From NCBI GenBank assembly GCA_900314795.1, contig OMWP01000014.1, positions 1 through 55,075 of the forward strand: DNA of 55,075 nt. The letters are read 5' to 3'. Shown in pieces: positions 1 to 55,075 of this stretch. The notes under the pieces are model-generated. The model did no database searches, was not told where the DNA came from, and worked only from the letters and a program-made list of their open reading frames with translations. Made by a program: the position numbers and the translations under genes. The stretch's first letter is position 1. Each line of letters begins with the position of its first letter. The DNA comes from an uncultured Eubacteriales bacterium (GTDB lineage: Bacteria; Bacillota; Clostridia; Oscillospirales; Acutalibacteraceae).

Positions 1-120
1 CCGATTTTTGGGATTCCTGTACGGCGTAATTTCAATGCTGCTGAAGCTGAAAAATAACCTCATAACCGTTTCGTGCGGTTAATGAGCAGAGACTATTTAT
101 ATACCTAATGAGGTTATGTC
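1..120. other. Left edge: end of a truncated reading frame and a hairpin
   Basis: Frame 1 is open from base 1 and ends with TAA at 55-57. Frame 2 is open to TAA at 80-82 and would encode a hydrophobic C-terminus. I cannot decide which is the real gene end. A hairpin follows: AACCG (64-68) pairs with CGGTT (76-80), and ATAACCTCAT (54-63) has an exact inverted copy at 108-117. This looks like a transcription stop for the truncated upstream gene. Confidence 0.3.
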
Positions 121-250
121 TAATGGATCCTCGTTCTCCATATATTTTTGTTAAGTATTGTTCGAGAAATTCAAATCCATTACTTGAAGGAAATAGTTTT
201 CTTCCCATATTTTTACCTCTATATAAATGTTTCTTCTATAATTCTAGATT

Positions 251-943
251 TCATCGCTTTTCAAATATCAAATGGTGAAAGAACGCAATCCTTTGAAAAT
301 CAGGATTTTGTGAAACCCTCGTTTCAATATCTATCATCTTTTTCTGCCATTCTTCATCTTTTTGTATTTCTTGATTTTGCTGTAAGTCCCAGAAGGTACG
401 CAAGCCATAAGTTTGTTGCAGAACAAGCCCGTTGCACCAATTTGATACATCGCAGTCAGCATAGTAATTGATCGTACCGAACTGTTGAGCATTGCTGTTT
501 TGACCGTCAAGGAGATTATTTGCTTCATCAAAGTTGTTGAGTAACACTACCATCTGCATTACTCTGCCGTTGCGGTTATGTTTTACGATTGACAGCTTGC
601 CGTTTTTCTTCAGCAGGCGATGAAACTCACCGACAATTATTTCTCGGTCATCAGCGTATTCCAAAACATTATGACAGAAGATATAATCAAAGGATTCGCT
701 CGGCAACTTTTTCAATTCGTCTGTACTTCCGACAATTTGCCGATAGCTGTTTGTATTCACTTTTTGAGCAAGTATATCCTCGGAAGGCTCAATCGCAGTT
801 ACTTGATTGTCGGCGGCGAAATAATCGGCCGTAATACCTGTCCCGCTTCCAAAGTCAAGAATCGTTTTACCTTTCAATTCTCCGATTTGTTTCCAAATAA
901 TTTGTTTTGCGAGTTTTTCCCAAACGGGAAGTTGATTTAACAT
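251..943 (-). CDS. Class I SAM-dependent methyltransferase
   Basis: The product is a soluble protein of about 230 residues with a Rossmann-type methyltransferase fold. Motif I is ILDFGSGTG at about residues 28-36. The acidic residue that binds the adenosine ribose is in VTAIEPSED, and the post-motif segment is FDYIFCHNVLEYADD. The ATG at 943 is chosen because GGAG lies six bases upstream; a TTG at 955 would also be in frame. The stop of the upstream methyltransferase gene is at 956, so the genes are tightly packed. The substrate cannot be read from the sequence. Three different methyltransferases in a row in a mobile element suggest small-molecule or antibiotic-related modification, which is inference only. 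Confidence 0.85.
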   Translation of the reverse strand: MLNQLPVWEKLAKQIIWKQIGELKGKTILDFGSGTGITADYFAADNQVTAIEPSEDILAQKVNTNSYRQIVGSTDELKKLPSESFDYIFCHNVLEYADDREIIVGEFHRLLKKNGKLSIVKHNRNGRVMQMVVLLNNFDEANNLLDGQNSNAQQFGTINYYADCDVSNWCNGLVLQQTYGLRTFWDLQQNQEIQKDEEWQKKMIDIETRVSQNPDFQRIAFFHHLIFEKR

Positions 944-955
944 ATTAAACTCCAA

Positions 956-1726
956 TCAGGTCTTTCTAACCATAAAAAACAATCTCGGAAAACGGAACAG
1001 TATTTCACCGTTCCTTTGTATTTTATAACGCTGTTTTATTTCATTATACACATCATTAATAAAGTCATCTGCATCAGATTCAGTAAGCTGTTCAAGATAA
1101 GGACGTAGTCCTGTTCCTTTATACCATTCAATTATACTTTCATAACTCGGCATACGGTGGCAATAGGTTGTTTCCCATATTTCAAAGTCATTTGAAATAT
1201 GGGAAAGGACATCAAAGTATTCCTCTGTTGTAAGATTGTTATATTGTCTTGGTGTGATTTTATCGTTCCACTTAGTCGTATTTACAAGTTCGTTAATGAT
1301 AATATGGACAGGATGCTCACGCTGCATAGGTATCTGAATCGCCAGAATTCCATTTGGCTTTAATAATGTCATCAGTTTTGGCAACAATTCATTGTGGTTT
1401 GGCAGCCACTGTATGCAGGCGTTTGAAAATACAATATCAAACTTTTCGTTTACTTCGTGCAAATCACCATTTGCATCGAGATTGATAAACTCAATATCGG
1501 GATATAATCCCTTTGCTTTTTCAAGCATTTCATCGGAATTGTCTGCACCGATTATCTTGGCGGTTGGAAATTCATCCTTTAATACCTTTGTGCTGTTACC
1601 CGGTCCGCAACCTAAATCAAGTATGCTGTTAGGGGCAAATTCTTCAAGTCTGTTTGCCAAATCAATTGCAGGCTGTGTTCTGTCTTTCAAAAACTTTTCA
1701 TATTGTATAGGATTCCAGTTTGGCAT
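956..1726 (-). CDS. Trans-aconitate 2-methyltransferase-like protein
   Basis: This 256-residue class I methyltransferase resembles the Tam family. It opens with NWNPIQYEKF, a Tam-like N-terminus, followed by motif I ILDLGCGPGNST (about 35-46), an acidic ADNSDEML loop and FSNACIQWLPNH before the catalytic region. Tam enzymes methylate trans-aconitate, an inhibitor of aconitase, but family members on mobile elements may have other substrates. The ATG at 1726 is preferred over the one at 1732 because GAGG then lies eight bases upstream. The gene sits 16 bases downstream of a kinase-like gene and directly upstream of another methyltransferase, so all are probably one operon on the minus strand. 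Confidence 0.8.
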   Translation of the reverse strand: MPNWNPIQYEKFLKDRTQPAIDLANRLEEFAPNSILDLGCGPGNSTKVLKDEFPTAKIIGADNSDEMLEKAKGLYPDIEFINLDANGDLHEVNEKFDIVFSNACIQWLPNHNELLPKLMTLLKPNGILAIQIPMQREHPVHIIINELVNTTKWNDKITPRQYNNLTTEEYFDVLSHISNDFEIWETTYCHRMPSYESIIEWYKGTGLRPYLEQLTESDADDFINDVYNEIKQRYKIQRNGEILFRFPRLFFMVRKT

Positions 1727-1742
1727 TTGCATTACCTCTTTT

Positions 1743-2402
1743 TTATTTCAATCCAAAGTGTTCAATCAGTTTTTGTAACGTGTTCTCAATCGTGCTGTTT
1801 TCATCTCTGACAATCGTATAAAACCCACTGTCAGAGTATCTTTTATAAATCTCTTTTGAGTTGATTTTTTCAAGACATTTACGGTAGTTTTCCATTGCTT
1901 TCTCAGGATTCTCCGCTTGATTGAGTTGGTCAAGAATAAACCGCTTCTCGGGATCGCTTCTGTCGAAAAATCTTTCTACCGACATACTCTGCGGGCATAG
2001 CATAACCGCAATATGCTGATAGTCGGAAATCTCTCGCAATGTTTCCAAAGAGATATTCGTATCGACAAAGATTTTCTTATCTTCTGCAACCAACTGGAGA
2101 AGTCTGATTATTTCTAAACTCTCTGCTTCTTTGGAACAGCCGTCAATCCAAGCGGCATATTCATCGGGAGTACGACTAATGAATTCCTGCCAATCCTTCA
2201 TCGTATCGAAATATGCCAAATTAGGTTGGAATTCTTTATCAATGTGCTTCATAAAAACATCGTGATAATTCTCGCCACAGCAAATACCGTCAAATCTTTC
2301 AGCCAATAGTTTTACGGCAGTTGACTTACCGGCATATGCCGTTCCGGTGATGAAATATACGTTTTGAAACATACTCTTTATGATGTTGTTAAATATGTTC
2401 AT
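1743..2402 (-). CDS. P-loop kinase-like NTPase
   Basis: The protein has about 219 residues with an N-terminal Walker A motif GTAYAGKST (residues 20-28) directly after a beta-strand (NVYFITG), as in nucleotide and shikimate kinases and in small-molecule phosphotransferases. The middle holds FVDTNISLETL, a possible Walker B-like strand. A longer frame starts at 2489, but it would overlap the upstream methyltransferase. The ATG at 2402 has AGAGG eight bases upstream and is preferred. Homologous-looking AAA-family proteins often travel with methyltransferase genes on clostridial transposons. The substrate is unknown, and antibiotic phosphorylation is only a possibility. Confidence 0.75.
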   Translation of the reverse strand: MNIFNNIIKSMFQNVYFITGTAYAGKSTAVKLLAERFDGICCGENYHDVFMKHIDKEFQPNLAYFDTMKDWQEFISRTPDEYAAWIDGCSKEAESLEIIRLLQLVAEDKKIFVDTNISLETLREISDYQHIAVMLCPQSMSVERFFDRSDPEKRFILDQLNQAENPEKAMENYRKCLEKINSKEIYKRYSDSGFYTIVRDENSTIENTLQKLIEHFGLK

Positions 2403-2454
2403 TAGCCTACCTCTTTGTATTAATCGGAAAGGTTCTTTAAATCCTGTTATGCTC

Positions 2455-3222
2455 CTATGCTTTTGATAAGTACAAATCAATCGTATCATATATATTGATT
2501 ATCCCGCCGACTTCATCAATCGCTTGTTTCATATCCTTTTTAAACGCAAACCTGATCTGTTCGGGCAAAGCGTTATGATCAGAATAAGTTCTGATTAGAT
2601 TCACATATTCCTCACTTGTCAGCGTTCTTTTTCGCCGATATATTTTTGATTGTATATCTCTGAATCCGTATTGAGCAAGCTCGTTGATTATGACTTGACA
2701 TTTGGATTCATCAAACTGTATCGGCGGCTTATCATTTGGTCGGTATTTTTGATAAACCGCCATACTTGCAAGATTGGTTTTATCTTCTGTATTGCTAACA
2801 AATGGGTGATTCCAAAACAACGCAAGAACACCATTTGACTTTAACAGCGATTTGATTTTTGCATATCCGCTATCCTTTGGTATCCAGTGAAAAGCTGTTG
2901 CGCTAAACACCAAATTAAAGTGTTTTCTGGGTAAATCAGCTTTGAGAAAGTCAGAATTGATAATGCTGTAATTATCAAATGCAGAAAACTTTTGCTTGCA
3001 ATATTCGGCTAATCTGTCGCCCAACTCAACAGCAGTTAGTTTGTAATCCCTTTGGAGAAAAGGCAAGGTTGCTTGTCCTGTGCCGATACCGATTTCAAGG
3101 ACATTACTGCCGGAACATAGGTTAGAATAATAAAATATATCCTCAAACAACTCAATCGGATAATCGGGACGTGATTTGTCATAGTTGTATTCATCTGTGT
3201 TAAATGTTGTTCGTAAGTCCAT
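2455..3222 (-). CDS. Class I SAM-dependent methyltransferase
   Basis: This 255-residue protein carries motif I VLEIGIGTGQAT near residue 40, an acidic LTAVELGDRL segment and FSATAFHWIP. That arrangement matches UbiE/Tam-type methyltransferases that act on small molecules. Its ATG lies two bases after the stop of the upstream hypothetical gene and has no clear ribosome site, so translation is probably coupled to that gene. It is the first of three methyltransferase genes in the minus-strand cargo block. The three are only distantly alike, so this is not a recent tandem duplication. The specific reaction cannot be assigned. Confidence 0.85.
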   Translation of the reverse strand: MDLRTTFNTDEYNYDKSRPDYPIELFEDIFYYSNLCSGSNVLEIGIGTGQATLPFLQRDYKLTAVELGDRLAEYCKQKFSAFDNYSIINSDFLKADLPRKHFNLVFSATAFHWIPKDSGYAKIKSLLKSNGVLALFWNHPFVSNTEDKTNLASMAVYQKYRPNDKPPIQFDESKCQVIINELAQYGFRDIQSKIYRRKRTLTSEEYVNLIRTYSDHNALPEQIRFAFKKDMKQAIDEVGGIINIYDTIDLYLSKA

Positions 3223-3224
3223 AA

Positions 3225-3932
3225 TTACAATTTCATAAACTTTTCGTTGGATAGTTCAAAAAATACTTTAGGTGTGGTATGTTCATCTATTCCTAATACC
3301 TCAGGAGTGGAATACCATAACATATACTTTTCCAAATCAATATAATCTCTGACTTTAATGTGTGCGCCATCACGAAGCAATAATCCATCTTCTGCAAGTC
3401 TTTTTGCGTTCAAATAAAATCTCGCTCCGGCAATATATGATTGATTTATGTCTGTATTGATAATGCCGTTTGTTTTTGACGCGGTAATAATTTCATTGTT
3501 TTGAGAAACACCTGAAAGCATAACATAGTTTGAAAAATCATCAATATCGCCAAGCAAAGCACCTATCGGTTGTTCTTCCCAATTGGGTTTTTCTGATTTC
3601 AGTATGTTCCATGATTTCAGTTTCCTTGAAAGTAAAATGCTTTCTACATTTTCTTTAGGTGTACTATGTACCATAATTTCGGATTCATAATTTCTTAAAG
3701 TGTGTTCATTGAATTTATGGTTGCCGTATAGTTTTCTCGCAAGAGATAAATCAGTTTCATCTATATGTAAAATAACCTTAATGCCTGTGTTTTTATAGAA
3801 ATCAATCAAATCGCAAATATCATAATACCAATAAGTATAATTCTTGCTGATCTTCAAAGTGTAGATTTCGTTTTCACAACAATTTAATTGCCTGTATTCT
3901 GTTGAATTTGTTAGTAAACATTTAATCTTCAT
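3225..3932 (-). CDS. Hypothetical protein, possible ADP-ribosyltransferase fold
   Basis: The product has about 235 residues and I do not recognise a named family. The middle holds IMVHSTPKENVESILLSRKL, which has the shape of the NAD-binding His strand plus helix of the ADP-ribosyltransferase superfamily (KptA, DarT and PARP begin with H-x-T/S then a helix with a spaced Ile-Leu pair). A later segment ending DGAHIKVRD fits a beta-strand. The catalytic glutamate cannot be assigned with confidence. The start at 3932 overlaps the end of the BRO-like gene by 11 bases, so the two are translationally coupled and may act together. An alternative is an unrelated cargo protein. Confidence 0.5.
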   Translation of the reverse strand: MKIKCLLTNSTEYRQLNCCENEIYTLKISKNYTYWYYDICDLIDFYKNTGIKVILHIDETDLSLARKLYGNHKFNEHTLRNYESEIMVHSTPKENVESILLSRKLKSWNILKSEKPNWEEQPIGALLGDIDDFSNYVMLSGVSQNNEIITASKTNGIINTDINQSYIAGARFYLNAKRLAEDGLLLRDGAHIKVRDYIDLEKYMLWYSTPEVLGIDEHTTPKVFFELSNEKFMKL

Positions 3933-4773
3933 CTTTACCTGCAACGCCCTCAATCATTCCCGTAACGACCTCATTCAGCCTTGCGGCATTGTCGGAGGTA
4001 ATAACCGGCTTGCCTGTTTGTGCTTCGATATTTTTTCTTGCGTCGCCTGCAATTTTGCCGCCGCTTTGCGCTACTTCTCTGTTTTCTTCCAAGCCATAGG
4101 GGTTTTGTGTTTTAGTCAATTCGGTGGTGGTTGCTTCGGCGAGCATATTCAGCGCAAGCTCCAGTGTGCTCATATTATCTCGGAGGTTTTCTTTTTTCAA
4201 ACCTTTGAGATTTTTATACTGGCGTGTCGTCATACCTGACCACGCTTTGGTGACTTCATCTGTCAGGATAGCATATTCTTGACCTTTCTCAACACCGTGA
4301 GCCTGCCATTGATCGGTCAGCTCCTTGCGAGCACGAATGGTTTGCAAACGCTGGTTAATCCAGTCAGCGGGATAGCCTTTTTTGGCATAAGTTTCCAATG
4401 CTCTCTCTATTGTCAGTTCAGGATCAATGATTTCTTCTATGCGTTCACTGCCGACCTGAGCCAACCACATCTTGAACGGCTCGGCTTTCTTAGACGGTAT
4501 AGATTGAATAATACGGAGAATGCCTTTTGTATCGGCGGCATTGATCTTTCTGAATTTGCCGTCGGCTGTCATCATTCGAACAGGGGTACAAATTGTACCC
4601 CACTTGGAATTCAGCTCGGGATCACGACTTCTCATTTTCTTTATGTATTGCTTTACATCCTTGCTTTCGGACAACACCTCGACAACATCCGAGACCGAAA
4701 AATACCATTCCTCTTTTTCTTCGTCCCACGCTGTACGAATAGGCTGATTTTCAAATTTTTTAATATTATCCAT
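3922..4773 (-). CDS. BRO-N / DinD-like DNA-binding protein
   Basis: This 283-residue protein begins with a BRO-N-type domain (about residues 5-110: NQPIRTAWDEEKEEWYFSV, then DVVEVL and GKFRKINAADTKGILRI). Such domains bind DNA in phage antirepressors. The C-terminal half resembles DinD/RhuM-type proteins, ending with an Ala/Gly-rich helix and TGKPVITSDNAARL. Members are common in phages and integrative elements, where they regulate genes or damage responses. GGGAGTGG precedes the ATG at suitable distance. It is the first gene of the leftward cargo block and overlaps the next gene. No catalytic motif is visible, so the role is inferred from the family. Confidence 0.75.
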   Translation of the reverse strand: MDNIKKFENQPIRTAWDEEKEEWYFSVSDVVEVLSESKDVKQYIKKMRSRDPELNSKWGTICTPVRMMTADGKFRKINAADTKGILRIIQSIPSKKAEPFKMWLAQVGSERIEEIIDPELTIERALETYAKKGYPADWINQRLQTIRARKELTDQWQAHGVEKGQEYAILTDEVTKAWSGMTTRQYKNLKGLKKENLRDNMSTLELALNMLAEATTTELTKTQNPYGLEENREVAQSGGKIAGDARKNIEAQTGKPVITSDNAARLNEVVTGMIEGVAGKDED

Positions 4774-4839
4774 TTAATCCACTCCCGATAATTTTCATAG
4801 CGTATCAACTCTATATAATTCTACCACGAAAAAGGAGAT

Positions 4840-5021
4840 ATGGCAATTGAAAAAATATTAAACTTTGTACTCTGCTGACGGAGCAACAGAATGCCATACT
4901 CCAAAAAATAAAAGACAACCACACAGAGCTTATGAACCTCGGCGAACGCGACGCGTTTGTCAGGGGTTTCTCTTTGGCTGTTAGACTGATGGTTGAAGCG
5001 ATGAGCAGCGAGAAAACCTGA
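4840..5021 (+). pseudogene. Remnant of a DUF6809-like small protein
   Basis: AAAGGAG is followed by an ATG at 4840 and nine codons reading MAIEKILNF, after which the frame ends. In another frame, from about 4860 to the stop at 5019-5021, the sequence reads TLLTEQQNAILQKIKDN, then ELMNLGERDAFVRGFSL and AVRLMVEAM. This matches the C-terminal pattern of small DUF6809-type proteins common on clostridial mobile elements (an E/D-x-F-x-x-GF-x-L-x-x-R-L/M core). The start and the end of the gene are present but joined out of frame with the middle missing, so this looks like an internal deletion. The family assignment is from memory of its pattern. Confidence 0.55.
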
Positions 5022-5089
5022 CGCGCCCTGTTTCGCCCCGTGTGGCGCAAATAAACTGTTGGGGAATGTACCCGACAAAATCAAACAAA

Positions 5090-5173
5090 ACCCACACAGC
5101 CGATTTGTCGCGGTGTGTGGGCGCAAAAAGGCACAAGCTCAGAATCAAACCGGTTCTGAATTTGTGCCTTTTT
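5090..5173. terminator. Two stem-loops between convergent genes
   Basis: CCCACAC and GTGTGGG frame a first stem (about 5090-5122). The second is a long palindrome: AAAAAGGCACAA at 5125-5136 pairs exactly with TTGTGCCTTTTT at 5162-5173, with an inner TCAGAA/TTCTGA stem. A-tract and T-tract flanks make the second a bidirectional intrinsic terminator. It lies 43 bases beyond the stop of the leftward zinc-ribbon gene. Confidence 0.8.
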
Positions 5174-5215
5174 GACGTTCAAAAACTGAGACGCTGTAAT
5201 CAAAGAATACGGAAT

Positions 5216-6730
5216 TTATTTATCCTTCCTCTTTCTGTTTGGAAAACAGCCCTCGAGCCAGTCGATGTACTCCTCGGGGGTTATGTTTCCGGCAGAGCAC
5301 TCATCACGCTTGACAAGCGCCTCATACTTCCATTTCTTGAAATCGTTTTTCTTGATTTGGTTAACTTTCACGCGAGCGGCGTACCGCTTATAATACTTAC
5401 TGTAAATCGGCAGAGCAACGTTTTCTGCCATTTTCTTTTTGTAGTTTTCCTGTGCCGCAAGTTCCTGACAGCTCCGTGTTTCACCCTCGACGATTCTGTC
5501 GCAGAATCGGGTGTCGTAGTTGCCCTTCATAATGAAATATCTGCCGCAACGCTTGCATTTTCGGAAACGGATATCATTCTCAATCATCTTACTCAGCTCA
5601 AGCTCAAGCATTTCTTCCGTAGATGAAAAGCTGTACCGCCTTGTCAATCTGTGAGTGCGGCGCAGACAATGGGAGAGCGTATCTGCCGACGTGTTCAATT
5701 CCGCAGCCAGTTCTTCCAGAGGCTCCGCAGGATATTCCATTTTAAGCTGTGCTATCGTAGCACCGAAATCATAAGTGTGAGTTTTCTCGTCCATTAAGGG
5801 AGCGAATGCCATATACAGTTCCTCATTACGTTCAATGAACGGAGGAAAATCCTTCGCCATTCTAAATGTATAATATCTTTCGGCGGGGGTCATATTTCCG
5901 AGCAATTCAGGATAGTAATCCTCATCAAAACAGAACTGTAAAATATCAAGATATTCCTTCTGCAAGGCTTTCAAATATTGATAATACCGCTTCATAGAAA
6001 GATAAGTATCCGCGCTCCGTTTTATCACCAGAGGACATATCGCGGTATATAAAGACACTTCCGTAATTCCCCTTGTGTCGTCACACGAAAAATAATATTC
6101 ATAGTAGTTGTGAATCCGCTCATCTAATTGATTCTCTATTTTTTCGGGAGATAACTCTTTTCTTTTTTTCGTTTGATTGTCTTTATTTTTTTCGATGTAT
6201 TCTTCCCGGAGTTGATAAAACAACCCGTATATTAACGCTGTATCCTTGTACGCCGAATCAAAATCAGCGTAAACAAAGTCAAGAATTCCCTCGCCAAGCG
6301 GCATGGTGATATTGCATCCGCTAAGAATATTATGTAACGGTTCACGCGTAATCTCAGGATGCTCCTCATAGAAAGTTTCTACATAGTCTTCAAAGCGTCC
6401 CCTTTCAATCTTATAGCGGGACTCAAAAGCCGCCAAAGACTGTTCCTGATTTGCGATTTTATTTTCAAGATATTCTTTCGAATCGTCCTCTTTGGGTGTA
6501 TGTTCGCTGACAAATCTATTGAGCTGTTCCTCCGTTCCCTCGTCCTCAATCCAATAATACATATTTACAAATTCGTATTTATAATTTACCTGAATTCGAA
6601 CAGTTCTGTTATCTCGCGGGAACAAAGCAAAATTCGTAGTCATATCAAGAGTAACATATTTGTTGTTAGCTCTGAGCCAGCGGTACTTTTCGTATTCGGT
6701 TGGTTTGTAACTCGAATAATCCTTATCCAT
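5216..6730 (-). CDS. DUF6076-like zinc-ribbon protein
   Basis: This 504-residue protein is mostly helical and charged, with a C-terminal zinc-ribbon: Cys392 and Cys395 in KCKRCGRYF, then Cys410 (TRFCDR) and Cys421 (RSCQEL). Large proteins with this C-terminal ribbon (DUF6076-type) are frequent next to replication or mobilization genes of clostridial integrative elements, and their biochemical role is unknown. The ATG at 6730 is chosen over 6757 because GAGGG lies eight bases upstream. It is divergent from the RepA-like gene, and the 140-base gap between them contains two copies of an AAAGAACRTTCT motif that could be shared operators. Confidence 0.65.
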   Translation of the reverse strand: MDKDYSSYKPTEYEKYRWLRANNKYVTLDMTTNFALFPRDNRTVRIQVNYKYEFVNMYYWIEDEGTEEQLNRFVSEHTPKEDDSKEYLENKIANQEQSLAAFESRYKIERGRFEDYVETFYEEHPEITREPLHNILSGCNITMPLGEGILDFVYADFDSAYKDTALIYGLFYQLREEYIEKNKDNQTKKRKELSPEKIENQLDERIHNYYEYYFSCDDTRGITEVSLYTAICPLVIKRSADTYLSMKRYYQYLKALQKEYLDILQFCFDEDYYPELLGNMTPAERYYTFRMAKDFPPFIERNEELYMAFAPLMDEKTHTYDFGATIAQLKMEYPAEPLEELAAELNTSADTLSHCLRRTHRLTRRYSFSSTEEMLELELSKMIENDIRFRKCKRCGRYFIMKGNYDTRFCDRIVEGETRSCQELAAQENYKKKMAENVALPIYSKYYKRYAARVKVNQIKKNDFKKWKYEALVKRDECSAGNITPEEYIDWLEGCFPNRKRKDK

Positions 6731-6791
6731 TTTTATCCCTCGTTTTTGGAGAATCAAGATTTGTTGATTTTTCGACGATTAACATCACTAC

Positions 6792-6861
6792 AAAGAACAT
6801 TCTACAAAACTATTGTGTTTTTGTCAATGTTGAATTTATAATTAAATCGAAAGAACGTTCT
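6792..6861. promoter_or_regulatory. Promoter and paired AAAGAACRTTCT operators
   Basis: A rightward promoter TTGTGT (6813-6818) with an 18-base spacer to TATAAT (6837-6842) precedes the RepA-like gene. AAAGAACATTCT at 6792-6803 and AAAGAACGTTCT at 6850-6861 are near-identical 12-mers exactly 58 bases apart, flanking this promoter. The second contains a perfect palindrome, AGAACGTTCT. Their placement suggests binding sites for an element-encoded repressor controlling both divergent genes. Confidence 0.55.
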
Positions 6862-6870
6862 GAAATTTTA

Positions 6871-7983
6871 ATGAATGAGGTGACAACCATAACAGATTAC
6901 AGCAAATATGATTTAGACATCAGAAAAACATTTAACTCCGTTGACGGAGATACGCTTCTTGATATGGACTTGCCGGCAACAAAATTTGTAATAAAGGATT
7001 TGTTGCCGCAGGGACTTGCAATCCTCGGCGGCTCCCCGAAGGTCGGTAAGTCTTGGCTGATGCTTGACTGGTGTGTTCGTATCGCAAAGGGCGAAAAGAT
7101 TTGGAATTTTCCTGTTACGCAAGGCACAACCCTCTATGTCAGTCTTGAAGATACCGCAAGCAGGCTGCAGGAGAGATTGCTTTCCGTTACAGACGAGACT
7201 CCAAATGTTTTCTTTACCACATTCAGCTTTAAAATCGGCGAAGGTTTTGAAGAACAAATCAAAAACTTTGTCGCGGAGCATCCGGACACGGTTCTGATTG
7301 TGATTGACACATTCCAGATGATTCGCAACACAGGCAGCGAGATAAGCTACGCAAGCGACTACAACGAGGTTGAAGTTATCAAGAAGCGTGCGGAGGAATT
7401 GAAGATTACCATTCTCCTTGTTCATCATCTGCGAAAGCAGGGCGACAGCGACCCGTTCAATATGCTCTCAGGCACTAATGGTCTTGCCGGTGGCGTAGAT
7501 ACAATGTTTGTTCTGGATAAGAGCAAACGCTGTTCGACCAATGCCACGCTATACTGCTCGGGGCGCGACATCGAGGACAGAGAAATCGAACTGAGCTTTG
7601 ATAAGGACAACTGTACTTGGAATTTTGTTTCCGACAGCTCGGACAACCCCGAAATGCTGTTGCCTGATGACATTCGCTTGCTCGTTGAGTTTATGAAAAA
7701 GAAAATCAAATTCATAGGTTCTAACACAGAGTTCACAAACGAATTTGTTTCTTTCTGCGGTAAAGAAATCAGCGCCAAATCCTTAAAGCGCAGGATGAAT
7801 AGATACCGCCGCGAGCTTGAGGAAAACGGAGTCGAGTTTAATTCTAACCGCAGTAACGGAAAGAGGATTTTAAGTATCAACTATACAGCCAAGAGTGACG
7901 ATAGTGACGTTAAGGACGATAAAAATACCGTTCCCGAAAATGTCGTCAATATCGTCCCTGTCGTCCCTGAGCGCCCCTGTTAG
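6871..7983 (+). CDS. RepA-like AAA ATPase / helicase
   Basis: The 370-residue protein has a RecA-like ATPase core: Walker A GGSPKVGKS (53-61), Walker B VLIVIDTF, and a HHLRKQGDSDPFNMLSG segment typical of the RepA/RSF1010-type hexameric helicase family (AAA_25). Such proteins support replication or processing of plasmids and integrative elements. The C-terminus is a charged tail with a possible winged-helix (ISAKSLKRRMNRYRRELEE). The ATG at 6871 has no ribosome site. GAGGTG lies just inside the frame, six bases before an in-frame ATA at 6889 where a start codon would be expected. The real start is therefore uncertain. Confidence 0.8.
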   Translation: MNEVTTITDYSKYDLDIRKTFNSVDGDTLLDMDLPATKFVIKDLLPQGLAILGGSPKVGKSWLMLDWCVRIAKGEKIWNFPVTQGTTLYVSLEDTASRLQERLLSVTDETPNVFFTTFSFKIGEGFEEQIKNFVAEHPDTVLIVIDTFQMIRNTGSEISYASDYNEVEVIKKRAEELKITILLVHHLRKQGDSDPFNMLSGTNGLAGGVDTMFVLDKSKRCSTNATLYCSGRDIEDREIELSFDKDNCTWNFVSDSSDNPEMLLPDDIRLLVEFMKKKIKFIGSNTEFTNEFVSFCGKEISAKSLKRRMNRYRRELEENGVEFNSNRSNGKRILSINYTAKSDDSDVKDDKNTVPENVVNIVPVVPERPC

Positions 7984-8136
7984 CCCGAATTTGCCCGCGT
8001 GTCGGCTTTTCATCCGTTCTTCGGGGATGTAGCCGCCCACGAAACAAGGGTGGATTTGGGCAAAATGTGCCCGAATCAAAGCGCGAAAATAACGCAAGTA
8101 TATTTACGACAGATTTAAACGCAGGAAAAGTAAATA

Positions 8137-8265
8137 GCCGTAACAAACGAAGGCTTGGGTTACGCAGGTCACAGACTTCGGTCTGTGGCAAGCATCGCAT
8201 TCGACTGGACGCTCAGCGCCCAGCCGATGCAGCTTGGCGGGACACCCGCACCCGTTTGTTACGGC
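8137..8265. other. Putative oriT region
   Basis: A 13-base sequence, GCCGTAACAAACG (8137-8149), is repeated exactly inverted at 8253-8265 (CGTTTGTTACGGC). Between them is a perfect hairpin, CACAGAC-TTCG-GTCTGTG (8170-8187), with a UUCG-type tetraloop. The region lies directly upstream of mobC and the relaxase, the usual place for a transfer origin. Long inverted repeats next to a nick site are typical of oriT. The nick site itself cannot be named from sequence alone. Confidence 0.6.
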
Positions 8266-8277
8266 GGAAAGGATAAT

Positions 8278-8592
8278 ATGAAGGATAGAAAATTAAGCAT
8301 CAGGATCAGTGAAGAAGATTTGCGAACGCTTCATCACAAGGCAGCAAGAGCCAAAATGACACTCACAGAATATATAACCAAATGCAGCTTGGGTAAACAG
8401 ATATTTATAATCAACGGCTTGGATGAGGTCATTCGTCAGCAGAAAGCCATCGGCAGGAATCTCAATCAGCTTACAACTCTTTGTAATATGGCCAAGGTAT
8501 CTTTCGTGAACCTTCAACCGCTCACAGACGAGTACGCCAAGCTGAATCAAATGCTGACCGAACTGCTCGACAGAAAGAGGTGGTCGTCATAG
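8278..8592 (+). CDS. mobC: MobC-like mobilization accessory protein
   Basis: The 104-residue protein has a ribbon-helix-helix-like N-terminus (RKLSIRISEEDLRTLHHKA then MTLTEYI) followed by the MobC-type helix IIRQQK-like segment VIRQQKAIGRNLNQLTTLCN. MobC proteins bind oriT and help the relaxase open the strands. The start at ATG 8278 has AAAGGA seven bases upstream, and a longer in-frame extension to 8155 would run through the oriT-like repeat and is rejected. The gene overlaps the relaxase gene by 13 bases, as in other mob operons. Confidence 0.85.
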   Translation: MKDRKLSIRISEEDLRTLHHKAARAKMTLTEYITKCSLGKQIFIINGLDEVIRQQKAIGRNLNQLTTLCNMAKVSFVNLQPLTDEYAKLNQMLTELLDRKRWSS

Positions 8593-9932
8593 CGGTCATC
8601 AATTTCATAGCAAGGCAGAAAACACAGACAAGGCAAGGGCTGAAAGCGTTGCTTGATTATTGCTCTCGGAAAGCTAAAACAAATCACGACGGCAGACGGT
8701 TGGTAACAGGAATTAATTGCGTTGCGCAGTCTGCCTACAATGAGATGATGAACACCAAGCTCTGTTACAAAAAGTCTAACGGAAGGATGTATTATCACTT
8801 GCTCCAGTCCTTTCACCCGGACGAAAAGCTAACACCCGAAACTGCGCACGAAATTGCTCTGCGGTTTGCCAAGGAAAACTTTCCCGGTTACGAAGTGCTC
8901 GTTGCTACGCACGTTGACCGAAACCATATTCATTCACATTTTGTTATCAACTCGGTGAACGCTGAGAACGGGTACAAGTACCACCCCGACAACCATGAGA
9001 TCCAAAGGCTCCGCGATTCATCGGACAAGCTTTGTTTGGAATACGGACTGTCGGTTATTGAATCCGCTCCGTCAAAAGTCAAAGGTATGTCCGCTAGAGA
9101 GTATAGGTCAGCCGATAAAGGTCAGAGTTGGAAGTTAGATTTGGCAATGGCGATAGACGAAGCAATGCGATGCGCTGTCAGCCGAGAGCATTTTATTGAG
9201 CTGATGGAGTTGGAAGGTTACAAAGTTAACTGGAGCGACACCCGTAAATATATCACCTACACTTGCCCTAACGGTATGAAGTGCAGGGACAACAAATTGC
9301 ACGAAGAAAAATATTTGAAGGGGGCTATGACCGATGAGTTCAGAATTAGGAAGGAAATCGCCAAGCGAATTGAAAGCTCAAGCGAAGATGAATTTAGCAC
9401 AGGCAGATCAGACCGAGACCTATGTTTCGATTACGGAGAAGAATTGGCGGGCGCTGATTCAATCTCAACAGACGCAGATAGATATGCTCAGCACGATGAT
9501 GAATACAATGGAAACTCTGGCGACATGGAGCGACCTCTCGGATATGCAGCAGGAGCAGTTGGACAAGTTGACTTCTCAAGCAGAGGAAACGCAGCAAACT
9601 CTGACAGAGTTTCAGGATTTGCTTCAAAAACAAGCACAGCAGATTCAGACAGCGACATCGACCTCAATGGAGACCTTCCAATCACAGGCTGGGAAAGCGA
9701 GCGAGAACTTCTCACAACAGCTTTACTCAGCGGAGCAGACAACGAAACGCAGCTTGAAGCGGATGATTTGGGTTTCGCTTATCCCGACTATCCTGTTGAT
9801 CATCTGGGAATTGATTCGGCATATCTGGCTGCTGAATTAATGAATATTATCGACAACGACACTCACACCGAAGATTGCACCACAAACAAAAAGCCGCGCC
9901 ATGAGCATAAAAACACTCTGGGCGGTATGTAG
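8580..9932 (+). CDS. MOBP-type relaxase
   Basis: The N-terminal 230 residues form the relaxase domain. It has a candidate catalytic Tyr27 in LLDYCSRK and the metal-binding histidine triad HVDRNHIHSH (His111, His116, His118, with His120 following). It would nick oriT and pilot the DNA strand during mobilization. The frame opens at GTG 8580, inside the MobC gene. AGAGGTG sits six bases before an ATA codon (8589) followed by GCGGTCATCAATTTC, exactly where related relaxases begin Met-Ala-Val-Ile-Asn-Phe, so the start is unusual. From about residue 251 to 420 the protein is acidic and low in complexity, and a second gene is read in another frame there. Confidence 0.9.
   Translation: MVVIAVINFIARQKTQTRQGLKALLDYCSRKAKTNHDGRRLVTGINCVAQSAYNEMMNTKLCYKKSNGRMYYHLLQSFHPDEKLTPETAHEIALRFAKENFPGYEVLVATHVDRNHIHSHFVINSVNAENGYKYHPDNHEIQRLRDSSDKLCLEYGLSVIESAPSKVKGMSAREYRSADKGQSWKLDLAMAIDEAMRCAVSREHFIELMELEGYKVNWSDTRKYITYTCPNGMKCRDNKLHEEKYLKGAMTDEFRIRKEIAKRIESSSEDEFSTGRSDRDLCFDYGEELAGADSISTDADRYAQHDDEYNGNSGDMERPLGYAAGAVGQVDFSSRGNAANSDRVSGFASKTSTADSDSDIDLNGDLPITGWESERELLTTALLSGADNETQLEADDLGFAYPDYPVDHLGIDSAYLAAELMNIIDNDTHTEDCTTNKKPRHEHKNTLGGM
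9334..9840 (+). CDS. MbeB/MobB-like coiled-coil membrane protein nested in relaxase gene
   Basis: This 168-residue frame lies wholly inside the relaxase gene, shifted by +1. GGGGGC lies a few bases upstream of the ATG. The protein reads as a real one: a helical, Gln-rich coiled coil (about residues 25-140, with regular Leu/Met/Ile spacing) followed by one clear membrane helix, MIWVSLIPTILLIIWELI (144-161), and a short tail. The relaxase frame over the same bases is acidic and repetitive, as expected when it is the constrained passenger. ColE1 mbeB and mbeD are nested in mbeA in the same way and assist mobilization, so the same role is inferred here. Direct homology was not tested. Confidence 0.75.
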   Translation: MSSELGRKSPSELKAQAKMNLAQADQTETYVSITEKNWRALIQSQQTQIDMLSTMMNTMETLATWSDLSDMQQEQLDKLTSQAEETQQTLTEFQDLLQKQAQQIQTATSTSMETFQSQAGKASENFSQQLYSAEQTTKRSLKRMIWVSLIPTILLIIWELIRHIWLLN

Positions 9933-9947
9933 AGAAAGGATTTTTGA

Positions 9948-10178
9948 ATGGATGAAATCAGAATTATAACTCAACCGGACTATCAGCCTTCTGTGGCGGT
10001 GGCTATTAATCGGAGAACTAAATTCAAGATAGAAAACGGTCAGCTGATTACTCAGCACCAGTATACTATCGGTAAGAAGGATTATGTTGTAAATTCCGTT
10101 TTTGATCTGGACAGCAAGCACACGGTTATCGACGGCGTAAAAAGGCTTATCGATAATAATTTTGACAGTGCGGCCTAA
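9948..10178 (+). CDS. TnpW-like small element protein
   Basis: This 76-residue protein lies 15 bases after the relaxase stop. AGAAAGGA precedes the ATG. Its C-terminal half (QYTIGKKDYVVNSVFDLD then TVIDGVKRLIDNNFD) has the strand-strand-helix pattern of small transposon proteins of the TnpW type, which usually sit just upstream of a TnpX-like serine recombinase, as here. Its function is unknown. The assignment rests on pattern and position only. Confidence 0.55.
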   Translation: MDEIRIITQPDYQPSVAVAINRRTKFKIENGQLITQHQYTIGKKDYVVNSVFDLDSKHTVIDGVKRLIDNNFDSAA

Positions 10179-10197
10179 ATAGGTCTGGACATTTCAG

Positions 10198-10246
10198 CCG
10201 ATTGGGAGTATTGTAGTGTTGCGAAAACTCGCAGACTCCCAATCGG
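10198..10246. promoter_or_regulatory. Nested inverted repeat upstream of the recombinase
   Basis: CCGATTGGGAGT (10198-10209) is repeated exactly inverted at 10235-10246, and an inner TGCGA-AAAC-TCGCA hairpin lies between. The structure ends 27 bases before the recombinase ATG. It has no T-tract, so it is not a standard terminator. It could be a leader structure or binding site controlling recombinase expression. Confidence 0.6.
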
Positions 10247-10273
10247 TTTGACAGCAGGAAGGAGTATAAAAAT

Positions 10274-11947
10274 ATGTCAAACCAAGATAAAATAACCGCG
10301 CTGTACTGCCGCCTTTCAAAAGACGATCTCAACGTCGGTGACAGCGACAGCATCGTGCATCAAAGAGCAATCCTCGAAAAGTACGCTGAGGATAATCGCT
10401 TTCCGAATATCCGCGTATTCGTTGACGACGGTTACTCAGGCGTTAGCTTTGACCGCCCCGGGTTTCAGGAGATGTACAAGCTTATTGAAGGGGGCAAGGT
10501 CGGAATCGTTATCACGAAAGACTTATCCCGACTCGGCAGAAACTATATCGAGGTAGGCAACTATACCGAGTTTGTATTTCCGAGATACGACGTCAGGTAT
10601 ATCGCTATCAACGATAACTACGACTCGCTGTTCAGCGACAACAATGAGCTGGCGCCATTCAAGAATCTGTTCAACGAGTGGTACGCCCGCGACACAAGCA
10701 AAAAAATCCGCGCTGTGTTCAAGGCAAAAGCCGAACGTGGTGAACGCTTGGGAACTACAATCCCTTATGGTTACCGCCGCGATCCAAACAGCGGAAAAGA
10801 GTGTCGTCTGTTGATTAATGAGGAAACCGCGCCTGTGGTAAAAATGATATTCGCAATGTGTGCAGAAGGAATCGGGCCGAGTAATATATCCAAAGCTTTA
10901 GAGGAAAGGAAAATTCTCAAGCCAACCTTCTACCGCTTCCAAAAAGAAGGTAAGTATGGAACGCACACAGATACAGAAAATCCGTATAAATGGAACGAAC
11001 GCACTATTGCCGATATTCTTGATAACGAGATTTATCTCGGGCACACCATCAACTGCCGTACAAGGATTGCTTCATTCAAGGACAAGCGCACCATCAAGGT
11101 TCCAAAGGAAGAACAGCTGCGATTTGAGAATACTCACGAGGCAATCATCGACCAAGAAACGTGGGATATTGTCCGCAAGGTGCGCGAGGGCAGAATTCGC
11201 AAAACCCGTATGGGGGAAATCAACAAATACAGCGGGCTGATTTACTGCGCTGACTGTGGCAGAAAGCATTACCTTTATCGTGGGCGAACCATTAGGCGTG
11301 AAAGTTACAGCTTTATCTGCGGAAACTATCATAAGCACGTTGGTGAAGAAAAATGTACGCCGCACTCAATCAGAGAGGTTGTGCTCGATGAAATTGTACT
11401 TGAAGAAATCAACAAGGCGCTCTACTACGCGCGGAACAACACAAAGGAGTTTACCGATTACATCAGTAAAAAGACTTCCTCACAGTACAGAAAAGAGCTG
11501 AATGCCAAAACCGCTGAACTGTCAAAAGCAGAAAAGCGTGTTGTTGAGTTAAAATCTCTGTTCAAGCGTCTGTATGAGGATAACGTTCTCGGACGTATCA
11601 GCGATGAGCAGTACAGAATGTTATCAGTTGATTATAACGATGAGCAGAAGGAGCTTGAAGCATCGATTCCGGAACTGCAAAAAGAAATCGGCACACTCAA
11701 AAACGAGTGTACCAATGTGCAGAAGTTCCTTGATATCGTCAAGAAATATGTATGTGTGCAGGAGCTGACGCCCGAGGTACTGAGAACCTTCATCAGCAAG
11801 ATTGTCGTTCACGAGCGTGAGAAAAAGCACAGCCAAACCTCTCCGCAGCAAATCGATATCTACTTCCGCTACATCGGAACATTCGCTCTTTCGAGCGAAA
11901 TCAACCAAACCGAAGAAAAAACTCATGACGAAAGGCGGACAGCCTGA
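10274..11947 (+). CDS. Large serine recombinase (TnpX-like integrase)
   Basis: The 557-residue protein has the serine-resolvase catalytic domain (about 7-150) with predicted nucleophile Ser15 in YCRLSKDD and the arginine motif ITKDLSRLGRNY. A recombinase domain follows, then a zinc-ribbon (IYCADCGRKHYL with later Cys in FICGNYHKH and EKCTPH), and a long coiled-coil and DUF4368-like tail. This matches TnpX/Tn4451-type recombinases, which excise and integrate elements without a complementary resolvase. AAGGAG lies eight bases before the ATG. It is the last gene of the element, so the attachment site should lie just downstream. Confidence 0.93.
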   Translation: MSNQDKITALYCRLSKDDLNVGDSDSIVHQRAILEKYAEDNRFPNIRVFVDDGYSGVSFDRPGFQEMYKLIEGGKVGIVITKDLSRLGRNYIEVGNYTEFVFPRYDVRYIAINDNYDSLFSDNNELAPFKNLFNEWYARDTSKKIRAVFKAKAERGERLGTTIPYGYRRDPNSGKECRLLINEETAPVVKMIFAMCAEGIGPSNISKALEERKILKPTFYRFQKEGKYGTHTDTENPYKWNERTIADILDNEIYLGHTINCRTRIASFKDKRTIKVPKEEQLRFENTHEAIIDQETWDIVRKVREGRIRKTRMGEINKYSGLIYCADCGRKHYLYRGRTIRRESYSFICGNYHKHVGEEKCTPHSIREVVLDEIVLEEINKALYYARNNTKEFTDYISKKTSSQYRKELNAKTAELSKAEKRVVELKSLFKRLYEDNVLGRISDEQYRMLSVDYNDEQKELEASIPELQKEIGTLKNECTNVQKFLDIVKKYVCVQELTPEVLRTFISKIVVHEREKKHSQTSPQQIDIYFRYIGTFALSSEINQTEEKTHDERRTA

Positions 11948-11957
11948 ACTGTCCGCC
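11934..11957 (+). terminator. Stem-loop after the recombinase
   Basis: GGCGGACAG (11934-11942) and CTGTCCGCC (11949-11957) form a perfect 9-bp stem with a 6-base loop that overlaps the recombinase stop codon. The T-tract is lacking, so it may act as an mRNA end structure rather than a strong terminator. Confidence 0.6.
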
Positions 11958-12034
11958 TACGCATAGGGCACCGCCTTAAACTGAAAACATCCTTTTCGGA
12001 ATCAGCCTAACGCCAACCCTTTTGTTGTATCGTA

Positions 12035-13177
12035 TTATTTACTTTTGCTATAAGTAATACCGTCGCCGTAGATGGTCGTCCAGTCGTTCTTCATGGAAAC
12101 AGCCGTCCAGCCGTTTTCCTCACAGCTTGCGCGCATTTTGTCCGCCTTTTCGGTATTGCCGTTCTCACGCTCGAGATCATCACAGCAAAGCAGATAAGCG
12201 CCGCTCTTGTACTTGTTGTTGGTGATGGTGTAGTTCGCCATTGCCGCGTCGCCGGAGCTGTTGCCGAAGCACAGCACGGGCTGTTCGCCGATCTCCTTCT
12301 CGATGACGCTGACTTTGTTCATCTTGAGGTTCTTGATGATAAACTCGCCGCCGGTGATGACCTTGTCGTCCTTAGAGAAGGTGTAGTCCAGACCGTCCTT
12401 ATCGCCCTGATTGCTGGCAACCAAACTCTCGTCGGAGCCGATCATCTGGGATTTCGGGATGTCGATCACGCCGTCACACAGACCGCGGGTGATCAGTCGG
12501 TCGGTACCGCTGACGACGTAAACGGTGAAGTCGTTCGCCTGTAAATAGTCGATGACCTGCAGCATGGGCTTGTAGAACGCCTGACCGTTGGTCATGTTGC
12601 TGTAGCTTACCATCGCGGTGTTTTTGTAATCCTTGACATACGCATCAAATTCATCGGGGGTCATGCCCTTGAAGGCAGTCGCTACGGCAGTGCCGTGCTT
12701 GACGTCCAGACCCTTGGGGTACTCGCCGGTATCAAAGTATTCTTTGATGATACCCGCGGTCTCCTTCTCTTCTTCGGACGCCTTATCCTTATAGCTCTCG
12801 TCCTCCATCACGCGGTGATACAGCAGCTTGTGATCGAAGTAACCGGGATCGGTCTCACAGCACAGGGTACCGTCCATATCGAATACCGCGATACGGTTCT
12901 CGACGGGGATATAATCCTTGGAGTCCTTATCGGTGATCGTCTTCATATAGCTCGTCAGTTCCGATTTCAGCGGCGCGGACTCTGTCCACAGCGACAGTGC
13001 GTCCTGCGAATTGTCAGCATTCGACTCACTGACTGTTGTCGGCTCGGCAGAGGGCTGAGCATTGTTGTTCTTACCCGCACCGGAGAAGTACAACACGGAC
13101 ATCACGATCAGCGCTACGACCAAAATACCCGATATGACCTTCCAGGGGAGGGTCGGATTCTTTTTCTTTTCTTCCAT
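12035..13177 (-). CDS. Membrane-anchored HAD-superfamily phosphatase
   Basis: The 380-residue protein has one N-terminal membrane helix (about 13-31) preceded by a lysine-rich stretch, then a low-complexity linker, so the enzyme probably faces the outside. The HAD motifs are clear: motif I FDMDGTLCC with Asp100 and Asp102, motif II VVSGTDR (Ser223), a lysine region near 285, and motif III-like FGNSSGD (304-310). The cap between motifs I and II is long. This fits a phosphoserine-phosphatase-like or acid-phosphatase-like haloacid dehalogenase. The ATG at 13177 has AGGAG seven bases upstream and is preferred over 13204. It is the first host gene to the right of the mobile element. Confidence 0.85.
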   Translation of the reverse strand: MEEKKKNPTLPWKVISGILVVALIVMSVLYFSGAGKNNNAQPSAEPTTVSESNADNSQDALSLWTESAPLKSELTSYMKTITDKDSKDYIPVENRIAVFDMDGTLCCETDPGYFDHKLLYHRVMEDESYKDKASEEEKETAGIIKEYFDTGEYPKGLDVKHGTAVATAFKGMTPDEFDAYVKDYKNTAMVSYSNMTNGQAFYKPMLQVIDYLQANDFTVYVVSGTDRLITRGLCDGVIDIPKSQMIGSDESLVASNQGDKDGLDYTFSKDDKVITGGEFIIKNLKMNKVSVIEKEIGEQPVLCFGNSSGDAAMANYTITNNKYKSGAYLLCCDDLERENGNTEKADKMRASCEENGWTAVSMKNDWTTIYGDGITYSKSK

Positions 13178-13312
13178 TGATAGTCTCCTTTCATCAATAT
13201 ACATTTACTTTAACAAAACAATGCAAAAAAATCAATAGCTATTTATGATAATCATCTTCTCAGAACAAAAAGAGAGCAAAAACCAACAATCCTCCGCTCG
13301 CTCCTCGAAAAA

Positions 13313-13341
13313 ACAGCGCCGATCTATCTGATCGACGCTGT
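13313..13341 (-). terminator. Intrinsic terminator of the DUF218 gene
   Basis: On the minus strand ACAGCGTCGATC pairs with GATCGGCGCTGT (one G-U pair) around a 5-base loop and is followed by a T-tract, 18 bases beyond the stop codon of the DUF218 gene. Confidence 0.8.
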
Positions 13342-13359
13342 ATATTTTATTCTATCGTA

Positions 13360-14835
13360 TTAGAAAATCATATAAGCCAAGGTGCCGAAGAATGCCACGA
13401 TCGCCAGCGCAAAGATGATATGCTTCCACTTTTGATCGACCAGGAGTCCGACGAACTCTCTGAGGAATGCGTTCGGGAAGAAATAGGGCTTGGTTTTGGC
13501 GGAGATACCCTTGGCGTCTTCCATCTCAATCTTCTTCGCCATGATATAGCCGCGGAACACATGATAGCCGGAGGTCGCGAAGGCGATCTTCTTGTCCTCG
13601 CTATCGGACATTCCGTCGATGATCTCCTTAGAGAGCTTCAGGTTCTCTAAGGTGTTCGTACTCTTGTCCTCACGCACGATACGCTCCTCGGGGATACCGA
13701 TGCTCCTCAGATAATTCTCCATCGCCTCGCCCTCGGAGATCACCTCGTCAGCGCCCTGTCCGCCCGAGGGGACAAAGACAGCATGCTTTCCGGTTTCTCT
13801 ATACTGCTTCTTCTCAAAAGCAACCGCGCTGTCTACACGATCCTTGAGCAGGGGTGTGAGCGTTCCGTCACCGCGGATCGCACAGCCGAGGATGATGATA
13901 AAATTGCGATCTGTCGGCACCTTATATTTTGTCGCAAGGAAGGAACACGCCACCGTAGAGATAAACATACATTCCAGATAACCGATGATGTACACCAGTA
14001 CCATCACCACGATATAGCCGACTCGTCCGCTGCTGTAGTTGCTGTACGGGATGAAGTAGACGCCTACCGTTCCCAGGGTGCCCAGTGCCCAGATGACCGC
14101 AAAGAAGATGCCCAGAGCGTTGACGGGTCGATAGCCCTCGTTTTTCATCAGCCAGATATTGCTGATCGCCAAGAGGATCGCCAACAACAACATCAGCGGG
14201 AACAGGACGATCAACATGATCGTACCCGCACCCGTGACCAGCATCAAAAACGTACCGGTCGACAGGTTCGGCATATTGATGAGATAATAGATGACATACG
14301 CCAGGAGGATCGCATTAAAGATACTCAGACCTCCGCAGGCGATCATGGTATATGAGAACTTACCCTGTTTGCGGTAATCAATGTACATCCACAGCATCAT
14401 CACCTCCGCCAGCGCCAGCAGGGCAATGATCGAGATGATCACAGCCTTGTCGCCGTTGAAGCGGATATCGCCCATCGTATGGTCGATGATCGTGTCGAAC
14501 TCATTGACTTCCAGATTGAACACCATCGGATCCATTTTTGTATCACCGATGCTGTAACTGATCAGCACATCCGTTTTGCCGCGGTTGTCCGATCGAAAAT
14601 CTGCCACGAGCTCTCCTTTTTCCGTTCGCACATTGACAAACTCGACAACATCGTCATCCTTGACGTTGACGACAACATTATCGGTGGTTCCGTCCTCCGG
14701 ATAAAAGTGCGTGTGCAGGGTATAATCATCGCCGACCGTCCAGACGTAAAGTGACGTAAAAACGATCACGGCGATCACAGCGATATTCAGGATCAAAAAC
14801 CTTTTGTCCATCTTTTTTTTCTGCTTCGTTTTCAT
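13360..14835 (-). CDS. Polytopic membrane protein with DUF218/YdcF domain
   Basis: The 491-residue protein has an N-terminal membrane helix, then an extracytoplasmic beta-rich domain (about 35-130), then six or so membrane helices (about 140-305), and a DUF218/YdcF-type domain (about 312-470). That domain contains IIILGCAIRGDGTLTPLLKDR, FVPSGGQG, EG..M..YL and ED.STNTLEN, which are hallmarks of the family. A last membrane helix closes the protein. DUF218 proteins such as SanA and ElyC act in envelope biogenesis, but the reaction is unknown. The extra N-terminal domain is not usual for short YdcF proteins. AAGGAAG precedes the ATG. Confidence 0.85.
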   Translation of the reverse strand: MKTKQKKKMDKRFLILNIAVIAVIVFTSLYVWTVGDDYTLHTHFYPEDGTTDNVVVNVKDDDVVEFVNVRTEKGELVADFRSDNRGKTDVLISYSIGDTKMDPMVFNLEVNEFDTIIDHTMGDIRFNGDKAVIISIIALLALAEVMMLWMYIDYRKQGKFSYTMIACGGLSIFNAILLAYVIYYLINMPNLSTGTFLMLVTGAGTIMLIVLFPLMLLLAILLAISNIWLMKNEGYRPVNALGIFFAVIWALGTLGTVGVYFIPYSNYSSGRVGYIVVMVLVYIIGYLECMFISTVACSFLATKYKVPTDRNFIIILGCAIRGDGTLTPLLKDRVDSAVAFEKKQYRETGKHAVFVPSGGQGADEVISEGEAMENYLRSIGIPEERIVREDKSTNTLENLKLSKEIIDGMSDSEDKKIAFATSGYHVFRGYIMAKKIEMEDAKGISAKTKPYFFPNAFLREFVGLLVDQKWKHIIFALAIVAFFGTLAYMIF

Positions 14836-14959
14836 CTTCCTTTTTCACCTCAAAACTCCCAAAGCTGAAAGCGGTACTGCCGTTTACAGCTATATTTTAT
14901 TTATTATAACACAAAAAAGCCGCGTTGTCATTCCTTAATTTACAAAAAATGCAAACAAA

Positions 14960-15191
14960 AAAGGCGCTGTTACAGCGCCTTACAGACTGTAGAAAAACTT
15001 ATTCAGCCCCCTCTGACGAGGGGGCGGCAAGAAGTATGATTCACAGAGAGATAAACGTAAAATGCAGGGGAGAGATAACGCGACGATAAAGAGGAAATAG
15101 AAGGCTCCCTCGTCAGAGGGAGCCTCGGAAACGTCCTGCGTTTTATATGATATACTTTTTCGACAAACTGAAAGGCGCTGTTACAGCGCCT
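14960..15191. repeat. MITE-like repeat copy 1, flanked by duplicated terminator hairpins
   Basis: The repeat spans 14983-15170 (188 bp). Its ends are CAGACTGTAGAAAAA and, inverted, CAGTTTGTCGAAAAA (12 of 15 identical). It contains two perfect hairpins, GCCCCCTC-TGAC-GAGGGGGC and GGCTCCCTC-GTCA-GAGGGAGCC, whose cores are inverted copies of one another. The same left part recurs at 54973. On both sides lies the same 21-bp hairpin, AAAGGCGCTG + TTACAGCGCCT (14960-14980 and 15171-15191). No coding frame is present. The whole gap between the genes at 14835 and 15217 is thus mainly this element. Confidence 0.8.
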
Positions 15192-15216
15192 ATTTATCGT
15201 TTTATCGATCGGTTAT

Positions 15217-15981
15217 CTATTTTACATCGCGCTTTTTGAACGTCATGTACGTCAGCCACAGGAATAATCCGATGAAAAGGGCGGCTACGATGATCGCGTT
15301 GACCACCATCTCGCCCGAGATCGCGTTCACGGAGTTCATCAGCGCGTCGGGCAGATAGTTGCCGACGTCGATGTTCTCAACCTTGAACAGCGCCGTAATT
15401 CCCGTGTTGATTCCCATATAGAGCAGTGATAGTGCGCCTGTCGAGAAGACCACTGCCATGATGATCGCGAGTGTCTTATTTCTCAACCCGACCGCAAAGA
15501 ACATCAGCACGGTGCACAACGACAGGGACAACAGCCACTTGAGCAGCAGCGTCATCACACCGCCCCATACAGCCGCGTCCGCGATGATCCCGCTTGTCAC
15601 GGCAGACGCAAAGACAGCGGATGCCGCAGTAGCGACAAAGAAGATCAGGTTATGGACGCCGATCATAATGAATTTGGCAAATACCAGACTGCCGCGGTTG
15701 GCAAGCTGTCCTGCGATATTCTTGATGTAGCCGCCGGAAAAATCCAAATACAGGAAGGACGCCGCCGAAATAAAGAGCGGTATCATCAACAGCCCCAGTG
15801 CAAAGGGAGAAGCGAGGACGGAAGATAGATCCGTTGCTGTCATCTGAGCGCCCAACGCCGATGAGATCATCGGCAGCGAGGCGATGAACAGCCCGTTGAG
15901 CACAAAGGTCACGATCAATAATATGATGAACTGTCTGGATGTTCTGAGCTTATACCATTCCATTTTGATCAAGTTAGTCAT
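15217..15981 (-). CDS. ABC-2 type transporter permease
   Basis: This 254-residue protein opens with MTNLIKMEWYKLRTSRQF and has about six membrane helices, the usual form of BcrB/ABC-2-type permeases that partner BcrA-like ATPases. The start overlaps the ATPase gene end by eight bases, so the two are coupled. The pair may export a peptide antibiotic or lipid II-binding compound and so give self-protection, as in bacitracin, lantibiotic or NatAB-type pumps. No two-component system is adjacent. The terminator hairpin after it has been split by the MITE-like insertion. Confidence 0.85.
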   Translation of the reverse strand: MTNLIKMEWYKLRTSRQFIILLIVTFVLNGLFIASLPMISSALGAQMTATDLSSVLASPFALGLLMIPLFISAASFLYLDFSGGYIKNIAGQLANRGSLVFAKFIMIGVHNLIFFVATAASAVFASAVTSGIIADAAVWGGVMTLLLKWLLSLSLCTVLMFFAVGLRNKTLAIIMAVVFSTGALSLLYMGINTGITALFKVENIDVGNYLPDALMNSVNAISGEMVVNAIIVAALFIGLFLWLTYMTFKKRDVK

Positions 15982-16864
15982 TCTGCTTCCCTCCCGTCAG
16001 GCTGAGGTAGTAATCCTCCAGCGAAATGTTGGTCGTGTGGATCTCATCGACCGCGAGACCCGCCTCTACCAGCGCTTTATTGATCGCGGCAGTCTGATCA
16101 AGATGGTCGTCGATCCGTATTTTGTTGCCGCTTTTCACCGCGTTCTCGATGCCGAGCGATCCTATGATGTCCATCGCCTTGTCGTTATCATCGGTATTGA
16201 CGATGATGTATTGTCCGCAGCGGCGTTCCAGCTCTTCGCTCGTGAATTCCTGGATCAGCTCACCGTTGTTGATGATACCGAAGGAATCCGCTACCTTGCC
16301 GAGCTCCTCGAGGATATGACTGGACACCATCACGGTGATCCCTTTTTCATCCCGGAGCTTCTCGAGCGTTTCTCTGACCTCGGCGATACCCTGCGGATCG
16401 AGTCCGTTGATCGGCTCATCAAGAATGATGAGCTTCGGATCACCCGCCAGTGCGAGGGCGATTCCGAGGCGTTGGCGCATACCCAGCGAGAAGGAGCCTA
16501 CCTTCTTCTTGCCGGTATCCGCAAGCCCTACCGTTTTGAGCAGGTCATCGACATATTCCTTGGAATAGCACCCCATCGCGATACATTTGATCTTGAGATT
16601 ATCAAACGCTGAGCGATTTTTATATACGCCGGGACTCTCGATCAGCACGCCGATCCCCCGACTGTGTTCACCGTGGATCTCATAACTGCCGCTTGTCGGA
16701 GAGGATAGTCCGCTGATCATCCGCATGATCGTCGTCTTGCCGGCGCCGTTCCTGCCGATCAAACCATATATCTCACCCTCACGGATATGGATATTGATGT
16801 TGCCGGCCGCCGTTTTGTCACCGTATTTTTTCGTTAGATTGTGTGTTGTTAAGATCATGTTCAT
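15974..16864 (-). CDS. ABC transporter ATP-binding protein (BcrA-like)
   Basis: The 296-residue ATPase has Walker A GRNGAGKTT (37-45), the signature FSLGMRQRLGIALAL, and Walker B LIILDEPINGLDP. A C-terminal extension of about 80 residues, ending in the LEDYYLSLTGG pattern, is characteristic of the bacitracin/lantibiotic exporter ATPase group. AAAGGAGAG lies upstream of three consecutive ATGs, and the third (16864) has ideal spacing. The gene is driven by the promoter at 16967-16995 and is followed by the permease with an eight-base overlap. Confidence 0.88.
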   Translation of the reverse strand: MNMILTTHNLTKKYGDKTAAGNINIHIREGEIYGLIGRNGAGKTTIMRMISGLSSPTSGSYEIHGEHSRGIGVLIESPGVYKNRSAFDNLKIKCIAMGCYSKEYVDDLLKTVGLADTGKKKVGSFSLGMRQRLGIALALAGDPKLIILDEPINGLDPQGIAEVRETLEKLRDEKGITVMVSSHILEELGKVADSFGIINNGELIQEFTSEELERRCGQYIIVNTDDNDKAMDIIGSLGIENAVKSGNKIRIDDHLDQTAAINKALVEAGLAVDEIHTTNISLEDYYLSLTGGKQND

Positions 16865-16943
16865 CATCATCTCTCCTTTCTTTCGGGAAGTCTCGCACAA
16901 GTTTCATCTCTTATCCTTCAGGTGCAAGCATAATTTATCCTAT

Positions 16944-16995
16944 CAGAGGGTGTTCCCTCTGTTGTGATTATACTATAACATATACTTCGGGACAA
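16944..16995 (-). promoter_or_regulatory. Promoter with palindromic operator for the ABC exporter
   Basis: On the minus strand TTGTCC (16990-16995), a 17-base spacer and TATAAT (16967-16972) form a good sigma-A promoter. Six bases downstream of the -10 lies the perfect inverted repeat CAGAGGG-AACA-CCCTCTG (16944-16961), where a repressor would block initiation. This suggests inducible expression, for example by a GntR- or TetR-type regulator located elsewhere. Confidence 0.65.
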
Positions 16996-17141
16996 AACCA
17001 TGACAAATATGGATCCCATCGATCATAGATAAATAAATAAGCAATATAAGCAATAAAAATTTAATTTCTTAGTGACAAATGCTTTGCTATGTTGTATAAT
17101 TATTGAAATAGCATGCGCAATGCGCGGAACGGAGGATGAAG

Positions 17142-17609
17142 ATGAACACCATACAGATCAACAACGAACTGAATCTGACCTATCCCGACGGCTTTGAGAC
17201 GATGGGCGAGGAAGAACTGATCCGATACTTCCGCACACCTGCCGACCGCTGGGGCGCTTACAACGCCGACGATCATATCATACTCTCCGTCAGCTGGAAA
17301 AAGGCGGGCTTCAAATATCTTTTCACCGACGCCGAATCCTATATGATCGAGGTGGAAGCAGTGTTGCATCGCACCCTGCTCAACTATCAGCGTATCACCG
17401 ACTACAAAATGAAGATCGGTAAGAAAAAGTCATACGCGATCCGCTTTGAGTATCGGGTCAAGGACGCGGCGCTGGTACAGCTCTGCGATCTGGTCGTATT
17501 CAAGCACAAAAAGCACTTCTACTCCGTCTATTATGTCACCCGCAAGAAGGGCTCTTCCGCTAAGCTCCCCGCATTTGAAGAGGTGCTCAAATCCATCACC
17601 CTCACCTGA
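17142..17609 (+). CDS. Hypothetical protein
   Basis: This 155-residue soluble protein is not recognised. It reads as an alpha/beta domain: NELNLTYPDGFETMGEEEL at the start, HIILSVSWKK, a helix around IEVEAVLHRTLLNY, then strands KKKSYAIRFEYRV and KHFYSVYYVTRK. The pattern of a strand, a loop with polar residues and paired late strands is reminiscent of DUF1795/PsbP-like small domains, but this is weak. GGAGG is six bases from the ATG at 17142; the ATG at 17136 touches the ribosome site and is less likely. It is monocistronic and ends in its own terminator. Confidence 0.75.
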   Translation: MNTIQINNELNLTYPDGFETMGEEELIRYFRTPADRWGAYNADDHIILSVSWKKAGFKYLFTDAESYMIEVEAVLHRTLLNYQRITDYKMKIGKKKSYAIRFEYRVKDAALVQLCDLVVFKHKKHFYSVYYVTRKKGSSAKLPAFEEVLKSITLT

Positions 17610-17620
17610 GTCAACATTCT

Positions 17621-17650
17621 CCGATAATCGAGCACCTGTTCGATTATCGG
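17621..17650 (+). terminator. Terminator after the hypothetical gene
   Basis: CCGATAATCGA (17621-17631) pairs exactly with TCGATTATCGG (17640-17650), followed by ATTGTTTTAT. Confidence 0.75.
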
Positions 17651-17692
17651 ATTGTTTTATCGCATTTTATCTAAGAAAGAAGGATCACGCCT

Positions 17693-18346
17693 ATGCGCCT
17701 CATGCCTGCTTTACCGGAAAGTATCTTTGACGTTTGTTATCTGGTTTTTGCCGTTTTCAGCGGAATCCGTCTGCTCAAATACGCCAACGGCAGAAGGGAT
17801 ATCCGCTTGTTCGGATGGATGGCGCTAATCCTCGGCTGCGGCGACGCATTCCATCTGGTGCCGCGTATCCTCAATTATTGGATCGACAGCGACTTTACCG
17901 CCGCGCTCGGCATCGGCAAGCTTGTTACCTCCGTTACGATGACCGCCTTTTACCTGCTGATGGAGTATGCGCGGCGTGAGCACTATCACATCAACAGTGA
18001 AAGACCGGTACTTATCATCCTTTGGATCGGCACGATCTGCCGCATCGCGCTGTGCTGTTTTCCGCAAAACGGCTGGACGAGCGCCGAGCCTTCCCTGCTG
18101 TGGGGCATCATCCGCAACATCCCGTTCGTCATCATGGGCGTGATGACCGTGATCCTCTGGCTGCGCTCCGCAAAAGAGGACAAGCCGCTGAAATGGATGT
18201 GGTTGGCGGTCACGCTGAGCTTTCTGTTCTATCTGCCCGTCGTGCTGTGGGCACAGACGATTCCCTTCATCGGCATGCTGATGCTCCCGAAAACCTGTAT
18301 GTACATCTGGATGATCGTCATGTTCCGAAAATCCGCCCATCCTTAA
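17693..18346 (+). CDS. Hypothetical polytopic membrane protein
   Basis: The 217-residue protein has about six to seven membrane helices that span nearly the whole chain, with charged cytosolic loops (NGRRDIR, ARREHYHINSERP, RSAKEDKPLKW). No catalytic motif is visible and I do not recognise the family. GAAGGA lies nine bases before the ATG. No partner gene is evident: the upstream gene ends in a terminator, and downstream is a repeat followed by convergent thiN. Confidence 0.75.
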   Translation: MRLMPALPESIFDVCYLVFAVFSGIRLLKYANGRRDIRLFGWMALILGCGDAFHLVPRILNYWIDSDFTAALGIGKLVTSVTMTAFYLLMEYARREHYHINSERPVLIILWIGTICRIALCCFPQNGWTSAEPSLLWGIIRNIPFVIMGVMTVILWLRSAKEDKPLKWMWLAVTLSFLFYLPVVLWAQTIPFIGMLMLPKTCMYIWMIVMFRKSAHP

Positions 18347-18376
18347 CCAAATCTTTAGAATCATCACCCTATAAAA

Positions 18377-18633
18377 GCCTTCCCCTCGGGGTGCCCCCGT
18401 TGGGGGAATGTCCGAAGGACAAGGGGGGAGCCGCTTCCGGCGAGGGGAAGGTGGCTCGGCGCAAGCCGAGTCGGATGAGGGGCTGACTTGCCCAAAAGAT
18501 CATCTTAACAAAGAGCGAAGAGCTTTTCTTGATCCTCGGTAGAAATACATCCTCACCGAATCCATCATTGATAGGAGAGGTTGTCCCCTCATCCGTCTCC
18601 CGTTGGTCGACACCTTCCCCCCGAGGGGAAGGC
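18377..18633. repeat. 257-bp intergenic element with 15-bp inverted termini
   Basis: GCCTTCCCCTCGGGG (18377-18391) is repeated exactly inverted at 18619-18633. Just inside each end is a second imperfect inverted pair (GGATGAGGGG near 18473 and CCCCTCATCC near 18591). No reading frame looks real. Such GC-rich palindromic elements are common between genes of gut Clostridia. The right end lies four bases from the thiN terminator hairpin. Confidence 0.7.
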
Positions 18634-18637
18634 TAAA

Positions 18638-18672
18638 CAGGGAGCTGTCGTAGCTAATACGACAGCTCCCTG
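18638..18672 (-). terminator. Bidirectional terminator at the end of the thiamine operon
   Basis: CAGGGAGCTGTCGT (18638-18651) and ACGACAGCTCCCTG (18659-18672) form a perfect 14-bp stem with a 7-base loop, with T-rich sequence on the right and an A-tract on the left. Confidence 0.85.
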
Positions 18673-18695
18673 TTTTTGTATCAATCTTATGATGT

Positions 18696-19310
18696 CTATT
18701 CTGTCTGCCATACGACCAACAGATCGCCTTTTCTGACAGAGATCTCTGCCTCTTGCCCGATAAAGGCATTGCTCACGCCGATATGATCGGTGCATGCTAC
18801 GTCAAAGTCCTCGACCTCATAGCTCAGTCCGCGGATCGTGACGCCTTCTGCGATACCGCCCAAAGCGAACACCGAGATCCTGCCGCTCTCACGCGCGTTG
18901 AACGACATCGAAGACTCATGCAGGACGGTAAAGGAATACTCCTCACCGATCAACAGCGCCTTTGCGCCGCGGCGGGCGATATCGTGCGCGATCGCCACAT
19001 TGGCAAAGGTGTGATCCAACGCGCCGCCTACAGCGCCGTAGAGGATGAACTCTCCGCATCCGTGTTCAAAGCCCTTCTCCACAGCATAGCCCACGTCGGT
19101 CAGATCCTTGCGGACGGGCAGGGTGATGACGTTTTCCGCGTCAGGCGCCTTGCCCAGCGAATCGAAATCCCCCGCCACAAGATCGGGATCAAGCCCCAGT
19201 GACAGCACGTTAGCATAACCCTGATCGGCGGCGATGATATAGTCGCCCGCTTCGGGCTTGATCGGCAGTCGCCTCACTTTCAGCGCGCCGAAGATAAAGC
19301 ATCGGTTCAT
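18696..19310 (-). CDS. thiN: Thiamine pyrophosphokinase
   Basis: The 204-residue enzyme converts thiamine plus ATP to thiamine diphosphate. The family signature is clear: IAADQGYANVLSLGLDPDL, VAGDFDSLG, LPVRKDLTDVGYAVE, and LYGAVGGALDHTFANVAI in the N-terminal catalytic domain. A C-terminal thiamine-binding beta domain ends in GVSNAFIGQEAEISVRKG. The ATG at 19310 lies 13 bases after the stop of the ABC ATPase gene, so it is the last gene of the TPP-riboswitch operon. Import of a pyrimidine precursor or thiamine upstream and its pyrophosphorylation here form one salvage route. Confidence 0.93.
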   Translation of the reverse strand: MNRCFIFGALKVRRLPIKPEAGDYIIAADQGYANVLSLGLDPDLVAGDFDSLGKAPDAENVITLPVRKDLTDVGYAVEKGFEHGCGEFILYGAVGGALDHTFANVAIAHDIARRGAKALLIGEEYSFTVLHESSMSFNARESGRISVFALGGIAEGVTIRGLSYEVEDFDVACTDHIGVSNAFIGQEAEISVRKGDLLVVWQTE

Positions 19311-19323
19311 GTTATGATCTTCC

Positions 19324-20079
19324 TTAAACTTCTGTTTTTCCCGCGTAGATCCTCGCGATAATATCGCGCTTATACTGCAAAAACTCCTCTGACAGGACAA
19401 ATTCCTTGCGGCGCGGCTTCGGCTCCTTGATGACGATCTCATCGGTGAGTCCTCCCATGCCGTCCAACAGATAAATGCGGTCGGACAAGAGGATCGCCTC
19501 ATCCACATCGTGGGTGATGAACAGCGTTGAGAGCTTGATCCTGTCCATCACATCCAGATACCAGCGGTGCATCTCGCTTTTGGTGAGAGTATCGAGCGCG
19601 CTGAACGGCTCATCCAGCAGGGCGACCTGTGCCGAGAAGAGGTAGGTTCTCAATAAAGCGGCACGCTGCTTCATGCCGCCCGACAACTCGACGGGATACC
19701 GCTTTTGCGTTCCCTCGATGCCGAACTCCTCAAAATACCCGCCGACCTTCTGACGCGCCTCTTTCTTCTTCATCCCTTTGATGATCAGCGGCAGCGCCAC
19801 ATTATCCTCGACCGTGCGGTACGGCAGCAGCATATCCTTTTGGAGCATATAGCTGACCTTGCCGCTCTGCCCCGTGATATCCTCACCGTTTAAGAGCACC
19901 TGTCCCTGCTGCGGCTCCAACAGCCCCGCGATGATGTTGAACAGCGTCGTTTTACCGCCGCCGCTCACACCGAGCAAACAGACCAACTCTCCGTCGTTCA
20001 ACCTGAGATTGACGTCATTCAAGATCTTGTTCACGCCGTCATAGCTGAACGTGACGTTTTTGACTTCTAATACCGCCAT
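19324..20079 (-). CDS. thiZ: Thiamine-precursor ABC transporter ATPase (ThiZ-like)
   Basis: This 251-residue ATPase belongs to the nitrate/taurine/HMP importer group. It carries Walker A GVSGGGKTT, a Q-loop (MLQKDMLLPYRTV), the signature LSGGMKQRAALLR and Walker B VALLDEPFSALD, then ITHDVDEAILLSDR. Its ATG shares one base with the stop of the binding-protein gene. Its position between thiY-like and thiN genes, all behind a TPP riboswitch, indicates it energises uptake of a thiamine pyrimidine precursor such as formylaminopyrimidine or HMP. Confidence 0.88.
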   Translation of the reverse strand: MAVLEVKNVTFSYDGVNKILNDVNLRLNDGELVCLLGVSGGGKTTLFNIIAGLLEPQQGQVLLNGEDITGQSGKVSYMLQKDMLLPYRTVEDNVALPLIIKGMKKKEARQKVGGYFEEFGIEGTQKRYPVELSGGMKQRAALLRTYLFSAQVALLDEPFSALDTLTKSEMHRWYLDVMDRIKLSTLFITHDVDEAILLSDRIYLLDGMGGLTDEIVIKEPKPRRKEFVLSEEFLQYKRDIIARIYAGKTEV

Positions 20080-21116
20080 TACTCGGGAAGATAATCGTTG
20101 GTAAAGCCGCCGTTTTCGGGAACCTCCGCTTCGGACAGCTTGTTATCGTTGATCCATTTGAAGAACGCACTCCAGCGAGCGGGATCGATATAACCCCAAC
20201 GCGCAACGTCGGACTTGTATTCCTTTGACAGGTATTGCTGGCTCGCCTTGACCTGCTCGGCGTTCAGCTCAGGCGCGTTTTTCAGCAGGATATCCGCCGC
20301 GCCGTCGGGATCATCGATCGCATATTCATAGCCCTTCTTCAACGCGGCGAGGAACGCTTTGGTCGCGTCGGGGTTCTTTTCGATCCAATCATTATTACCG
20401 ACAACAACGGGAGAATAATAATCAAATACGGGGTCAATATCCTTGAATGCGAAGAAATCGGTTTCGAGCTTTGCCTGCTCGGTCGCGATACCTGCCCAGC
20501 CGTAGTAGACCCAGATCGCGTCGACGGTACCCGACTGCAACGCGGAGACCTCATCGGTGACGGTAGAGGGGATCAGCTCGACCTTGCTGAAATCGCCGCC
20601 GTCATCCTCGACCACCTTCTTCAAGGTCGCCTTCTCGATCGGCAGATCCCATGTCGCATACTTCTTGCCTTCCAGACCCTTGGGCTTGTCGATGCCCTTT
20701 CCTTTCAGGGAAATAATGCCGGAGGTGTTGTGCTGGACGAGCGCCGCGACAGCCGTGATCGGGATCGCATCCGCGCCCGCTAATGCGGGGGGCAGATAAT
20801 CCTGGAACGATACGCCGAACTGCGCCTTGCCGGAGCCGACCAGCATCTCCGCGCCGTCCTCGGGCGGCTGGACGATCTCAACATCCAAGCCCGCTTCATC
20901 AAAATAACCCTTTTCCTTAGCGACATACAGGCCGGTATGATTGGTGTTAGGCGTCCAGTCAAGGACAAAGGATATCTTTGTCTTGTTCGCGGAATCTGCG
21001 GTTGCCTTTGCAGAATCCGCAGTCGCCTTATCTGTGTCGGTTTTTTGCGATCCGCAGCCTGTCACGACCGCCATCGCCAATAAACATACTAAAACAATTG
21101 CTAACAGTTTTTTCAT
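20079..21116 (-). CDS. thiY: NMT1/THI5-like substrate-binding lipoprotein (ThiY-like)
   Basis: The 345-residue protein has a lipoprotein signal (lipobox ending TGCGS, Cys21), a Ala/Asp/Lys-rich linker, and a periplasmic-binding-type fold opening with ISFVLDWTPNTNHTGLYVAK, the hallmark of the NMT1/THI5-like family. It should bind a thiamine pyrimidine precursor at the cell surface. Its start overlaps the permease gene end by four bases (ATGA). The family also includes other sulfonate or pyrimidine binders, but the riboswitch and thiN support a thiamine role. Confidence 0.9.
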   Translation of the reverse strand: MKKLLAIVLVCLLAMAVVTGCGSQKTDTDKATADSAKATADSANKTKISFVLDWTPNTNHTGLYVAKEKGYFDEAGLDVEIVQPPEDGAEMLVGSGKAQFGVSFQDYLPPALAGADAIPITAVAALVQHNTSGIISLKGKGIDKPKGLEGKKYATWDLPIEKATLKKVVEDDGGDFSKVELIPSTVTDEVSALQSGTVDAIWVYYGWAGIATEQAKLETDFFAFKDIDPVFDYYSPVVVGNNDWIEKNPDATKAFLAALKKGYEYAIDDPDGAADILLKNAPELNAEQVKASQQYLSKEYKSDVARWGYIDPARWSAFFKWINDNKLSEAEVPENGGFTNDYLPE

Positions 21117-21904
21117 TCTTTACTCCTCCTAGGATGATAATGTGCTTTTTCCCACGGCATACACGCGTGCTGGATCAACTCTGTCAACCAGATCAGGATC
21201 AGGCTGATCACGGAGATCAGGATGATCACCGCGAACATCTTGTCGGAAGCAAACGACTTGCGCACTCTGGTCATGTAACAGCCCAAGCCCTCTGTGCCGC
21301 CGATCCACTCCGATACGACCGCGCTGACAACCGCGTAGGATACCGATATCTTCAAGCTGGAAAAGAAGTGTCCCAGCGAATTCGGCAGCTTGACATAGCG
21401 AAAGATCTGCATCCGATTCGCGCCCATCGAGCGCATCAGGTTGACGGTGTCTTTGTCCGCCTCGGAAAAACCCTGCAACAGGCTGATCGCGATCGGAAAG
21501 AACACGACCAATACGATCAGCACGATCTTGGGCAGCATCTCATAGCCCATCCAGATGACAAGCATCGGCGCGATCGCGACGGTGGGGATCGTCTGGCTGA
21601 CTACGATCAGCGGATAGACCGTCTTGCGGACGAGGGCGAACCGATCCATCAGCACCGCCGTCAAAAAGCCGATCAATATGCCGACGAAAAGACCGATCAT
21701 GGTCTCGGTCAGCGTCACGCGGGCGTGACTGAGCATCAGCTTCCAGTCATCCCGAAACGCCCCGATCACATCCCCCGGTGAGGGCAGGATGAACTTGGGG
21801 ATCCCGGTGAAGCGGCACACGCAGTACCAGATCGCCAGTATCAGCAGAAAGATCCCGACACGCGGCGCGACCTTACTGATGGTGCTTCGTAACTTTGCGT
21901 TCAA
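21113..21904 (-). CDS. thiX: Thiamine-precursor ABC transporter permease (ThiX-like)
   Basis: The 263-residue membrane protein has about six helices and the importer permease loop EADKDTVNLMRSMGANRMQIFRYVKLP (an EAA-type motif contacting the ATPase). It matches the SsuC/TauC/ThiX family. The open frame begins at a TTG (21904) that overlaps the upstream thiamine-binding gene by 32 bases and has no ideal ribosome site, so the start is uncertain and coupling is likely. It follows the small binding protein and precedes the binding lipoprotein. Confidence 0.87.
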   Translation of the reverse strand: MNAKLRSTISKVAPRVGIFLLILAIWYCVCRFTGIPKFILPSPGDVIGAFRDDWKLMLSHARVTLTETMIGLFVGILIGFLTAVLMDRFALVRKTVYPLIVVSQTIPTVAIAPMLVIWMGYEMLPKIVLIVLVVFFPIAISLLQGFSEADKDTVNLMRSMGANRMQIFRYVKLPNSLGHFFSSLKISVSYAVVSAVVSEWIGGTEGLGCYMTRVRKSFASDKMFAVIILISVISLILIWLTELIQHACMPWEKAHYHPRRSKE

Positions 21905-22169
21905 TCGTCAGTACATCCCCCTCCGGTCGGTAATCGACCTTGATATAAGCCAACACGGACGGCGCACCGGCGCGGATGGCGATATGCTGACATTCCTTGA
22001 CGATATCCATCAGCTCATCATAATCGCCCTCGATCGCGGTCTCAAAGGGGCCGACATAGCATTTGAGCCCCGTGCTCTTGATATACGCGATGACCTCGTC
22101 AACGATGCGGATCAGCTCCTCATCGTTCTGCGCCTCGGGTAACGTCTGGATCGCTACACTTGCGTTCAT
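21873..22169 (-). CDS. Thiamine-binding protein (MTH1187/YkoF-type)
   Basis: This 98-residue protein has the ferredoxin-like fold pattern of the MTH1187/YqgV family: ASVAIQTLP, VIAYIKSTGLKCYVGPFETAIEGDYDEL, and a final strand VLAYIKVDYR. Members bind thiamine or its pyrimidine. It is the first gene after the TPP riboswitch, with AGGAGG eight bases before the ATG, and it overlaps the permease gene. It may act as a cytosolic binding or buffering partner for the imported compound. Confidence 0.85.
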   Translation of the reverse strand: MNASVAIQTLPEAQNDEELIRIVDEVIAYIKSTGLKCYVGPFETAIEGDYDELMDIVKECQHIAIRAGAPSVLAYIKVDYRPEGDVLTIERKVTKHHQ

Positions 22170-22207
22170 AAAATACCTCCTCTAACTCATTATACTGATC
22201 ACTAATC

Positions 22208-22282
22208 ACTAATCACTGACCACTAATCACTGACCACTAATCACTGACCACTAATCACTGACCACTAATCACTGACCACTAA
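22208..22282. repeat. 14-bp tandem repeat in the thiamine operon leader
   Basis: Five perfect copies of ACTAATCACTGACC occupy 22208-22277, preceded by a partial copy (from 22201) and followed by ACTAA. The array lies between the riboswitch terminator and the first gene of the operon, so it is transcribed only on read-through. Confidence 0.9.
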
Positions 22283-22283
22283 A

Positions 22284-22308
22284 AAAGCACCACGCCTTCG
22301 CATGGTGC
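22284..22308 (-). terminator. Riboswitch-controlled intrinsic terminator
   Basis: On the minus strand GCACCATGC-GAAG-GCGTGGTGC forms a 9-bp stem (one G-U pair) followed by a run of Ts. It lies directly after the TPP aptamer, so ligand binding is expected to favour termination. Confidence 0.88.
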
Positions 22309-22321
22309 CAAATCAATCTTT

Positions 22322-22422
22322 TGACAAGCTCCCTACGACGGCATTATCCGTATCAGGTATAAGGGTCAAGAGCGCCTGAGCTCTACTCTCAGCCGACTTC
22401 GCGTCAGCCCCCCTGTGGTGTT
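22322..22422 (-). promoter_or_regulatory. TPP riboswitch (THI element)
   Basis: On the minus strand the conserved parts appear in order: GGGGGGCTGACGCGAAGTCG, then GCTGAGA, a variable P3 arm, GACCCTTATACCTGATACGG, and ATAATGCCGTCGTAGGGAGC. These are the CUGAGA and ACCUGAU...GGAUAAUGCC..CGUAGGGA blocks of the thiamine diphosphate aptamer. A terminator follows. It controls the operon for thiamine-precursor uptake and thiN. Confidence 0.95.
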
Positions 22423-22433
22423 TTTCTGCACTT

Positions 22434-22462
22434 ATTCTATACCTGTGTGAAACATTTGTCAA
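22434..22462 (-). promoter_or_regulatory. Promoter of the thiamine operon
   Basis: TTGACA (22457-22462) and TAGAAT (22434-22439) on the minus strand are separated by 17 bases. The TPP aptamer begins a few bases after the expected start. Confidence 0.8.
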
Positions 22463-22503
22463 GCAGGAGCACAACAAAAACATCCAACAGTCTTGATAGA
22501 TGG

Positions 22504-22546
22504 TTGACAATCAGCGTGACTTTCGCTATGATTAGCTTAAGCTAAT
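22504..22546 (+). promoter_or_regulatory. feoAB promoter with DtxR/IdeR-like iron box
   Basis: TTGACA (22504-22509), a 17-base spacer and TATGAT (22527-22532) form the promoter. The perfect 16-bp palindrome ATTAGCTTAAGCTAAT (22531-22546) overlaps the -10 end and start point. It resembles the TTAGGTTAGCCTAA-type boxes of DtxR/IdeR/MntR metal repressors, so iron-repressed expression is inferred. Confidence 0.72.
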
Positions 22547-22563
22547 TTATATGAGGTCATTTT

Positions 22564-24915
22564 ATGCGATTAAAAGAACTGAAAACAGGACAGTCCGCCG
22601 TCATCACGGCGGTAGGCGGCGAGGGACGACTTCGCCAACATTTTCTGGATATGGGCGTGATCCCCGGCACCCAGGTCACGCTGGTCAAGCTCGCGCCCAT
22701 GGGCGACCCCATGCAGCTCACGCTCCACGACTATGAGCTGTCCCTGCGACTCGCCGACGCTGAAAAAATAGAGATCGAACCGATCGAGAAAACCGCACCG
22801 AGATCCTACCCCAAAAAATCCAAAAGAGATCACCCCGGCTTTGGTGAGGGCGGTAAATTCCACCCCAAGGGCAGCGGCGATCCCCTGCCCGATGATACTA
22901 CGCTGACCTACGCCTTAGTCGGCAACCAGAACAGCGGCAAAACCACGCTCTTCAACCAGTTGACAGGCTCCAACCAGCATGTCGGCAACTTTCCCGGTGT
23001 GACGGTCGATCGCAAGGACGGCGTCATCAAAGGCTACAAGAATACCCTGATCACCGACCTGCCCGGCATCTACTCGATGTCGCCCTATACCAATGAAGAG
23101 ATCGTCTCGCGCAGCTTTGTGCTGGATGAAAAGCCCCGCGCGATCATCAATATCGTCGACGCGACCAATATCGAGCGCAACCTCTATCTGACTATGCAGC
23201 TGCTCGAGATGGACACCCCTGTCGTTGTCGCGCTGAATATCATGGATGAGCTGACCGCCAACGGCGGCTCCGTAGACATCAACCAACTCGAATCCCTGCT
23301 CGGCGTACCCGTGGTGCCGATCTCTGCGGCAAAGAATCAGGGCGTCGACGAGCTGGTCAAGCACGCGATCCACATCGCGCATTATCAGGAAAAGCCCCTG
23401 CGGCAGGACTTTTGCTCTGCCGATGAAAAGGGCGGCGCGGTTCACCGCTGTCTGCACGCGGTGCGCCACCTGATCGAGGATAAAGCCAAGAAAGCAGACA
23501 TCCCCCTGCACTTTGCGGCAAGTAAGGTGGTCGAGGGCGATGAACTGATCCTCGAAAAATTGAACCTCGACAGCGGCGAAAAGGAAATGCTCGAGCACAT
23601 CATCACCCAGATGGAAAAGGAATGCGGGCTCGACCGCAACGCCGCCATCGCGGATATGCGCTTCTCCTACATCCAAAAGGTCTGCTCCCGCACCGTCTCA
23701 AAGCCCGCCGAAAGCCGCGAGCATCGCCGCAGTGCCGCGATCGACCGCATTTTGACCGGCAAGTTCACCGCCATCCCGATGTTCATCCTGATCATGGGGC
23801 TGATCTTCTGGCTGACCTTTGATCTGATCGGCGGCAACCTGCAAAACCTCTTGGAGACGGGTATCTCCGATCTGACCAATATCACGAAAACCGCATTGGA
23901 AAACGCCAACGTCAATCCGATCCTTACGGGGCTGGTCACCGACGGCGTCTTTACGGGCATCGGCAGTGTGCTCAGCTTCTTGCCGATCATCATCACACTG
24001 TTTTTGTTCCTGTCGATATTGGAGGACAGCGGCTACCTGGCGCGCGTCGCGTTCTTTATGGATAAGCTGCTTCGGCGGATCGGACTGTCGGGGCGCAGTA
24101 TCGTGCCCATGCTGATCGGCTTCGGCTGTACCGTGCCGTCGGTCATGGCGACGCGTACCCTGCCCAGTGAGCGCGACCGCAAAATGACCATCCTGCTCAC
24201 GCCTTTCATGAGCTGTTCGGCAAAGCTCCCGATCTACGGCTTTTTTGTCAGCGTCTTTTTCAGTCAGTACCGAGGGCTGATCATCACGGGGCTGTACCTC
24301 TTGGGCATCATCATCGGTATTTTGATCGCGTTATTATATAAGAAAACCATCTTCAAGGGTGAGGCGGTGCCGTTTGTCATGGAGCTGCCCAACTATCGGC
24401 TGCCCGGCGCGAAGAACGTCATCCGCCTGTTATGGGACAAGGCGAAGGACTTCATCCAGCGCGCGTTCACCGTCATCTTCATCTCCACGATCATCGTCTG
24501 GTTCCTGCAGAACTTCAATCTGCAATTCAATCTGGTCGATCCCGCTACGGAGTCGCAGAACAGCATTTTAGCACAGCTGGCGGGACTCATAACCCCCGTG
24601 TTCGCGCCGCTCGGCATGGGCGACTGGCGCATCGTCACCTCGCTGATCAGCGGCGTGATGGCAAAGGAAAGCGTTGTTTCCACCCTCAAGATCCTCTACA
24701 CCGGCGGTATCGGCTCGGCGATGACGGCAGTTACAGCGATCTCCATCCTCGTGTTCAGCCTGCTCTACACCCCTTGTGTGGCGGCGATCGCCTCCGTCAA
24801 GCGTGAGCTCGGACACAAATGGGCGATCGGCGTTGTCATCTGGCAATGCGTCGTCGCCTACCTCGTCACCACGATCGTCCACCTGATCTGCGTGCTGTGC
24901 GGAATGGGAGGGTGA
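22564..24915 (+). CDS. feoB: FeoA-FeoB fusion ferrous iron transporter
   Basis: The 783-residue protein imports Fe(II). Residues 1-75 are a FeoA SH3-like domain (LRQHFLDMGVIPGTQV is diagnostic). A charged linker (about 78-112) leads to the FeoB GTPase with G1 GNQNSGKTT (120-128), the G2 region GNFPGVTVD, G3 DLPG (165-168) and NIMDE for the guanine site. A helical GDI domain follows, then the membrane part with two Gate regions (FGCTVPSVMATRT; SPMSC-like MSCSAKLPIYGFF). FeoA and FeoB are usually separate genes, although fusions occur in Clostridia and Bacteroidetes. It is the first gene of a two-gene operon behind a metal-repressor-like box. Confidence 0.95.
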   Translation: MRLKELKTGQSAVITAVGGEGRLRQHFLDMGVIPGTQVTLVKLAPMGDPMQLTLHDYELSLRLADAEKIEIEPIEKTAPRSYPKKSKRDHPGFGEGGKFHPKGSGDPLPDDTTLTYALVGNQNSGKTTLFNQLTGSNQHVGNFPGVTVDRKDGVIKGYKNTLITDLPGIYSMSPYTNEEIVSRSFVLDEKPRAIINIVDATNIERNLYLTMQLLEMDTPVVVALNIMDELTANGGSVDINQLESLLGVPVVPISAAKNQGVDELVKHAIHIAHYQEKPLRQDFCSADEKGGAVHRCLHAVRHLIEDKAKKADIPLHFAASKVVEGDELILEKLNLDSGEKEMLEHIITQMEKECGLDRNAAIADMRFSYIQKVCSRTVSKPAESREHRRSAAIDRILTGKFTAIPMFILIMGLIFWLTFDLIGGNLQNLLETGISDLTNITKTALENANVNPILTGLVTDGVFTGIGSVLSFLPIIITLFLFLSILEDSGYLARVAFFMDKLLRRIGLSGRSIVPMLIGFGCTVPSVMATRTLPSERDRKMTILLTPFMSCSAKLPIYGFFVSVFFSQYRGLIITGLYLLGIIIGILIALLYKKTIFKGEAVPFVMELPNYRLPGAKNVIRLLWDKAKDFIQRAFTVIFISTIIVWFLQNFNLQFNLVDPATESQNSILAQLAGLITPVFAPLGMGDWRIVTSLISGVMAKESVVSTLKILYTGGIGSAMTAVTAISILVFSLLYTPCVAAIASVKRELGHKWAIGVVIWQCVVAYLVTTIVHLICVLCGMGG

Positions 24916-24917
24916 GC

Positions 24918-25061
24918 ATGAACCTTGTCGACATCCTGATCCTCTGCGCGATCGCGGCGGCAGTGATTGCGGCGGTCGTTTGCATCGTTATCCGTAAGCG
25001 CAAAGGGAAAAGCTGTTCCTGCTCCTGCGACAGCTGTCCCTATCCCTGCCATAAAAAATAG
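24918..25061 (+). CDS. FeoB-associated Cys-rich membrane protein
   Basis: This 47-residue peptide begins two bases after the feoAB stop, with GGGAGGG just upstream. It has one membrane helix (VDILILCAIAAAVIAAVVCI), a basic KRKGK stretch, and a tail CSCSCDSCPYPCHKK rich in cysteines. Small proteins of this kind (FeoB-associated family) are found next to feoB in Firmicutes and may help deliver or handle iron at the membrane. Confidence 0.9.
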   Translation: MNLVDILILCAIAAAVIAAVVCIVIRKRKGKSCSCSCDSCPYPCHKK

Positions 25062-25105
25062 TTGAAGGATCTGCAAATTTTTCCTTTTCGGATAGGACTT
25101 TCCTA

Positions 25106-25252
25106 TTGATTTTATTATGCTGTATTGTTATAATAATTTTGTGATTGACGCCTGTCTGCCCGACGACGCAGCGATACAGATTTTTTGCAATAGATCATGA
25201 TTTTTTATTGCTTTTTGATACATCGGCTCCGATCATCACGGAGCCGTTTTTT
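25106..25252 (+). ncRNA. Candidate small RNA with its own promoter and terminator
   Basis: TTGATT (25106-25111), a 17-base spacer and TATAAT (25129-25134) make a sound promoter. About 115 bases downstream is an intrinsic terminator, CGGCTCCG-ATCATCA-CGGAGCCG (25224-25246) with six Ts. No credible reading frame lies between. This layout predicts a transcript of about 112 nt starting near 25141. It could also be a terminated leader of the acyltransferase gene, but that gene starts 330 bases further on. Confidence 0.4.
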
Positions 25253-25583
25253 CTGCCGTCTGCGGCAGAATCGGTCTAAACCCCTCAGATTGGGTCGGTA
25301 GAGTGACATCCCTGCCGAAAAGCCGCATCAACACTGGATTTTTTCGACTTGTTCTACTGTGAGTAGAGCCTGTTCTACCCGCTGTTGAGCGCTATGTAGA
25401 ACCGTAGGGTTCAGATGTAGACAGTTTTGGGGCGACAATTGCTTTTCAACGCTTCACAACTTTGCTATAATGAATCGGGTTGAAATATGACGGATCCGCG
25501 AGGTTGATAACCATGAGCAGGCAGAAATCTGCTTGCCAAAACCATGACTCGGATTATTTCTGTCACCCTAAAGGAGGCTGTTC
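25253..25583 (+). promoter_or_regulatory. Leader region of the acyltransferase operon
   Basis: The stretch has no gene. It contains a CTGCCG/CGGCAG hairpin and several pairings built from TTCTAC and GTAGAA (for example GTTCTAC near 25379 with GTAGAAC near 25396). An extended -10 promoter TGCTATAAT (TATAAT at 25466-25471) lies about 110 bases before the GTG start; its -35 is weak. Confidence 0.45.
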
Positions 25584-26387
25584 GTGGATAACCGCAAGGT
25601 CATATACTATCAGGATGAACTTAACGACGAATTTTCCACGGCGGTCATCGAAGCAAAGAAGATTGACGACGGCTACGTCTATGACCGCAAGGGTCCCATC
25701 CGCGCGTTCACCCGCTTTTTCTGGTACCGCATCGTCGCGACGCCGATCGCGTATCTGTACGCAAAGCTCAGCCTGCATCAACGATCGGTCGGACGGGAGA
25801 AGCTCAAGCCCTTCCGCAAGCAGGGCGTCTATCTTTACGGCAACCACACGCAGGCGATCGGGGATCCCTTCACGCCCAACGTCTTTTGCTTTCCCAAGCG
25901 GGTATCCTTCATCGTGCATGCCAACAACGTGTCGATGCCGTATCTCGGACGGATCAACCCCTCTCTGGGCGCGATCCCGCTGCCCGATACCCGGGACGCC
26001 TACCGCAACTTTCAGGAATGTATCGCGGGACGTATCGAGAAGCACCACGCTGTCGTGATCTATCCCGAGGCGCATATCTGGCCGTATTACACCCATATCC
26101 GTCCCTTCCCCGACGCATCCTTCGGCTATCCTGCCAAGGACGGCTCACCGGTGTTCTGCTTTGTCAACACCTACCAAAAGCGCGGCAACAAGCGTAAACC
26201 GCGCATGACGACCTATATCGACGGACCCTTTTACCCCGACATGGAGCTCCCCCTCAAACAGCGCCGCAAAAAGCTGCGCGATGAGGTATATGCGCAGATG
26301 TGTAAACGTGCCGAGCTCTCCAACGTCGAGGTCATCCAATACATCAAAAAAGAAAAAGCGGACGACACGACGCAACAGACTGTGTAA
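25584..26387 (+). CDS. PlsC-like acyltransferase
   Basis: The 267-residue protein carries the lysophosphatidate acyltransferase landmarks: GNHTQAIGD around His88/Asp94 and VVIYPEAHIW as the second motif. The catalytic motif here is H-x5-D rather than the usual H-x4-D, which is worth checking. Start is GTG 25584 with AAAGGAGG six bases upstream. It is the first of three genes for glycosyl and acyl transfer, so the likely job is making an acylated glycolipid at the inner face of the membrane. The acyl acceptor is unknown. Confidence 0.82.
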   Translation: MDNRKVIYYQDELNDEFSTAVIEAKKIDDGYVYDRKGPIRAFTRFFWYRIVATPIAYLYAKLSLHQRSVGREKLKPFRKQGVYLYGNHTQAIGDPFTPNVFCFPKRVSFIVHANNVSMPYLGRINPSLGAIPLPDTRDAYRNFQECIAGRIEKHHAVVIYPEAHIWPYYTHIRPFPDASFGYPAKDGSPVFCFVNTYQKRGNKRKPRMTTYIDGPFYPDMELPLKQRRKKLRDEVYAQMCKRAELSNVEVIQYIKKEKADDTTQQTV

Positions 26388-26459
26388 GGCTGAAAACCGC
26401 TGTCATCTTCTTTTGTCGGCTGATCCTTTGTCAGCAAAACTTTTCTACGGAGGTATCTC

Positions 26460-27302
26460 ATGGTAAATGTCCTATTCTGCGGAAACGACGGTGTTTTCGA
26501 CGGATTTCTCACCTGCGCCTTATCACTGATGAAGCGCACAAAATCCGACGAGCCCTTTGCATTCCGAATTTTTACCATGGAACTGACCCGCCTGAGTCCC
26601 AAATATACCGGTATACCGGAGGAGCGCATCGAGCTGCTCCGCAAGACCGTCCAACAATATAATCCCGAAAACACCCTGAAGGTGATCGACGTCACCGAGC
26701 TGTATGAGCAGGAATTTGCCCATTGTCCCAACGAGGGCGCGTACTGCTCACCCTACACCCTGCTGCGATTGCTCGCCGACCTGGTCGACGACATCCCCAC
26801 GGATGACAAACTGCTGTACCTCGACGCGGATATCCTCTTCCAGCGCGATGTGCATCTGCTGTATGATATCGACCTTGAGGGATATGAATACGCCGCGGCA
26901 CGCGACCACTACGGCAAATACCTCCTCTATCCCAACTACATCAACGCCGGCGTGGTGCTGTTCAACATGAAAGAAGCCCGCAAGAACGGTCTGTTCGAAA
27001 AAGCCCGCCGCGAATTAAGGCGAAAAAAGTTTCTTTTTGCCGACCAGACGGCGCTGATCCATGCGACAACAAAGAAAAAGCTGTTGCCCCAGCGCTTCAA
27101 CGATCAAAAATTCCTCCACCCGCACACGGTAGTCAGGCATTTTTCCAAGCGCCTGTTCTACACCCCCTACCCCCACACCGAGAACATCAAGCAGTGGCAG
27201 GTGGACAAGGTACACAATGTCTTCGGCTACTATGAGTTCGACGACATCCTCAACGAATACCTCACCATTATGACCAAGAGTAAATCCACTGAGACGGAGT
27301 AA
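26460..27302 (+). CDS. Glycosyltransferase family 8 protein
   Basis: The 280-residue enzyme shows the GT8 core: an N-terminal Rossmann strand NVLFCGND, a helix with LLRLLADLV, the metal-binding DxD motif LLYLDADILF (Asp122/Asp124), and an FNMKEARK plus ADQTALI region. GT8 enzymes transfer galactose or glucose with retention of configuration. GGAGG lies six bases before the ATG. The next gene begins three bases after this stop and also has a GT8 domain, so the two probably add successive sugars. Confidence 0.88.
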   Translation: MVNVLFCGNDGVFDGFLTCALSLMKRTKSDEPFAFRIFTMELTRLSPKYTGIPEERIELLRKTVQQYNPENTLKVIDVTELYEQEFAHCPNEGAYCSPYTLLRLLADLVDDIPTDDKLLYLDADILFQRDVHLLYDIDLEGYEYAAARDHYGKYLLYPNYINAGVVLFNMKEARKNGLFEKARRELRRKKFLFADQTALIHATTKKKLLPQRFNDQKFLHPHTVVRHFSKRLFYTPYPHTENIKQWQVDKVHNVFGYYEFDDILNEYLTIMTKSKSTETE

Positions 27303-27305
27303 GAT

Positions 27306-29096
27306 ATGATGAATCAGAAGAAAAATATCCCGATATTCTACGCGTGCGACGAAGGCTTTATCAAGTACTCCGTCGTATCCATCCACTCGATGATGGTGAA
27401 CGCTTCTCCCGATTATCACTACAGTATCTATATCCTGCACGCGGGCATCTCTGCCGAAACGCAGAGAAAGGCGACTAAGCTCGCCGAGGGCAACGAGAAT
27501 TTTGACGTCATCTTCACCGACGTCAGCGAGCGTCTGCACGCCATCACCGATGCGCTTCCCGTGCGCGATTACTACAGCAATACCACCTACTTCCGCCTGT
27601 TCATCGCGGATATGTTCCCCGAGTATGACAAGGTCATCTATATTGACGGCGATACCGTCGTGCAGGGCGAGATCAGCGAGCTGTACCACACCGATCTGGG
27701 TGACAAGTGGATCGGCGCGTGTCACGAGCAGGCGATGGTGCAGACCGATCATTACGGCACCTACGCCGAGAAGGTCGTGGGCGTATCACGCCACAACTTC
27801 TTCAACGCGGGTCTCTTACTGATCAACGCCCGACTCTTCCGTGAGAAGGCGATCCTCAAGCGCTTTGCCGACCGACTGGCGGAATACCAGTTTGTCGTCA
27901 CGCAGGACGAGGACTACCTCAACCTGATCTGCAAGGATCACATCCTGTGGCTCGACCAGCGCTGGAACACCGAGGCGTACTGCGCCTTCCCCTATCCCAT
28001 TGAAGAAGCGAAGATCATCCACTATATCATGGTCAGCAAGCCCTGGCACTATCCCGACTGCACCGGCGGCGACATCTTCTGGCGTTATGCCAAAGAGACC
28101 GAGGTGTATGACGAGATCAAGGCGGTGCTCGACAACTTCACCGATGAAGATAAATTAAATGATGCGGAGGTCATGGACAACTTGTTAGCGCTGGCGAAAT
28201 TCGAAACCGATCGTGACGATAACTATCAAAAACAGCTCGACAGCTCCGTCCGCGCCAAGGACAGGGTCGAGATACTCGAAAAGATCGCTCAGCTCGAGCG
28301 CGAAGGCCGCTTCGACGTTGACGTCGAGGACGATCCGCCCTCACGCACCCTCATGCCCGATGAGATCGAATACGGCAAGCGCGGCATCCGCAAGAAGATG
28401 AAGAGCAAATTCGCTTTTGCCGCGGCACGCCGCTATGTCAACTCGCTAATCGCCGACAAAAAGCTGATCGTCAAGGACATCAAAGGCATCGAGAACTTCC
28501 GCAATCTGAACAGCGGCGCGATCATCACCTGCAACCACTTCAACGCCTTCGACAGCTTTGCGATCCAGCTGGCATATGACGCGGCTAAACAGCCCGACCG
28601 CACCTTCTGGCGCGTGATCCGCGAGGGCAACTACACCTCGTTCCCGGGCTTCTACGGCTTTTTGATGCGCAATTGCAACACCCTGCCCCTCTCCTCCAAC
28701 CTGCGTACCATGAAGAAATTCATGAAGGGCGTCGATATGCTGCTGCAAAAGGGCGATTTCATCCTCGTCTATCCCGAGCAGTCCATGTGGTGGAATTACC
28801 GCAAGCCTAAGCCCCTCAAGAACGGTGCCTATAGCTTTGCGGTACGCAACAAGGTGCCTGTTCTGCCGTGCTTTATCACCATGCAGGATTCCGACATCAT
28901 GGGTGAGGACGGCTTCTTCGTACAGGAATACACCATCCATGTCGGCGAGCCGATCTATCCCAACCCCGATCTCTCCTATCGCGAGAGCGTCAAGGATATG
29001 CTCAACCGCAACTACGCACTGTGGAAGGAGATCTACGAGCGCGAGTATCACATGCCGCTGGTATACGATACCGCCGAGCTGAAAAATGCCGAATAA
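27306..29096 (+). CDS. Bifunctional GT8 glycosyltransferase-PlsC acyltransferase
   Basis: The 596-residue protein joins two enzymes. Residues 1-265 are GT8 (IPIFYACDEGFIKYSVVSI; DxD in VIYIDGDTVV, residues 114-116; FNAGLLLINARLF; a late HY..SKPW His region). Residues 270-365 are a charged helical linker. Residues 385-590 are a PlsC acyltransferase with His411 and Asp416 in CNHFNAFD (standard H-x4-D) and the motif VYPEQSMWWNY. A sugar transferase fused to an acyltransferase points to one product, an acylated glycolipid or lipoteichoic-acid-like anchor. The ATG follows CGGAG and lies just after the preceding GT8 gene. Confidence 0.88.
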   Translation: MMNQKKNIPIFYACDEGFIKYSVVSIHSMMVNASPDYHYSIYILHAGISAETQRKATKLAEGNENFDVIFTDVSERLHAITDALPVRDYYSNTTYFRLFIADMFPEYDKVIYIDGDTVVQGEISELYHTDLGDKWIGACHEQAMVQTDHYGTYAEKVVGVSRHNFFNAGLLLINARLFREKAILKRFADRLAEYQFVVTQDEDYLNLICKDHILWLDQRWNTEAYCAFPYPIEEAKIIHYIMVSKPWHYPDCTGGDIFWRYAKETEVYDEIKAVLDNFTDEDKLNDAEVMDNLLALAKFETDRDDNYQKQLDSSVRAKDRVEILEKIAQLEREGRFDVDVEDDPPSRTLMPDEIEYGKRGIRKKMKSKFAFAAARRYVNSLIADKKLIVKDIKGIENFRNLNSGAIITCNHFNAFDSFAIQLAYDAAKQPDRTFWRVIREGNYTSFPGFYGFLMRNCNTLPLSSNLRTMKKFMKGVDMLLQKGDFILVYPEQSMWWNYRKPKPLKNGAYSFAVRNKVPVLPCFITMQDSDIMGEDGFFVQEYTIHVGEPIYPNPDLSYRESVKDMLNRNYALWKEIYEREYHMPLVYDTAELKNAE

Positions 29097-29279
29097 CAGA
29101 AAATTCCAAGAGCGTTTCACCGATGTGAGGCGCTCTTTTTCGTTTATTGAGAGAGGGAAGCTCCTGCATAATCGCCCCGCCCACGGTTATCATAACAGTA
29201 TCACGGTGGTTTTTGTTGCCCGTCCACCCCAATATGTACCGCAAATGATGAAAGTTTTCAGAAACTTACATACAATATA

Positions 29280-29307
29280 TTGACTTTTTCAAAATTTCTG
29301 GTATTAT
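29280..29307 (+). promoter_or_regulatory. Promoter of a small membrane protein gene
   Basis: TTGACT (29280-29285), a 16-base spacer and TATTAT (29302-29307) precede the small gene at 29350 by about 43 bases. Confidence 0.6.
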
Positions 29308-29349
29308 TTTCTTATACATAGTAATACAATAAGATTCTGGAGGCACAGT

Positions 29350-29514
29350 ATGTTTAATAATTGCGATGGTAAAAAGACTGTTAAGTGGATCATCTGGATC
29401 GCAGCCGCAGTAGCAGCTATCACAGCTGCTGTTACCGCTTTCTTTGTCATAAAAGAGAAGCAGAAGAGAGAAGAAGAAGAACTTGAGGAATACCTCGATT
29501 ATTCAATACAGTAA
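29350..29514 (+). CDS. Small single-pass membrane protein
   Basis: This 54-residue frame has CTGGAGG seven bases before its ATG and its own promoter. The protein has a short polar start, one Ala-rich membrane helix (WIIWIAAAVAAITAAVTAFF), a basic stretch KEKQKR, and a very acidic tail EEEELEEYLDYSIQ. It is followed by a stem-loop at 29517-29551. Similar small proteins are common in Ruminococcaceae, but the role is unknown. Confidence 0.7.
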   Translation: MFNNCDGKKTVKWIIWIAAAVAAITAAVTAFFVIKEKQKREEEELEEYLDYSIQ

Positions 29515-29516
29515 GC

Positions 29517-29551
29517 ACTAAAGGCGGAGGGCAATAGCTCTCCGCTTTTAG
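29517..29551 (+). terminator. Terminator of the small membrane protein gene
   Basis: ACTAAAGGCGGAG and CTCTCCGCTTTTAGT pair in a long imperfect stem ending in a T-rich run. Confidence 0.65.
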
Positions 29552-29554
29552 TTT

Positions 29555-29629
29555 GGGCACGCGTGCCGGGCGCACCGGTGGGCACGCGTGCCGGGCGCAC
29601 CGGTAGGCACACGGACAGGCACGTGTGCC
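29555..29629. repeat. 25-bp GC-rich tandem repeat
   Basis: A 25-base unit, GGGCACGCGTGCC followed by GGGCGCACCGGT, occurs twice exactly (29555-29579, 29580-29604). A third, diverged 25-base unit (29605-29629) follows. Each unit contains the palindrome GGCACGCGTGCC. Confidence 0.85.
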
Positions 29630-29659
29630 CTTTTCTTTTTGTATTGCAACGCCGCAGAT

Positions 29660-29850
29660 AATTCGTAGGGGACGACGCTGACACGCGTGTCCGACGTCCC
29701 GAAAATAACGCCACAGAGGATTGTAGGGTACGCGCTTGAACACGCGTGGTTGATGGTACCGAATGGCAGAAACGAGTTTATCCTATCAAACGCTCCCGAT
29801 ATGATAAACGCCCGTCATTCTCGGTACGTCATAAATGCCGTACCCTACAA
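29660..29850. repeat. GTAGGG-type palindromic intergenic repeats
   Basis: TGTAGGGTACG (29732-29742) has an inverted copy, CGTACCCTACA, near 29838-29849. A related GTAGGGGACGACG unit lies just before it. The segment has no gene. It belongs to the same family as the array at 35735-36060. Confidence 0.55.
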
Positions 29851-29899
29851 CACTCTGCATCGTTTCAGCGTCCCGTAATTCCTCATTCCTCATTCAAAC

Positions 29900-30253
29900 C
29901 TACTTTTCCTTCGGTCTGCTGACCAGTCCGGCGATCAGCGACAGGACTACCGCCGCGCCGATGCCTGCCGCCGCCGCGGACAATGCGCCTGTCAGGATGC
30001 CGATCGCACCGTCCTTGTCCACCGCGTCGCGCACACCCTGCGCCATCAGATGTCCGAAGCCCGACAGCGGCACCGTCGCGCCTGCGCCCGCAAACTGTGT
30101 GAGCGGCTCATACAACCCGATCGCCGACAGCACCACACCCGCTACCACAAACCCCGTCAGAATCCGGGCGGGGGTCAGCGAGGTGCGGTCAATCAGCACC
30201 TGTCCGATCAGACACAGTGTGCCGCCTACCAAAAAAGCCCATAAAAACTGCAT
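29900..30253 (-). CDS. spoVAE: Stage V sporulation protein AE
   Basis: This 117-residue membrane protein matches SpoVAE closely: FLVGGTLCLIGQVLIDRTSL, TPARILTGFVVAGVVLSAIGLYEPL, and FAGAGATVPLSGFGHLMAQG. In spore formers it is part of the SpoVA channel that moves dipicolinic acid into the forespore and out on germination. AAAGGAG lies before the ATG. In most genomes it sits in a spoVAC-D-E operon, but here it stands alone between repeats and the divergent rnf operon. Confidence 0.93.
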   Translation of the reverse strand: MQFLWAFLVGGTLCLIGQVLIDRTSLTPARILTGFVVAGVVLSAIGLYEPLTQFAGAGATVPLSGFGHLMAQGVRDAVDKDGAIGILTGALSAAAAGIGAAVVLSLIAGLVSRPKEK

Positions 30254-30317
30254 ATTCCGTTTCTCCTTTTTTCTAGATTCTTCTACAACAAGTTATTTAT
30301 TTAACAATCTTTTTATA

Positions 30318-30346
30318 TTGAAAAACTGCTATATTAATGTTATTAT
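30318..30346 (+). promoter_or_regulatory. Promoter of the rnf operon
   Basis: TTGAAA (30318-30323), a 17-base spacer and TATTAT (30341-30346) precede rnfC by about 70 bases, in an AT-rich gap. Confidence 0.7.
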
Positions 30347-30416
30347 ATATAAATAGCGTGATTTAATACGTTAAAGAGTAAAATTCTTCTATATATGATA
30401 TGAAGGAGGTATATTT

Positions 30417-31787
30417 TTGGCTGAACTTAGTTTTCCTAAGCGACCCTACCGCACCAAAGGCGGCGTGCACGCTCCGCACAACAAGAACACCGCGCACAAA
30501 GAGAGTGTGATGCTGCCGGTGCCGAGCATGGTCGCCCTGCCGATGACACAGCATATCGGCGCACCGTGTAAGCCGCTGGTCAAGGTCGGCGACATTGTGG
30601 ACGTCGGCCAGCAGATCGCGGGCAGCGACGCCTTTGTCAGCGCTCCGATCCACGCCAGTGTTTCCGGTAAAGTCAAAAAAATCGACAAAATCACCATGCC
30701 CGACGGCGGTAAGGTGGAGGCGATCTTCATTGAGAGCGACGGCGAACAGCGCCTCTCTCCCGACATCAAGCCGCCCAAGGTCGATACCCTGTCCGATCTG
30801 ATCACCGCGGTTCGCGAAAGCGGTCTGGTGGGTCTCGGCGGCGCGGGATTCCCGACATCCGTCAAGCTCAATATCCCCTCGGACAAGAATGTTGATACCA
30901 TGATCATCAACGTCGCCGAGTGCGAGCCCTACATCACCTCCGACCACCGCGAGATCCTCGAGAACTCATGGGACGTGATCTCGGGCATCATCACGGTCAA
31001 GGAGTTCCTTAATATCCACCGCGTGATCATCGGTATCGAGAACAACAAGCCCGATGCGATCGAGGCGCTGCGCGAGATCGCCGACAGCTCCGTTGATCCC
31101 AATGACGAGATCCGCGTGTTACCGATCAAGGCGACCTATCCGCAGGGCGCCGAGAAGATACTGATCAAGGCATGCACCGGACGCGAGGTTCCCGTGGGCG
31201 GTCTGCCCAGCGACGCGGGCTGTCTGGTGATGAACGTCGGTTCCATCGCCTTCATCGCACGTTATCTTAAGACGGGTATCCCGCTGATCTCACGCCGACT
31301 GACGGTCGACGGCGGCTGTATCGAAAATCCCGTCAATGTCATCGCTCCCATCGGCACCCCGATCAAGGACGTCATCGACTTTGTCGGCGGCTACAAGGAA
31401 CCACCCTACAAGCTGATCATGGGCGGTCCCATGATGGGAATCGCCCTGCCGAATGATGATCTATACATTCTCAAGCAAAATAACGCGATTTTGGCATTGT
31501 CCAAAAAAGAAGCAAAATACAGCGAGCCCACGGCATGCATCCGCTGCGGCAAGTGTCTGGACGCGTGCCCGATGCGCTTACAGCCCTTAGAGATTGCGAA
31601 TGCGGCAAACCGCGGCGACATAGACTCGCTGAAATTCTACAACGCTATGAACTGTATGGAATGCGGCTGTTGTTCCTTCGCCTGCCCCGCCAAGCGTCAT
31701 CTGGTGCAGAATATTCGCATCGGCAAATCGCTGATCCAAAAGGCAAAGCGCGAAGAGATCGCCGCGAACAAAGGAGGTAAGAAGTAA
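30417..31787 (+). CDS. rnfC: Rnf complex subunit C
   Basis: The 456-residue cytosolic subunit is the NADH-side module of the ion-pumping ferredoxin:NAD oxidoreductase. It has an N-terminal lipoyl-like domain, the NADH/FMN glycine motif GLGGAGFPT (139-147), and two [4Fe-4S] sites (CIRCGKCLDACP, Cys374/377/380/384, and CMECGCCSFACP, Cys413 to 423). Start is TTG 30417, with AAGGAGGT six bases upstream. It heads the order C-D-G-E-A-B. Its stop shares one base with the rnfD start (TAATG). Confidence 0.95.
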   Translation: MAELSFPKRPYRTKGGVHAPHNKNTAHKESVMLPVPSMVALPMTQHIGAPCKPLVKVGDIVDVGQQIAGSDAFVSAPIHASVSGKVKKIDKITMPDGGKVEAIFIESDGEQRLSPDIKPPKVDTLSDLITAVRESGLVGLGGAGFPTSVKLNIPSDKNVDTMIINVAECEPYITSDHREILENSWDVISGIITVKEFLNIHRVIIGIENNKPDAIEALREIADSSVDPNDEIRVLPIKATYPQGAEKILIKACTGREVPVGGLPSDAGCLVMNVGSIAFIARYLKTGIPLISRRLTVDGGCIENPVNVIAPIGTPIKDVIDFVGGYKEPPYKLIMGGPMMGIALPNDDLYILKQNNAILALSKKEAKYSEPTACIRCGKCLDACPMRLQPLEIANAANRGDIDSLKFYNAMNCMECGCCSFACPAKRHLVQNIRIGKSLIQKAKREEIAANKGGKK

Positions 31788-32737
31788 TGGACACAAAATT
31801 ACATGTTTCCGCCTCCCCGCATTTTAAAGGCAGCAATACCACCCGCCGCATCATGCTCGACGTCATCATCGCACTGATCCCCGCGTCGATCATGGCATGC
31901 GTGATCTTCGGCATGCGCTCGATGGTTCTGATCGCGATCTGCATCGCGACCTGCGTTGTGCTCGAATATATCTCACGCAAGATCATGAAGCGGGACACCA
32001 CCATCGGCGATTTATCTGCCGTTGTAACAGGTCTGTTGCTCGCGCTGAACCTGCCTGTTGATATCAATCCGCTGATCGCCATGTTCGGCTGTTTGATTGC
32101 GATCGTCGTGGTCAAGCAGATGTTCGGCGGCATCGGTATGAACTTTGTCAATCCCGCATTGGCGGCGCGTATCGTCCTGTTGGTATCCTTCCCCGGTCCG
32201 ATGATGCACTGGGTCACAGCGGCGGGCGCTCCCAAGGCGGCTGCCATCGACGCAACCACCTCCGCCACGCCTCTTGCGGCTGAGCAGGGCGTATACTCCT
32301 ATGTCGATCTCCTGCTGGGTCGCTGCGGCGGCTCCATCGGCGAGGTTTGTGCTCTGGCACTGATTTTGGGCGGCGTCTATCTGGTCATCCGTAAGGTCAT
32401 CTCCCCCATCATCCCCTGCGTCTATCTCGGAACAGCGGCTGTGATGAGCCTGATCGTCGGACTCGATCCGCTGTATCAGCTGTTGTCAGGCGGTCTGATG
32501 ATCGGCGCGATCTTCATGGCGACCGACTACGTCACCTCCCCCGTCACCAAGTGGGGCAAGGTGATCTATGCCGTCGGCTGCGGTATCCTCACGATCCTGC
32601 TCAGGGCATTTTCCAACATGCCCGAGGGCGTATCCTTCTCGATCCTGCTGATGAATATTCTGGTACCGCTGATCGAGCGCGCTACCGTTCCCCACACACT
32701 GGGCTATATCAAAAAGAAGAAGGGGGAACAGAAATGA
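31787..32737 (+). CDS. rnfD: Rnf complex subunit D
   Basis: The 316-residue membrane subunit has about ten helices. The covalent-FMN motif is TSATPL (158-163), with Thr161 the expected flavinylation site, in an extracytoplasmic loop. RnfD carries electrons through the membrane next to RnfG. It starts at the last base of rnfC and overlaps rnfG by four bases. Confidence 0.94.
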   Translation: MDTKLHVSASPHFKGSNTTRRIMLDVIIALIPASIMACVIFGMRSMVLIAICIATCVVLEYISRKIMKRDTTIGDLSAVVTGLLLALNLPVDINPLIAMFGCLIAIVVVKQMFGGIGMNFVNPALAARIVLLVSFPGPMMHWVTAAGAPKAAAIDATTSATPLAAEQGVYSYVDLLLGRCGGSIGEVCALALILGGVYLVIRKVISPIIPCVYLGTAAVMSLIVGLDPLYQLLSGGLMIGAIFMATDYVTSPVTKWGKVIYAVGCGILTILLRAFSNMPEGVSFSILLMNILVPLIERATVPHTLGYIKKKKGEQK

Positions 32738-33303
32738 AAATCAAATTGACTCCCAAGGCGATTCTGATCCCGACGCTCTCCCTGTTTTTGATCTGTCTGG
32801 TGGTCACCGCGGCGCTTGCGCTGACCAACAACATCACCGCCGAGCAGATCGCCGCCAACAACCAGCAGAGCAAGGAAGAAAGCATGCAGACCGTCTGTCC
32901 TGAAGCAAAAACCTTTGAAGAGGTCATCCCCGACGTGATGTACAAGGGCGTGGATGACAGCGGCAAGACGGTGGGCTACGCGATCTCCACCGCTACCCAA
33001 GGCTACGGCGGACAGGTCAAGGTCATGACCGGTATCGCCGACGGCTCCATCATCGCCGTAGACGTATTCTATAATAACGACGAGACGCCGGGTCTCGGTA
33101 AGAACACCTCGGATAAATCCTTCCGTGACCAGTACAACGGCCTGAGCGTCAATCAGGATATCGTTGTCAGCAAGGACAACGCCTCCGGCAACGCACAAAC
33201 GGTCGACGCGGTCACCTCCGCGACGATCAGCTCACGCGCCGTCACCAAGGCGGTCAACGAAGCGTGTCAGCTTTATAACGAAAATGTAAAGGGGGCAGAG
33301 TAA
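32734..33303 (+). CDS. rnfG: Rnf complex subunit G
   Basis: The 189-residue protein has one N-terminal membrane helix (about 10-31) and an FMN-binding domain outside the membrane. The flavinylation motif is DAVTSATISS, with Thr164 the expected FMN acceptor. ETPGLG (117-122) is also a family landmark. The ATG at 32734 overlaps the rnfD stop, and a longer in-frame extension into rnfD is rejected. The stop shares a base with rnfE. Confidence 0.94.
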   Translation: MKIKLTPKAILIPTLSLFLICLVVTAALALTNNITAEQIAANNQQSKEESMQTVCPEAKTFEEVIPDVMYKGVDDSGKTVGYAISTATQGYGGQVKVMTGIADGSIIAVDVFYNNDETPGLGKNTSDKSFRDQYNGLSVNQDIVVSKDNASGNAQTVDAVTSATISSRAVTKAVNEACQLYNENVKGAE

Positions 33304-33998
33304 TGGAAAAACGCAGTTACCTCAAAGAACTGACCAAAGGTATCATCAAAGAGAATCCCGTTCTCTGTCTGGTGCTGGGCACCTGTCCCACCCTTGCCGT
33401 TACCACCTCCGCGTTCAATGCGATCGGCATGGGCGTTGCCGCTACAGCGGTTTTGATCTGCTCCAACGCGGTCATCTCCCTGCTGCGCAAATTCATTCCC
33501 GATAAGGTGCGTATCCCCGCCTATATCACGATCATCGCGGGCTTTGTCACCGTGGTGCAGATGCTCGTCAAGGCGTTCGCCCCGGCGATCAACAACTCGC
33601 TGGGCATTTATCTGCCGCTGATCGTTGTTAACTGCATCATCCTCGGTCGTGCCGAAATGTTTGCCGGCAAAAACCCCGTCCTCCCCTCCATCCTCGACGG
33701 TCTGGGCATGGGTATCGGTTTTACAGCGGCACTGCTGTGCATGGGTATCATCCGTGAGTTCTTCGGCTCAGGCTCTCTGTTCGGTATGCCGATCATGCCG
33801 GTGCAGATTTTGATCTTCATCCTGCCCCCGGGCGGCTTCTTCGTATTCGGCATCCTGATCATGCTGGCGAACAAGCTCAATTCCCGTGCCGGCAAGAAGG
33901 TCAAGACCTCGCCCTGCGACGGCTGTCCGATGTCCGAGAACTGCGCTGAAAAATCCTGTGAAAAAACCGCAAAGGAGGCGACCGTCAATGCTGATTAA
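33303..33998 (+). CDS. rnfE: Rnf complex subunit E with Cys-rich tail
   Basis: The 231-residue membrane subunit has six helices and the intramembrane iron-sulfur cysteines in VLGTCPT and VNCIILGR. After the last helix it has a hydrophilic tail, KTSPCDGCPMSENCAEKSCE, with Cys205, 208, 214 and 219, spaced like a metal or Fe-S ligand set. That tail is not part of the core family fold and recalls FeoB-associated Cys-rich peptides. The 3' end overlaps rnfA by 11 bases. Confidence 0.93.
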   Translation: MEKRSYLKELTKGIIKENPVLCLVLGTCPTLAVTTSAFNAIGMGVAATAVLICSNAVISLLRKFIPDKVRIPAYITIIAGFVTVVQMLVKAFAPAINNSLGIYLPLIVVNCIILGRAEMFAGKNPVLPSILDGLGMGIGFTAALLCMGIIREFFGSGSLFGMPIMPVQILIFILPPGGFFVFGILIMLANKLNSRAGKKVKTSPCDGCPMSENCAEKSCEKTAKEATVNAD

Positions 33999-34611
33999 AT
34001 CACTCGTCGCCGTATTCCTCGCGGCTATCCTGACCGAGAACTATGTTCTCTCCAAGTTCCTCGGTATCTGTCCCTTCTTAGGCGTCAGTAAAAAGCTCAA
34101 CACCGCGGTGGGTATGTCCGTCGCCGTCACCTTCGTCATGGTGCTCGCGACCGCCGTTACCTTCCCGATCTATATGTATCTGCTTGTCCCGATGGGGCTC
34201 GATTATCTCCAGACCGTGCTGTTCATCCTGATCATCGCGGGTCTGGTACAGCTCGTCGAGATCATCCTCAGAAAGTACATCCCCTCGCTGTATAACTCCC
34301 TGGGCATCTATCTGCCGCTGATCACCACCAACTGCGCCGTACTGGGCGTTACCATGCTGGTGATCCAGAAGGTCGATTCCACCTCCGCGTATACCTACAC
34401 CTACGGTCACGCGCTGGTCAACGCGTTCGGCGCAGGTATCGGCTTCCTCGTCGCGATGGTCATGTTCGCAGGCGTTCGCGGACGACTCGAGAGCGCAGAT
34501 ATACCCAAATCGCTCAAGGGTCTGCCGATCACACTGGTCGCCGCGGCGCTGGTATCCTTATCCTTCCTCGGGTTTGCGGGCTTTGTCGATAAGCTCATCC
34601 CGCTTTCTTAA
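33988..34611 (+). CDS. rnfA: Rnf complex subunit A
   Basis: The 207-residue membrane subunit is homologous to RnfE and inserted in the opposite orientation. It has six helices, TENYVLSKFLGICPFLGVSK and TTNCAVLGVTM, which hold the shared [2Fe-2S] cluster ligands. AAAGGAGG lies before the ATG inside the rnfE end. Thirteen bases separate it from rnfB, with AAAGGAGG in the gap. Confidence 0.95.
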   Translation: MLIKSLVAVFLAAILTENYVLSKFLGICPFLGVSKKLNTAVGMSVAVTFVMVLATAVTFPIYMYLLVPMGLDYLQTVLFILIIAGLVQLVEIILRKYIPSLYNSLGIYLPLITTNCAVLGVTMLVIQKVDSTSAYTYTYGHALVNAFGAGIGFLVAMVMFAGVRGRLESADIPKSLKGLPITLVAAALVSLSFLGFAGFVDKLIPLS

Positions 34612-34623
34612 AGGAGGCGCGAT

Positions 34624-35418
34624 ATGACAGGAATTCTATTAGCGGTCGGCATTGTAGCCGGCATCGGACTTTTGATCGGTTTGATCCTCTCCATCGCCTC
34701 GATCATCATGGCGGTGCCGAAGGATGAAAAGGCAGAAGCAATCCTTGAAGCGCTCCCCGGCGCGAACTGCGGCGCGTGCGGATTTTCCGGCTGTTCGGGC
34801 TATGCCGAAGCACTCGCCAAGGGCAAGGCGGAGCCGGGACTCTGCGCACCCGGCGGTCTCGCCTGCACCAAGGCGGTGTCCGAGATCCTCGGCGTCGAGA
34901 CCGGCAGCGTGGAGCCGAAGGTCGCTGTCGTCAAGTGCATGGGCTCGCTCGATCACACCACCTACAAGGCGGAGTACAGCGGCATCATGAGCTGTGCCGC
35001 CGCGATGAAGATCGGCGGCGGTCTGACCGCCTGCTCTTACGGCTGTATGGGTCTGGGCGATTGTGAAGCCGCCTGTCCCTATGACGCGATCCATGTCAAC
35101 AACGGCGTCGCCTACGTGGACGGCGGCAAGTGCCGCGCCTGCACCCTGTGCGTCAAGGCGTGTCCCAGAGGGATCATCGAGATCGTGCCCAAAAAAGACA
35201 TGGCTACGGTGCGCTGCTCCAACCACGATAAAGGCGGTGTGACGCGCAAGCTGTGCGATATCGGCTGTATCGGCTGTAAAAAGTGCGAAAAGGCGTGTGA
35301 GCAGGGCGCGGTGAAGGTCACCGATTTCTGCGCGTATGTCACCCCCGACCTTTGCACCAACTGCGGCGCATGCGTTGAGGCATGCCCCCAGCACTGCATC
35401 ACCTTCTTCAAGGGGTAA
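34624..35418 (+). CDS. rnfB: Rnf complex subunit B (ferredoxin-type)
   Basis: The 264-residue protein has one N-terminal membrane helix (about 3-30), then a Fis3-like [4Fe-4S] motif CGACGFSGC (Cys49/52/57, with Cys74). Ferredoxin-type motifs follow (CEAACPYDAI, CRACTLCVKACP, CIGCKKCEKAC and CTNCGACVEACP). It takes electrons from reduced ferredoxin and passes them to the membrane part. It is the last gene of the operon. Confidence 0.95.
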   Translation: MTGILLAVGIVAGIGLLIGLILSIASIIMAVPKDEKAEAILEALPGANCGACGFSGCSGYAEALAKGKAEPGLCAPGGLACTKAVSEILGVETGSVEPKVAVVKCMGSLDHTTYKAEYSGIMSCAAAMKIGGGLTACSYGCMGLGDCEAACPYDAIHVNNGVAYVDGGKCRACTLCVKACPRGIIEIVPKKDMATVRCSNHDKGGVTRKLCDIGCIGCKKCEKACEQGAVKVTDFCAYVTPDLCTNCGACVEACPQHCITFFKG

Positions 35419-35419
35419 A

Positions 35420-36120
35420 ACTAAATTGTCATTGCGAAGCTCCAAAGCCTCCCTTTCCTAAGGTGAGATTCTGTCCAAATCTGTGATTTGGTTTACAGAA
35501 TCCATACACCGGAGAGGTGGCTCGAAGAGCCGGAGGGTTGCCACTGCAAATCTATCCATTATACCCAAACAGGAACGGAAACTCCGTTCCTGTTTTTTAC
35601 TTTATAGGAAACTGCTCGTTTCCTGTAAAGCAAAGAGATTTGTATGCCCGCCCAGTTTGCAGCTGACGCTGCAACGGGCGATGGCGATGCGAAATGCGCG
35701 CGGAGCGCGATTTCTTGTGGCACAAATGAAGCGTTTTTTGTAGGGGAGTGCCTTGGCGCTCCCGCGGCAGGGAATTGCCGATATCGTAAGCGTTAGAAAG
35801 GAAATAAACGCTTCTGCCATGCGGACGAGCAATGCTCGTCCCTACGCCGACGTTTATTTGCTTCGCGGTAGGTGACATTTTACAGATACGTTTCGGGAGG
35901 GTCAAGACCCTCCCCTACAATAAGCAGCGATCTGCTTCGCTCTGATATTGATTAAACAGAAAGGTTGCGGCGGGAGTGAACCCCCGCCCTACGTTGACGT
36001 TTCAGCATTACATATCAATGGGTGAGGGCAAAGCCCTCCCTTCACCGTTAACCGTTCACCAAATCACCCGCCCTACTGTAAACGCCCCATTTTCACCTGA
36101 CCGTCACCGAATATTTACAA
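35420..36120. repeat. Gene-free region with an array of palindromic repeats
   Basis: No gene is present between rnfB and the Gld-like operon. After the terminator comes AGGAAAC-TGCTC-GTTTCCT, then GCCCG/CGGGC around TTGCAGC-TGAC-GCTGCAA. Next is a series of units ending in CCCTAC or starting with GTAGGG: GTAGGGGAGTGCC with GGCGCTCCC (about 35740), GGACGAGC-AAT-GCTCGTCC (about 35822-35840), GGGAGGG..CCCTCCCCTAC (about 35895) and GGCGGGAG..CCCCCGCCCTAC (about 35970). They look like decayed copies of one palindromic family. Confidence 0.6.
35570..35598 (+). terminator. Terminator of the rnf operon
   Basis: CAGGAACGGA (35570-35579) and TCCGTTCCTG (35583-35592) form a perfect 10-bp stem with a 3-base loop, followed by six Ts. 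It lies 150 bases after rnfB, beyond a repeat-like stretch. Confidence 0.85.
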
Positions 36121-36129
36121 TTATTTCAC

Positions 36130-36225
36130 TGGATTATTGCCTCTTACTATGCTATAATGTAACATGGTTTAATATGGGATACCTTTTAGAATAACAGCGC
36201 ATTTTCACCCCCCTTTCAAGGTATC
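36130..36225 (+). promoter_or_regulatory. Promoter and leader hairpin of the Gld-like operon
   Basis: An extended -10, TGCTATAAT (TATAAT at 36153-36158), with TGGATT (36130-36135) 17 bases upstream, gives the promoter. GATACCTT (36178-36185) and AAGGTATC (36218-36225) can pair just before the ribosome site AAAGGAG. Confidence 0.55.
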
Positions 36226-36240
36226 AAAGGAGATAAACAT

Positions 36241-37164
36241 ATGATAGAAGTGAAAAATTTGACCAAGCGTTACGGCGGCGTTACGGCGCTCGACGATATC
36301 AGCTTCACCGCTGACAGCGGCGAGGTCGTCGGTCTCTTAGGCCCCAACGGCGCCGGAAAAAGTACCACCATGAACATCATCACGGGCTATCTAGGCGCGA
36401 CGTCGGGCACCGTGCTGATCGACGGTGCCGACATCCTCACCTCCCCCAAAGCGGCAAAGGCAAAGCTCGGCTATCTGCCGGAGCAGCCGCCGCTCTACCT
36501 CGATATGACGGTGCGCCGCTACCTCGAGTTCATCTTTGACCTCAAGAAGGTGCGCCTGCCCAAAAAGGAGCACATCAACGAGGTCATGGCTGTCGTCAAG
36601 ATCGCGGACGTTGCCGACCGCGTCATCAAAAACCTCTCCAAGGGTTACCGACAGAGAGTCGGCTTCGCGGGCGCATTGATGGGCAATCCGCCCGTGCTGA
36701 TCCTCGACGAGCCGACCGTTGGACTCGACCCCAAGCAGATCATCGATATCCGCAAGCTGATCAAGTCGCTGGGCAAGAAGCACACCATCATCTTCTCGTC
36801 CCACGTGCTCAGCGAGGTGTCCGCCGTGTGCGACCGCATCGTGATGATCAACAACGGCAAGATCGTCGCGGACGCCAAGACCGATGAGCTCAGCGAGACC
36901 CTCAGCGGCAGCGGCATCCTCGCGCTGGAGGTCGACGGCGCCGCTACCACCGTGCGTAACGCGATCAGCTCCGTGGATGGCGTCAAGCGTGTCACCAAGG
37001 GCGCGGGACTGAGCTACACGGTCGAATTTGAGACCGGCGTCGATATCCGACGCGGCGTATTTAACGCACTCTCCAAGGCGAACTGCCCCATCCTGATGAT
37101 GCGTCCGGGCGGTATGACGCTGGAGGAGAGCTTCCTGAAACTGACCGAAGGAGGTGAGGACTGA
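36241..37164 (+). CDS. Gld-like ABC transporter ATPase
   Basis: The 307-residue ATPase has Walker A GPNGAGKST (34-42), the signature LSKGYRQRVGFAGALMG, and Walker B VLILDEPTVGLDP. A C-terminal regulatory extension of about 90 residues ends in EESFLKLTEGG, as in ABC-2 exporters of the GldA/NatA type. It is the first gene of a four-gene operon (ATPase, permease, GldG-like, DUF4340). The stop overlaps the permease start (TGATG). Confidence 0.9.
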   Translation: MIEVKNLTKRYGGVTALDDISFTADSGEVVGLLGPNGAGKSTTMNIITGYLGATSGTVLIDGADILTSPKAAKAKLGYLPEQPPLYLDMTVRRYLEFIFDLKKVRLPKKEHINEVMAVVKIADVADRVIKNLSKGYRQRVGFAGALMGNPPVLILDEPTVGLDPKQIIDIRKLIKSLGKKHTIIFSSHVLSEVSAVCDRIVMINNGKIVADAKTDELSETLSGSGILALEVDGAATTVRNAISSVDGVKRVTKGAGLSYTVEFETGVDIRRGVFNALSKANCPILMMRPGGMTLEESFLKLTEGGED

Positions 37165-37868
37165 TGTCCGCGATCATCAAGAGAGAGCTTAGCTCCTATT
37201 TCAACTCGGCGATCGGCTATATCGTCCTCGCTGTATTCTACTTCTTCTCGGGATTGTTCTTCTACATGTACTGCCTGCTGTCGAACACCACCTCGATGAG
37301 CTATGTGTTTTTGAGCATGCTGATGGTCGTGATGCTGGTCATCCCGATCATTACGATGAAGAGCTTTTCCGAAGAACGTAAGCAAAAAACCGATCAGGCG
37401 CTGTTGACCGCGCCGATCAGCCTGACCGAGATGGTGCTCGGCAAATTCTTCGGCGCGTTCCTCCTGTACTGCATCTGCAACGCGATCTATGTCCTCTATG
37501 CCGTCATCCTCTCGTTCTACGCGACACCCGACTGGGCAGTCTTTTTGACCACCATGCTCGGCATGCTGTTGATGGGCGGCGCGCTGATCGCGATCGATCT
37601 GTTTATCTCGGCTCTCACCGAGAGCCAGGTGATCGCCGCGGTCGTCTCCATCGGTATCGGACTGCTGATCTACATGCTGGATTCACTGTCCAATATCTTC
37701 AACGTCGACTGGCTGACCAATTTCTTGCGCAACATCTCCTTCGACGCGCACTTCACCAACTTCATCAACGGAATCATCAATTTAACCAGTGTTGTCTTCT
37801 TCCTCTCTGTCATCGCGATCTTCCTGTTCTTATGCGTCAGAGTGTTTGAGAAGCGCCGCTGGAGCTAA
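37164..37868 (+). CDS. Gld-like ABC-2 permease
   Basis: The 234-residue membrane protein has about six helices and opens with IIKRELSSYFNSAIGYIVLA, the GldF-type permease start. PIITMKSFSEERKQKTDQALLTAPI is the coupling segment of the family. It overlaps the ATPase stop and precedes the GldG-like gene by 11 bases with AAGGAGG between. Confidence 0.9.
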   Translation: MSAIIKRELSSYFNSAIGYIVLAVFYFFSGLFFYMYCLLSNTTSMSYVFLSMLMVVMLVIPIITMKSFSEERKQKTDQALLTAPISLTEMVLGKFFGAFLLYCICNAIYVLYAVILSFYATPDWAVFLTTMLGMLLMGGALIAIDLFISALTESQVIAAVVSIGIGLLIYMLDSLSNIFNVDWLTNFLRNISFDAHFTNFINGIINLTSVVFFLSVIAIFLFLCVRVFEKRRWS

Positions 37869-37879
37869 GGAGGTACAGA

Positions 37880-39406
37880 ATGAAACAGAATAGGAATACC
37901 TCCGACAATCAACAGACCAAGGCTAAAAAGCCGAAGAACCGCAAGCTCACCCGCGGCGCGATGTCGATCCTGCTGACCGCGCTGTTCATTGCGGGAGTTG
38001 TGCTGGTCAACATCATCCTCTCTGTCATCACCGACACCCATCCGCTGTATATCGACGTGACCGAGAACGCGTCCTATCAGCTTCAGAAGGAGACCAAAGA
38101 ATACCTCGACGAGGTCAAGGAGCCCGTCGACATCTATGTCCTCCAGAAGGAGAGCGACTTTGAGAGCGGCGACAGCACCAACTACAAATACCGCGTGCAG
38201 GCAAACAAGCTGATCCACGCAATGGAGAACAACTCCGACAATATCACCCTGCACTATGTCGATCTCGAAGCCGAGCCGACCTTCACCGCTCCCTACACAC
38301 AGGTCGACTGGACCAAGAGCCATGCCGTTCTTGTCACAAGCGGCGATCTCTACCGCGCGGTCGATCTGACCGATATGTTCACCTTCAATCAGGAGCAGTA
38401 CAGCCAGTACGGCACCATCGTCATCAACGGTCAGAAGGTCGAGCAGGCGCTCACCACCGCGATCGTCAACGTCACCACCAAGGAAAAGACCAAGGTGACC
38501 GTGCTCACCGGCCAGGGCGAACAGGATCTATCCGCCTTCACCAAGCTGCTTGAGAACAACGCCTATGAGGTCGAGACCGTCAGCCTGCTTAACGAGTCTA
38601 TCTCCGACGACAGCGAGTTCGTCATCGTCTACGATCCCGACGTCGATCTCGACGACAAGGCATACGAGACCCTGACCAAGTGGCTCGACAATGACGGCAA
38701 ATTCGGTCATAATCTGTTCTACTTCCCGAACGATCAGCATGAGCTCAGTGACTTCCCGAATCTGAACGCGCTGCTCGCCGATTACGGCATGGAAGTTCAG
38801 TACGGCTATATCTACGAGAACAGCGAGAACCACATCATCCCCGGCGCGAACGCGAACCACTATATCTCCATCTTTGACTACGGTGAGGATACCGCCTATA
38901 CCGAGAATCTCCGCAACCCCTCCATCCCCGTTGTCATGATGCTGACCATGCCCGTCACCATCACCGATGAAACAATGGCAAAGCCGCTGCTCAAATCCTC
39001 TGACAAGAGCTTCCTCTTCCCCAGAGATATGAAGGAGGAGGACGTCAAGAGCTTTGATCCCAAGACCGGATCCCTCAACGGCGCCGCGATCGGTGTCCGC
39101 AACGACGGTAAAGAGGGCAGCAAGAATTCCTCTGTCGTCGTCATCGGCTCCTATGAAGCTGTCACCGGTAACTACCTTTCTTCGACCGCATACAACAACG
39201 CCGCCTACTTCGTCAACCTCTTCAACACCCTGTCAAACCGCGAGGACATCAGCGTTGTGATCGAGGGTAAGGATCCGTCCTCCAAGGAGCTGGGCATCAA
39301 ATCGATGAACGCGATCCTCTTCCCGTCCATCCTGGTACGCTTTGTCATCCCGATCGCCGTTCTGGTCATCGGACTGATCATCTGGATCCGCAGGAGGCAT
39401 AAATAA
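37880..39406 (+). CDS. GldG-like ABC transporter auxiliary protein
   Basis: The 508-residue protein has one N-terminal membrane helix (about 28-50), a large extracytoplasmic domain and a C-terminal helix (IAVLVIGLIIWI) with a basic end. The domain matches the GldG / ABC_transp_aux family (KVTVLTGQGEQDLSAFTKLL; EFVIVYDPDVDLDDKAYETL). In gliding bacteria GldG partners GldA/F. In non-gliding Firmicutes the related complexes have no settled substrate. Its last base is shared with the next start. Confidence 0.87.
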   Translation: MKQNRNTSDNQQTKAKKPKNRKLTRGAMSILLTALFIAGVVLVNIILSVITDTHPLYIDVTENASYQLQKETKEYLDEVKEPVDIYVLQKESDFESGDSTNYKYRVQANKLIHAMENNSDNITLHYVDLEAEPTFTAPYTQVDWTKSHAVLVTSGDLYRAVDLTDMFTFNQEQYSQYGTIVINGQKVEQALTTAIVNVTTKEKTKVTVLTGQGEQDLSAFTKLLENNAYEVETVSLLNESISDDSEFVIVYDPDVDLDDKAYETLTKWLDNDGKFGHNLFYFPNDQHELSDFPNLNALLADYGMEVQYGYIYENSENHIIPGANANHYISIFDYGEDTAYTENLRNPSIPVVMMLTMPVTITDETMAKPLLKSSDKSFLFPRDMKEEDVKSFDPKTGSLNGAAIGVRNDGKEGSKNSSVVVIGSYEAVTGNYLSSTAYNNAAYFVNLFNTLSNREDISVVIEGKDPSSKELGIKSMNAILFPSILVRFVIPIAVLVIGLIIWIRRRHK

Positions 39407-41163
39407 TGGATGAAAACAAAAAAGAATTAGAAGCCGTCGAAGACGCTAAGTTAACGGCGGAAAGTCCCGATCCTGTCGAAGAAACCGAAAAAGCCGGATC
39501 GACCGAAGCTGCTCAAACAGAACATCCATCCGACGCCGAAACTGTTGAGGTTGACAAAGGAACCGATGAACAGGATGACAAAGATGAGGCGCTCGAAAGC
39601 TTCCTGAGCCGCGAGCAAAAAGAAAAGAAAGCAAAGCCCTCGGGCAAGCATAAGCCCATCCTGATCCTGATCATCGCCCTCGCGGCGGTCGCGATCCTGG
39701 TGATCCTGCTGATCGTTCTGCGCTCGAACTCTCAAAAAAAGGTGACAGAGGAAACCCCCGTGGCTGAGCTGTCGCTCCACGTCAACGACGGGGTTCATGA
39801 GGCAAGTATCTCACTCGATGACAACGGTAATATCGAGAAAAACGGTACCGGCTCCCTGATCACCTATGTTCCCTCTCAGATCAAACAGATCGACGTCGAA
39901 AACCAAAACGGCTCCTTCAGCGTCACTGCAGAAACGCCCTCGGGCGAGGCGACCGTATACAAGATCGTCGGTTTTGAGAAATACCCCCTGCAGGAGGGTG
40001 TTGCCGATGAGATCGCCAAGCACAGCAGTGCCATCGATTTCTCCCGGATCATCGAGGCGAACGCCAATCTTGCCGACTTTGGGTTAGATCAACCCCGCGC
40101 TACCGCAAAGGTCACCTATACCGACGATACCTCCTCGATCATTCGCATCGGTAACGAGGCAGCCGGAGAAGCAGGTACCTATGTTGCGTTCGGCACCACC
40201 AACGACGTCTATCTGGTCAACAGCACCGACGTGCAGAGCTTCCTATACAATGTCAACGAATTCATCAGCCTGAATATCACCGATAAAATGGAGGACAGCG
40301 AGAACGCCGCGTTCTCCAAAGCGACGATCAGCGGTACTCATTTTGATAAAAATATCGTTCTGGTACCAAACAAGGATGATGCGCTTGAAGCAGCTTACCT
40401 GCTGCAGGAGCCCCTTGAGGTACCCGCTAACGTGATCGAAGCAAACGACATTGCGGGCAACATCCGCGGTCTGTACGCAGAAGCCGTCAAGTGTGTCAAT
40501 CCAAGCAACGACCAGCTCGCGTCCTACGGTTTGAGTAAGCCGTACGCACAGATCGACGCGACCTATCCCGATATCAACATCACCCTGCAGTGTTCCGCGC
40601 CGAATGACGACGGACTCGTTTATATCTATAACCCTGACAAAAACGTGATCTATTCGATCCAGCTGGCGGCTGTCTGTTGGGCTAAGACGAGCGTTCAGCT
40701 CCTCATGCCCGAAACCCCGATGAACGCCAAGCTGAAAAATGTCAGTGACATCGACTTTTCCGCAGGTGATACCGACTTCTCGCTGAAGGTTACGACCAAT
40801 ACCGAAACTACGACCGATGATAACGGCACGGAACAGGAGAATACCACCTCTACCGCTGCTTACAACGGAAAAGACCTGAATACAGATGACTTCAATGTGT
40901 TCTTCCAGAACATTACAATGGTCAAGAATACCGGTTCCGCGGATTCGGACGGTAAAGACAAAGTGATGACCGTCACCCTGCATTATACGACCGATCGCTC
41001 TGCGGATACGCTGATCGTATACAGCGACGGCAACAGCTCCAAGTACATCATGGAGTATAACGGCACCACCATCGGCACCGTCAGCAAGACTTACATCAAC
41101 AGCCTGATCGAGGGCGCCGAAAACCTGATCGCCGGAAAATCTGTCGAAGGCTTATCCAACTGA
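39406..41163 (+). CDS. DUF4340 membrane protein
   Basis: The 585-residue protein begins with an acidic, disordered cytosolic stretch (about 1-70), then a lysine-rich segment and one membrane helix (ILILIIALAAVAILVILLIVL). A long outside domain of DUF4340 type follows, with repeated beta units (for example FGLDQPRATAKVTYTDD and YGLSKPYAQIDATYP, both GL-x-x-P repeats). DUF4340 proteins regularly follow GldG-like proteins, so it is a probable part of this complex. The terminator lies nine bases downstream. Confidence 0.85.
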   Translation: MDENKKELEAVEDAKLTAESPDPVEETEKAGSTEAAQTEHPSDAETVEVDKGTDEQDDKDEALESFLSREQKEKKAKPSGKHKPILILIIALAAVAILVILLIVLRSNSQKKVTEETPVAELSLHVNDGVHEASISLDDNGNIEKNGTGSLITYVPSQIKQIDVENQNGSFSVTAETPSGEATVYKIVGFEKYPLQEGVADEIAKHSSAIDFSRIIEANANLADFGLDQPRATAKVTYTDDTSSIIRIGNEAAGEAGTYVAFGTTNDVYLVNSTDVQSFLYNVNEFISLNITDKMEDSENAAFSKATISGTHFDKNIVLVPNKDDALEAAYLLQEPLEVPANVIEANDIAGNIRGLYAEAVKCVNPSNDQLASYGLSKPYAQIDATYPDINITLQCSAPNDDGLVYIYNPDKNVIYSIQLAAVCWAKTSVQLLMPETPMNAKLKNVSDIDFSAGDTDFSLKVTTNTETTTDDNGTEQENTTSTAAYNGKDLNTDDFNVFFQNITMVKNTGSADSDGKDKVMTVTLHYTTDRSADTLIVYSDGNSSKYIMEYNGTTIGTVSKTYINSLIEGAENLIAGKSVEGLSN

Positions 41164-41171
41164 TCCCACTA

Positions 41172-41196
41172 AAAAACCCCGCTCAGATGAGCGGGG
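41172..41196 (+). terminator. Terminator between convergent operons
   Basis: CCCCGCTC-AGAT-GAGCGGGG with an A-tract on the left and T-rich sequence on the right serves both the Gld-like operon and the leftward operon that ends at 41207. Confidence 0.9.
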
Positions 41197-41206
41197 TTTC
41201 TTTCAC

Positions 41207-41683
41207 TTATTCGCTTTTCTTCAGCTCCATATAATATCGGTAATTCACGCCGTTCAGGATCGCGTGCATCTGGATCGCGAAAATGAATACGGCAGATGAC
41301 AGAACCGAGATAAAATTAAAGAGAAAGTTGCCGTGGATCGCATCGTTGACCTGCCCGATGATCAGCATCACAAGGCTGATGACAAAGGAGATGATCATCA
41401 CGATATCCGCTTTCTTAGCCAGAGGATGGGAGAAAAATACGATCATACCGGGCTTTCCGTTTCGCTTTGCAGTGGAGTCGCTGTTCTGCTTGCGAGCGCT
41501 GCTGAAACGATAAAACATCACATATCCCAGCAGCAAGAATAAAAAGAACAGCAATCCGCCGATGAACGATATGGATTTTGCCAACGCATTGTCCACGCTG
41601 TCAAATACGGCGCATAACAGCATGAGCGAGGAAATCAGCAAAAAGAGGATCGCTCTCTCCATAACTTTCTTTTCTTTTGACAA
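41207..41683 (-). CDS. Hypothetical membrane protein of the NHLM/TIR/FHA cluster
   Basis: This protein of about 158 residues has four membrane helices in two pairs: FLLISSLMLLCAVF and IGGLLFFLFLLLGYVMFY, then MIISFVISLVMLIIG and a last helix near the C-terminus. A basic loop with Ser/Lys (SSARKQNSDSTAKRNGK) separates the pairs. Start is uncertain: GGGGTGAT precedes a TTG at 41683, a GTG lies at 41692 and an ATG at 41662. It is the last gene of the leftward FHA-PP2C operon. I do not recognise the family. Confidence 0.65.
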   Translation of the reverse strand: MSKEKKVMERAILFLLISSLMLLCAVFDSVDNALAKSISFIGGLLFFLFLLLGYVMFYRFSSARKQNSDSTAKRNGKPGMIVFFSHPLAKKADIVMIISFVISLVMLIIGQVNDAIHGNFLFNFISVLSSAVFIFAIQMHAILNGVNYRYYMELKKSE

Positions 41684-41785
41684 TGATATCACCCCATCGG
41701 GTCTTTATATAATGTGTATCCAAATCCATACAAAACAAAAATCTTGCGGCACAGATACCTGCGCCGCTGTATGTTTCTGATATGA

Positions 41786-42289
41786 TTATTCAATGATCTC
41801 CTGTGTATCGCACACGATCACTTGCTTGACGATCTCGAAAGATACGCCCTCTGCAGGGGGCACGCTTTCTGCTTGAACCACAACATTCGTCCCGGGATCT
41901 CCGAACTGCTGGGTCACGGCTTCATTCTCACCGATCTGTGCCGGCTGAGCGTTGTATTCGGCGGTTTTCACATCATCCGCAACAGGGACAGGTGTGGGAG
42001 CGGTACCGTCGACGGCCTTGGTGATACCTTCCTTCGTTCGGATCTCCTGTGTGATCTCCGCATTGACAGCCTGATCGGGCGTCGGCTGCGGTTCACTCTT
42101 ACCCATCATCGTCTGCAGCTCCGGGTTCTCGGTTGAAGTGTCAACGCCTTCCTTCTCAAAGTCGGCGTTTTGCTTTTTCTTACCGCGGATACCGAAAACA
42201 AAAATCAACAGGATCGCTGCAATCAAGAAAAGGACAGCAACAGCTAAGCATATATAGATTCCGATTCGCATCATGTCATTTGTTTCCAC
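41786..42289 (-). CDS. Single-pass membrane protein with Pro/Thr-rich tail
   Basis: The 167-residue protein has one N-terminal helix (IGIYICLAVAVLFLIAAILLIFVF), a short basic GIRGKKKQ stop signal, and a long acidic, Pro/Thr/Gln-rich, probably unfolded cytosolic tail that ends in a small structured part (VSFEIVKQVIVCDTQEIIE). GTG 42289 is chosen because AAGGAGGG lies eight bases upstream. It follows the PP2C gene in the same operon. The Thr/Ser-rich tail could be a phosphorylation target for the cluster, which is inference. Confidence 0.65.
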   Translation of the reverse strand: METNDMMRIGIYICLAVAVLFLIAAILLIFVFGIRGKKKQNADFEKEGVDTSTENPELQTMMGKSEPQPTPDQAVNAEITQEIRTKEGITKAVDGTAPTPVPVADDVKTAEYNAQPAQIGENEAVTQQFGDPGTNVVVQAESVPPAEGVSFEIVKQVIVCDTQEIIE

Positions 42290-42358
42290 TATGCCGTCCC
42301 TCCTTTTTTGGATTTTGATTTGTATGATCGTCATTCACGGCGTCATCGTATGATGATA

Positions 42359-43126
42359 TCAGATCACTTTGACCAATAAAACGGTGATGTTATCCGTTTC
42401 GCGTCGGTTCTTATTCAACTCTGTCAGATAAACAGCATTGTCCATCATCGTTTGTTCATCCGTGAGCACGGAGTAATTGAGATACTGGAAGATCTCCTCG
42501 GGCGTGATAACATGTCTGAAACCGTCGGAGCACTGCATAAAGACCTGACCGGACACACAGGCGCCGGTATAATAATCGGGTGTGATGATCGGACTGGCGC
42601 CGACACACTGCAACAGCACGTTGCGTCGGGGATGGACAGCGGCCTCTTCGGGCGTGATATGACCCAGATCGACTTCCCGCTGTACAAAGCTCTGATCTTT
42701 TGTCAGCTGATACAAGCCGTCAGAGATCACATAAGCCCTGGAGTCGCCGATGTTGATGAGATAATACTGTTCCTTCATGAACAGCGCCGCGTTCAGGGTG
42801 GTACCCATGCTCACCCCTAAGGGAGCCGCATAGGCAGCGATCTTTCGGTTACAATCCATCACCAGCTCTTCCCACTCGCCGAAGATCATCTTTTCGGGAT
42901 CTTCCATATGGAGCAGCTTTGGTAATTCATTTTCAAACCAACTGCTAAACGCCTTGATGACCGTTGCACTGGCGACTTCGCCTTTGGCAAGACCGCCCAT
43001 TCCGTCACAGATGACCGACAAAAGCACCTTGCCGACGTCTGTCTGTGCCTCCATCATCAGTGCGGAGTCCTGGTTTGTACTTTTTCTGATACCGACATCC
43101 GTATGTACTGCCGTTAAAAAATCCAT
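42359..43126 (-). CDS. PP2C-type Ser/Thr protein phosphatase
   Basis: The 255-residue phosphatase has the PP2C metal-site motifs in order: RKSTNQDS near residue 14, VICDGMGGLAKGE (Asp41), GTTLNAALF, NIGDSRAYVI, CSDGFRHVI and TDNITVLLV. It is similar to Stp/PrpC, which reverse Ser/Thr kinase signals. The ATG at 43126 is preceded by AAGGA; longer frames lack a start site. No Ser/Thr kinase is found in the window, so its kinase must be encoded elsewhere. It lies between the FHA protein and a membrane protein with a Thr-rich tail. Confidence 0.9.
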   Translation of the reverse strand: MDFLTAVHTDVGIRKSTNQDSALMMEAQTDVGKVLLSVICDGMGGLAKGEVASATVIKAFSSWFENELPKLLHMEDPEKMIFGEWEELVMDCNRKIAAYAAPLGVSMGTTLNAALFMKEQYYLINIGDSRAYVISDGLYQLTKDQSFVQREVDLGHITPEEAAVHPRRNVLLQCVGASPIITPDYYTGACVSGQVFMQCSDGFRHVITPEEIFQYLNYSVLTDEQTMMDNAVYLTELNKNRRETDNITVLLVKVI

Positions 43127-43386
43127 TTTTCCTTGGCCTTTCCGCCCACACAGCGACCCTCTGCCGATCCAGCCCTGTTGTAAAGACTCATCCGACGACT
43201 GCCGCACGGCGATCGATCGGATGATATCGGCGGAGTTATCCTGCACAAAAGGCTGATTTTATCCTGCCCTTTTGCGTAGGATATCACCCCGGATCTCTGT
43301 TATTGATTATTGATTGTCAAATACGATTTTCGTCCGTATCATCACCAAAAGCTGTTCACACACCGGTGCAAACAGCTATGGTTGAT

Positions 43387-44256
43387 TTAACCGATAAACT
43401 CGAATTCTTCGTTGGATAATTTCACCTTGTCGCCGGGGATCAATGCGACCTCCTGATTGGGAGAGAGCTTCGTGCCGTTGATATAGGTGCTGTTTGTAGA
43501 ACCGAGGTCGCTGATATAGCATTTACCCGCGCGCACCTTGATCTTCGCGTGTCTGCGGCTGATCGAGTTATTATTGGTGATGCAATAATCCACCTTGGCT
43601 CTTTCTTTGCCGATATAAAACTCCGGCTTATTGATCAAGACCTTTTCCGATCCGTTTTTGCGCATGAGCACATAGCCCGACGAATCTGTGCCGAGTACCG
43701 TTGTATCGCCTGCGCCGTCTACAGGGTATGGCTTTATCTCGCCGTTCTGCATAAAGCGCTCTGAAACCTTGGGACGAGACGTCTGCTGATCCATCTCCGC
43801 ATTCATCGGCTGATTCATTGCCGGGTTCATCGGTTGCTGCATTGCCGGATTCGTGGGCTGATTCATCGGACGATTCACCGGTTGCTGCATCGACGGGTTC
43901 ATGGGTTGATTCATCGGACGGTTCATCGGCGGTGCTTGATGATAATTCTGTACATTTGTCTGATTCGGCATGATGTTGTTATCATTCTTATTCTTGTTGG
44001 TGATCACCAGGATCACTACAACTACCGCGACAAGCGCCAGTACCAGAAGAATAATAATAAAGACGAGAATACCCATCACGGAATCCGAAACATAACCGTT
44101 GGTCAACGCCTTTGCCATTTCGCTTAATGAAATGCCGGCAATATCGGCAGATGCCGCAGATGCCTGTAAACCGGAAGCTGTCATCATACCGATCATCATA
44201 ACCAGTACCGACAATATTCCAAGTATTTTTTTCATTGTTTTGTTTGTGAAACGCAT
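43387..44256 (-). CDS. Membrane protein with cytosolic FHA domain and PMNQP repeats
   Basis: The 289-residue protein has a signal-like hydrophobic start (about 9-33), a short outer segment, a strong membrane helix (about 60-86), and a cytosolic linker with eight or so degenerate Pro-Met-Asn-Gln repeats (about 108-150). A C-terminal FHA domain follows (about 213-288) with the phosphothreonine-binding residues in NSISRRHAKI and DLGSTNSTYING. Between linker and domain lies GDTTVLGTD, like the phospho-Thr docking motif (ETTVL type) known from FHA partner proteins. The second ATG (44256) has AGGAGG at ideal spacing. It heads an operon with PP2C and two membrane proteins. Confidence 0.88.
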   Translation of the reverse strand: MRFTNKTMKKILGILSVLVMMIGMMTASGLQASAASADIAGISLSEMAKALTNGYVSDSVMGILVFIIILLVLALVAVVVVILVITNKNKNDNNIMPNQTNVQNYHQAPPMNRPMNQPMNPSMQQPVNRPMNQPTNPAMQQPMNPAMNQPMNAEMDQQTSRPKVSERFMQNGEIKPYPVDGAGDTTVLGTDSSGYVLMRKNGSEKVLINKPEFYIGKERAKVDYCITNNNSISRRHAKIKVRAGKCYISDLGSTNSTYINGTKLSPNQEVALIPGDKVKLSNEEFEFIG

Positions 44257-44471
44257 TTTCATATCCTCCTGAAAAAAGCTATTGTAAATCTTTGTTATAG
44301 CTAAACGACGATTCCCTTCAACCTATGATGAAATCAATTATATTATATACTATATATAGGCGTTATATAACGCCGATCCACAAGGAATAGTTATGAAGCA
44401 AAAACACCTGTTTTCGCATAAAAATTCATACTTCCCCGATTTTATATATGATAATCCTATTGTGATAGTTT

Positions 44472-44500
44472 ATTATAACATTCATCCAAATTTCTGTCAA
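44472..44500 (-). promoter_or_regulatory. Strong promoter of the FHA-PP2C operon
   Basis: On the minus strand TTGACA (44495-44500) and TATAAT (44472-44477) are 17 bases apart, a consensus sigma-A promoter. The leader is about 210 bases long and includes the perfect palindrome GGCGTTATATAACGCC (44359-44374). This accounts for the gene-free gap 44263-44678 together with the terminator at 44626-44652. Confidence 0.85.
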
Positions 44501-44625
44501 TAAAAAAGCCGTAATCTGTTAATTGATGATCGGTATCATTCCCCCTGTCAGTCGTATGTTGTGAACGATCCTTTTATACCGATTTTTACATCAGCCTCCG
44601 ACAAGATACTCGTCGATGCTGATAA

Positions 44626-44652
44626 CGCCGTCGTGATCCTGCCACGACGGCG
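44626..44652 (-). terminator. Terminator after the TIR gene
   Basis: CGCCGTCGTG (44626-44635) and CACGACGGCG (44643-44652) form a perfect 10-bp stem. On the minus strand it lies 27 bases beyond the TIR stop codon; the T-tract is short. Confidence 0.65.
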
Positions 44653-44678
44653 CTTTTAGTGACTGTTCGTTGATAGCA

Positions 44679-45668
44679 TTATGTATGGGTCCATTCTTCG
44701 TAAAACCGGATGACCGAATCCTCTTGATATACCTTTCCCCCATCGGGCAAATCGCTTTGCTGCACGAGCTTGTTGATCGACGGGATCTGAGATTTGATCG
44801 AACCGCCTGAGCGACTGAGTATCACCGCGATAATACTCAACGCCAGTGCCAATACCATCAGAACGATCATGAGCGGGATCAGCCATTTTAAGTGTCTTTG
44901 ACTGTCGTTTTTCCTCGGACCTTGAGTTTCCTCCACCCTTCTGATATCGCTCTTCATTCTGATAGGCTTCAGGCTTGCCTCTCGGTTGAAGTCTTCTTTA
45001 GAAAAGATCTTTGTATGCTCACCTCTCTGCTGCGGAACCGCCCTGATCGTCTGCGGGTCGGGATGGTAGGTGGGGTGATAGGTCACGTTGACCTTACGGC
45101 TTTCATAACCGGCACTGTTTTCTTGCTCCGAAAACCACATGTCACTGAACGACGGTCCGCCTGCTCCGCCGCTGTCATACGACTCGTCCTGATACTCTGC
45201 GGCAGACGAGATATGGACGCTCTCATCCGGAGCGCCTTTGGAGGATGCCAACAGCGGTGAACGATACAGTTTCCCGAAAAACTCATCATCCGACATACCG
45301 ACCTTTGCGATCGACTGGGCTGACGACAGCTGCATCTGCATACCGGGTGACATCGCGACGGTCTCTATCGCTACGGATATCAGCGGTTTTCTTTTGAGAA
45401 GGGTAAAGTTGATTTCTCGCCTGCAATTGTGAGAGTTCAATGCGTTATCCGACAAAAACGCGATACAAAGCGCACAGCGGCTCAGGTGGTCGGCGATCAC
45501 CTCGGGCCAGTCGGCGCCGGGGTCGATCCCCTCATCATACCACACTCTGTATCCGTCGCGTGCCAATCGCTCAATGATCGGATATACCTCTTGTTTATCT
45601 CGATGACAATAGCTGACGAAAATATAATTGTCCGCCCCTTCATACGGACGTACAGAACATCGCTTCAT
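44679..45668 (-). CDS. Membrane-anchored TIR-domain protein
   Basis: The 329-residue protein has an N-terminal TIR domain (about 12-125): strand YIFVSYCHRDKQEVYPIIE, BB-loop region RVWYDEGIDPGADWPEVIAD, and helix NCRREINFTLLKR with Glu85 where NADase TIR domains have their catalytic glutamate. A long Ser/Gly/Pro-rich, probably unfolded linker (about 140-255) leads to one membrane helix (about 261-285) and a 40-residue outer tail. The TIR domain therefore faces the cytosol. ATG 45668 has GAGGGA seven bases upstream. It follows the STAS gene by 50 bases and is probably in the peptide-STAS-TIR operon. Confidence 0.87.
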   Translation of the reverse strand: MKRCSVRPYEGADNYIFVSYCHRDKQEVYPIIERLARDGYRVWYDEGIDPGADWPEVIADHLSRCALCIAFLSDNALNSHNCRREINFTLLKRKPLISVAIETVAMSPGMQMQLSSAQSIAKVGMSDDEFFGKLYRSPLLASSKGAPDESVHISSAAEYQDESYDSGGAGGPSFSDMWFSEQENSAGYESRKVNVTYHPTYHPDPQTIRAVPQQRGEHTKIFSKEDFNREASLKPIRMKSDIRRVEETQGPRKNDSQRHLKWLIPLMIVLMVLALALSIIAVILSRSGGSIKSQIPSINKLVQQSDLPDGGKVYQEDSVIRFYEEWTHT

Positions 45669-45717
45669 CTGATTCCCTCGCTCTGTTTCAACATCGCAGT
45701 GTGATCGAATGTCGGCA

Positions 45718-46080
45718 TCAGTATCGTAATTCCAACAGATCCGAAAAGCCGCTTTCGTCAAAGACGGCCATCACCTCATCGGACGGATATTCGATCACCA
45801 GCGCAATATCGGACTCATCCGCTACCCGCTGCACCGTGAGCAGCGACCGCAGCGCGTTTCCGGAAATAAACGTGACCTGTGACATATTGACGCTGATCGA
45901 GCGACAAAATGACACGGCAGCCATCAGCTCGTCCTCCAATTCATGCGCCACCGTGCTTTTGATCGCACCGGATATATGCACAGACATCTCGCCATCCTTT
46001 ATCCTTTCCGATAAAGTCATGACGAGAGTGTCATCCTCGTATATTTCCAGAGCATTGTTGTTCATAACCCGTCTGATCAT
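45718..46080 (-). CDS. STAS-domain protein (anti-sigma antagonist-like)
   Basis: The 120-residue protein has a STAS fold pattern: TLVMTLSERIKDGEMSVHIS then GAIKSTVAHELEDELMAAV, and SISVNMSQVTFISGNALRSLL, where SpoIIAA-type proteins hold their regulated serine (here Ser in FISGNA). A last strand and helix close it. Such proteins relay phosphorylation or bind partners in sigma-factor or stressosome switches, often opposite a PP2C phosphatase, and a PP2C gene lies 2.6 kb downstream. The start is 12 bases after the peptide gene stop, with AGAGGAT between. Confidence 0.85.
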   Translation of the reverse strand: MIRRVMNNNALEIYEDDTLVMTLSERIKDGEMSVHISGAIKSTVAHELEDELMAAVSFCRSISVNMSQVTFISGNALRSLLTVQRVADESDIALVIEYPSDEVMAVFDESGFSDLLELRY

Positions 46081-46091
46081 TTGTTATCCTC

Positions 46092-46274
46092 TTAATCTTC
46101 CTGCTCGGATTTCCGATAGAAAAAGTCCGGCTTTGCGGCAGCCGCGATATGATCCAGCTCATCCATCGACAGCTCGTCTTCATCGAATTTACCGATCAGG
46201 CGAGAGAGTCTGTCATCCGAAGCGAACTCCTGGCTGTCCTTCATTTTTGTTAAGAATTTTTCGAATTTTTTCAT
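46092..46274 (-). CDS. Candidate exported peptide precursor with double-glycine-type leader
   Basis: This 60-residue peptide has AGGTGACGAC before its ATG and a consensus promoter of its own. The N-terminal part is an amphipathic helix, MKKFEKFLTKMKDSQ. The leader ends in DEDELSMDELDHIAAAAK, which has the E-L-S-x-x-E-L-x-x-I/V pattern of NHLP, Nif11 and double-glycine leaders, with Ala-Ala in place of Gly-Gly. The remaining core would be only 12 to 14 residues (KPDFFYRKSEQED), acidic and aromatic, with no Cys. It lies between two NHLM exporter genes' operon and the STAS/TIR genes, so it is the likely cargo of the C39 exporter or a signal. It could also be a non-exported regulator. Confidence 0.6.
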   Translation of the reverse strand: MKKFEKFLTKMKDSQEFASDDRLSRLIGKFDEDELSMDELDHIAAAAKPDFFYRKSEQED

Positions 46275-46316
46275 GTCGTCACCTTTGTCCTTTCTGTAAA
46301 ACGGACATATATTTTT

Positions 46317-46345
46317 ATTATACATGGCTGCGGATCATTTATCAA
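46317..46345 (-). promoter_or_regulatory. Promoter of the peptide-STAS-TIR operon
   Basis: On the minus strand TTGATA (46340-46345), a 17-base spacer and TATAAT (46317-46322) lie about 35 bases before the ribosome site of the peptide gene. Confidence 0.8.
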
Positions 46346-46383
46346 GAGCTTTCTGTAATTCGCTCACGATATCAAGCTGCCGA

Positions 46384-46427
46384 CGGAGATGCGAGGGGAT
46401 CATTAATCGTCATCAATGAGATCTCCG
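46384..46427. terminator. Stem-loop downstream of the 157-residue membrane protein gene
   Basis: CGGAGAT (46384-46390) and ATCTCCG (46421-46427) enclose a second pairing, TCATT with AATGA. No T-tract is seen, so terminator activity is uncertain. Confidence 0.4.
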
Positions 46428-46487
46428 ACAACACCCGTTATCGTTCCGAAAACAAGAGAAGCTCTTTGTGATCCTCACATTGATTGA

Positions 46488-46961
46488 TCAGAATAGAGAG
46501 ATCAGGTTTGCACCTGCACAGGCGATCATCAGCGGTGCGATCATGCCCCACGGTTTGTCTTTAAACATCCTGATCCCGTTGATGGTGATCACGGTGTTGA
46601 TCGCGTAGATAATCAGGAAGCTGCCGATCGCAGCGAGCGTCATGCCCGTAGTGGAGAATACTGTCAGAGATCGATACAGACCGTGTGCCATAAACATCAG
46701 ATTCTGACCGATCGCAAAAAATGATGCGATACAAAAGCCGATCCTCAGCGGCATGCTGATTTTTTCATCGGGGATCATCTTCAACAAGCGAACACACGCG
46801 AATGCAACCATCGCCGCTACGATCACCACCGCGCATCGGCTGTATGCTGTCACAAAAAGCGCTGACTTGCCGATTCTCTTCACGAGTACGCCGCTGATGA
46901 TCAGTATCGGAGCCGCAGCTTTCGTGATCGATGCTGTCTTTCTCCATGCTGTGTTTGTCAT
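46488..46961 (-). CDS. Hypothetical membrane protein of the NHLM cluster
   Basis: The 157-residue protein has about five membrane helices (for example APILIISGVLV, AVVIVAAMVAFACVRLL, GFCIASFFAIGQNLMFM, IGSFLIIYAINTVITI and MIAPLMIACAGANLISLF). It has no visible catalytic motif. ATG 46961 has AAGGA ten bases upstream. Its place between the exporter genes and the peptide gene would suit an immunity protein or an accessory transporter part, which is inference from position only. Confidence 0.7.
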   Translation of the reverse strand: MTNTAWRKTASITKAAAPILIISGVLVKRIGKSALFVTAYSRCAVVIVAAMVAFACVRLLKMIPDEKISMPLRIGFCIASFFAIGQNLMFMAHGLYRSLTVFSTTGMTLAAIGSFLIIYAINTVITINGIRMFKDKPWGMIAPLMIACAGANLISLF

Positions 46962-47057
46962 GTTGATCCCATCCTTTGTGTCTTTCTGTTTATATATACA
47001 CGCAAAGCAAGAAACTGTGACATGATTGTGAATGTTTTTTAACTTTTTAAAGTAAAA

Positions 47058-47088
47058 GCTCTCTGTACCGAAAAGTACAAAGAGCATA
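47058..47088 (-). terminator. Terminator of the exporter operon
   Basis: On the minus strand GCTCTTTGTAC and GTACAGAGAGC pair (with a G-U pair) around a short loop, followed by TTTTACTTT, 13 bases beyond the stop of the NHLM ABC2 gene. Confidence 0.75.
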
Positions 47089-47100
47089 GCGTCATCTGTT

Positions 47101-49344
47101 TTATTCTGTCACCAGCAACTGTCGCTTCGCCATGGAATAGAAAGCCCCTTTTTTCTGCATCAACTCATCAAAGGTACCCTCTTCCGCGATATTGCCGTCG
47201 CCCAGTACGATGATCCGATCACAGTCGATGACCGTGCTCAGACGATGCGCGATCATCACACGGGTCGCGTCGGTCGCTTTGAGCGTGTCCGTGATCACCT
47301 TTTGCGACAGATTATCGAGCGCGCCGGTCGCTTCATCAAAGAACAGGATCCTCGGATCGTTCAGCAGGGCGCGTGCGATCAGGATCTTTTGCCGCTGACC
47401 GCCGGAGATCATCTCCGAATCCTCTGTCAACACGGTCTGTGTGCCCATCGGCATCGTGTCCAGATCCCGCTCGAGCCCCACCGCGTGGATCGCTTTGCGC
47501 AGTTCCTGCTTTGTCGCGTCAGGTTTGGTAACCGCGATATTGTCTTCGATCGTACCCGAGATCAGCTTGCCGTCCTGCAGCACAACGCCGATCTGCTTAC
47601 GCAGCAGATACAGATCGGTTTTTGACAGCGCTTGTCCGCTGTAGGTGATCTCCCCTTCTTCGGGGCTCTCCAAACCCAATAACAATTTAAAGAGCGTCGA
47701 TTTTCCGCATCCGGACTCACCGACGATCGCGATATATTCACCCGCGCGAATATGCAGATCCAGTTGGTCAAACACCTTGCGTTCCCCCTCGCCGTAGGAA
47801 AAACACAGACCGCGGATATCGATCTCACCATCGAGTGTCGGCGGCGCTTCCTTTTCAGCATCGGCGGGCTTTTCGGCATAACGCTCCAAATCATCCGTCA
47901 TATCACGGATAAAATCATATGTTTCACCGATGTTCAAAAACGAGCGCGTCGCCAGCGCGGTGTAAGACGCCATCAGCGTGAAGGAACATAAGAATGCCGC
48001 CCAGCGCTCCGGTCGGAACGACTCCGCCGACCAACCGCTGATCAGGCAGAATATCGCCGCAAATAGTACCACGGCGATCGACATGGTGTCATGAGAAAAA
48101 TGGACGTTTTGATAGCGGATCTCCTCGGCATCCTCTTTCTTTGCGAAAGAGCGCAGGTATTCGAGCGTAGCCTTTTCCTCTGCGCCCGAAAGACGGATCT
48201 TGACGATACCGGTAATGAACTGGTACATCAGCGATCCGGCGTGATTGTCATACTGCATCGCCTTTTCGCGATACCGCATCGCCGTGCGCATCAACGCTAC
48301 ATAGACTGTCATCAACACCGCCAGCAATACCGCGCCCGCCGCCGCCATCACCGGGGATAACCACAGGCACATAATAAAACATGCCGCTGTCGCGATGACC
48401 CCAAAGAGGAACGAATGTGTCCCCGTCATCACCTTTGCGACGACCTGCTTGACATGCAGCATCATATTGGCGGTCTCAGCGGATTCATGCTCTCTGAAAA
48501 ATCGATATTGCAGTGAAAAGAACCCTTTGATCACCTGTTGCTCTGCCCTATCGGCAAGGCGTGACGCCTCTTTCCCCGTGATCAGTTCTCCGATGCTTTG
48601 TATCACGGACGATCCAATCACGGCGATCAGCATGATCAACAGCATCTGAAACAGCATCGGCATTGGAACCGCACCGTGAGGTTCTTCTACCGACGCAAAT
48701 TCCCTGAGCTTCAAGATACCGAACGGCAGTACCTGTAACAGCAGCGCTGCCGACAGCATCACCACGATGATACCGATATTCGCGAGCGGTTCCAAGCTGT
48801 TCAGGCTCATGCGGATCAGACGACATGTCGGCAAAAACACCTTTTTTTCCGCGGTCGTATCCCGACGGGTTTTTTTCTTCTTCTCCTTTTTATCCTGTAC
48901 CAGCTTCAGGATATCCTGTTCGATTTCGCCGCGCATCGATTCGGAGCGGGCAATGAACGCCTCGTTCGTTGCTTCGGCAGTACGGATATTGTCGGTGATC
49001 GCCTCATTGAAAGTGTCCGCGTACGCGTTGTCGATCTTTAGCTTGGATAAAAAATTCTTTCTCAGTTTTTTGGTCGAACCGCCCCGGATGATCCCCAACA
49101 CCGCATCGGCGCGTGATGTAAAGAGAAAACGGCGGTTCTCATAATTCATGTCGGTGTAGCAAAAGCCGGGGATCACCTCGCCCTGTTTTGCTTCATACAA
49201 AAACACTCTTTTGCCGAAGTTGTCGTGCTGATAGGTCACGACATATACAAGAAGCACACCCGAACGGACGATAAACGCGTCCTGTCCGCTCTCGGTAATA
49301 TAAACCTGTCCGCTTGTCAGACAGATACGGCTGTTATCCTCCAT
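47101..49344 (-). CDS. NHLM-type bacteriocin export ABC transporter (ABC2-like)
   Basis: The 747-residue protein starts with a cyclic-nucleotide-binding-like beta domain (about 5-95, GQDAFIVRSGVLLVYVVTY) without a clear ligand site, then a charged helical linker, six membrane helices (about 190-450), and an ATPase with Walker A GESGCGKST, signature SGGQRQKILIARALL and Walker B ILFFDEATGALD. This architecture matches the NHLM_micro_ABC2 group. ATG 49344 is chosen because AAAGGGG is eight bases upstream. It lies 57 bases downstream of the peptidase-containing exporter, and the two probably form a heterodimer. Confidence 0.88.
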   Translation of the reverse strand: MEDNSRICLTSGQVYITESGQDAFIVRSGVLLVYVVTYQHDNFGKRVFLYEAKQGEVIPGFCYTDMNYENRRFLFTSRADAVLGIIRGGSTKKLRKNFLSKLKIDNAYADTFNEAITDNIRTAEATNEAFIARSESMRGEIEQDILKLVQDKKEKKKKTRRDTTAEKKVFLPTCRLIRMSLNSLEPLANIGIIVVMLSAALLLQVLPFGILKLREFASVEEPHGAVPMPMLFQMLLIMLIAVIGSSVIQSIGELITGKEASRLADRAEQQVIKGFFSLQYRFFREHESAETANMMLHVKQVVAKVMTGTHSFLFGVIATAACFIMCLWLSPVMAAAGAVLLAVLMTVYVALMRTAMRYREKAMQYDNHAGSLMYQFITGIVKIRLSGAEEKATLEYLRSFAKKEDAEEIRYQNVHFSHDTMSIAVVLFAAIFCLISGWSAESFRPERWAAFLCSFTLMASYTALATRSFLNIGETYDFIRDMTDDLERYAEKPADAEKEAPPTLDGEIDIRGLCFSYGEGERKVFDQLDLHIRAGEYIAIVGESGCGKSTLFKLLLGLESPEEGEITYSGQALSKTDLYLLRKQIGVVLQDGKLISGTIEDNIAVTKPDATKQELRKAIHAVGLERDLDTMPMGTQTVLTEDSEMISGGQRQKILIARALLNDPRILFFDEATGALDNLSQKVITDTLKATDATRVMIAHRLSTVIDCDRIIVLGDGNIAEEGTFDELMQKKGAFYSMAKRQLLVTE

Positions 49345-49400
49345 TCGGTTCACCCCTTTCTATCGATATCATGATAACGCTCTTGTGCGTTGCATTGTAT

Positions 49401-51545
49401 TTAACGTATCAGCTCACGATACGGTCCCTCAACGCCGGCGAGCTTTTCATGCGTGCCGCGTTGGGCGAGCTTTCCGTGATCCATCACGATGATGGTATCG
49501 CTGTCACGCACCGCGCTGAGTCGGTGTGCGATCATCACACAGGTACAGCCGCGCCGACGGATATTCTTGATGATCCTGTCCTCCGTGATCGGATCAAGCG
49601 CGCTTGTCGCCTCATCCATGATGAGGATGGAAGGGTTGATCGCCAATGCGCGGGCGATCTCGATCCGCTGACGCTGACCGCCCGACAGGTTCACACCGTT
49701 TTCCTTGATCATCATATCAAACCCGTCGGTCTTATTGCGGATAAAATCATACAAGCAGGCATCCCTCGCCGCATTGGCGATATCCGCATCCGCGATCTTC
49801 GAATTCCACATCGAGATATTATCGCGCAGCGTACCCGAGAACAGCGTGATATTCTGGCTGACTGTCGCGACGCTGGCGTTGATGATGCTCTTCGGTATCT
49901 CGGTCAGATCGGTACCGTCCAGACGGATCTCGCCCTTGCGCGGACGGTACAATCCGCTGATGAGCTTTGCGATCGTCGATTTACCGCTGCCGGTCGCGCC
50001 GACGATCGCCACCATCGTACCGGGATCGATCTTCAAAGAGAGATCGTCGATCAGCGGCTTATCAAGTGAGCTGTAGGCAAAATCGACGTGCTTAAGTACG
50101 ATCTCACCCTCCAATTTCTGCGCTATCCCACGCGAATCAGCATGATAGATCCTGTCGTCCTCATACTGCAGTACATCGTTGGCGGATTGCATATCCGCTC
50201 TGGTGATACCGATGCGTGTGATCATCGGCACGATGGTATCGACCGGCGCAAAGAATGCCACAAACAGTACGATAAACGCGACATATCCGCCCTGTGTCAT
50301 TTTCCCGAGCGCTATCATATATCCGCCCAGCACGATCAGGATGACCAACAGGATATAGCGCAGCAGAGCGGCGGCGGCTCCGGTGAGGCGGCGAGTCAGG
50401 ATCAGGCGGTGTTCCGCGCGGTTGATCGCTTTCTGCTGCTTTCTGATCTTTTCGGGATAATCCCGCTCCGCGCCCGACGCCTTCAATGTATCGATGATCC
50501 TGAGTCCGGCATAGAGCTTGCCTGCCATACGGTTTTCTTCCGCACTCAAGCCGACGGAGGCGCTGTCGGCCTTTTTGGACAGCATCGCCATCGCCAAAAG
50601 CTGTATCACAAAAAATCCCGCCGCGATCAGCCCGAGGATCGGTTGGTACAGACACATCACCATGAGAAAAATCGCGGAGGTGACCAGCCCGAAAACAACG
50701 TCGGGCAGCCTGCCGGTCACAATGCGATCGGTCGCGGTATTTTTTTGTGTCCGCTGCACCAGCTCGCCGGGGTAACGCTGTTCATAAAAGCTCAGCGGCA
50801 ATCGCAGCAGCTTTGTCACAAATCGCCGCGTCGATGGCAATGCCACCCGATAACGCAAACGCGCGCGGATCGTGTTTTGACGCCACAACAACAGGATCTC
50901 CAGCACGATCAGGATCACAATGATCAGGGTACCGATCCACAGTGATCTTTCATCTCCTTGCGCAAAGAGAGGGCTTACCTGCAACGTGATGATCCGTTCG
51001 GTCAAAACCGCGATCGCCGCACAGATCCCCGCTGTCAACAATCCCATCATCAACGCGATGACATATTCTTTTCGATGATTCTCTGCTCTTTGGAACAGAT
51101 CTTTTATTGAGGTTTTTGATTTTTCTCTCTTGAAATCCTCCGTCGGTGTGAAGGTGAGTACCACACCGCCGTAGATCGCCTCGAGTTCTTCGAGGGTCAG
51201 CCTTCTGCGACCCATGGCGGGGTCGTTGAGATAGGCGTGATGATTCTTTGTTCCCTCAAAAACGACAAAATGTCCGTAATTCAACAGGATGATACACGGC
51301 GGCTGCATTTGTACCAGTGCGGCAAATGATCGCTTGTATCCGTGACCCTCCAGCCCGTATTGCTTTGCGGCGCGGATCAGGTTGCCCGCCTTACTGCCGT
51401 CGCGCGATACACCCGCGTCGACACGGATCTTCTCCATCGGGATATGTCCGCCGTGATACATAATGAGCATAGCAAGAGAAGCGGCTCCGCATTCAGCCGC
51501 TTCCATCTGCAATATCGTCGGTGTTTTGACAAATCCCTTCATCAT
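49401..51545 (-). CDS. C39 peptidase-containing bacteriocin export ABC transporter (NHLM ABC1-like)
   Basis: The 714-residue PCAT protein has an N-terminal C39 peptidase domain with its residues intact: Gln13 (oxyanion), Cys19 in MEAAECGAASL, His92 in YGHFVVFEG and Asp108 in LNDPAMG. Six membrane helices (about 160-430) and an ATPase (GATGSGKST, LSGGQRQRIEIARAL, ILIMDEATSALD) follow. Such proteins cut leaders after a Gly-Gly or similar pair and export the core. A substrate gene is proposed at 46092-46274. It lies 69 bases downstream of the sigma factor gene. Confidence 0.92.
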   Translation of the reverse strand: MMKGFVKTPTILQMEAAECGAASLAMLIMYHGGHIPMEKIRVDAGVSRDGSKAGNLIRAAKQYGLEGHGYKRSFAALVQMQPPCIILLNYGHFVVFEGTKNHHAYLNDPAMGRRRLTLEELEAIYGGVVLTFTPTEDFKREKSKTSIKDLFQRAENHRKEYVIALMMGLLTAGICAAIAVLTERIITLQVSPLFAQGDERSLWIGTLIIVILIVLEILLLWRQNTIRARLRYRVALPSTRRFVTKLLRLPLSFYEQRYPGELVQRTQKNTATDRIVTGRLPDVVFGLVTSAIFLMVMCLYQPILGLIAAGFFVIQLLAMAMLSKKADSASVGLSAEENRMAGKLYAGLRIIDTLKASGAERDYPEKIRKQQKAINRAEHRLILTRRLTGAAAALLRYILLVILIVLGGYMIALGKMTQGGYVAFIVLFVAFFAPVDTIVPMITRIGITRADMQSANDVLQYEDDRIYHADSRGIAQKLEGEIVLKHVDFAYSSLDKPLIDDLSLKIDPGTMVAIVGATGSGKSTIAKLISGLYRPRKGEIRLDGTDLTEIPKSIINASVATVSQNITLFSGTLRDNISMWNSKIADADIANAARDACLYDFIRNKTDGFDMMIKENGVNLSGGQRQRIEIARALAINPSILIMDEATSALDPITEDRIIKNIRRRGCTCVMIAHRLSAVRDSDTIIVMDHGKLAQRGTHEKLAGVEGPYRELIR

Positions 51546-51613
51546 TTACCCTATTCTGCCCATCTGTTTGCCGGAACGACGTTCAGTCGTCCGCATTCTC
51601 TCTGTTGACGGTC

Positions 51614-52123
51614 TTAATACTCGATCTGTCGCATATCAAAGTAATCCTTGAGCTTCTTGACCGTCCTCGAGGCGATTGCACGCACATTATCGGACGTCAG
51701 TCCCGTGATCTGCGCGATCTCCTTAGAGTTCTTGTTCTTAAAGTATTTCAGTACGATCACCTGCTGCTGTACCTCGTTGAGCGTTTCCAGCGCGTCGGCA
51801 AGCACATCACGCAGCTCGGCGAGGTGCTGTGCCTCGACCACAGCGTCCTCCATTCCGTCATCCACGGCGGAGTAATCCTGCAGTTGAGCAAACGTCTGAT
51901 CACTGCGATAATGGTTTTTCAGCTTATTGGATGCAATCGTGAACACCCATGTTCCCAGCGACGCTTTTGTTTCGTCATAGCGGTCAAAATGCTTATAACA
52001 CGCGGTGAACGTATCCATCGTCAGATCCTCCGCCGCATGAAAATTACCGGTTTTTTTCAGTATATATTTGAATACTTTGTCGTAGTATTCCGCATAAAAT
52101 GCTTCAAATTTTTGATCGTTCAT
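51614..52123 (-). CDS. Sigma-70 family (ECF-like) sigma factor
   Basis: The 169-residue protein has only the sigma2 region (FEAFYAEYYDKVFKYILKK, AEDLTMDTFTACYKHF, TWVFTIASNKLKNHYR) and the sigma4 region (LNEVQQQVIVLKYFKNKNSK then EIAQITGLTSDNVRAIASRT). That is the make-up of ECF sigma factors. ATG 52123 has GAGG nine bases upstream and is preferred over 52138. No typical membrane anti-sigma gene is adjacent. Its position directly before the exporter genes suggests it controls this cluster, but the promoters I found for the peptide and FHA operons look like ordinary sigma-A promoters. Confidence 0.87.
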   Translation of the reverse strand: MNDQKFEAFYAEYYDKVFKYILKKTGNFHAAEDLTMDTFTACYKHFDRYDETKASLGTWVFTIASNKLKNHYRSDQTFAQLQDYSAVDDGMEDAVVEAQHLAELRDVLADALETLNEVQQQVIVLKYFKNKNSKEIAQITGLTSDNVRAIASRTVKKLKDYFDMRQIEY

Positions 52124-52224
52124 TTCGCTCATCCTCATTACCCAATCCTGTGAACCGTGTCAATCGTTATAGCAAGGCATGTCGACACCTCTATCAAATC
52201 CATGCCGAAATCACGATCGGCATG

Positions 52225-52692
52225 TCATCCGAGCCGTTTTTCCATCATCGTTTTCAGCGGCTCCATCCCCATCTTTTGATAGAACTTTTCTGCCGAGGGA
52301 TTGACGCGCCACACGTTCAGCGTCACACTGTCGCAACGGTTCTCTTTCGCGACATTCAGAACATATTCATAGAGCTTTTTTCCGATATGCTTTCTGCGAT
52401 AACTTTCGTCCACACACAGATCGTCGATATACAGCACCTTGCGTGCATGCATCTGCTCCGACTCCTGCGTGATCTGATAGATGCAAAAGGCATAGCCCAT
52501 CACCATACCGTCCTCTTCATACACAAAGATCGGCGTCATGTCGTCGGCGATGATACCCTCCAGCTCTTTTGTCGTATATTTCTTCGCGCCGTTTTTAAAG
52601 ATATCGGGACGGCCATCGGCGTGCAGCTGCTGTACCTGATACAACAGCACATTCAAGCGGTCGATATCCGCATTCTTCGCTCTTCTGATCAT
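52225..52692 (-). CDS. GNAT family N-acetyltransferase
   Basis: The 155-residue enzyme shows the GNAT fold: IRRAKNADIDRLNVLLYQVQ at the start, a beta-4 strand KVLYIDDLCVDESYR followed by the acetyl-CoA loop RRKHIGKKLYEYV (a Q/R-x-x-G-x-G/K variant), and the end FYQKMGMEPLKTMMEKRL. It transfers an acetyl group to an amine. The acceptor is unknown. It is transcribed toward the sigma factor gene with a gap of 85 bases and is probably separate from the cluster. Confidence 0.87.
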   Translation of the reverse strand: MIRRAKNADIDRLNVLLYQVQQLHADGRPDIFKNGAKKYTTKELEGIIADDMTPIFVYEEDGMVMGYAFCIYQITQESEQMHARKVLYIDDLCVDESYRRKHIGKKLYEYVLNVAKENRCDSVTLNVWRVNPSAEKFYQKMGMEPLKTMMEKRLG

Positions 52693-52773
52693 CTGTTTCT
52701 CCTTACATTATTGTTGAGAAAATGACGTGCGCGTCCAATCTCAACTGATTTATTTATACAAACGCAGGATTTC

Positions 52774-53721
52774 TCAACTCACCACATGGGTCGGCGTACC
52801 GTTCAAAAAGTTCCTGATATTATCCGCGACGATCCCCATCAGCCGCCCTCGGGTCTCCAGCGGCGCCCATGCGACATGCGGCGTGATGATGCAGTTCTTC
52901 GCCTCCATCAGGATGCAATCCTCCTCCATCGGCTCCACACGCAGGACATCCAGACACGCACCGCCGAGGTGTTCGCTCTCGAGCGCGTCATACAGATCCT
53001 GTTCCACCACGACACCGCCGCGTGCCGTATTGACAAACAGCGCGCCTTTCTTCATCTTCGAGAACGTGTCCTTGTTGAACAGATCCGCGGAGTCGGCATT
53101 GAGCGGACAGTGCACACTGACGATATCGCTCTCGCTGAGCAATCTATCAAAGCTCACCTGCTCTACGTTCGGCACATTCTTCACACTGCGGTTATAGCCG
53201 ATGACGCGCATTTTGAAAGCGTTCGCGATCGCCGCGACCTCCTGACCGATCGCGCCGAGTCCTACGATACCCAGCGTTTTTCCCATCAGCTCGTTGAGCG
53301 GATAGACAAAGGGCGAAAAGGTAGGACTGCGCTTCCATCTGCCGTCCTTCACATAGCGATCATACGCGGCGATCTGATTATAATGCGCCAAAATCAGCGC
53401 AAAGGTCTGCTGCGCGACCGACTGGGTCGAATATGACCCCGCATTGCACACGGTGATCCCGTGCGCACGGCAGTAATCGACGTCAATGTTATTGTATCCG
53501 GTCGCAAAGATCCCGATATATTTCAGCTGTTTGGCAAGCCGCAGGGTGTGGCTGTCAAGCAGTGTTTTATTGCATAATACGATGTCCGCGTCCGCGATCG
53601 CCTCGGCGACTTCTTCATATCGGAGCAGTCCGTGGGACACGACCTCTCCGAACTCACTCAGGCAATTTGCCGTCACCAGTTCATCGACGACTGTCTGCGC
53701 GTCTGTCAGGACGATTTTCAT
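52774..53721 (-). CDS. D-2-hydroxyacid dehydrogenase
   Basis: The 315-residue NAD-dependent enzyme has the family pattern: an N-terminal substrate domain, then the dinucleotide motif TLGIVGLGAIGQEVA (about 148-162), SDIVSVHCPLN, catalytic Arg in VNTARGGVV, Glu in LRVEPM, and His in IITPHVAWAP. This suggests reduction of a 2-keto acid such as glycerate/hydroxypyruvate. It lies 80 bases upstream of the GNAT gene on the same strand. The precise substrate cannot be read. Confidence 0.92.
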   Translation of the reverse strand: MKIVLTDAQTVVDELVTANCLSEFGEVVSHGLLRYEEVAEAIADADIVLCNKTLLDSHTLRLAKQLKYIGIFATGYNNIDVDYCRAHGITVCNAGSYSTQSVAQQTFALILAHYNQIAAYDRYVKDGRWKRSPTFSPFVYPLNELMGKTLGIVGLGAIGQEVAAIANAFKMRVIGYNRSVKNVPNVEQVSFDRLLSESDIVSVHCPLNADSADLFNKDTFSKMKKGALFVNTARGGVVVEQDLYDALESEHLGGACLDVLRVEPMEEDCILMEAKNCIITPHVAWAPLETRGRLMGIVADNIRNFLNGTPTHVVS

Positions 53722-53861
53722 TCGTTCTCACCTCTTCTGAGATTGTACCACAAATCTCCGATCCCCGCAACCGCAATTTACCATACCGTCATTTACAAAT
53801 CCCCGATTATTTGCTATCATATAGCTAATACTAAGCAGCCATAAAAAGCTTTAAAAAGATA

Positions 53862-53957
53862 TTAGCGGAGAATTCCGCAGAACAAGGCGGAGGGCGCAGG
53901 CAGGCTGGCGCCTGTCAAGACTGACAACGCAGTTATGCGGAATTCTACGCATTAGAT
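53862..53957. repeat. Structured repeat or RNA-like element
   Basis: AGAATTCCGCA (53869-53879) is repeated exactly inverted at 53936-53946, with further partial pairing outside (ATTAGCG with CGCATTAG). Inside are a stem around CAGGC..GCCTG and the hairpin TGTCA-AGAC-TGACA (53913-53926). This gives a closed multibranch structure about 80 bases long in the gap before the gene at 54011. It has no reading frame. Confidence 0.6.
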
Positions 53958-54010
53958 ATTAAAGTGTTTTATTGCTACTTAGTATAAATCTAACTACCTT
54001 AGAGGAAGCT

Positions 54011-54901
54011 ATGAAAAACCCATTCAAATTCTTTCGATCTTCCGAAAAACCGAATCCCGAACCGATCGTCGAGGCGCCAGAAGAAGTGATCCCCGAGCCA
54101 ACAGATCCTGAGCCGCCCATTGAACAAGAGCCTGTCGATCCCTTTGTCGAATGGTGCCGTTCACAGATACGCGGCGGGATCGAGCGCCGCGAGCGCAACG
54201 ATATCTTTGAGGCGTACAACGTCTACGGTGTGGATGAGCAAAACCGCCTGACCTGTCGCCGCTACCACCGCTATCCCGAGCACGAGCGCGATTTTGACCT
54301 CTCCTACAGCCGCACACTCTCTTTTGATGAGCTCAACCGCCGACTGCTCTCCGACCTCGACAAGGGCGATATCAAGCTCCCTGTCTACAATGACTGTATC
54401 GCCAAGGCGCGTGAGCTGTGCGATCTTCCTCTCCCCGAAGCAAAAGATTTCAACGGCTTTTCAGAGGATGAAACATCCGCTTTACACGATTTCTGCGAAG
54501 CTTTTGATACTCTGACCGATCAAGAATACCGCACCGCCGACGGTGTGTTCTGCTGTGCCTGCCGCAGTGTGGTCGGTGATGAGATGCTCAACCTGCGTTT
54601 TCGCAAGCCCCTCCCCCATGACGCACTGAACGGCGAGATCGCCGGCGTCAGCAAAACTCCCATCGAGGGCTACGACATCGAGAGCCTGTGGATCATGGGC
54701 GTCTATAATCGACTGAGAGAGCAATGCCAAAGCTGTCGCGTCACCGTTCTCACCTCGGAATGGAGCCTTGCAAAAGAATCCGTATTTTTGATGCAGGCAG
54801 AGGGTTTTCCCTCTGTTGACGGTTCATTACTGCTTGCCGTTGCCGATGAAGCGTCCTTCCCGCGTTTCGGCTTTTATTCCCTCGACTTCACCAATAAGTG
54901 A
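54011..54901 (+). CDS. Hypothetical protein with Pro/Glu-rich N-terminus
   Basis: The 296-residue protein is not recognised. The first 45 residues are basic then rich in Pro and Glu (EPIVEAPEEVIPEP and repeats). The rest is a soluble alpha/beta domain with several cysteines (VFCCACRSVV; CQSCRVTVL). It ends in VDGSLLLAVADEASFPRFGF. GAGGAAG lies before ATG 54011; a longer frame from 53972 is less likely. No partner gene is evident: upstream is the structured repeat and the divergent dehydrogenase gene. Confidence 0.75.
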   Translation: MKNPFKFFRSSEKPNPEPIVEAPEEVIPEPTDPEPPIEQEPVDPFVEWCRSQIRGGIERRERNDIFEAYNVYGVDEQNRLTCRRYHRYPEHERDFDLSYSRTLSFDELNRRLLSDLDKGDIKLPVYNDCIAKARELCDLPLPEAKDFNGFSEDETSALHDFCEAFDTLTDQEYRTADGVFCCACRSVVGDEMLNLRFRKPLPHDALNGEIAGVSKTPIEGYDIESLWIMGVYNRLREQCQSCRVTVLTSEWSLAKESVFLMQAEGFPSVDGSLLLAVADEASFPRFGFYSLDFTNK

Positions 54902-54950
54902 TTGCTATATCACTTCATTACCTACTCAAAAAGTTTTACGCACACAAAAA

Positions 54951-55075
54951 GCCCGACGTTGTGTCGGGCTCTCAGACTGTAGAAAAACCTATCCGGCCCC
55001 CTCTGACGAGGGGGCGGCAAGAAGTATGATTCACAGAGAAATAAACGTAAAATGCGGGGGAGAGATAACGCGACG
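54951..55075. repeat. Terminator hairpin and MITE-like repeat copy 2 (cut by window end)
   Basis: GCCCGAC-GTTGT-GTCGGGC (54951-54969) with an A-tract on its left is the terminator of the gene ending at 54901. Three bases later the repeat seen at 14983 begins (54973, CAGACTGTAGAAAAA). Over about 103 bases the two copies differ at roughly five positions. The right half lies outside the window. The terminator lacks its T-tract on the right, where the repeat begins. Confidence 0.8.

Follow-up and report, generated by a model that had tools for sequence, protein, structure and literature searches.

A recurrent Clostridia gene cluster joining a C39 peptide exporter pair to TIR, STAS, FHA and PP2C genes

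Genes for two ABC peptide exporters, a sigma factor, a short peptide and STAS, TIR, FHA and PP2C proteins are grouped in a way that is real and goes beyond mere adjacency. Distantly related bacteria carry the set as well, so that it is probably a working unit, with an inferred function. A slightly better than even chance is given to an exporter placed under a threonine-phosphorylation module, with a TIR-STAS readout and an ECF sigma factor as output, akin to the control of type VI secretion.

Gene content and exporters of the cluster

The cluster was analysed in a window of 55,075 nucleotides (contig OMWP01000014.1 of assembly GCA_900314795.1) from an uncultured Eubacteriales bacterium of the Acutalibacteraceae, in which all cluster genes are located on the minus strand:

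51614..52138, minus strand: ECF-type sigma-70 family factor, 174 aa (TIGR02937, 105 bits, cut-off 42.9)
49401..51545, minus strand: ABC1, C39 peptidase-permease-ATPase of the NHLM type (TIGR03796, 784.9 bits; Cys19, His92 and Asp108 intact)
47101..49353, minus strand: ABC2, permease-ATPase with N-terminal beta-roll (TIGR03797, 449.3 bits)
46488..46961, minus strand: multi-span membrane protein, 157 aa (start approximate)
46317..46345, minus strand: putative housekeeping-type promoter, TTGATA-17-TATAAT, upstream of peptide-STAS-TIR
46092..46274, minus strand: double-alanine peptide, 60 aa (L-12, E-8, L-7, I-4, AA at -2/-1; 14-residue tail)
45718..46080, minus strand: STAS protein lacking the S-[AS]-G-L motif
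44679..45668, minus strand: membrane-anchored TIR protein (TIR domain spanning residues 1-134, with Glu85 in the NADase position)
44472..44500, minus strand: putative housekeeping-type promoter, TTGACA-17-TATAAT, upstream of FHA-PP2C
43387..44262, minus strand: membrane-tethered FHA protein (Pfam, 60 bits)
42359..43126, minus strand: PP2C phosphatase (PP2C_2, 37.3 bits; DGMGG, CSDG and DNIT present)
41786..42334, minus strand: single-span membrane protein, membership doubtful
41207..41692, minus strand: multi-span membrane protein, membership doubtful

Domains were assigned to the window genes with Pfam and NCBIfam profiles, and the scores were compared with the cut-offs. Start codons were re-placed by eye from the list of open reading frames and from relatives for the TIR gene (45668; open reading frame 44679-45761 before revision), the PP2C gene (approximately 43126; 42359-43246 before revision), the peptide (46274) and the 157-aa membrane protein (approximately 46961). 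All genes named in the original prediction, including the membrane genes, were found, and on a single strand, although there are eleven rather than ten. The best two candidate promoters, at 46345-46317 and 44500-44472, are conserved in the sister locus L092 and in L093. They divide the genes into at least three transcription units, in place of the one ten-gene unit proposed before. As both sites are of the housekeeping type, the ECF sigma factor, which is 93% identical to its L092 and L093 copies, need not drive them. Among the 86 loci searched, the only counterparts of the membrane gene pair at 41207-42334 occur in L078/L093, the 84% relative, a single locus carrying both labels. For the 157-aa membrane protein, clear relatives are confined to L092, L093 and L080, all without HlyD, besides a weak match in L123 (E 0.004).

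ABC1 matches TIGR03796 over its full length (residues 7-714, E 6.7e-236), but its 784.9 bits stay below the cut-off of 853.3, so it was taken as a related type and not filed as an equivalog. ABC2 likewise remains below the TIGR03797 cut-off (709.4). The predicted C39 triad Cys19/His92/Asp108 is present and invariant in all seven aligned sequences (window and six relatives). ABC2 of the window is about 100 aa shorter than that of L040 and most relatives and has a CRP/cupin-like beta-roll at its N-terminus. NHLM-type exporters are common in the family to which the window belongs, where 31 of 200 genomes encode ABC2 relatives. The NHLM-kind HlyD protein (TIGR03794) had no match in the window genome in a search in which 12 of 14 control genomes matched, none above the cut-off; HlyD was found in 14 of 18 TIR loci, and one of the four others (L166) starts inside ABC1.

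The NHLM/NHLP systems (TIGR03796, TIGR03797, TIGR03794) described by Haft et al. 2010 (PMC2887384) share with the cluster the paired ABC exporters, the first with a C39 domain, the leader-peptide substrates and HlyD, which most relatives have. The window exporters differ in falling below the cut-offs, in the lack of a HlyD match in their genome and in their linkage to TIR, STAS, FHA, PP2C and sigma genes; the words TIR and sigma are absent from the main text of that article.

Recurrence and linkage across genomes

A GTDB scan with the exporter as query yielded 80 loci, 55 of which, together with L080, formed the assessable set (56 loci, 1.04 Mb); L128, with a degenerate TIR, was left out by the 6-kb rule. 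The profiles and thresholds used for counting were built within this analysis. A TIR gene lies approximately 3 to 7 kb past the C39 exporter in 18 of the 56 loci, compared to about 0.14 expected from TIR density (based on 54 matches among 200 genomes of the family, each taken as about 2 Mb). STAS genes were detected in 18/18 TIR loci and 17/38 TIR-less loci, the short peptide in 17/18 and 3/38, FHA in 14/18 and 3/38, PP2C in 9/18 and 2/38 and a Ser/Thr kinase in 8/18 and 2/38, respectively. Two loci counted as TIR-less (L159 and L168) contain FHA, PP2C and kinase genes, their TIR being degenerate or undetected. The TIR is fused to FHA in 12 of the 18 TIR loci, and in 17 of them STAS and TIR genes are separated by 54 nt or less. 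In the co-occurrence check set beforehand, exporter, STAS, TIR, FHA, PP2C and the conserved peptide recurred together, an outcome that does not refute the proposed grouping.

The TIR loci are spread over several exporter clades in the ABC1 tree; Fisher tests on TIR co-occurrence ignore relatedness, and the independent pairs in the tree are not numerous enough to reach significance. That unrelated genes merely lie side by side by chance is very improbable in view of the recurrence statistics and of the gene order conserved across genera in the neighbourhood comparison; in favour of chance, TIRs of the wider family lie mostly elsewhere (17 of 19 strong matches in the order are outside such clusters in the reverse-direction search). 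STAS distances correlated with those of the sigma factor (Spearman 0.68, or 0.61 once three near copies are removed) and of TIR (0.50, or 0.39), with Mantel p of 0.001-0.01, and exporter and TIR distances were uncorrelated (0.02).

The double-alanine peptide and its possible roles

In the short peptide, the leader residues typical of C39 substrates at L-12, L-7 and V/I-4 are retained. Ala-Ala occupies the expected Gly-Gly site in 24 of 25 unique peptides, in a register set by a script favouring L, V/I and Ala at named positions and with a profile seeded with Ala-Ala peptides; both Ala columns were also invariant in an independent alignment of nine peptides (9/9). The leader is therefore not of the double-glycine type once assumed. 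The tails comprise 13-26 residues and carry an F/Y-x-x-F-like motif in 16 of the 25 peptides; this tail motif is shared between distant genera. Pfam and NCBIfam gave no notable match to the peptide, and a profile comparison with the Nif11/NHLP leader aligned only 16 columns (19% probability, E 0.0012). Nif11-like precursors are encoded in 27 of the 56 assessable loci, which weakens the novelty implied by the lack of RiPP-modifying enzymes; over all loci, with and without TIR, 47 of 58 such precursors have GG. GG precursors with hydrophobic cores adjoin the exporter in relatives, and none was found in the window genome in a search run without a positive control.

The ComAB-ComC/Blp systems combine peptide export with quorum sensing. 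Both they and the cluster pair a C39 exporter with a short leader peptide that is hydrophobic at -12, -7 and -4, the positions reported for ComA in the consulted part of PMC10885120; the cluster, however, has Ala-Ala in place of Gly-Gly and no histidine kinase or response regulator among the scored genes. GG, GA and GS are the cleaved motifs named there, Ala-Ala not being among them. It is possible, but rather doubtful, that the double-alanine peptide is a pheromone, exported as a short linear peptide via C39 and sensed by the ectodomain of the kinase or of the TIR protein, which would turn on the sigma factor and bacteriocin-like genes. Com/Blp is the model for such switching, and the retained leader positions, the tail motif, the single predicted membrane span of kinases and the presence of the peptide in nearly all TIR loci are consistent with it. 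The replacement of GG, the missing family match and the conservation of the tail across distant genera argue against a pheromone, since most pheromones are not known to be conserved over such distances. Somewhat less probable still, the peptide may bind C39 uncut as a plug or load sensor, with GG peptides as the cargo. The difference between its Ala-Ala and the GG of most Nif11-like precursors fits such a leader mimic, as does the conserved tail, which suggests an intracellular partner, but no GG cargo was found by the uncontrolled search of the window genome.

Phospho-signalling, TIR and STAS proteins

The original prediction of phospho-signalling as control is strengthened by the kinase genes and the TIR-FHA fusions of the TIR loci. 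Motifs are complete in 8 of 11 kinases (the remaining three are cut or degenerate) and in 7 of 13 PP2C proteins, and by a rough pattern the phospho-binding motifs are complete in only 13 of 20 FHA domains. The window PP2C exceeds the PP2C_2 cut-off of 24 bits and stays below that of NF033484 (176 bits, cut-off 230). A kinase gene is absent from the window locus, where PP2C and FHA are present; its genome contains 11 kinase matches elsewhere, eight of which were compared and show at most 44% identity to the L092 kinase.

The window TIR protein has a TIR fold (TIR_2, PF13676, 74.8 bits, cut-off 28) and scores below the cut-off for Thoeris ThsB (PF08937, 18.1 bits, cut-off 21.2). Its predicted structure (pLDDT 91.7) resembles the SPARTA and SARM1 TIRs. 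The glutamate expected at the putative NADase position is present as Glu85; 19 of 21 TIRs from the cluster retain it, and two have lost both this residue and the BB loop. In a profile alignment, the glutamate coincides with a glutamate of the CRISPR-linked TIR Cat1 that has a catalytic role. The fold and this glutamate are shared with the bacterial TIR NADases AbTir, ThsB, SPARTA and Cat1, from which the cluster TIRs differ by a membrane anchor or an FHA fusion and by their link to an exporter. In RsbV/SpoIIAA partner switching, a STAS protein is found near a sigma factor, as in the cluster. However, the phospho-acceptor motif S-[AS]-G-L is absent from all 22 aligned STAS sequences that come from cluster loci or the window, in contrast to 19 of 20 rows from TIR-less loci (the 20th is cut short), and the sigma factor is of the ECF type, not SigB/SigF. 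No anti-sigma kinase or other anti-sigma gene was recognised at the loci, which were inspected without a profile search.

A role in defence or self-sacrifice, with the TIR as an NADase triggered via FHA/kinase sensing and an exporter releasing toxins or alarm peptides, is unlikely. The conserved glutamate and the TIR model would suit it, but two TIRs have lost the site, the ABC and membrane genes of the chromosomal flank recur beside the G211 copy, and PADLOC returned only generic similarity (ABC ATPase, best 9.5e-32; phosphatase, 7.7e-8; TIR, best 5.5e-6), which weakens the conflict or self/non-self role suggested originally. Equally improbable is a TIR acting as a signalling enzyme rather than a killer. 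Here, clustering by FHA phospho-binding would activate the TIR, the STAS protein or the ABC2 beta-roll would sense an NAD-derived nucleotide that the TIR makes, and the exporter would open, the double-alanine peptide serving as a non-cleaved reporter; this would amount to a nucleotide-gated bacteriocin or pheromone exporter.

In the favoured phospho-gated reading, the C39 exporter pair would recognise, process and export small leader peptides, namely the double-alanine peptide of the TIR loci and, in about half of these, Nif11-type precursors as well, the cores of which are short, hydrophobic and bacteriocin-like. A membrane Ser/Thr kinase and PP2C would set a phosphorylation state that gates export or expression and is read by FHA domains; the FHA-linked TIR and its STAS partner may relay it to the ECF sigma factor, the exporter or both. 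Competition or cell-cell signalling would be the most likely role. Points against phospho-gated export are the lack of a kinase at the window locus, the missing matches for an NHLM-kind HlyD and a GG precursor in its genome, the partly incomplete FHA and PP2C motifs, the STAS protein without its motif, the lack of a recognised anti-sigma gene, the Ala-Ala site, the housekeeping promoters and the uncorrelated exporter and TIR distances. In the type VI threonine phosphorylation pathway (PpkA, PppA, Fha), a kinase, a phosphatase and an FHA protein are likewise encoded alongside a secretion machine, which they control post-translationally according to the part of PMC3953482 consulted. The cluster differs in its peptide ABC exporter in place of a T6SS, in the additional TIR and STAS genes and in the kinase-less window locus.

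No description of the TIR-STAS-FHA-PP2C-exporter combination was found in the open-access literature searches, which listed a conflict-system paper (PMC7159879); the text of PMC12345188 contains none of the terms. If correct, the kinase-PP2C-FHA-TIR-STAS-sigma module would broaden the phosphothreonine control of secretion to include peptide export in Gram-positive bacteria, assign bacterial TIR domains a function other than anti-phage suicide and predict a class of double-alanine leader peptides. Many cluster-bearing Clostridia are of animal-gut origin as annotated in their sequence records. The reading is testable, since named isolates bear the locus, namely Schaedlerella arabinosiphila DSM 106076 (L157) and Flavonifractor sp. 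An112 (L159), the latter having a degenerate TIR.

Gene content of the window cluster

The cluster spans 52138 to 41207 and consists of eleven genes, all of them encoded on the minus strand; the single strand of the original prediction was recovered, while its count of ten genes was one too low. Pfam and NCBIfam identified an ECF sigma factor, ABC1 (C39), ABC2, STAS, TIR, FHA and PP2C, which confirms the protein types named previously. The features referred to repeatedly are:

49401-51545, minus strand: ABC1, exporter with C39 peptidase
47101-49353, minus strand: ABC2, second exporter
46092-46274, minus strand: 60-aa double-alanine peptide

ABC1 (784.9 bits) and ABC2 (449.3 bits) are of the NHLM type, as had been proposed, with both scores under the curated equivalog cut-offs (853.3 and 709.4, respectively). 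The FHA protein is separate and membrane-tethered. Three of the four small proteins (all but 41207-41692) were scanned, and no family was found over cut-off. The window genome gave one full-length C39 exporter match, one TIR_2 match and 11 kinase matches, every one of the latter outside the cluster, and no NHLM-type HlyD. Positions 1-7000 of the window have a G+C content of 0.36-0.44, compared to about 0.46-0.57 over the remainder, and are possibly acquired DNA.

Linkage of TIR and partner genes to the exporter

Among 20 exporter regions initially inspected from the taxonomic family of the window, several of them cut by contig ends, one had TIR (L040; gene order sigma, HlyD, ABC1, ABC2, short peptide, FHA, STAS, TIR-FHA fusion). 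The L040 ABC2 is longer than its window counterpart by about 100 residues. Counting the window's own genome, ten ABC1 relatives were found in the genus (E <= 1e-110, 100 genomes) and nine in the order (E <= 1e-150, 394 genomes), and scanning GTDB with an N-terminal ABC1 query yielded at least 80 loci. Profiles built in this analysis were used to score 81 loci (80 GTDB-listed plus L080). Loci counted as assessable if ABC2 was detected, ABC1 reached 600 aa or more and the sequence continued for at least 6 kb after ABC1, which left 56; of the 25 excluded, one (L128) has a TIR, which is degenerate. Near copies occur among loci with and without TIR (L092/L093, L095/L096, L106/L108).

A same-strand TIR was detected in 18 of the 56 assessable loci listed, compared to about 0.14 genes expected by chance in 1.04 Mb of assessable DNA (background: 54 matches in 200 family genomes of an estimated 2 Mb each).

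Partner genes among the loci listed (TIR loci; TIR-less loci)
STAS: 18/18; 17/38
Peptide: 17/18; 3/38
Sigma: 16/18; 18/38
HlyD: 14/18; 38/38
FHA: 14/18; 3/38
PP2C: 9/18; 2/38
Kinase: 8/18; 2/38
Nif11-like precursor: 9/18; 18/38

All PP2C and kinase matches and two of the three FHA matches of the TIR-less loci stem from L159 and L168; L159, counted as TIR-less, carries a degenerate TIR fused to FHA. With this excess of TIR and the enrichment of partners in TIR loci, the grouping of exporters with TIR, STAS, FHA and PP2C goes beyond adjacency.

Conversely, 19 strong TIR matches were found in 16 of the 394 order genomes, of which only two, in the window genome and in G618, belong to a cluster of this kind. 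No C39 exporter, STAS, FHA or PP2C was detected with our profiles near the other 17 (15 stretches, some only 4-9 kb), nor in seven further stretches from the family search (TIR up to 199 bits). The TIR family is thus widely used in other settings, and the cluster TIRs need not form a separate subfamily. Outside the exporter setting, one of the 15 stretches (L199, 1663-3702) encodes Ser/Thr kinase-like and TIR segments in one protein, a weak fusion. L190 (1066-6413) encodes three tandem TIR proteins of about 590 aa each.

The double-alanine peptide

Instead of the double-glycine-type leader originally predicted, Ala-Ala was found in 24 of 25 unique peptides, the window included (Ala -2 in 25, Ala -1 in 24), together with L-12 (24/25), L-7 (25/25) and V/I-4 (22/25). 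These counts may be biased, since the profile was seeded with double-alanine peptides and the register script favours the named residues; both Ala columns were invariant in an independent alignment of nine peptides. Three loci of this set had no detected TIR: L094, L098 and L114, the last of which is cut. Tails are 13-26 residues long, with an F/Y-x-x-F-like stretch in 16/25 (loose pattern). The ComA recognition positions, and GG, GA and GS as usual motifs, are described in two reports (PMC10885120, PMC6363468). Nif11-like precursors of the whole listed locus set have GG in 47 of 58 unique sequences, and a profile comparison of double-alanine with Nif11-type leaders aligned only 16 columns (19% probability, E 0.0012). 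The relatives' precursors have short hydrophobic cores and, judged by sequence, look like unmodified bacteriocins. L168 harbors two identical Nif11-like precursor genes close to each other (1983-2255 and 2416-2688).

Organization, evolution and proposed control

Promoter-like sites in the region numbered 21, compared to 13.5 expected in shuffles. Because the two best (12 and 11 of 12 matches, minus strand) precede FHA and the peptide and are kept in the sister locus L092 and in L093 (also L078; 84% relative), the cluster is probably divided into sigma-exporters, peptide-STAS-TIR and FHA-PP2C transcription units. STAS sequence distances track those of sigma (Spearman 0.68) and TIR (0.50), and ABC1 tracks ABC2 (0.92), while no tracking was seen between ABC1 and TIR (0.02). 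The TIRs of the window and L101 share 62% identity over 182 residues; the window ABC1 reaches only 41-44% identity with relatives beyond its own lineage. Re-pairing of signalling module and exporter may have occurred in evolution. TIR loci are spread over several clades in a tree of ABC1, which also has one large clade without detected TIR and does not distinguish gain from loss.

The STAS end lies at most 54 nt from the TIR start in 17/18 TIR loci, and the TIR protein also bears FHA in 12/18. Kinases, where complete enough, have one predicted span (simple hydropathy script); their motifs, by pattern, are complete in 8/11, degenerate in one (L080, without standard HRD/DFG) and cut in two. In L080 (1617-6465), the TIR protein and the adjacent kinase-like protein have similar GLKSDGTV repeats, presumably RCC1-like, as outer part. 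Since a kinase directly follows PP2C in L092, that of the window looks to have been lost or relocated. HlyD is absent from the window, L092, L093 and L080, which have a small multi-span protein in common; elsewhere among the listed loci this protein had only a weak match (L123, E 0.004).

The data fit best with a peptide exporter controlled by threonine phosphorylation, in the manner in which PpkA-PppA-Fha act on type VI secretion (PMC3953482), with TIR-STAS as a putative added readout. The window locus is not classed in this pathway, since it lacks the kinase. The exporter is of a known kind; for the linked module and for the double-alanine peptide, no description was found in open-access literature, in searches not targeted at the Ala-Ala leader alone. 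Analogy makes competition or signalling the likely purpose of such a controlled exporter. Defence is less likely, and the conflict role first put forward was not borne out: PADLOC matches were generic only, and the window and L078 have their flanking ABC and membrane genes in common.

A lipoprotein-like gene follows the TIR-FHA gene in L139 (16896-18422), L145 (10489-11901) and L171 (14067-15728), with the stretch PDE-x-KLPELEKE in L139 and L171 and a similar one in L145; an extracellular partner is a possible product. In L117, L121, L131, L134 and L144 (no TIR detected), sigma and a STAS with an S-[AS]-G-L motif are located close to the exporter genes; this hints that control in the TIR-less branch may take a partner-switch form.
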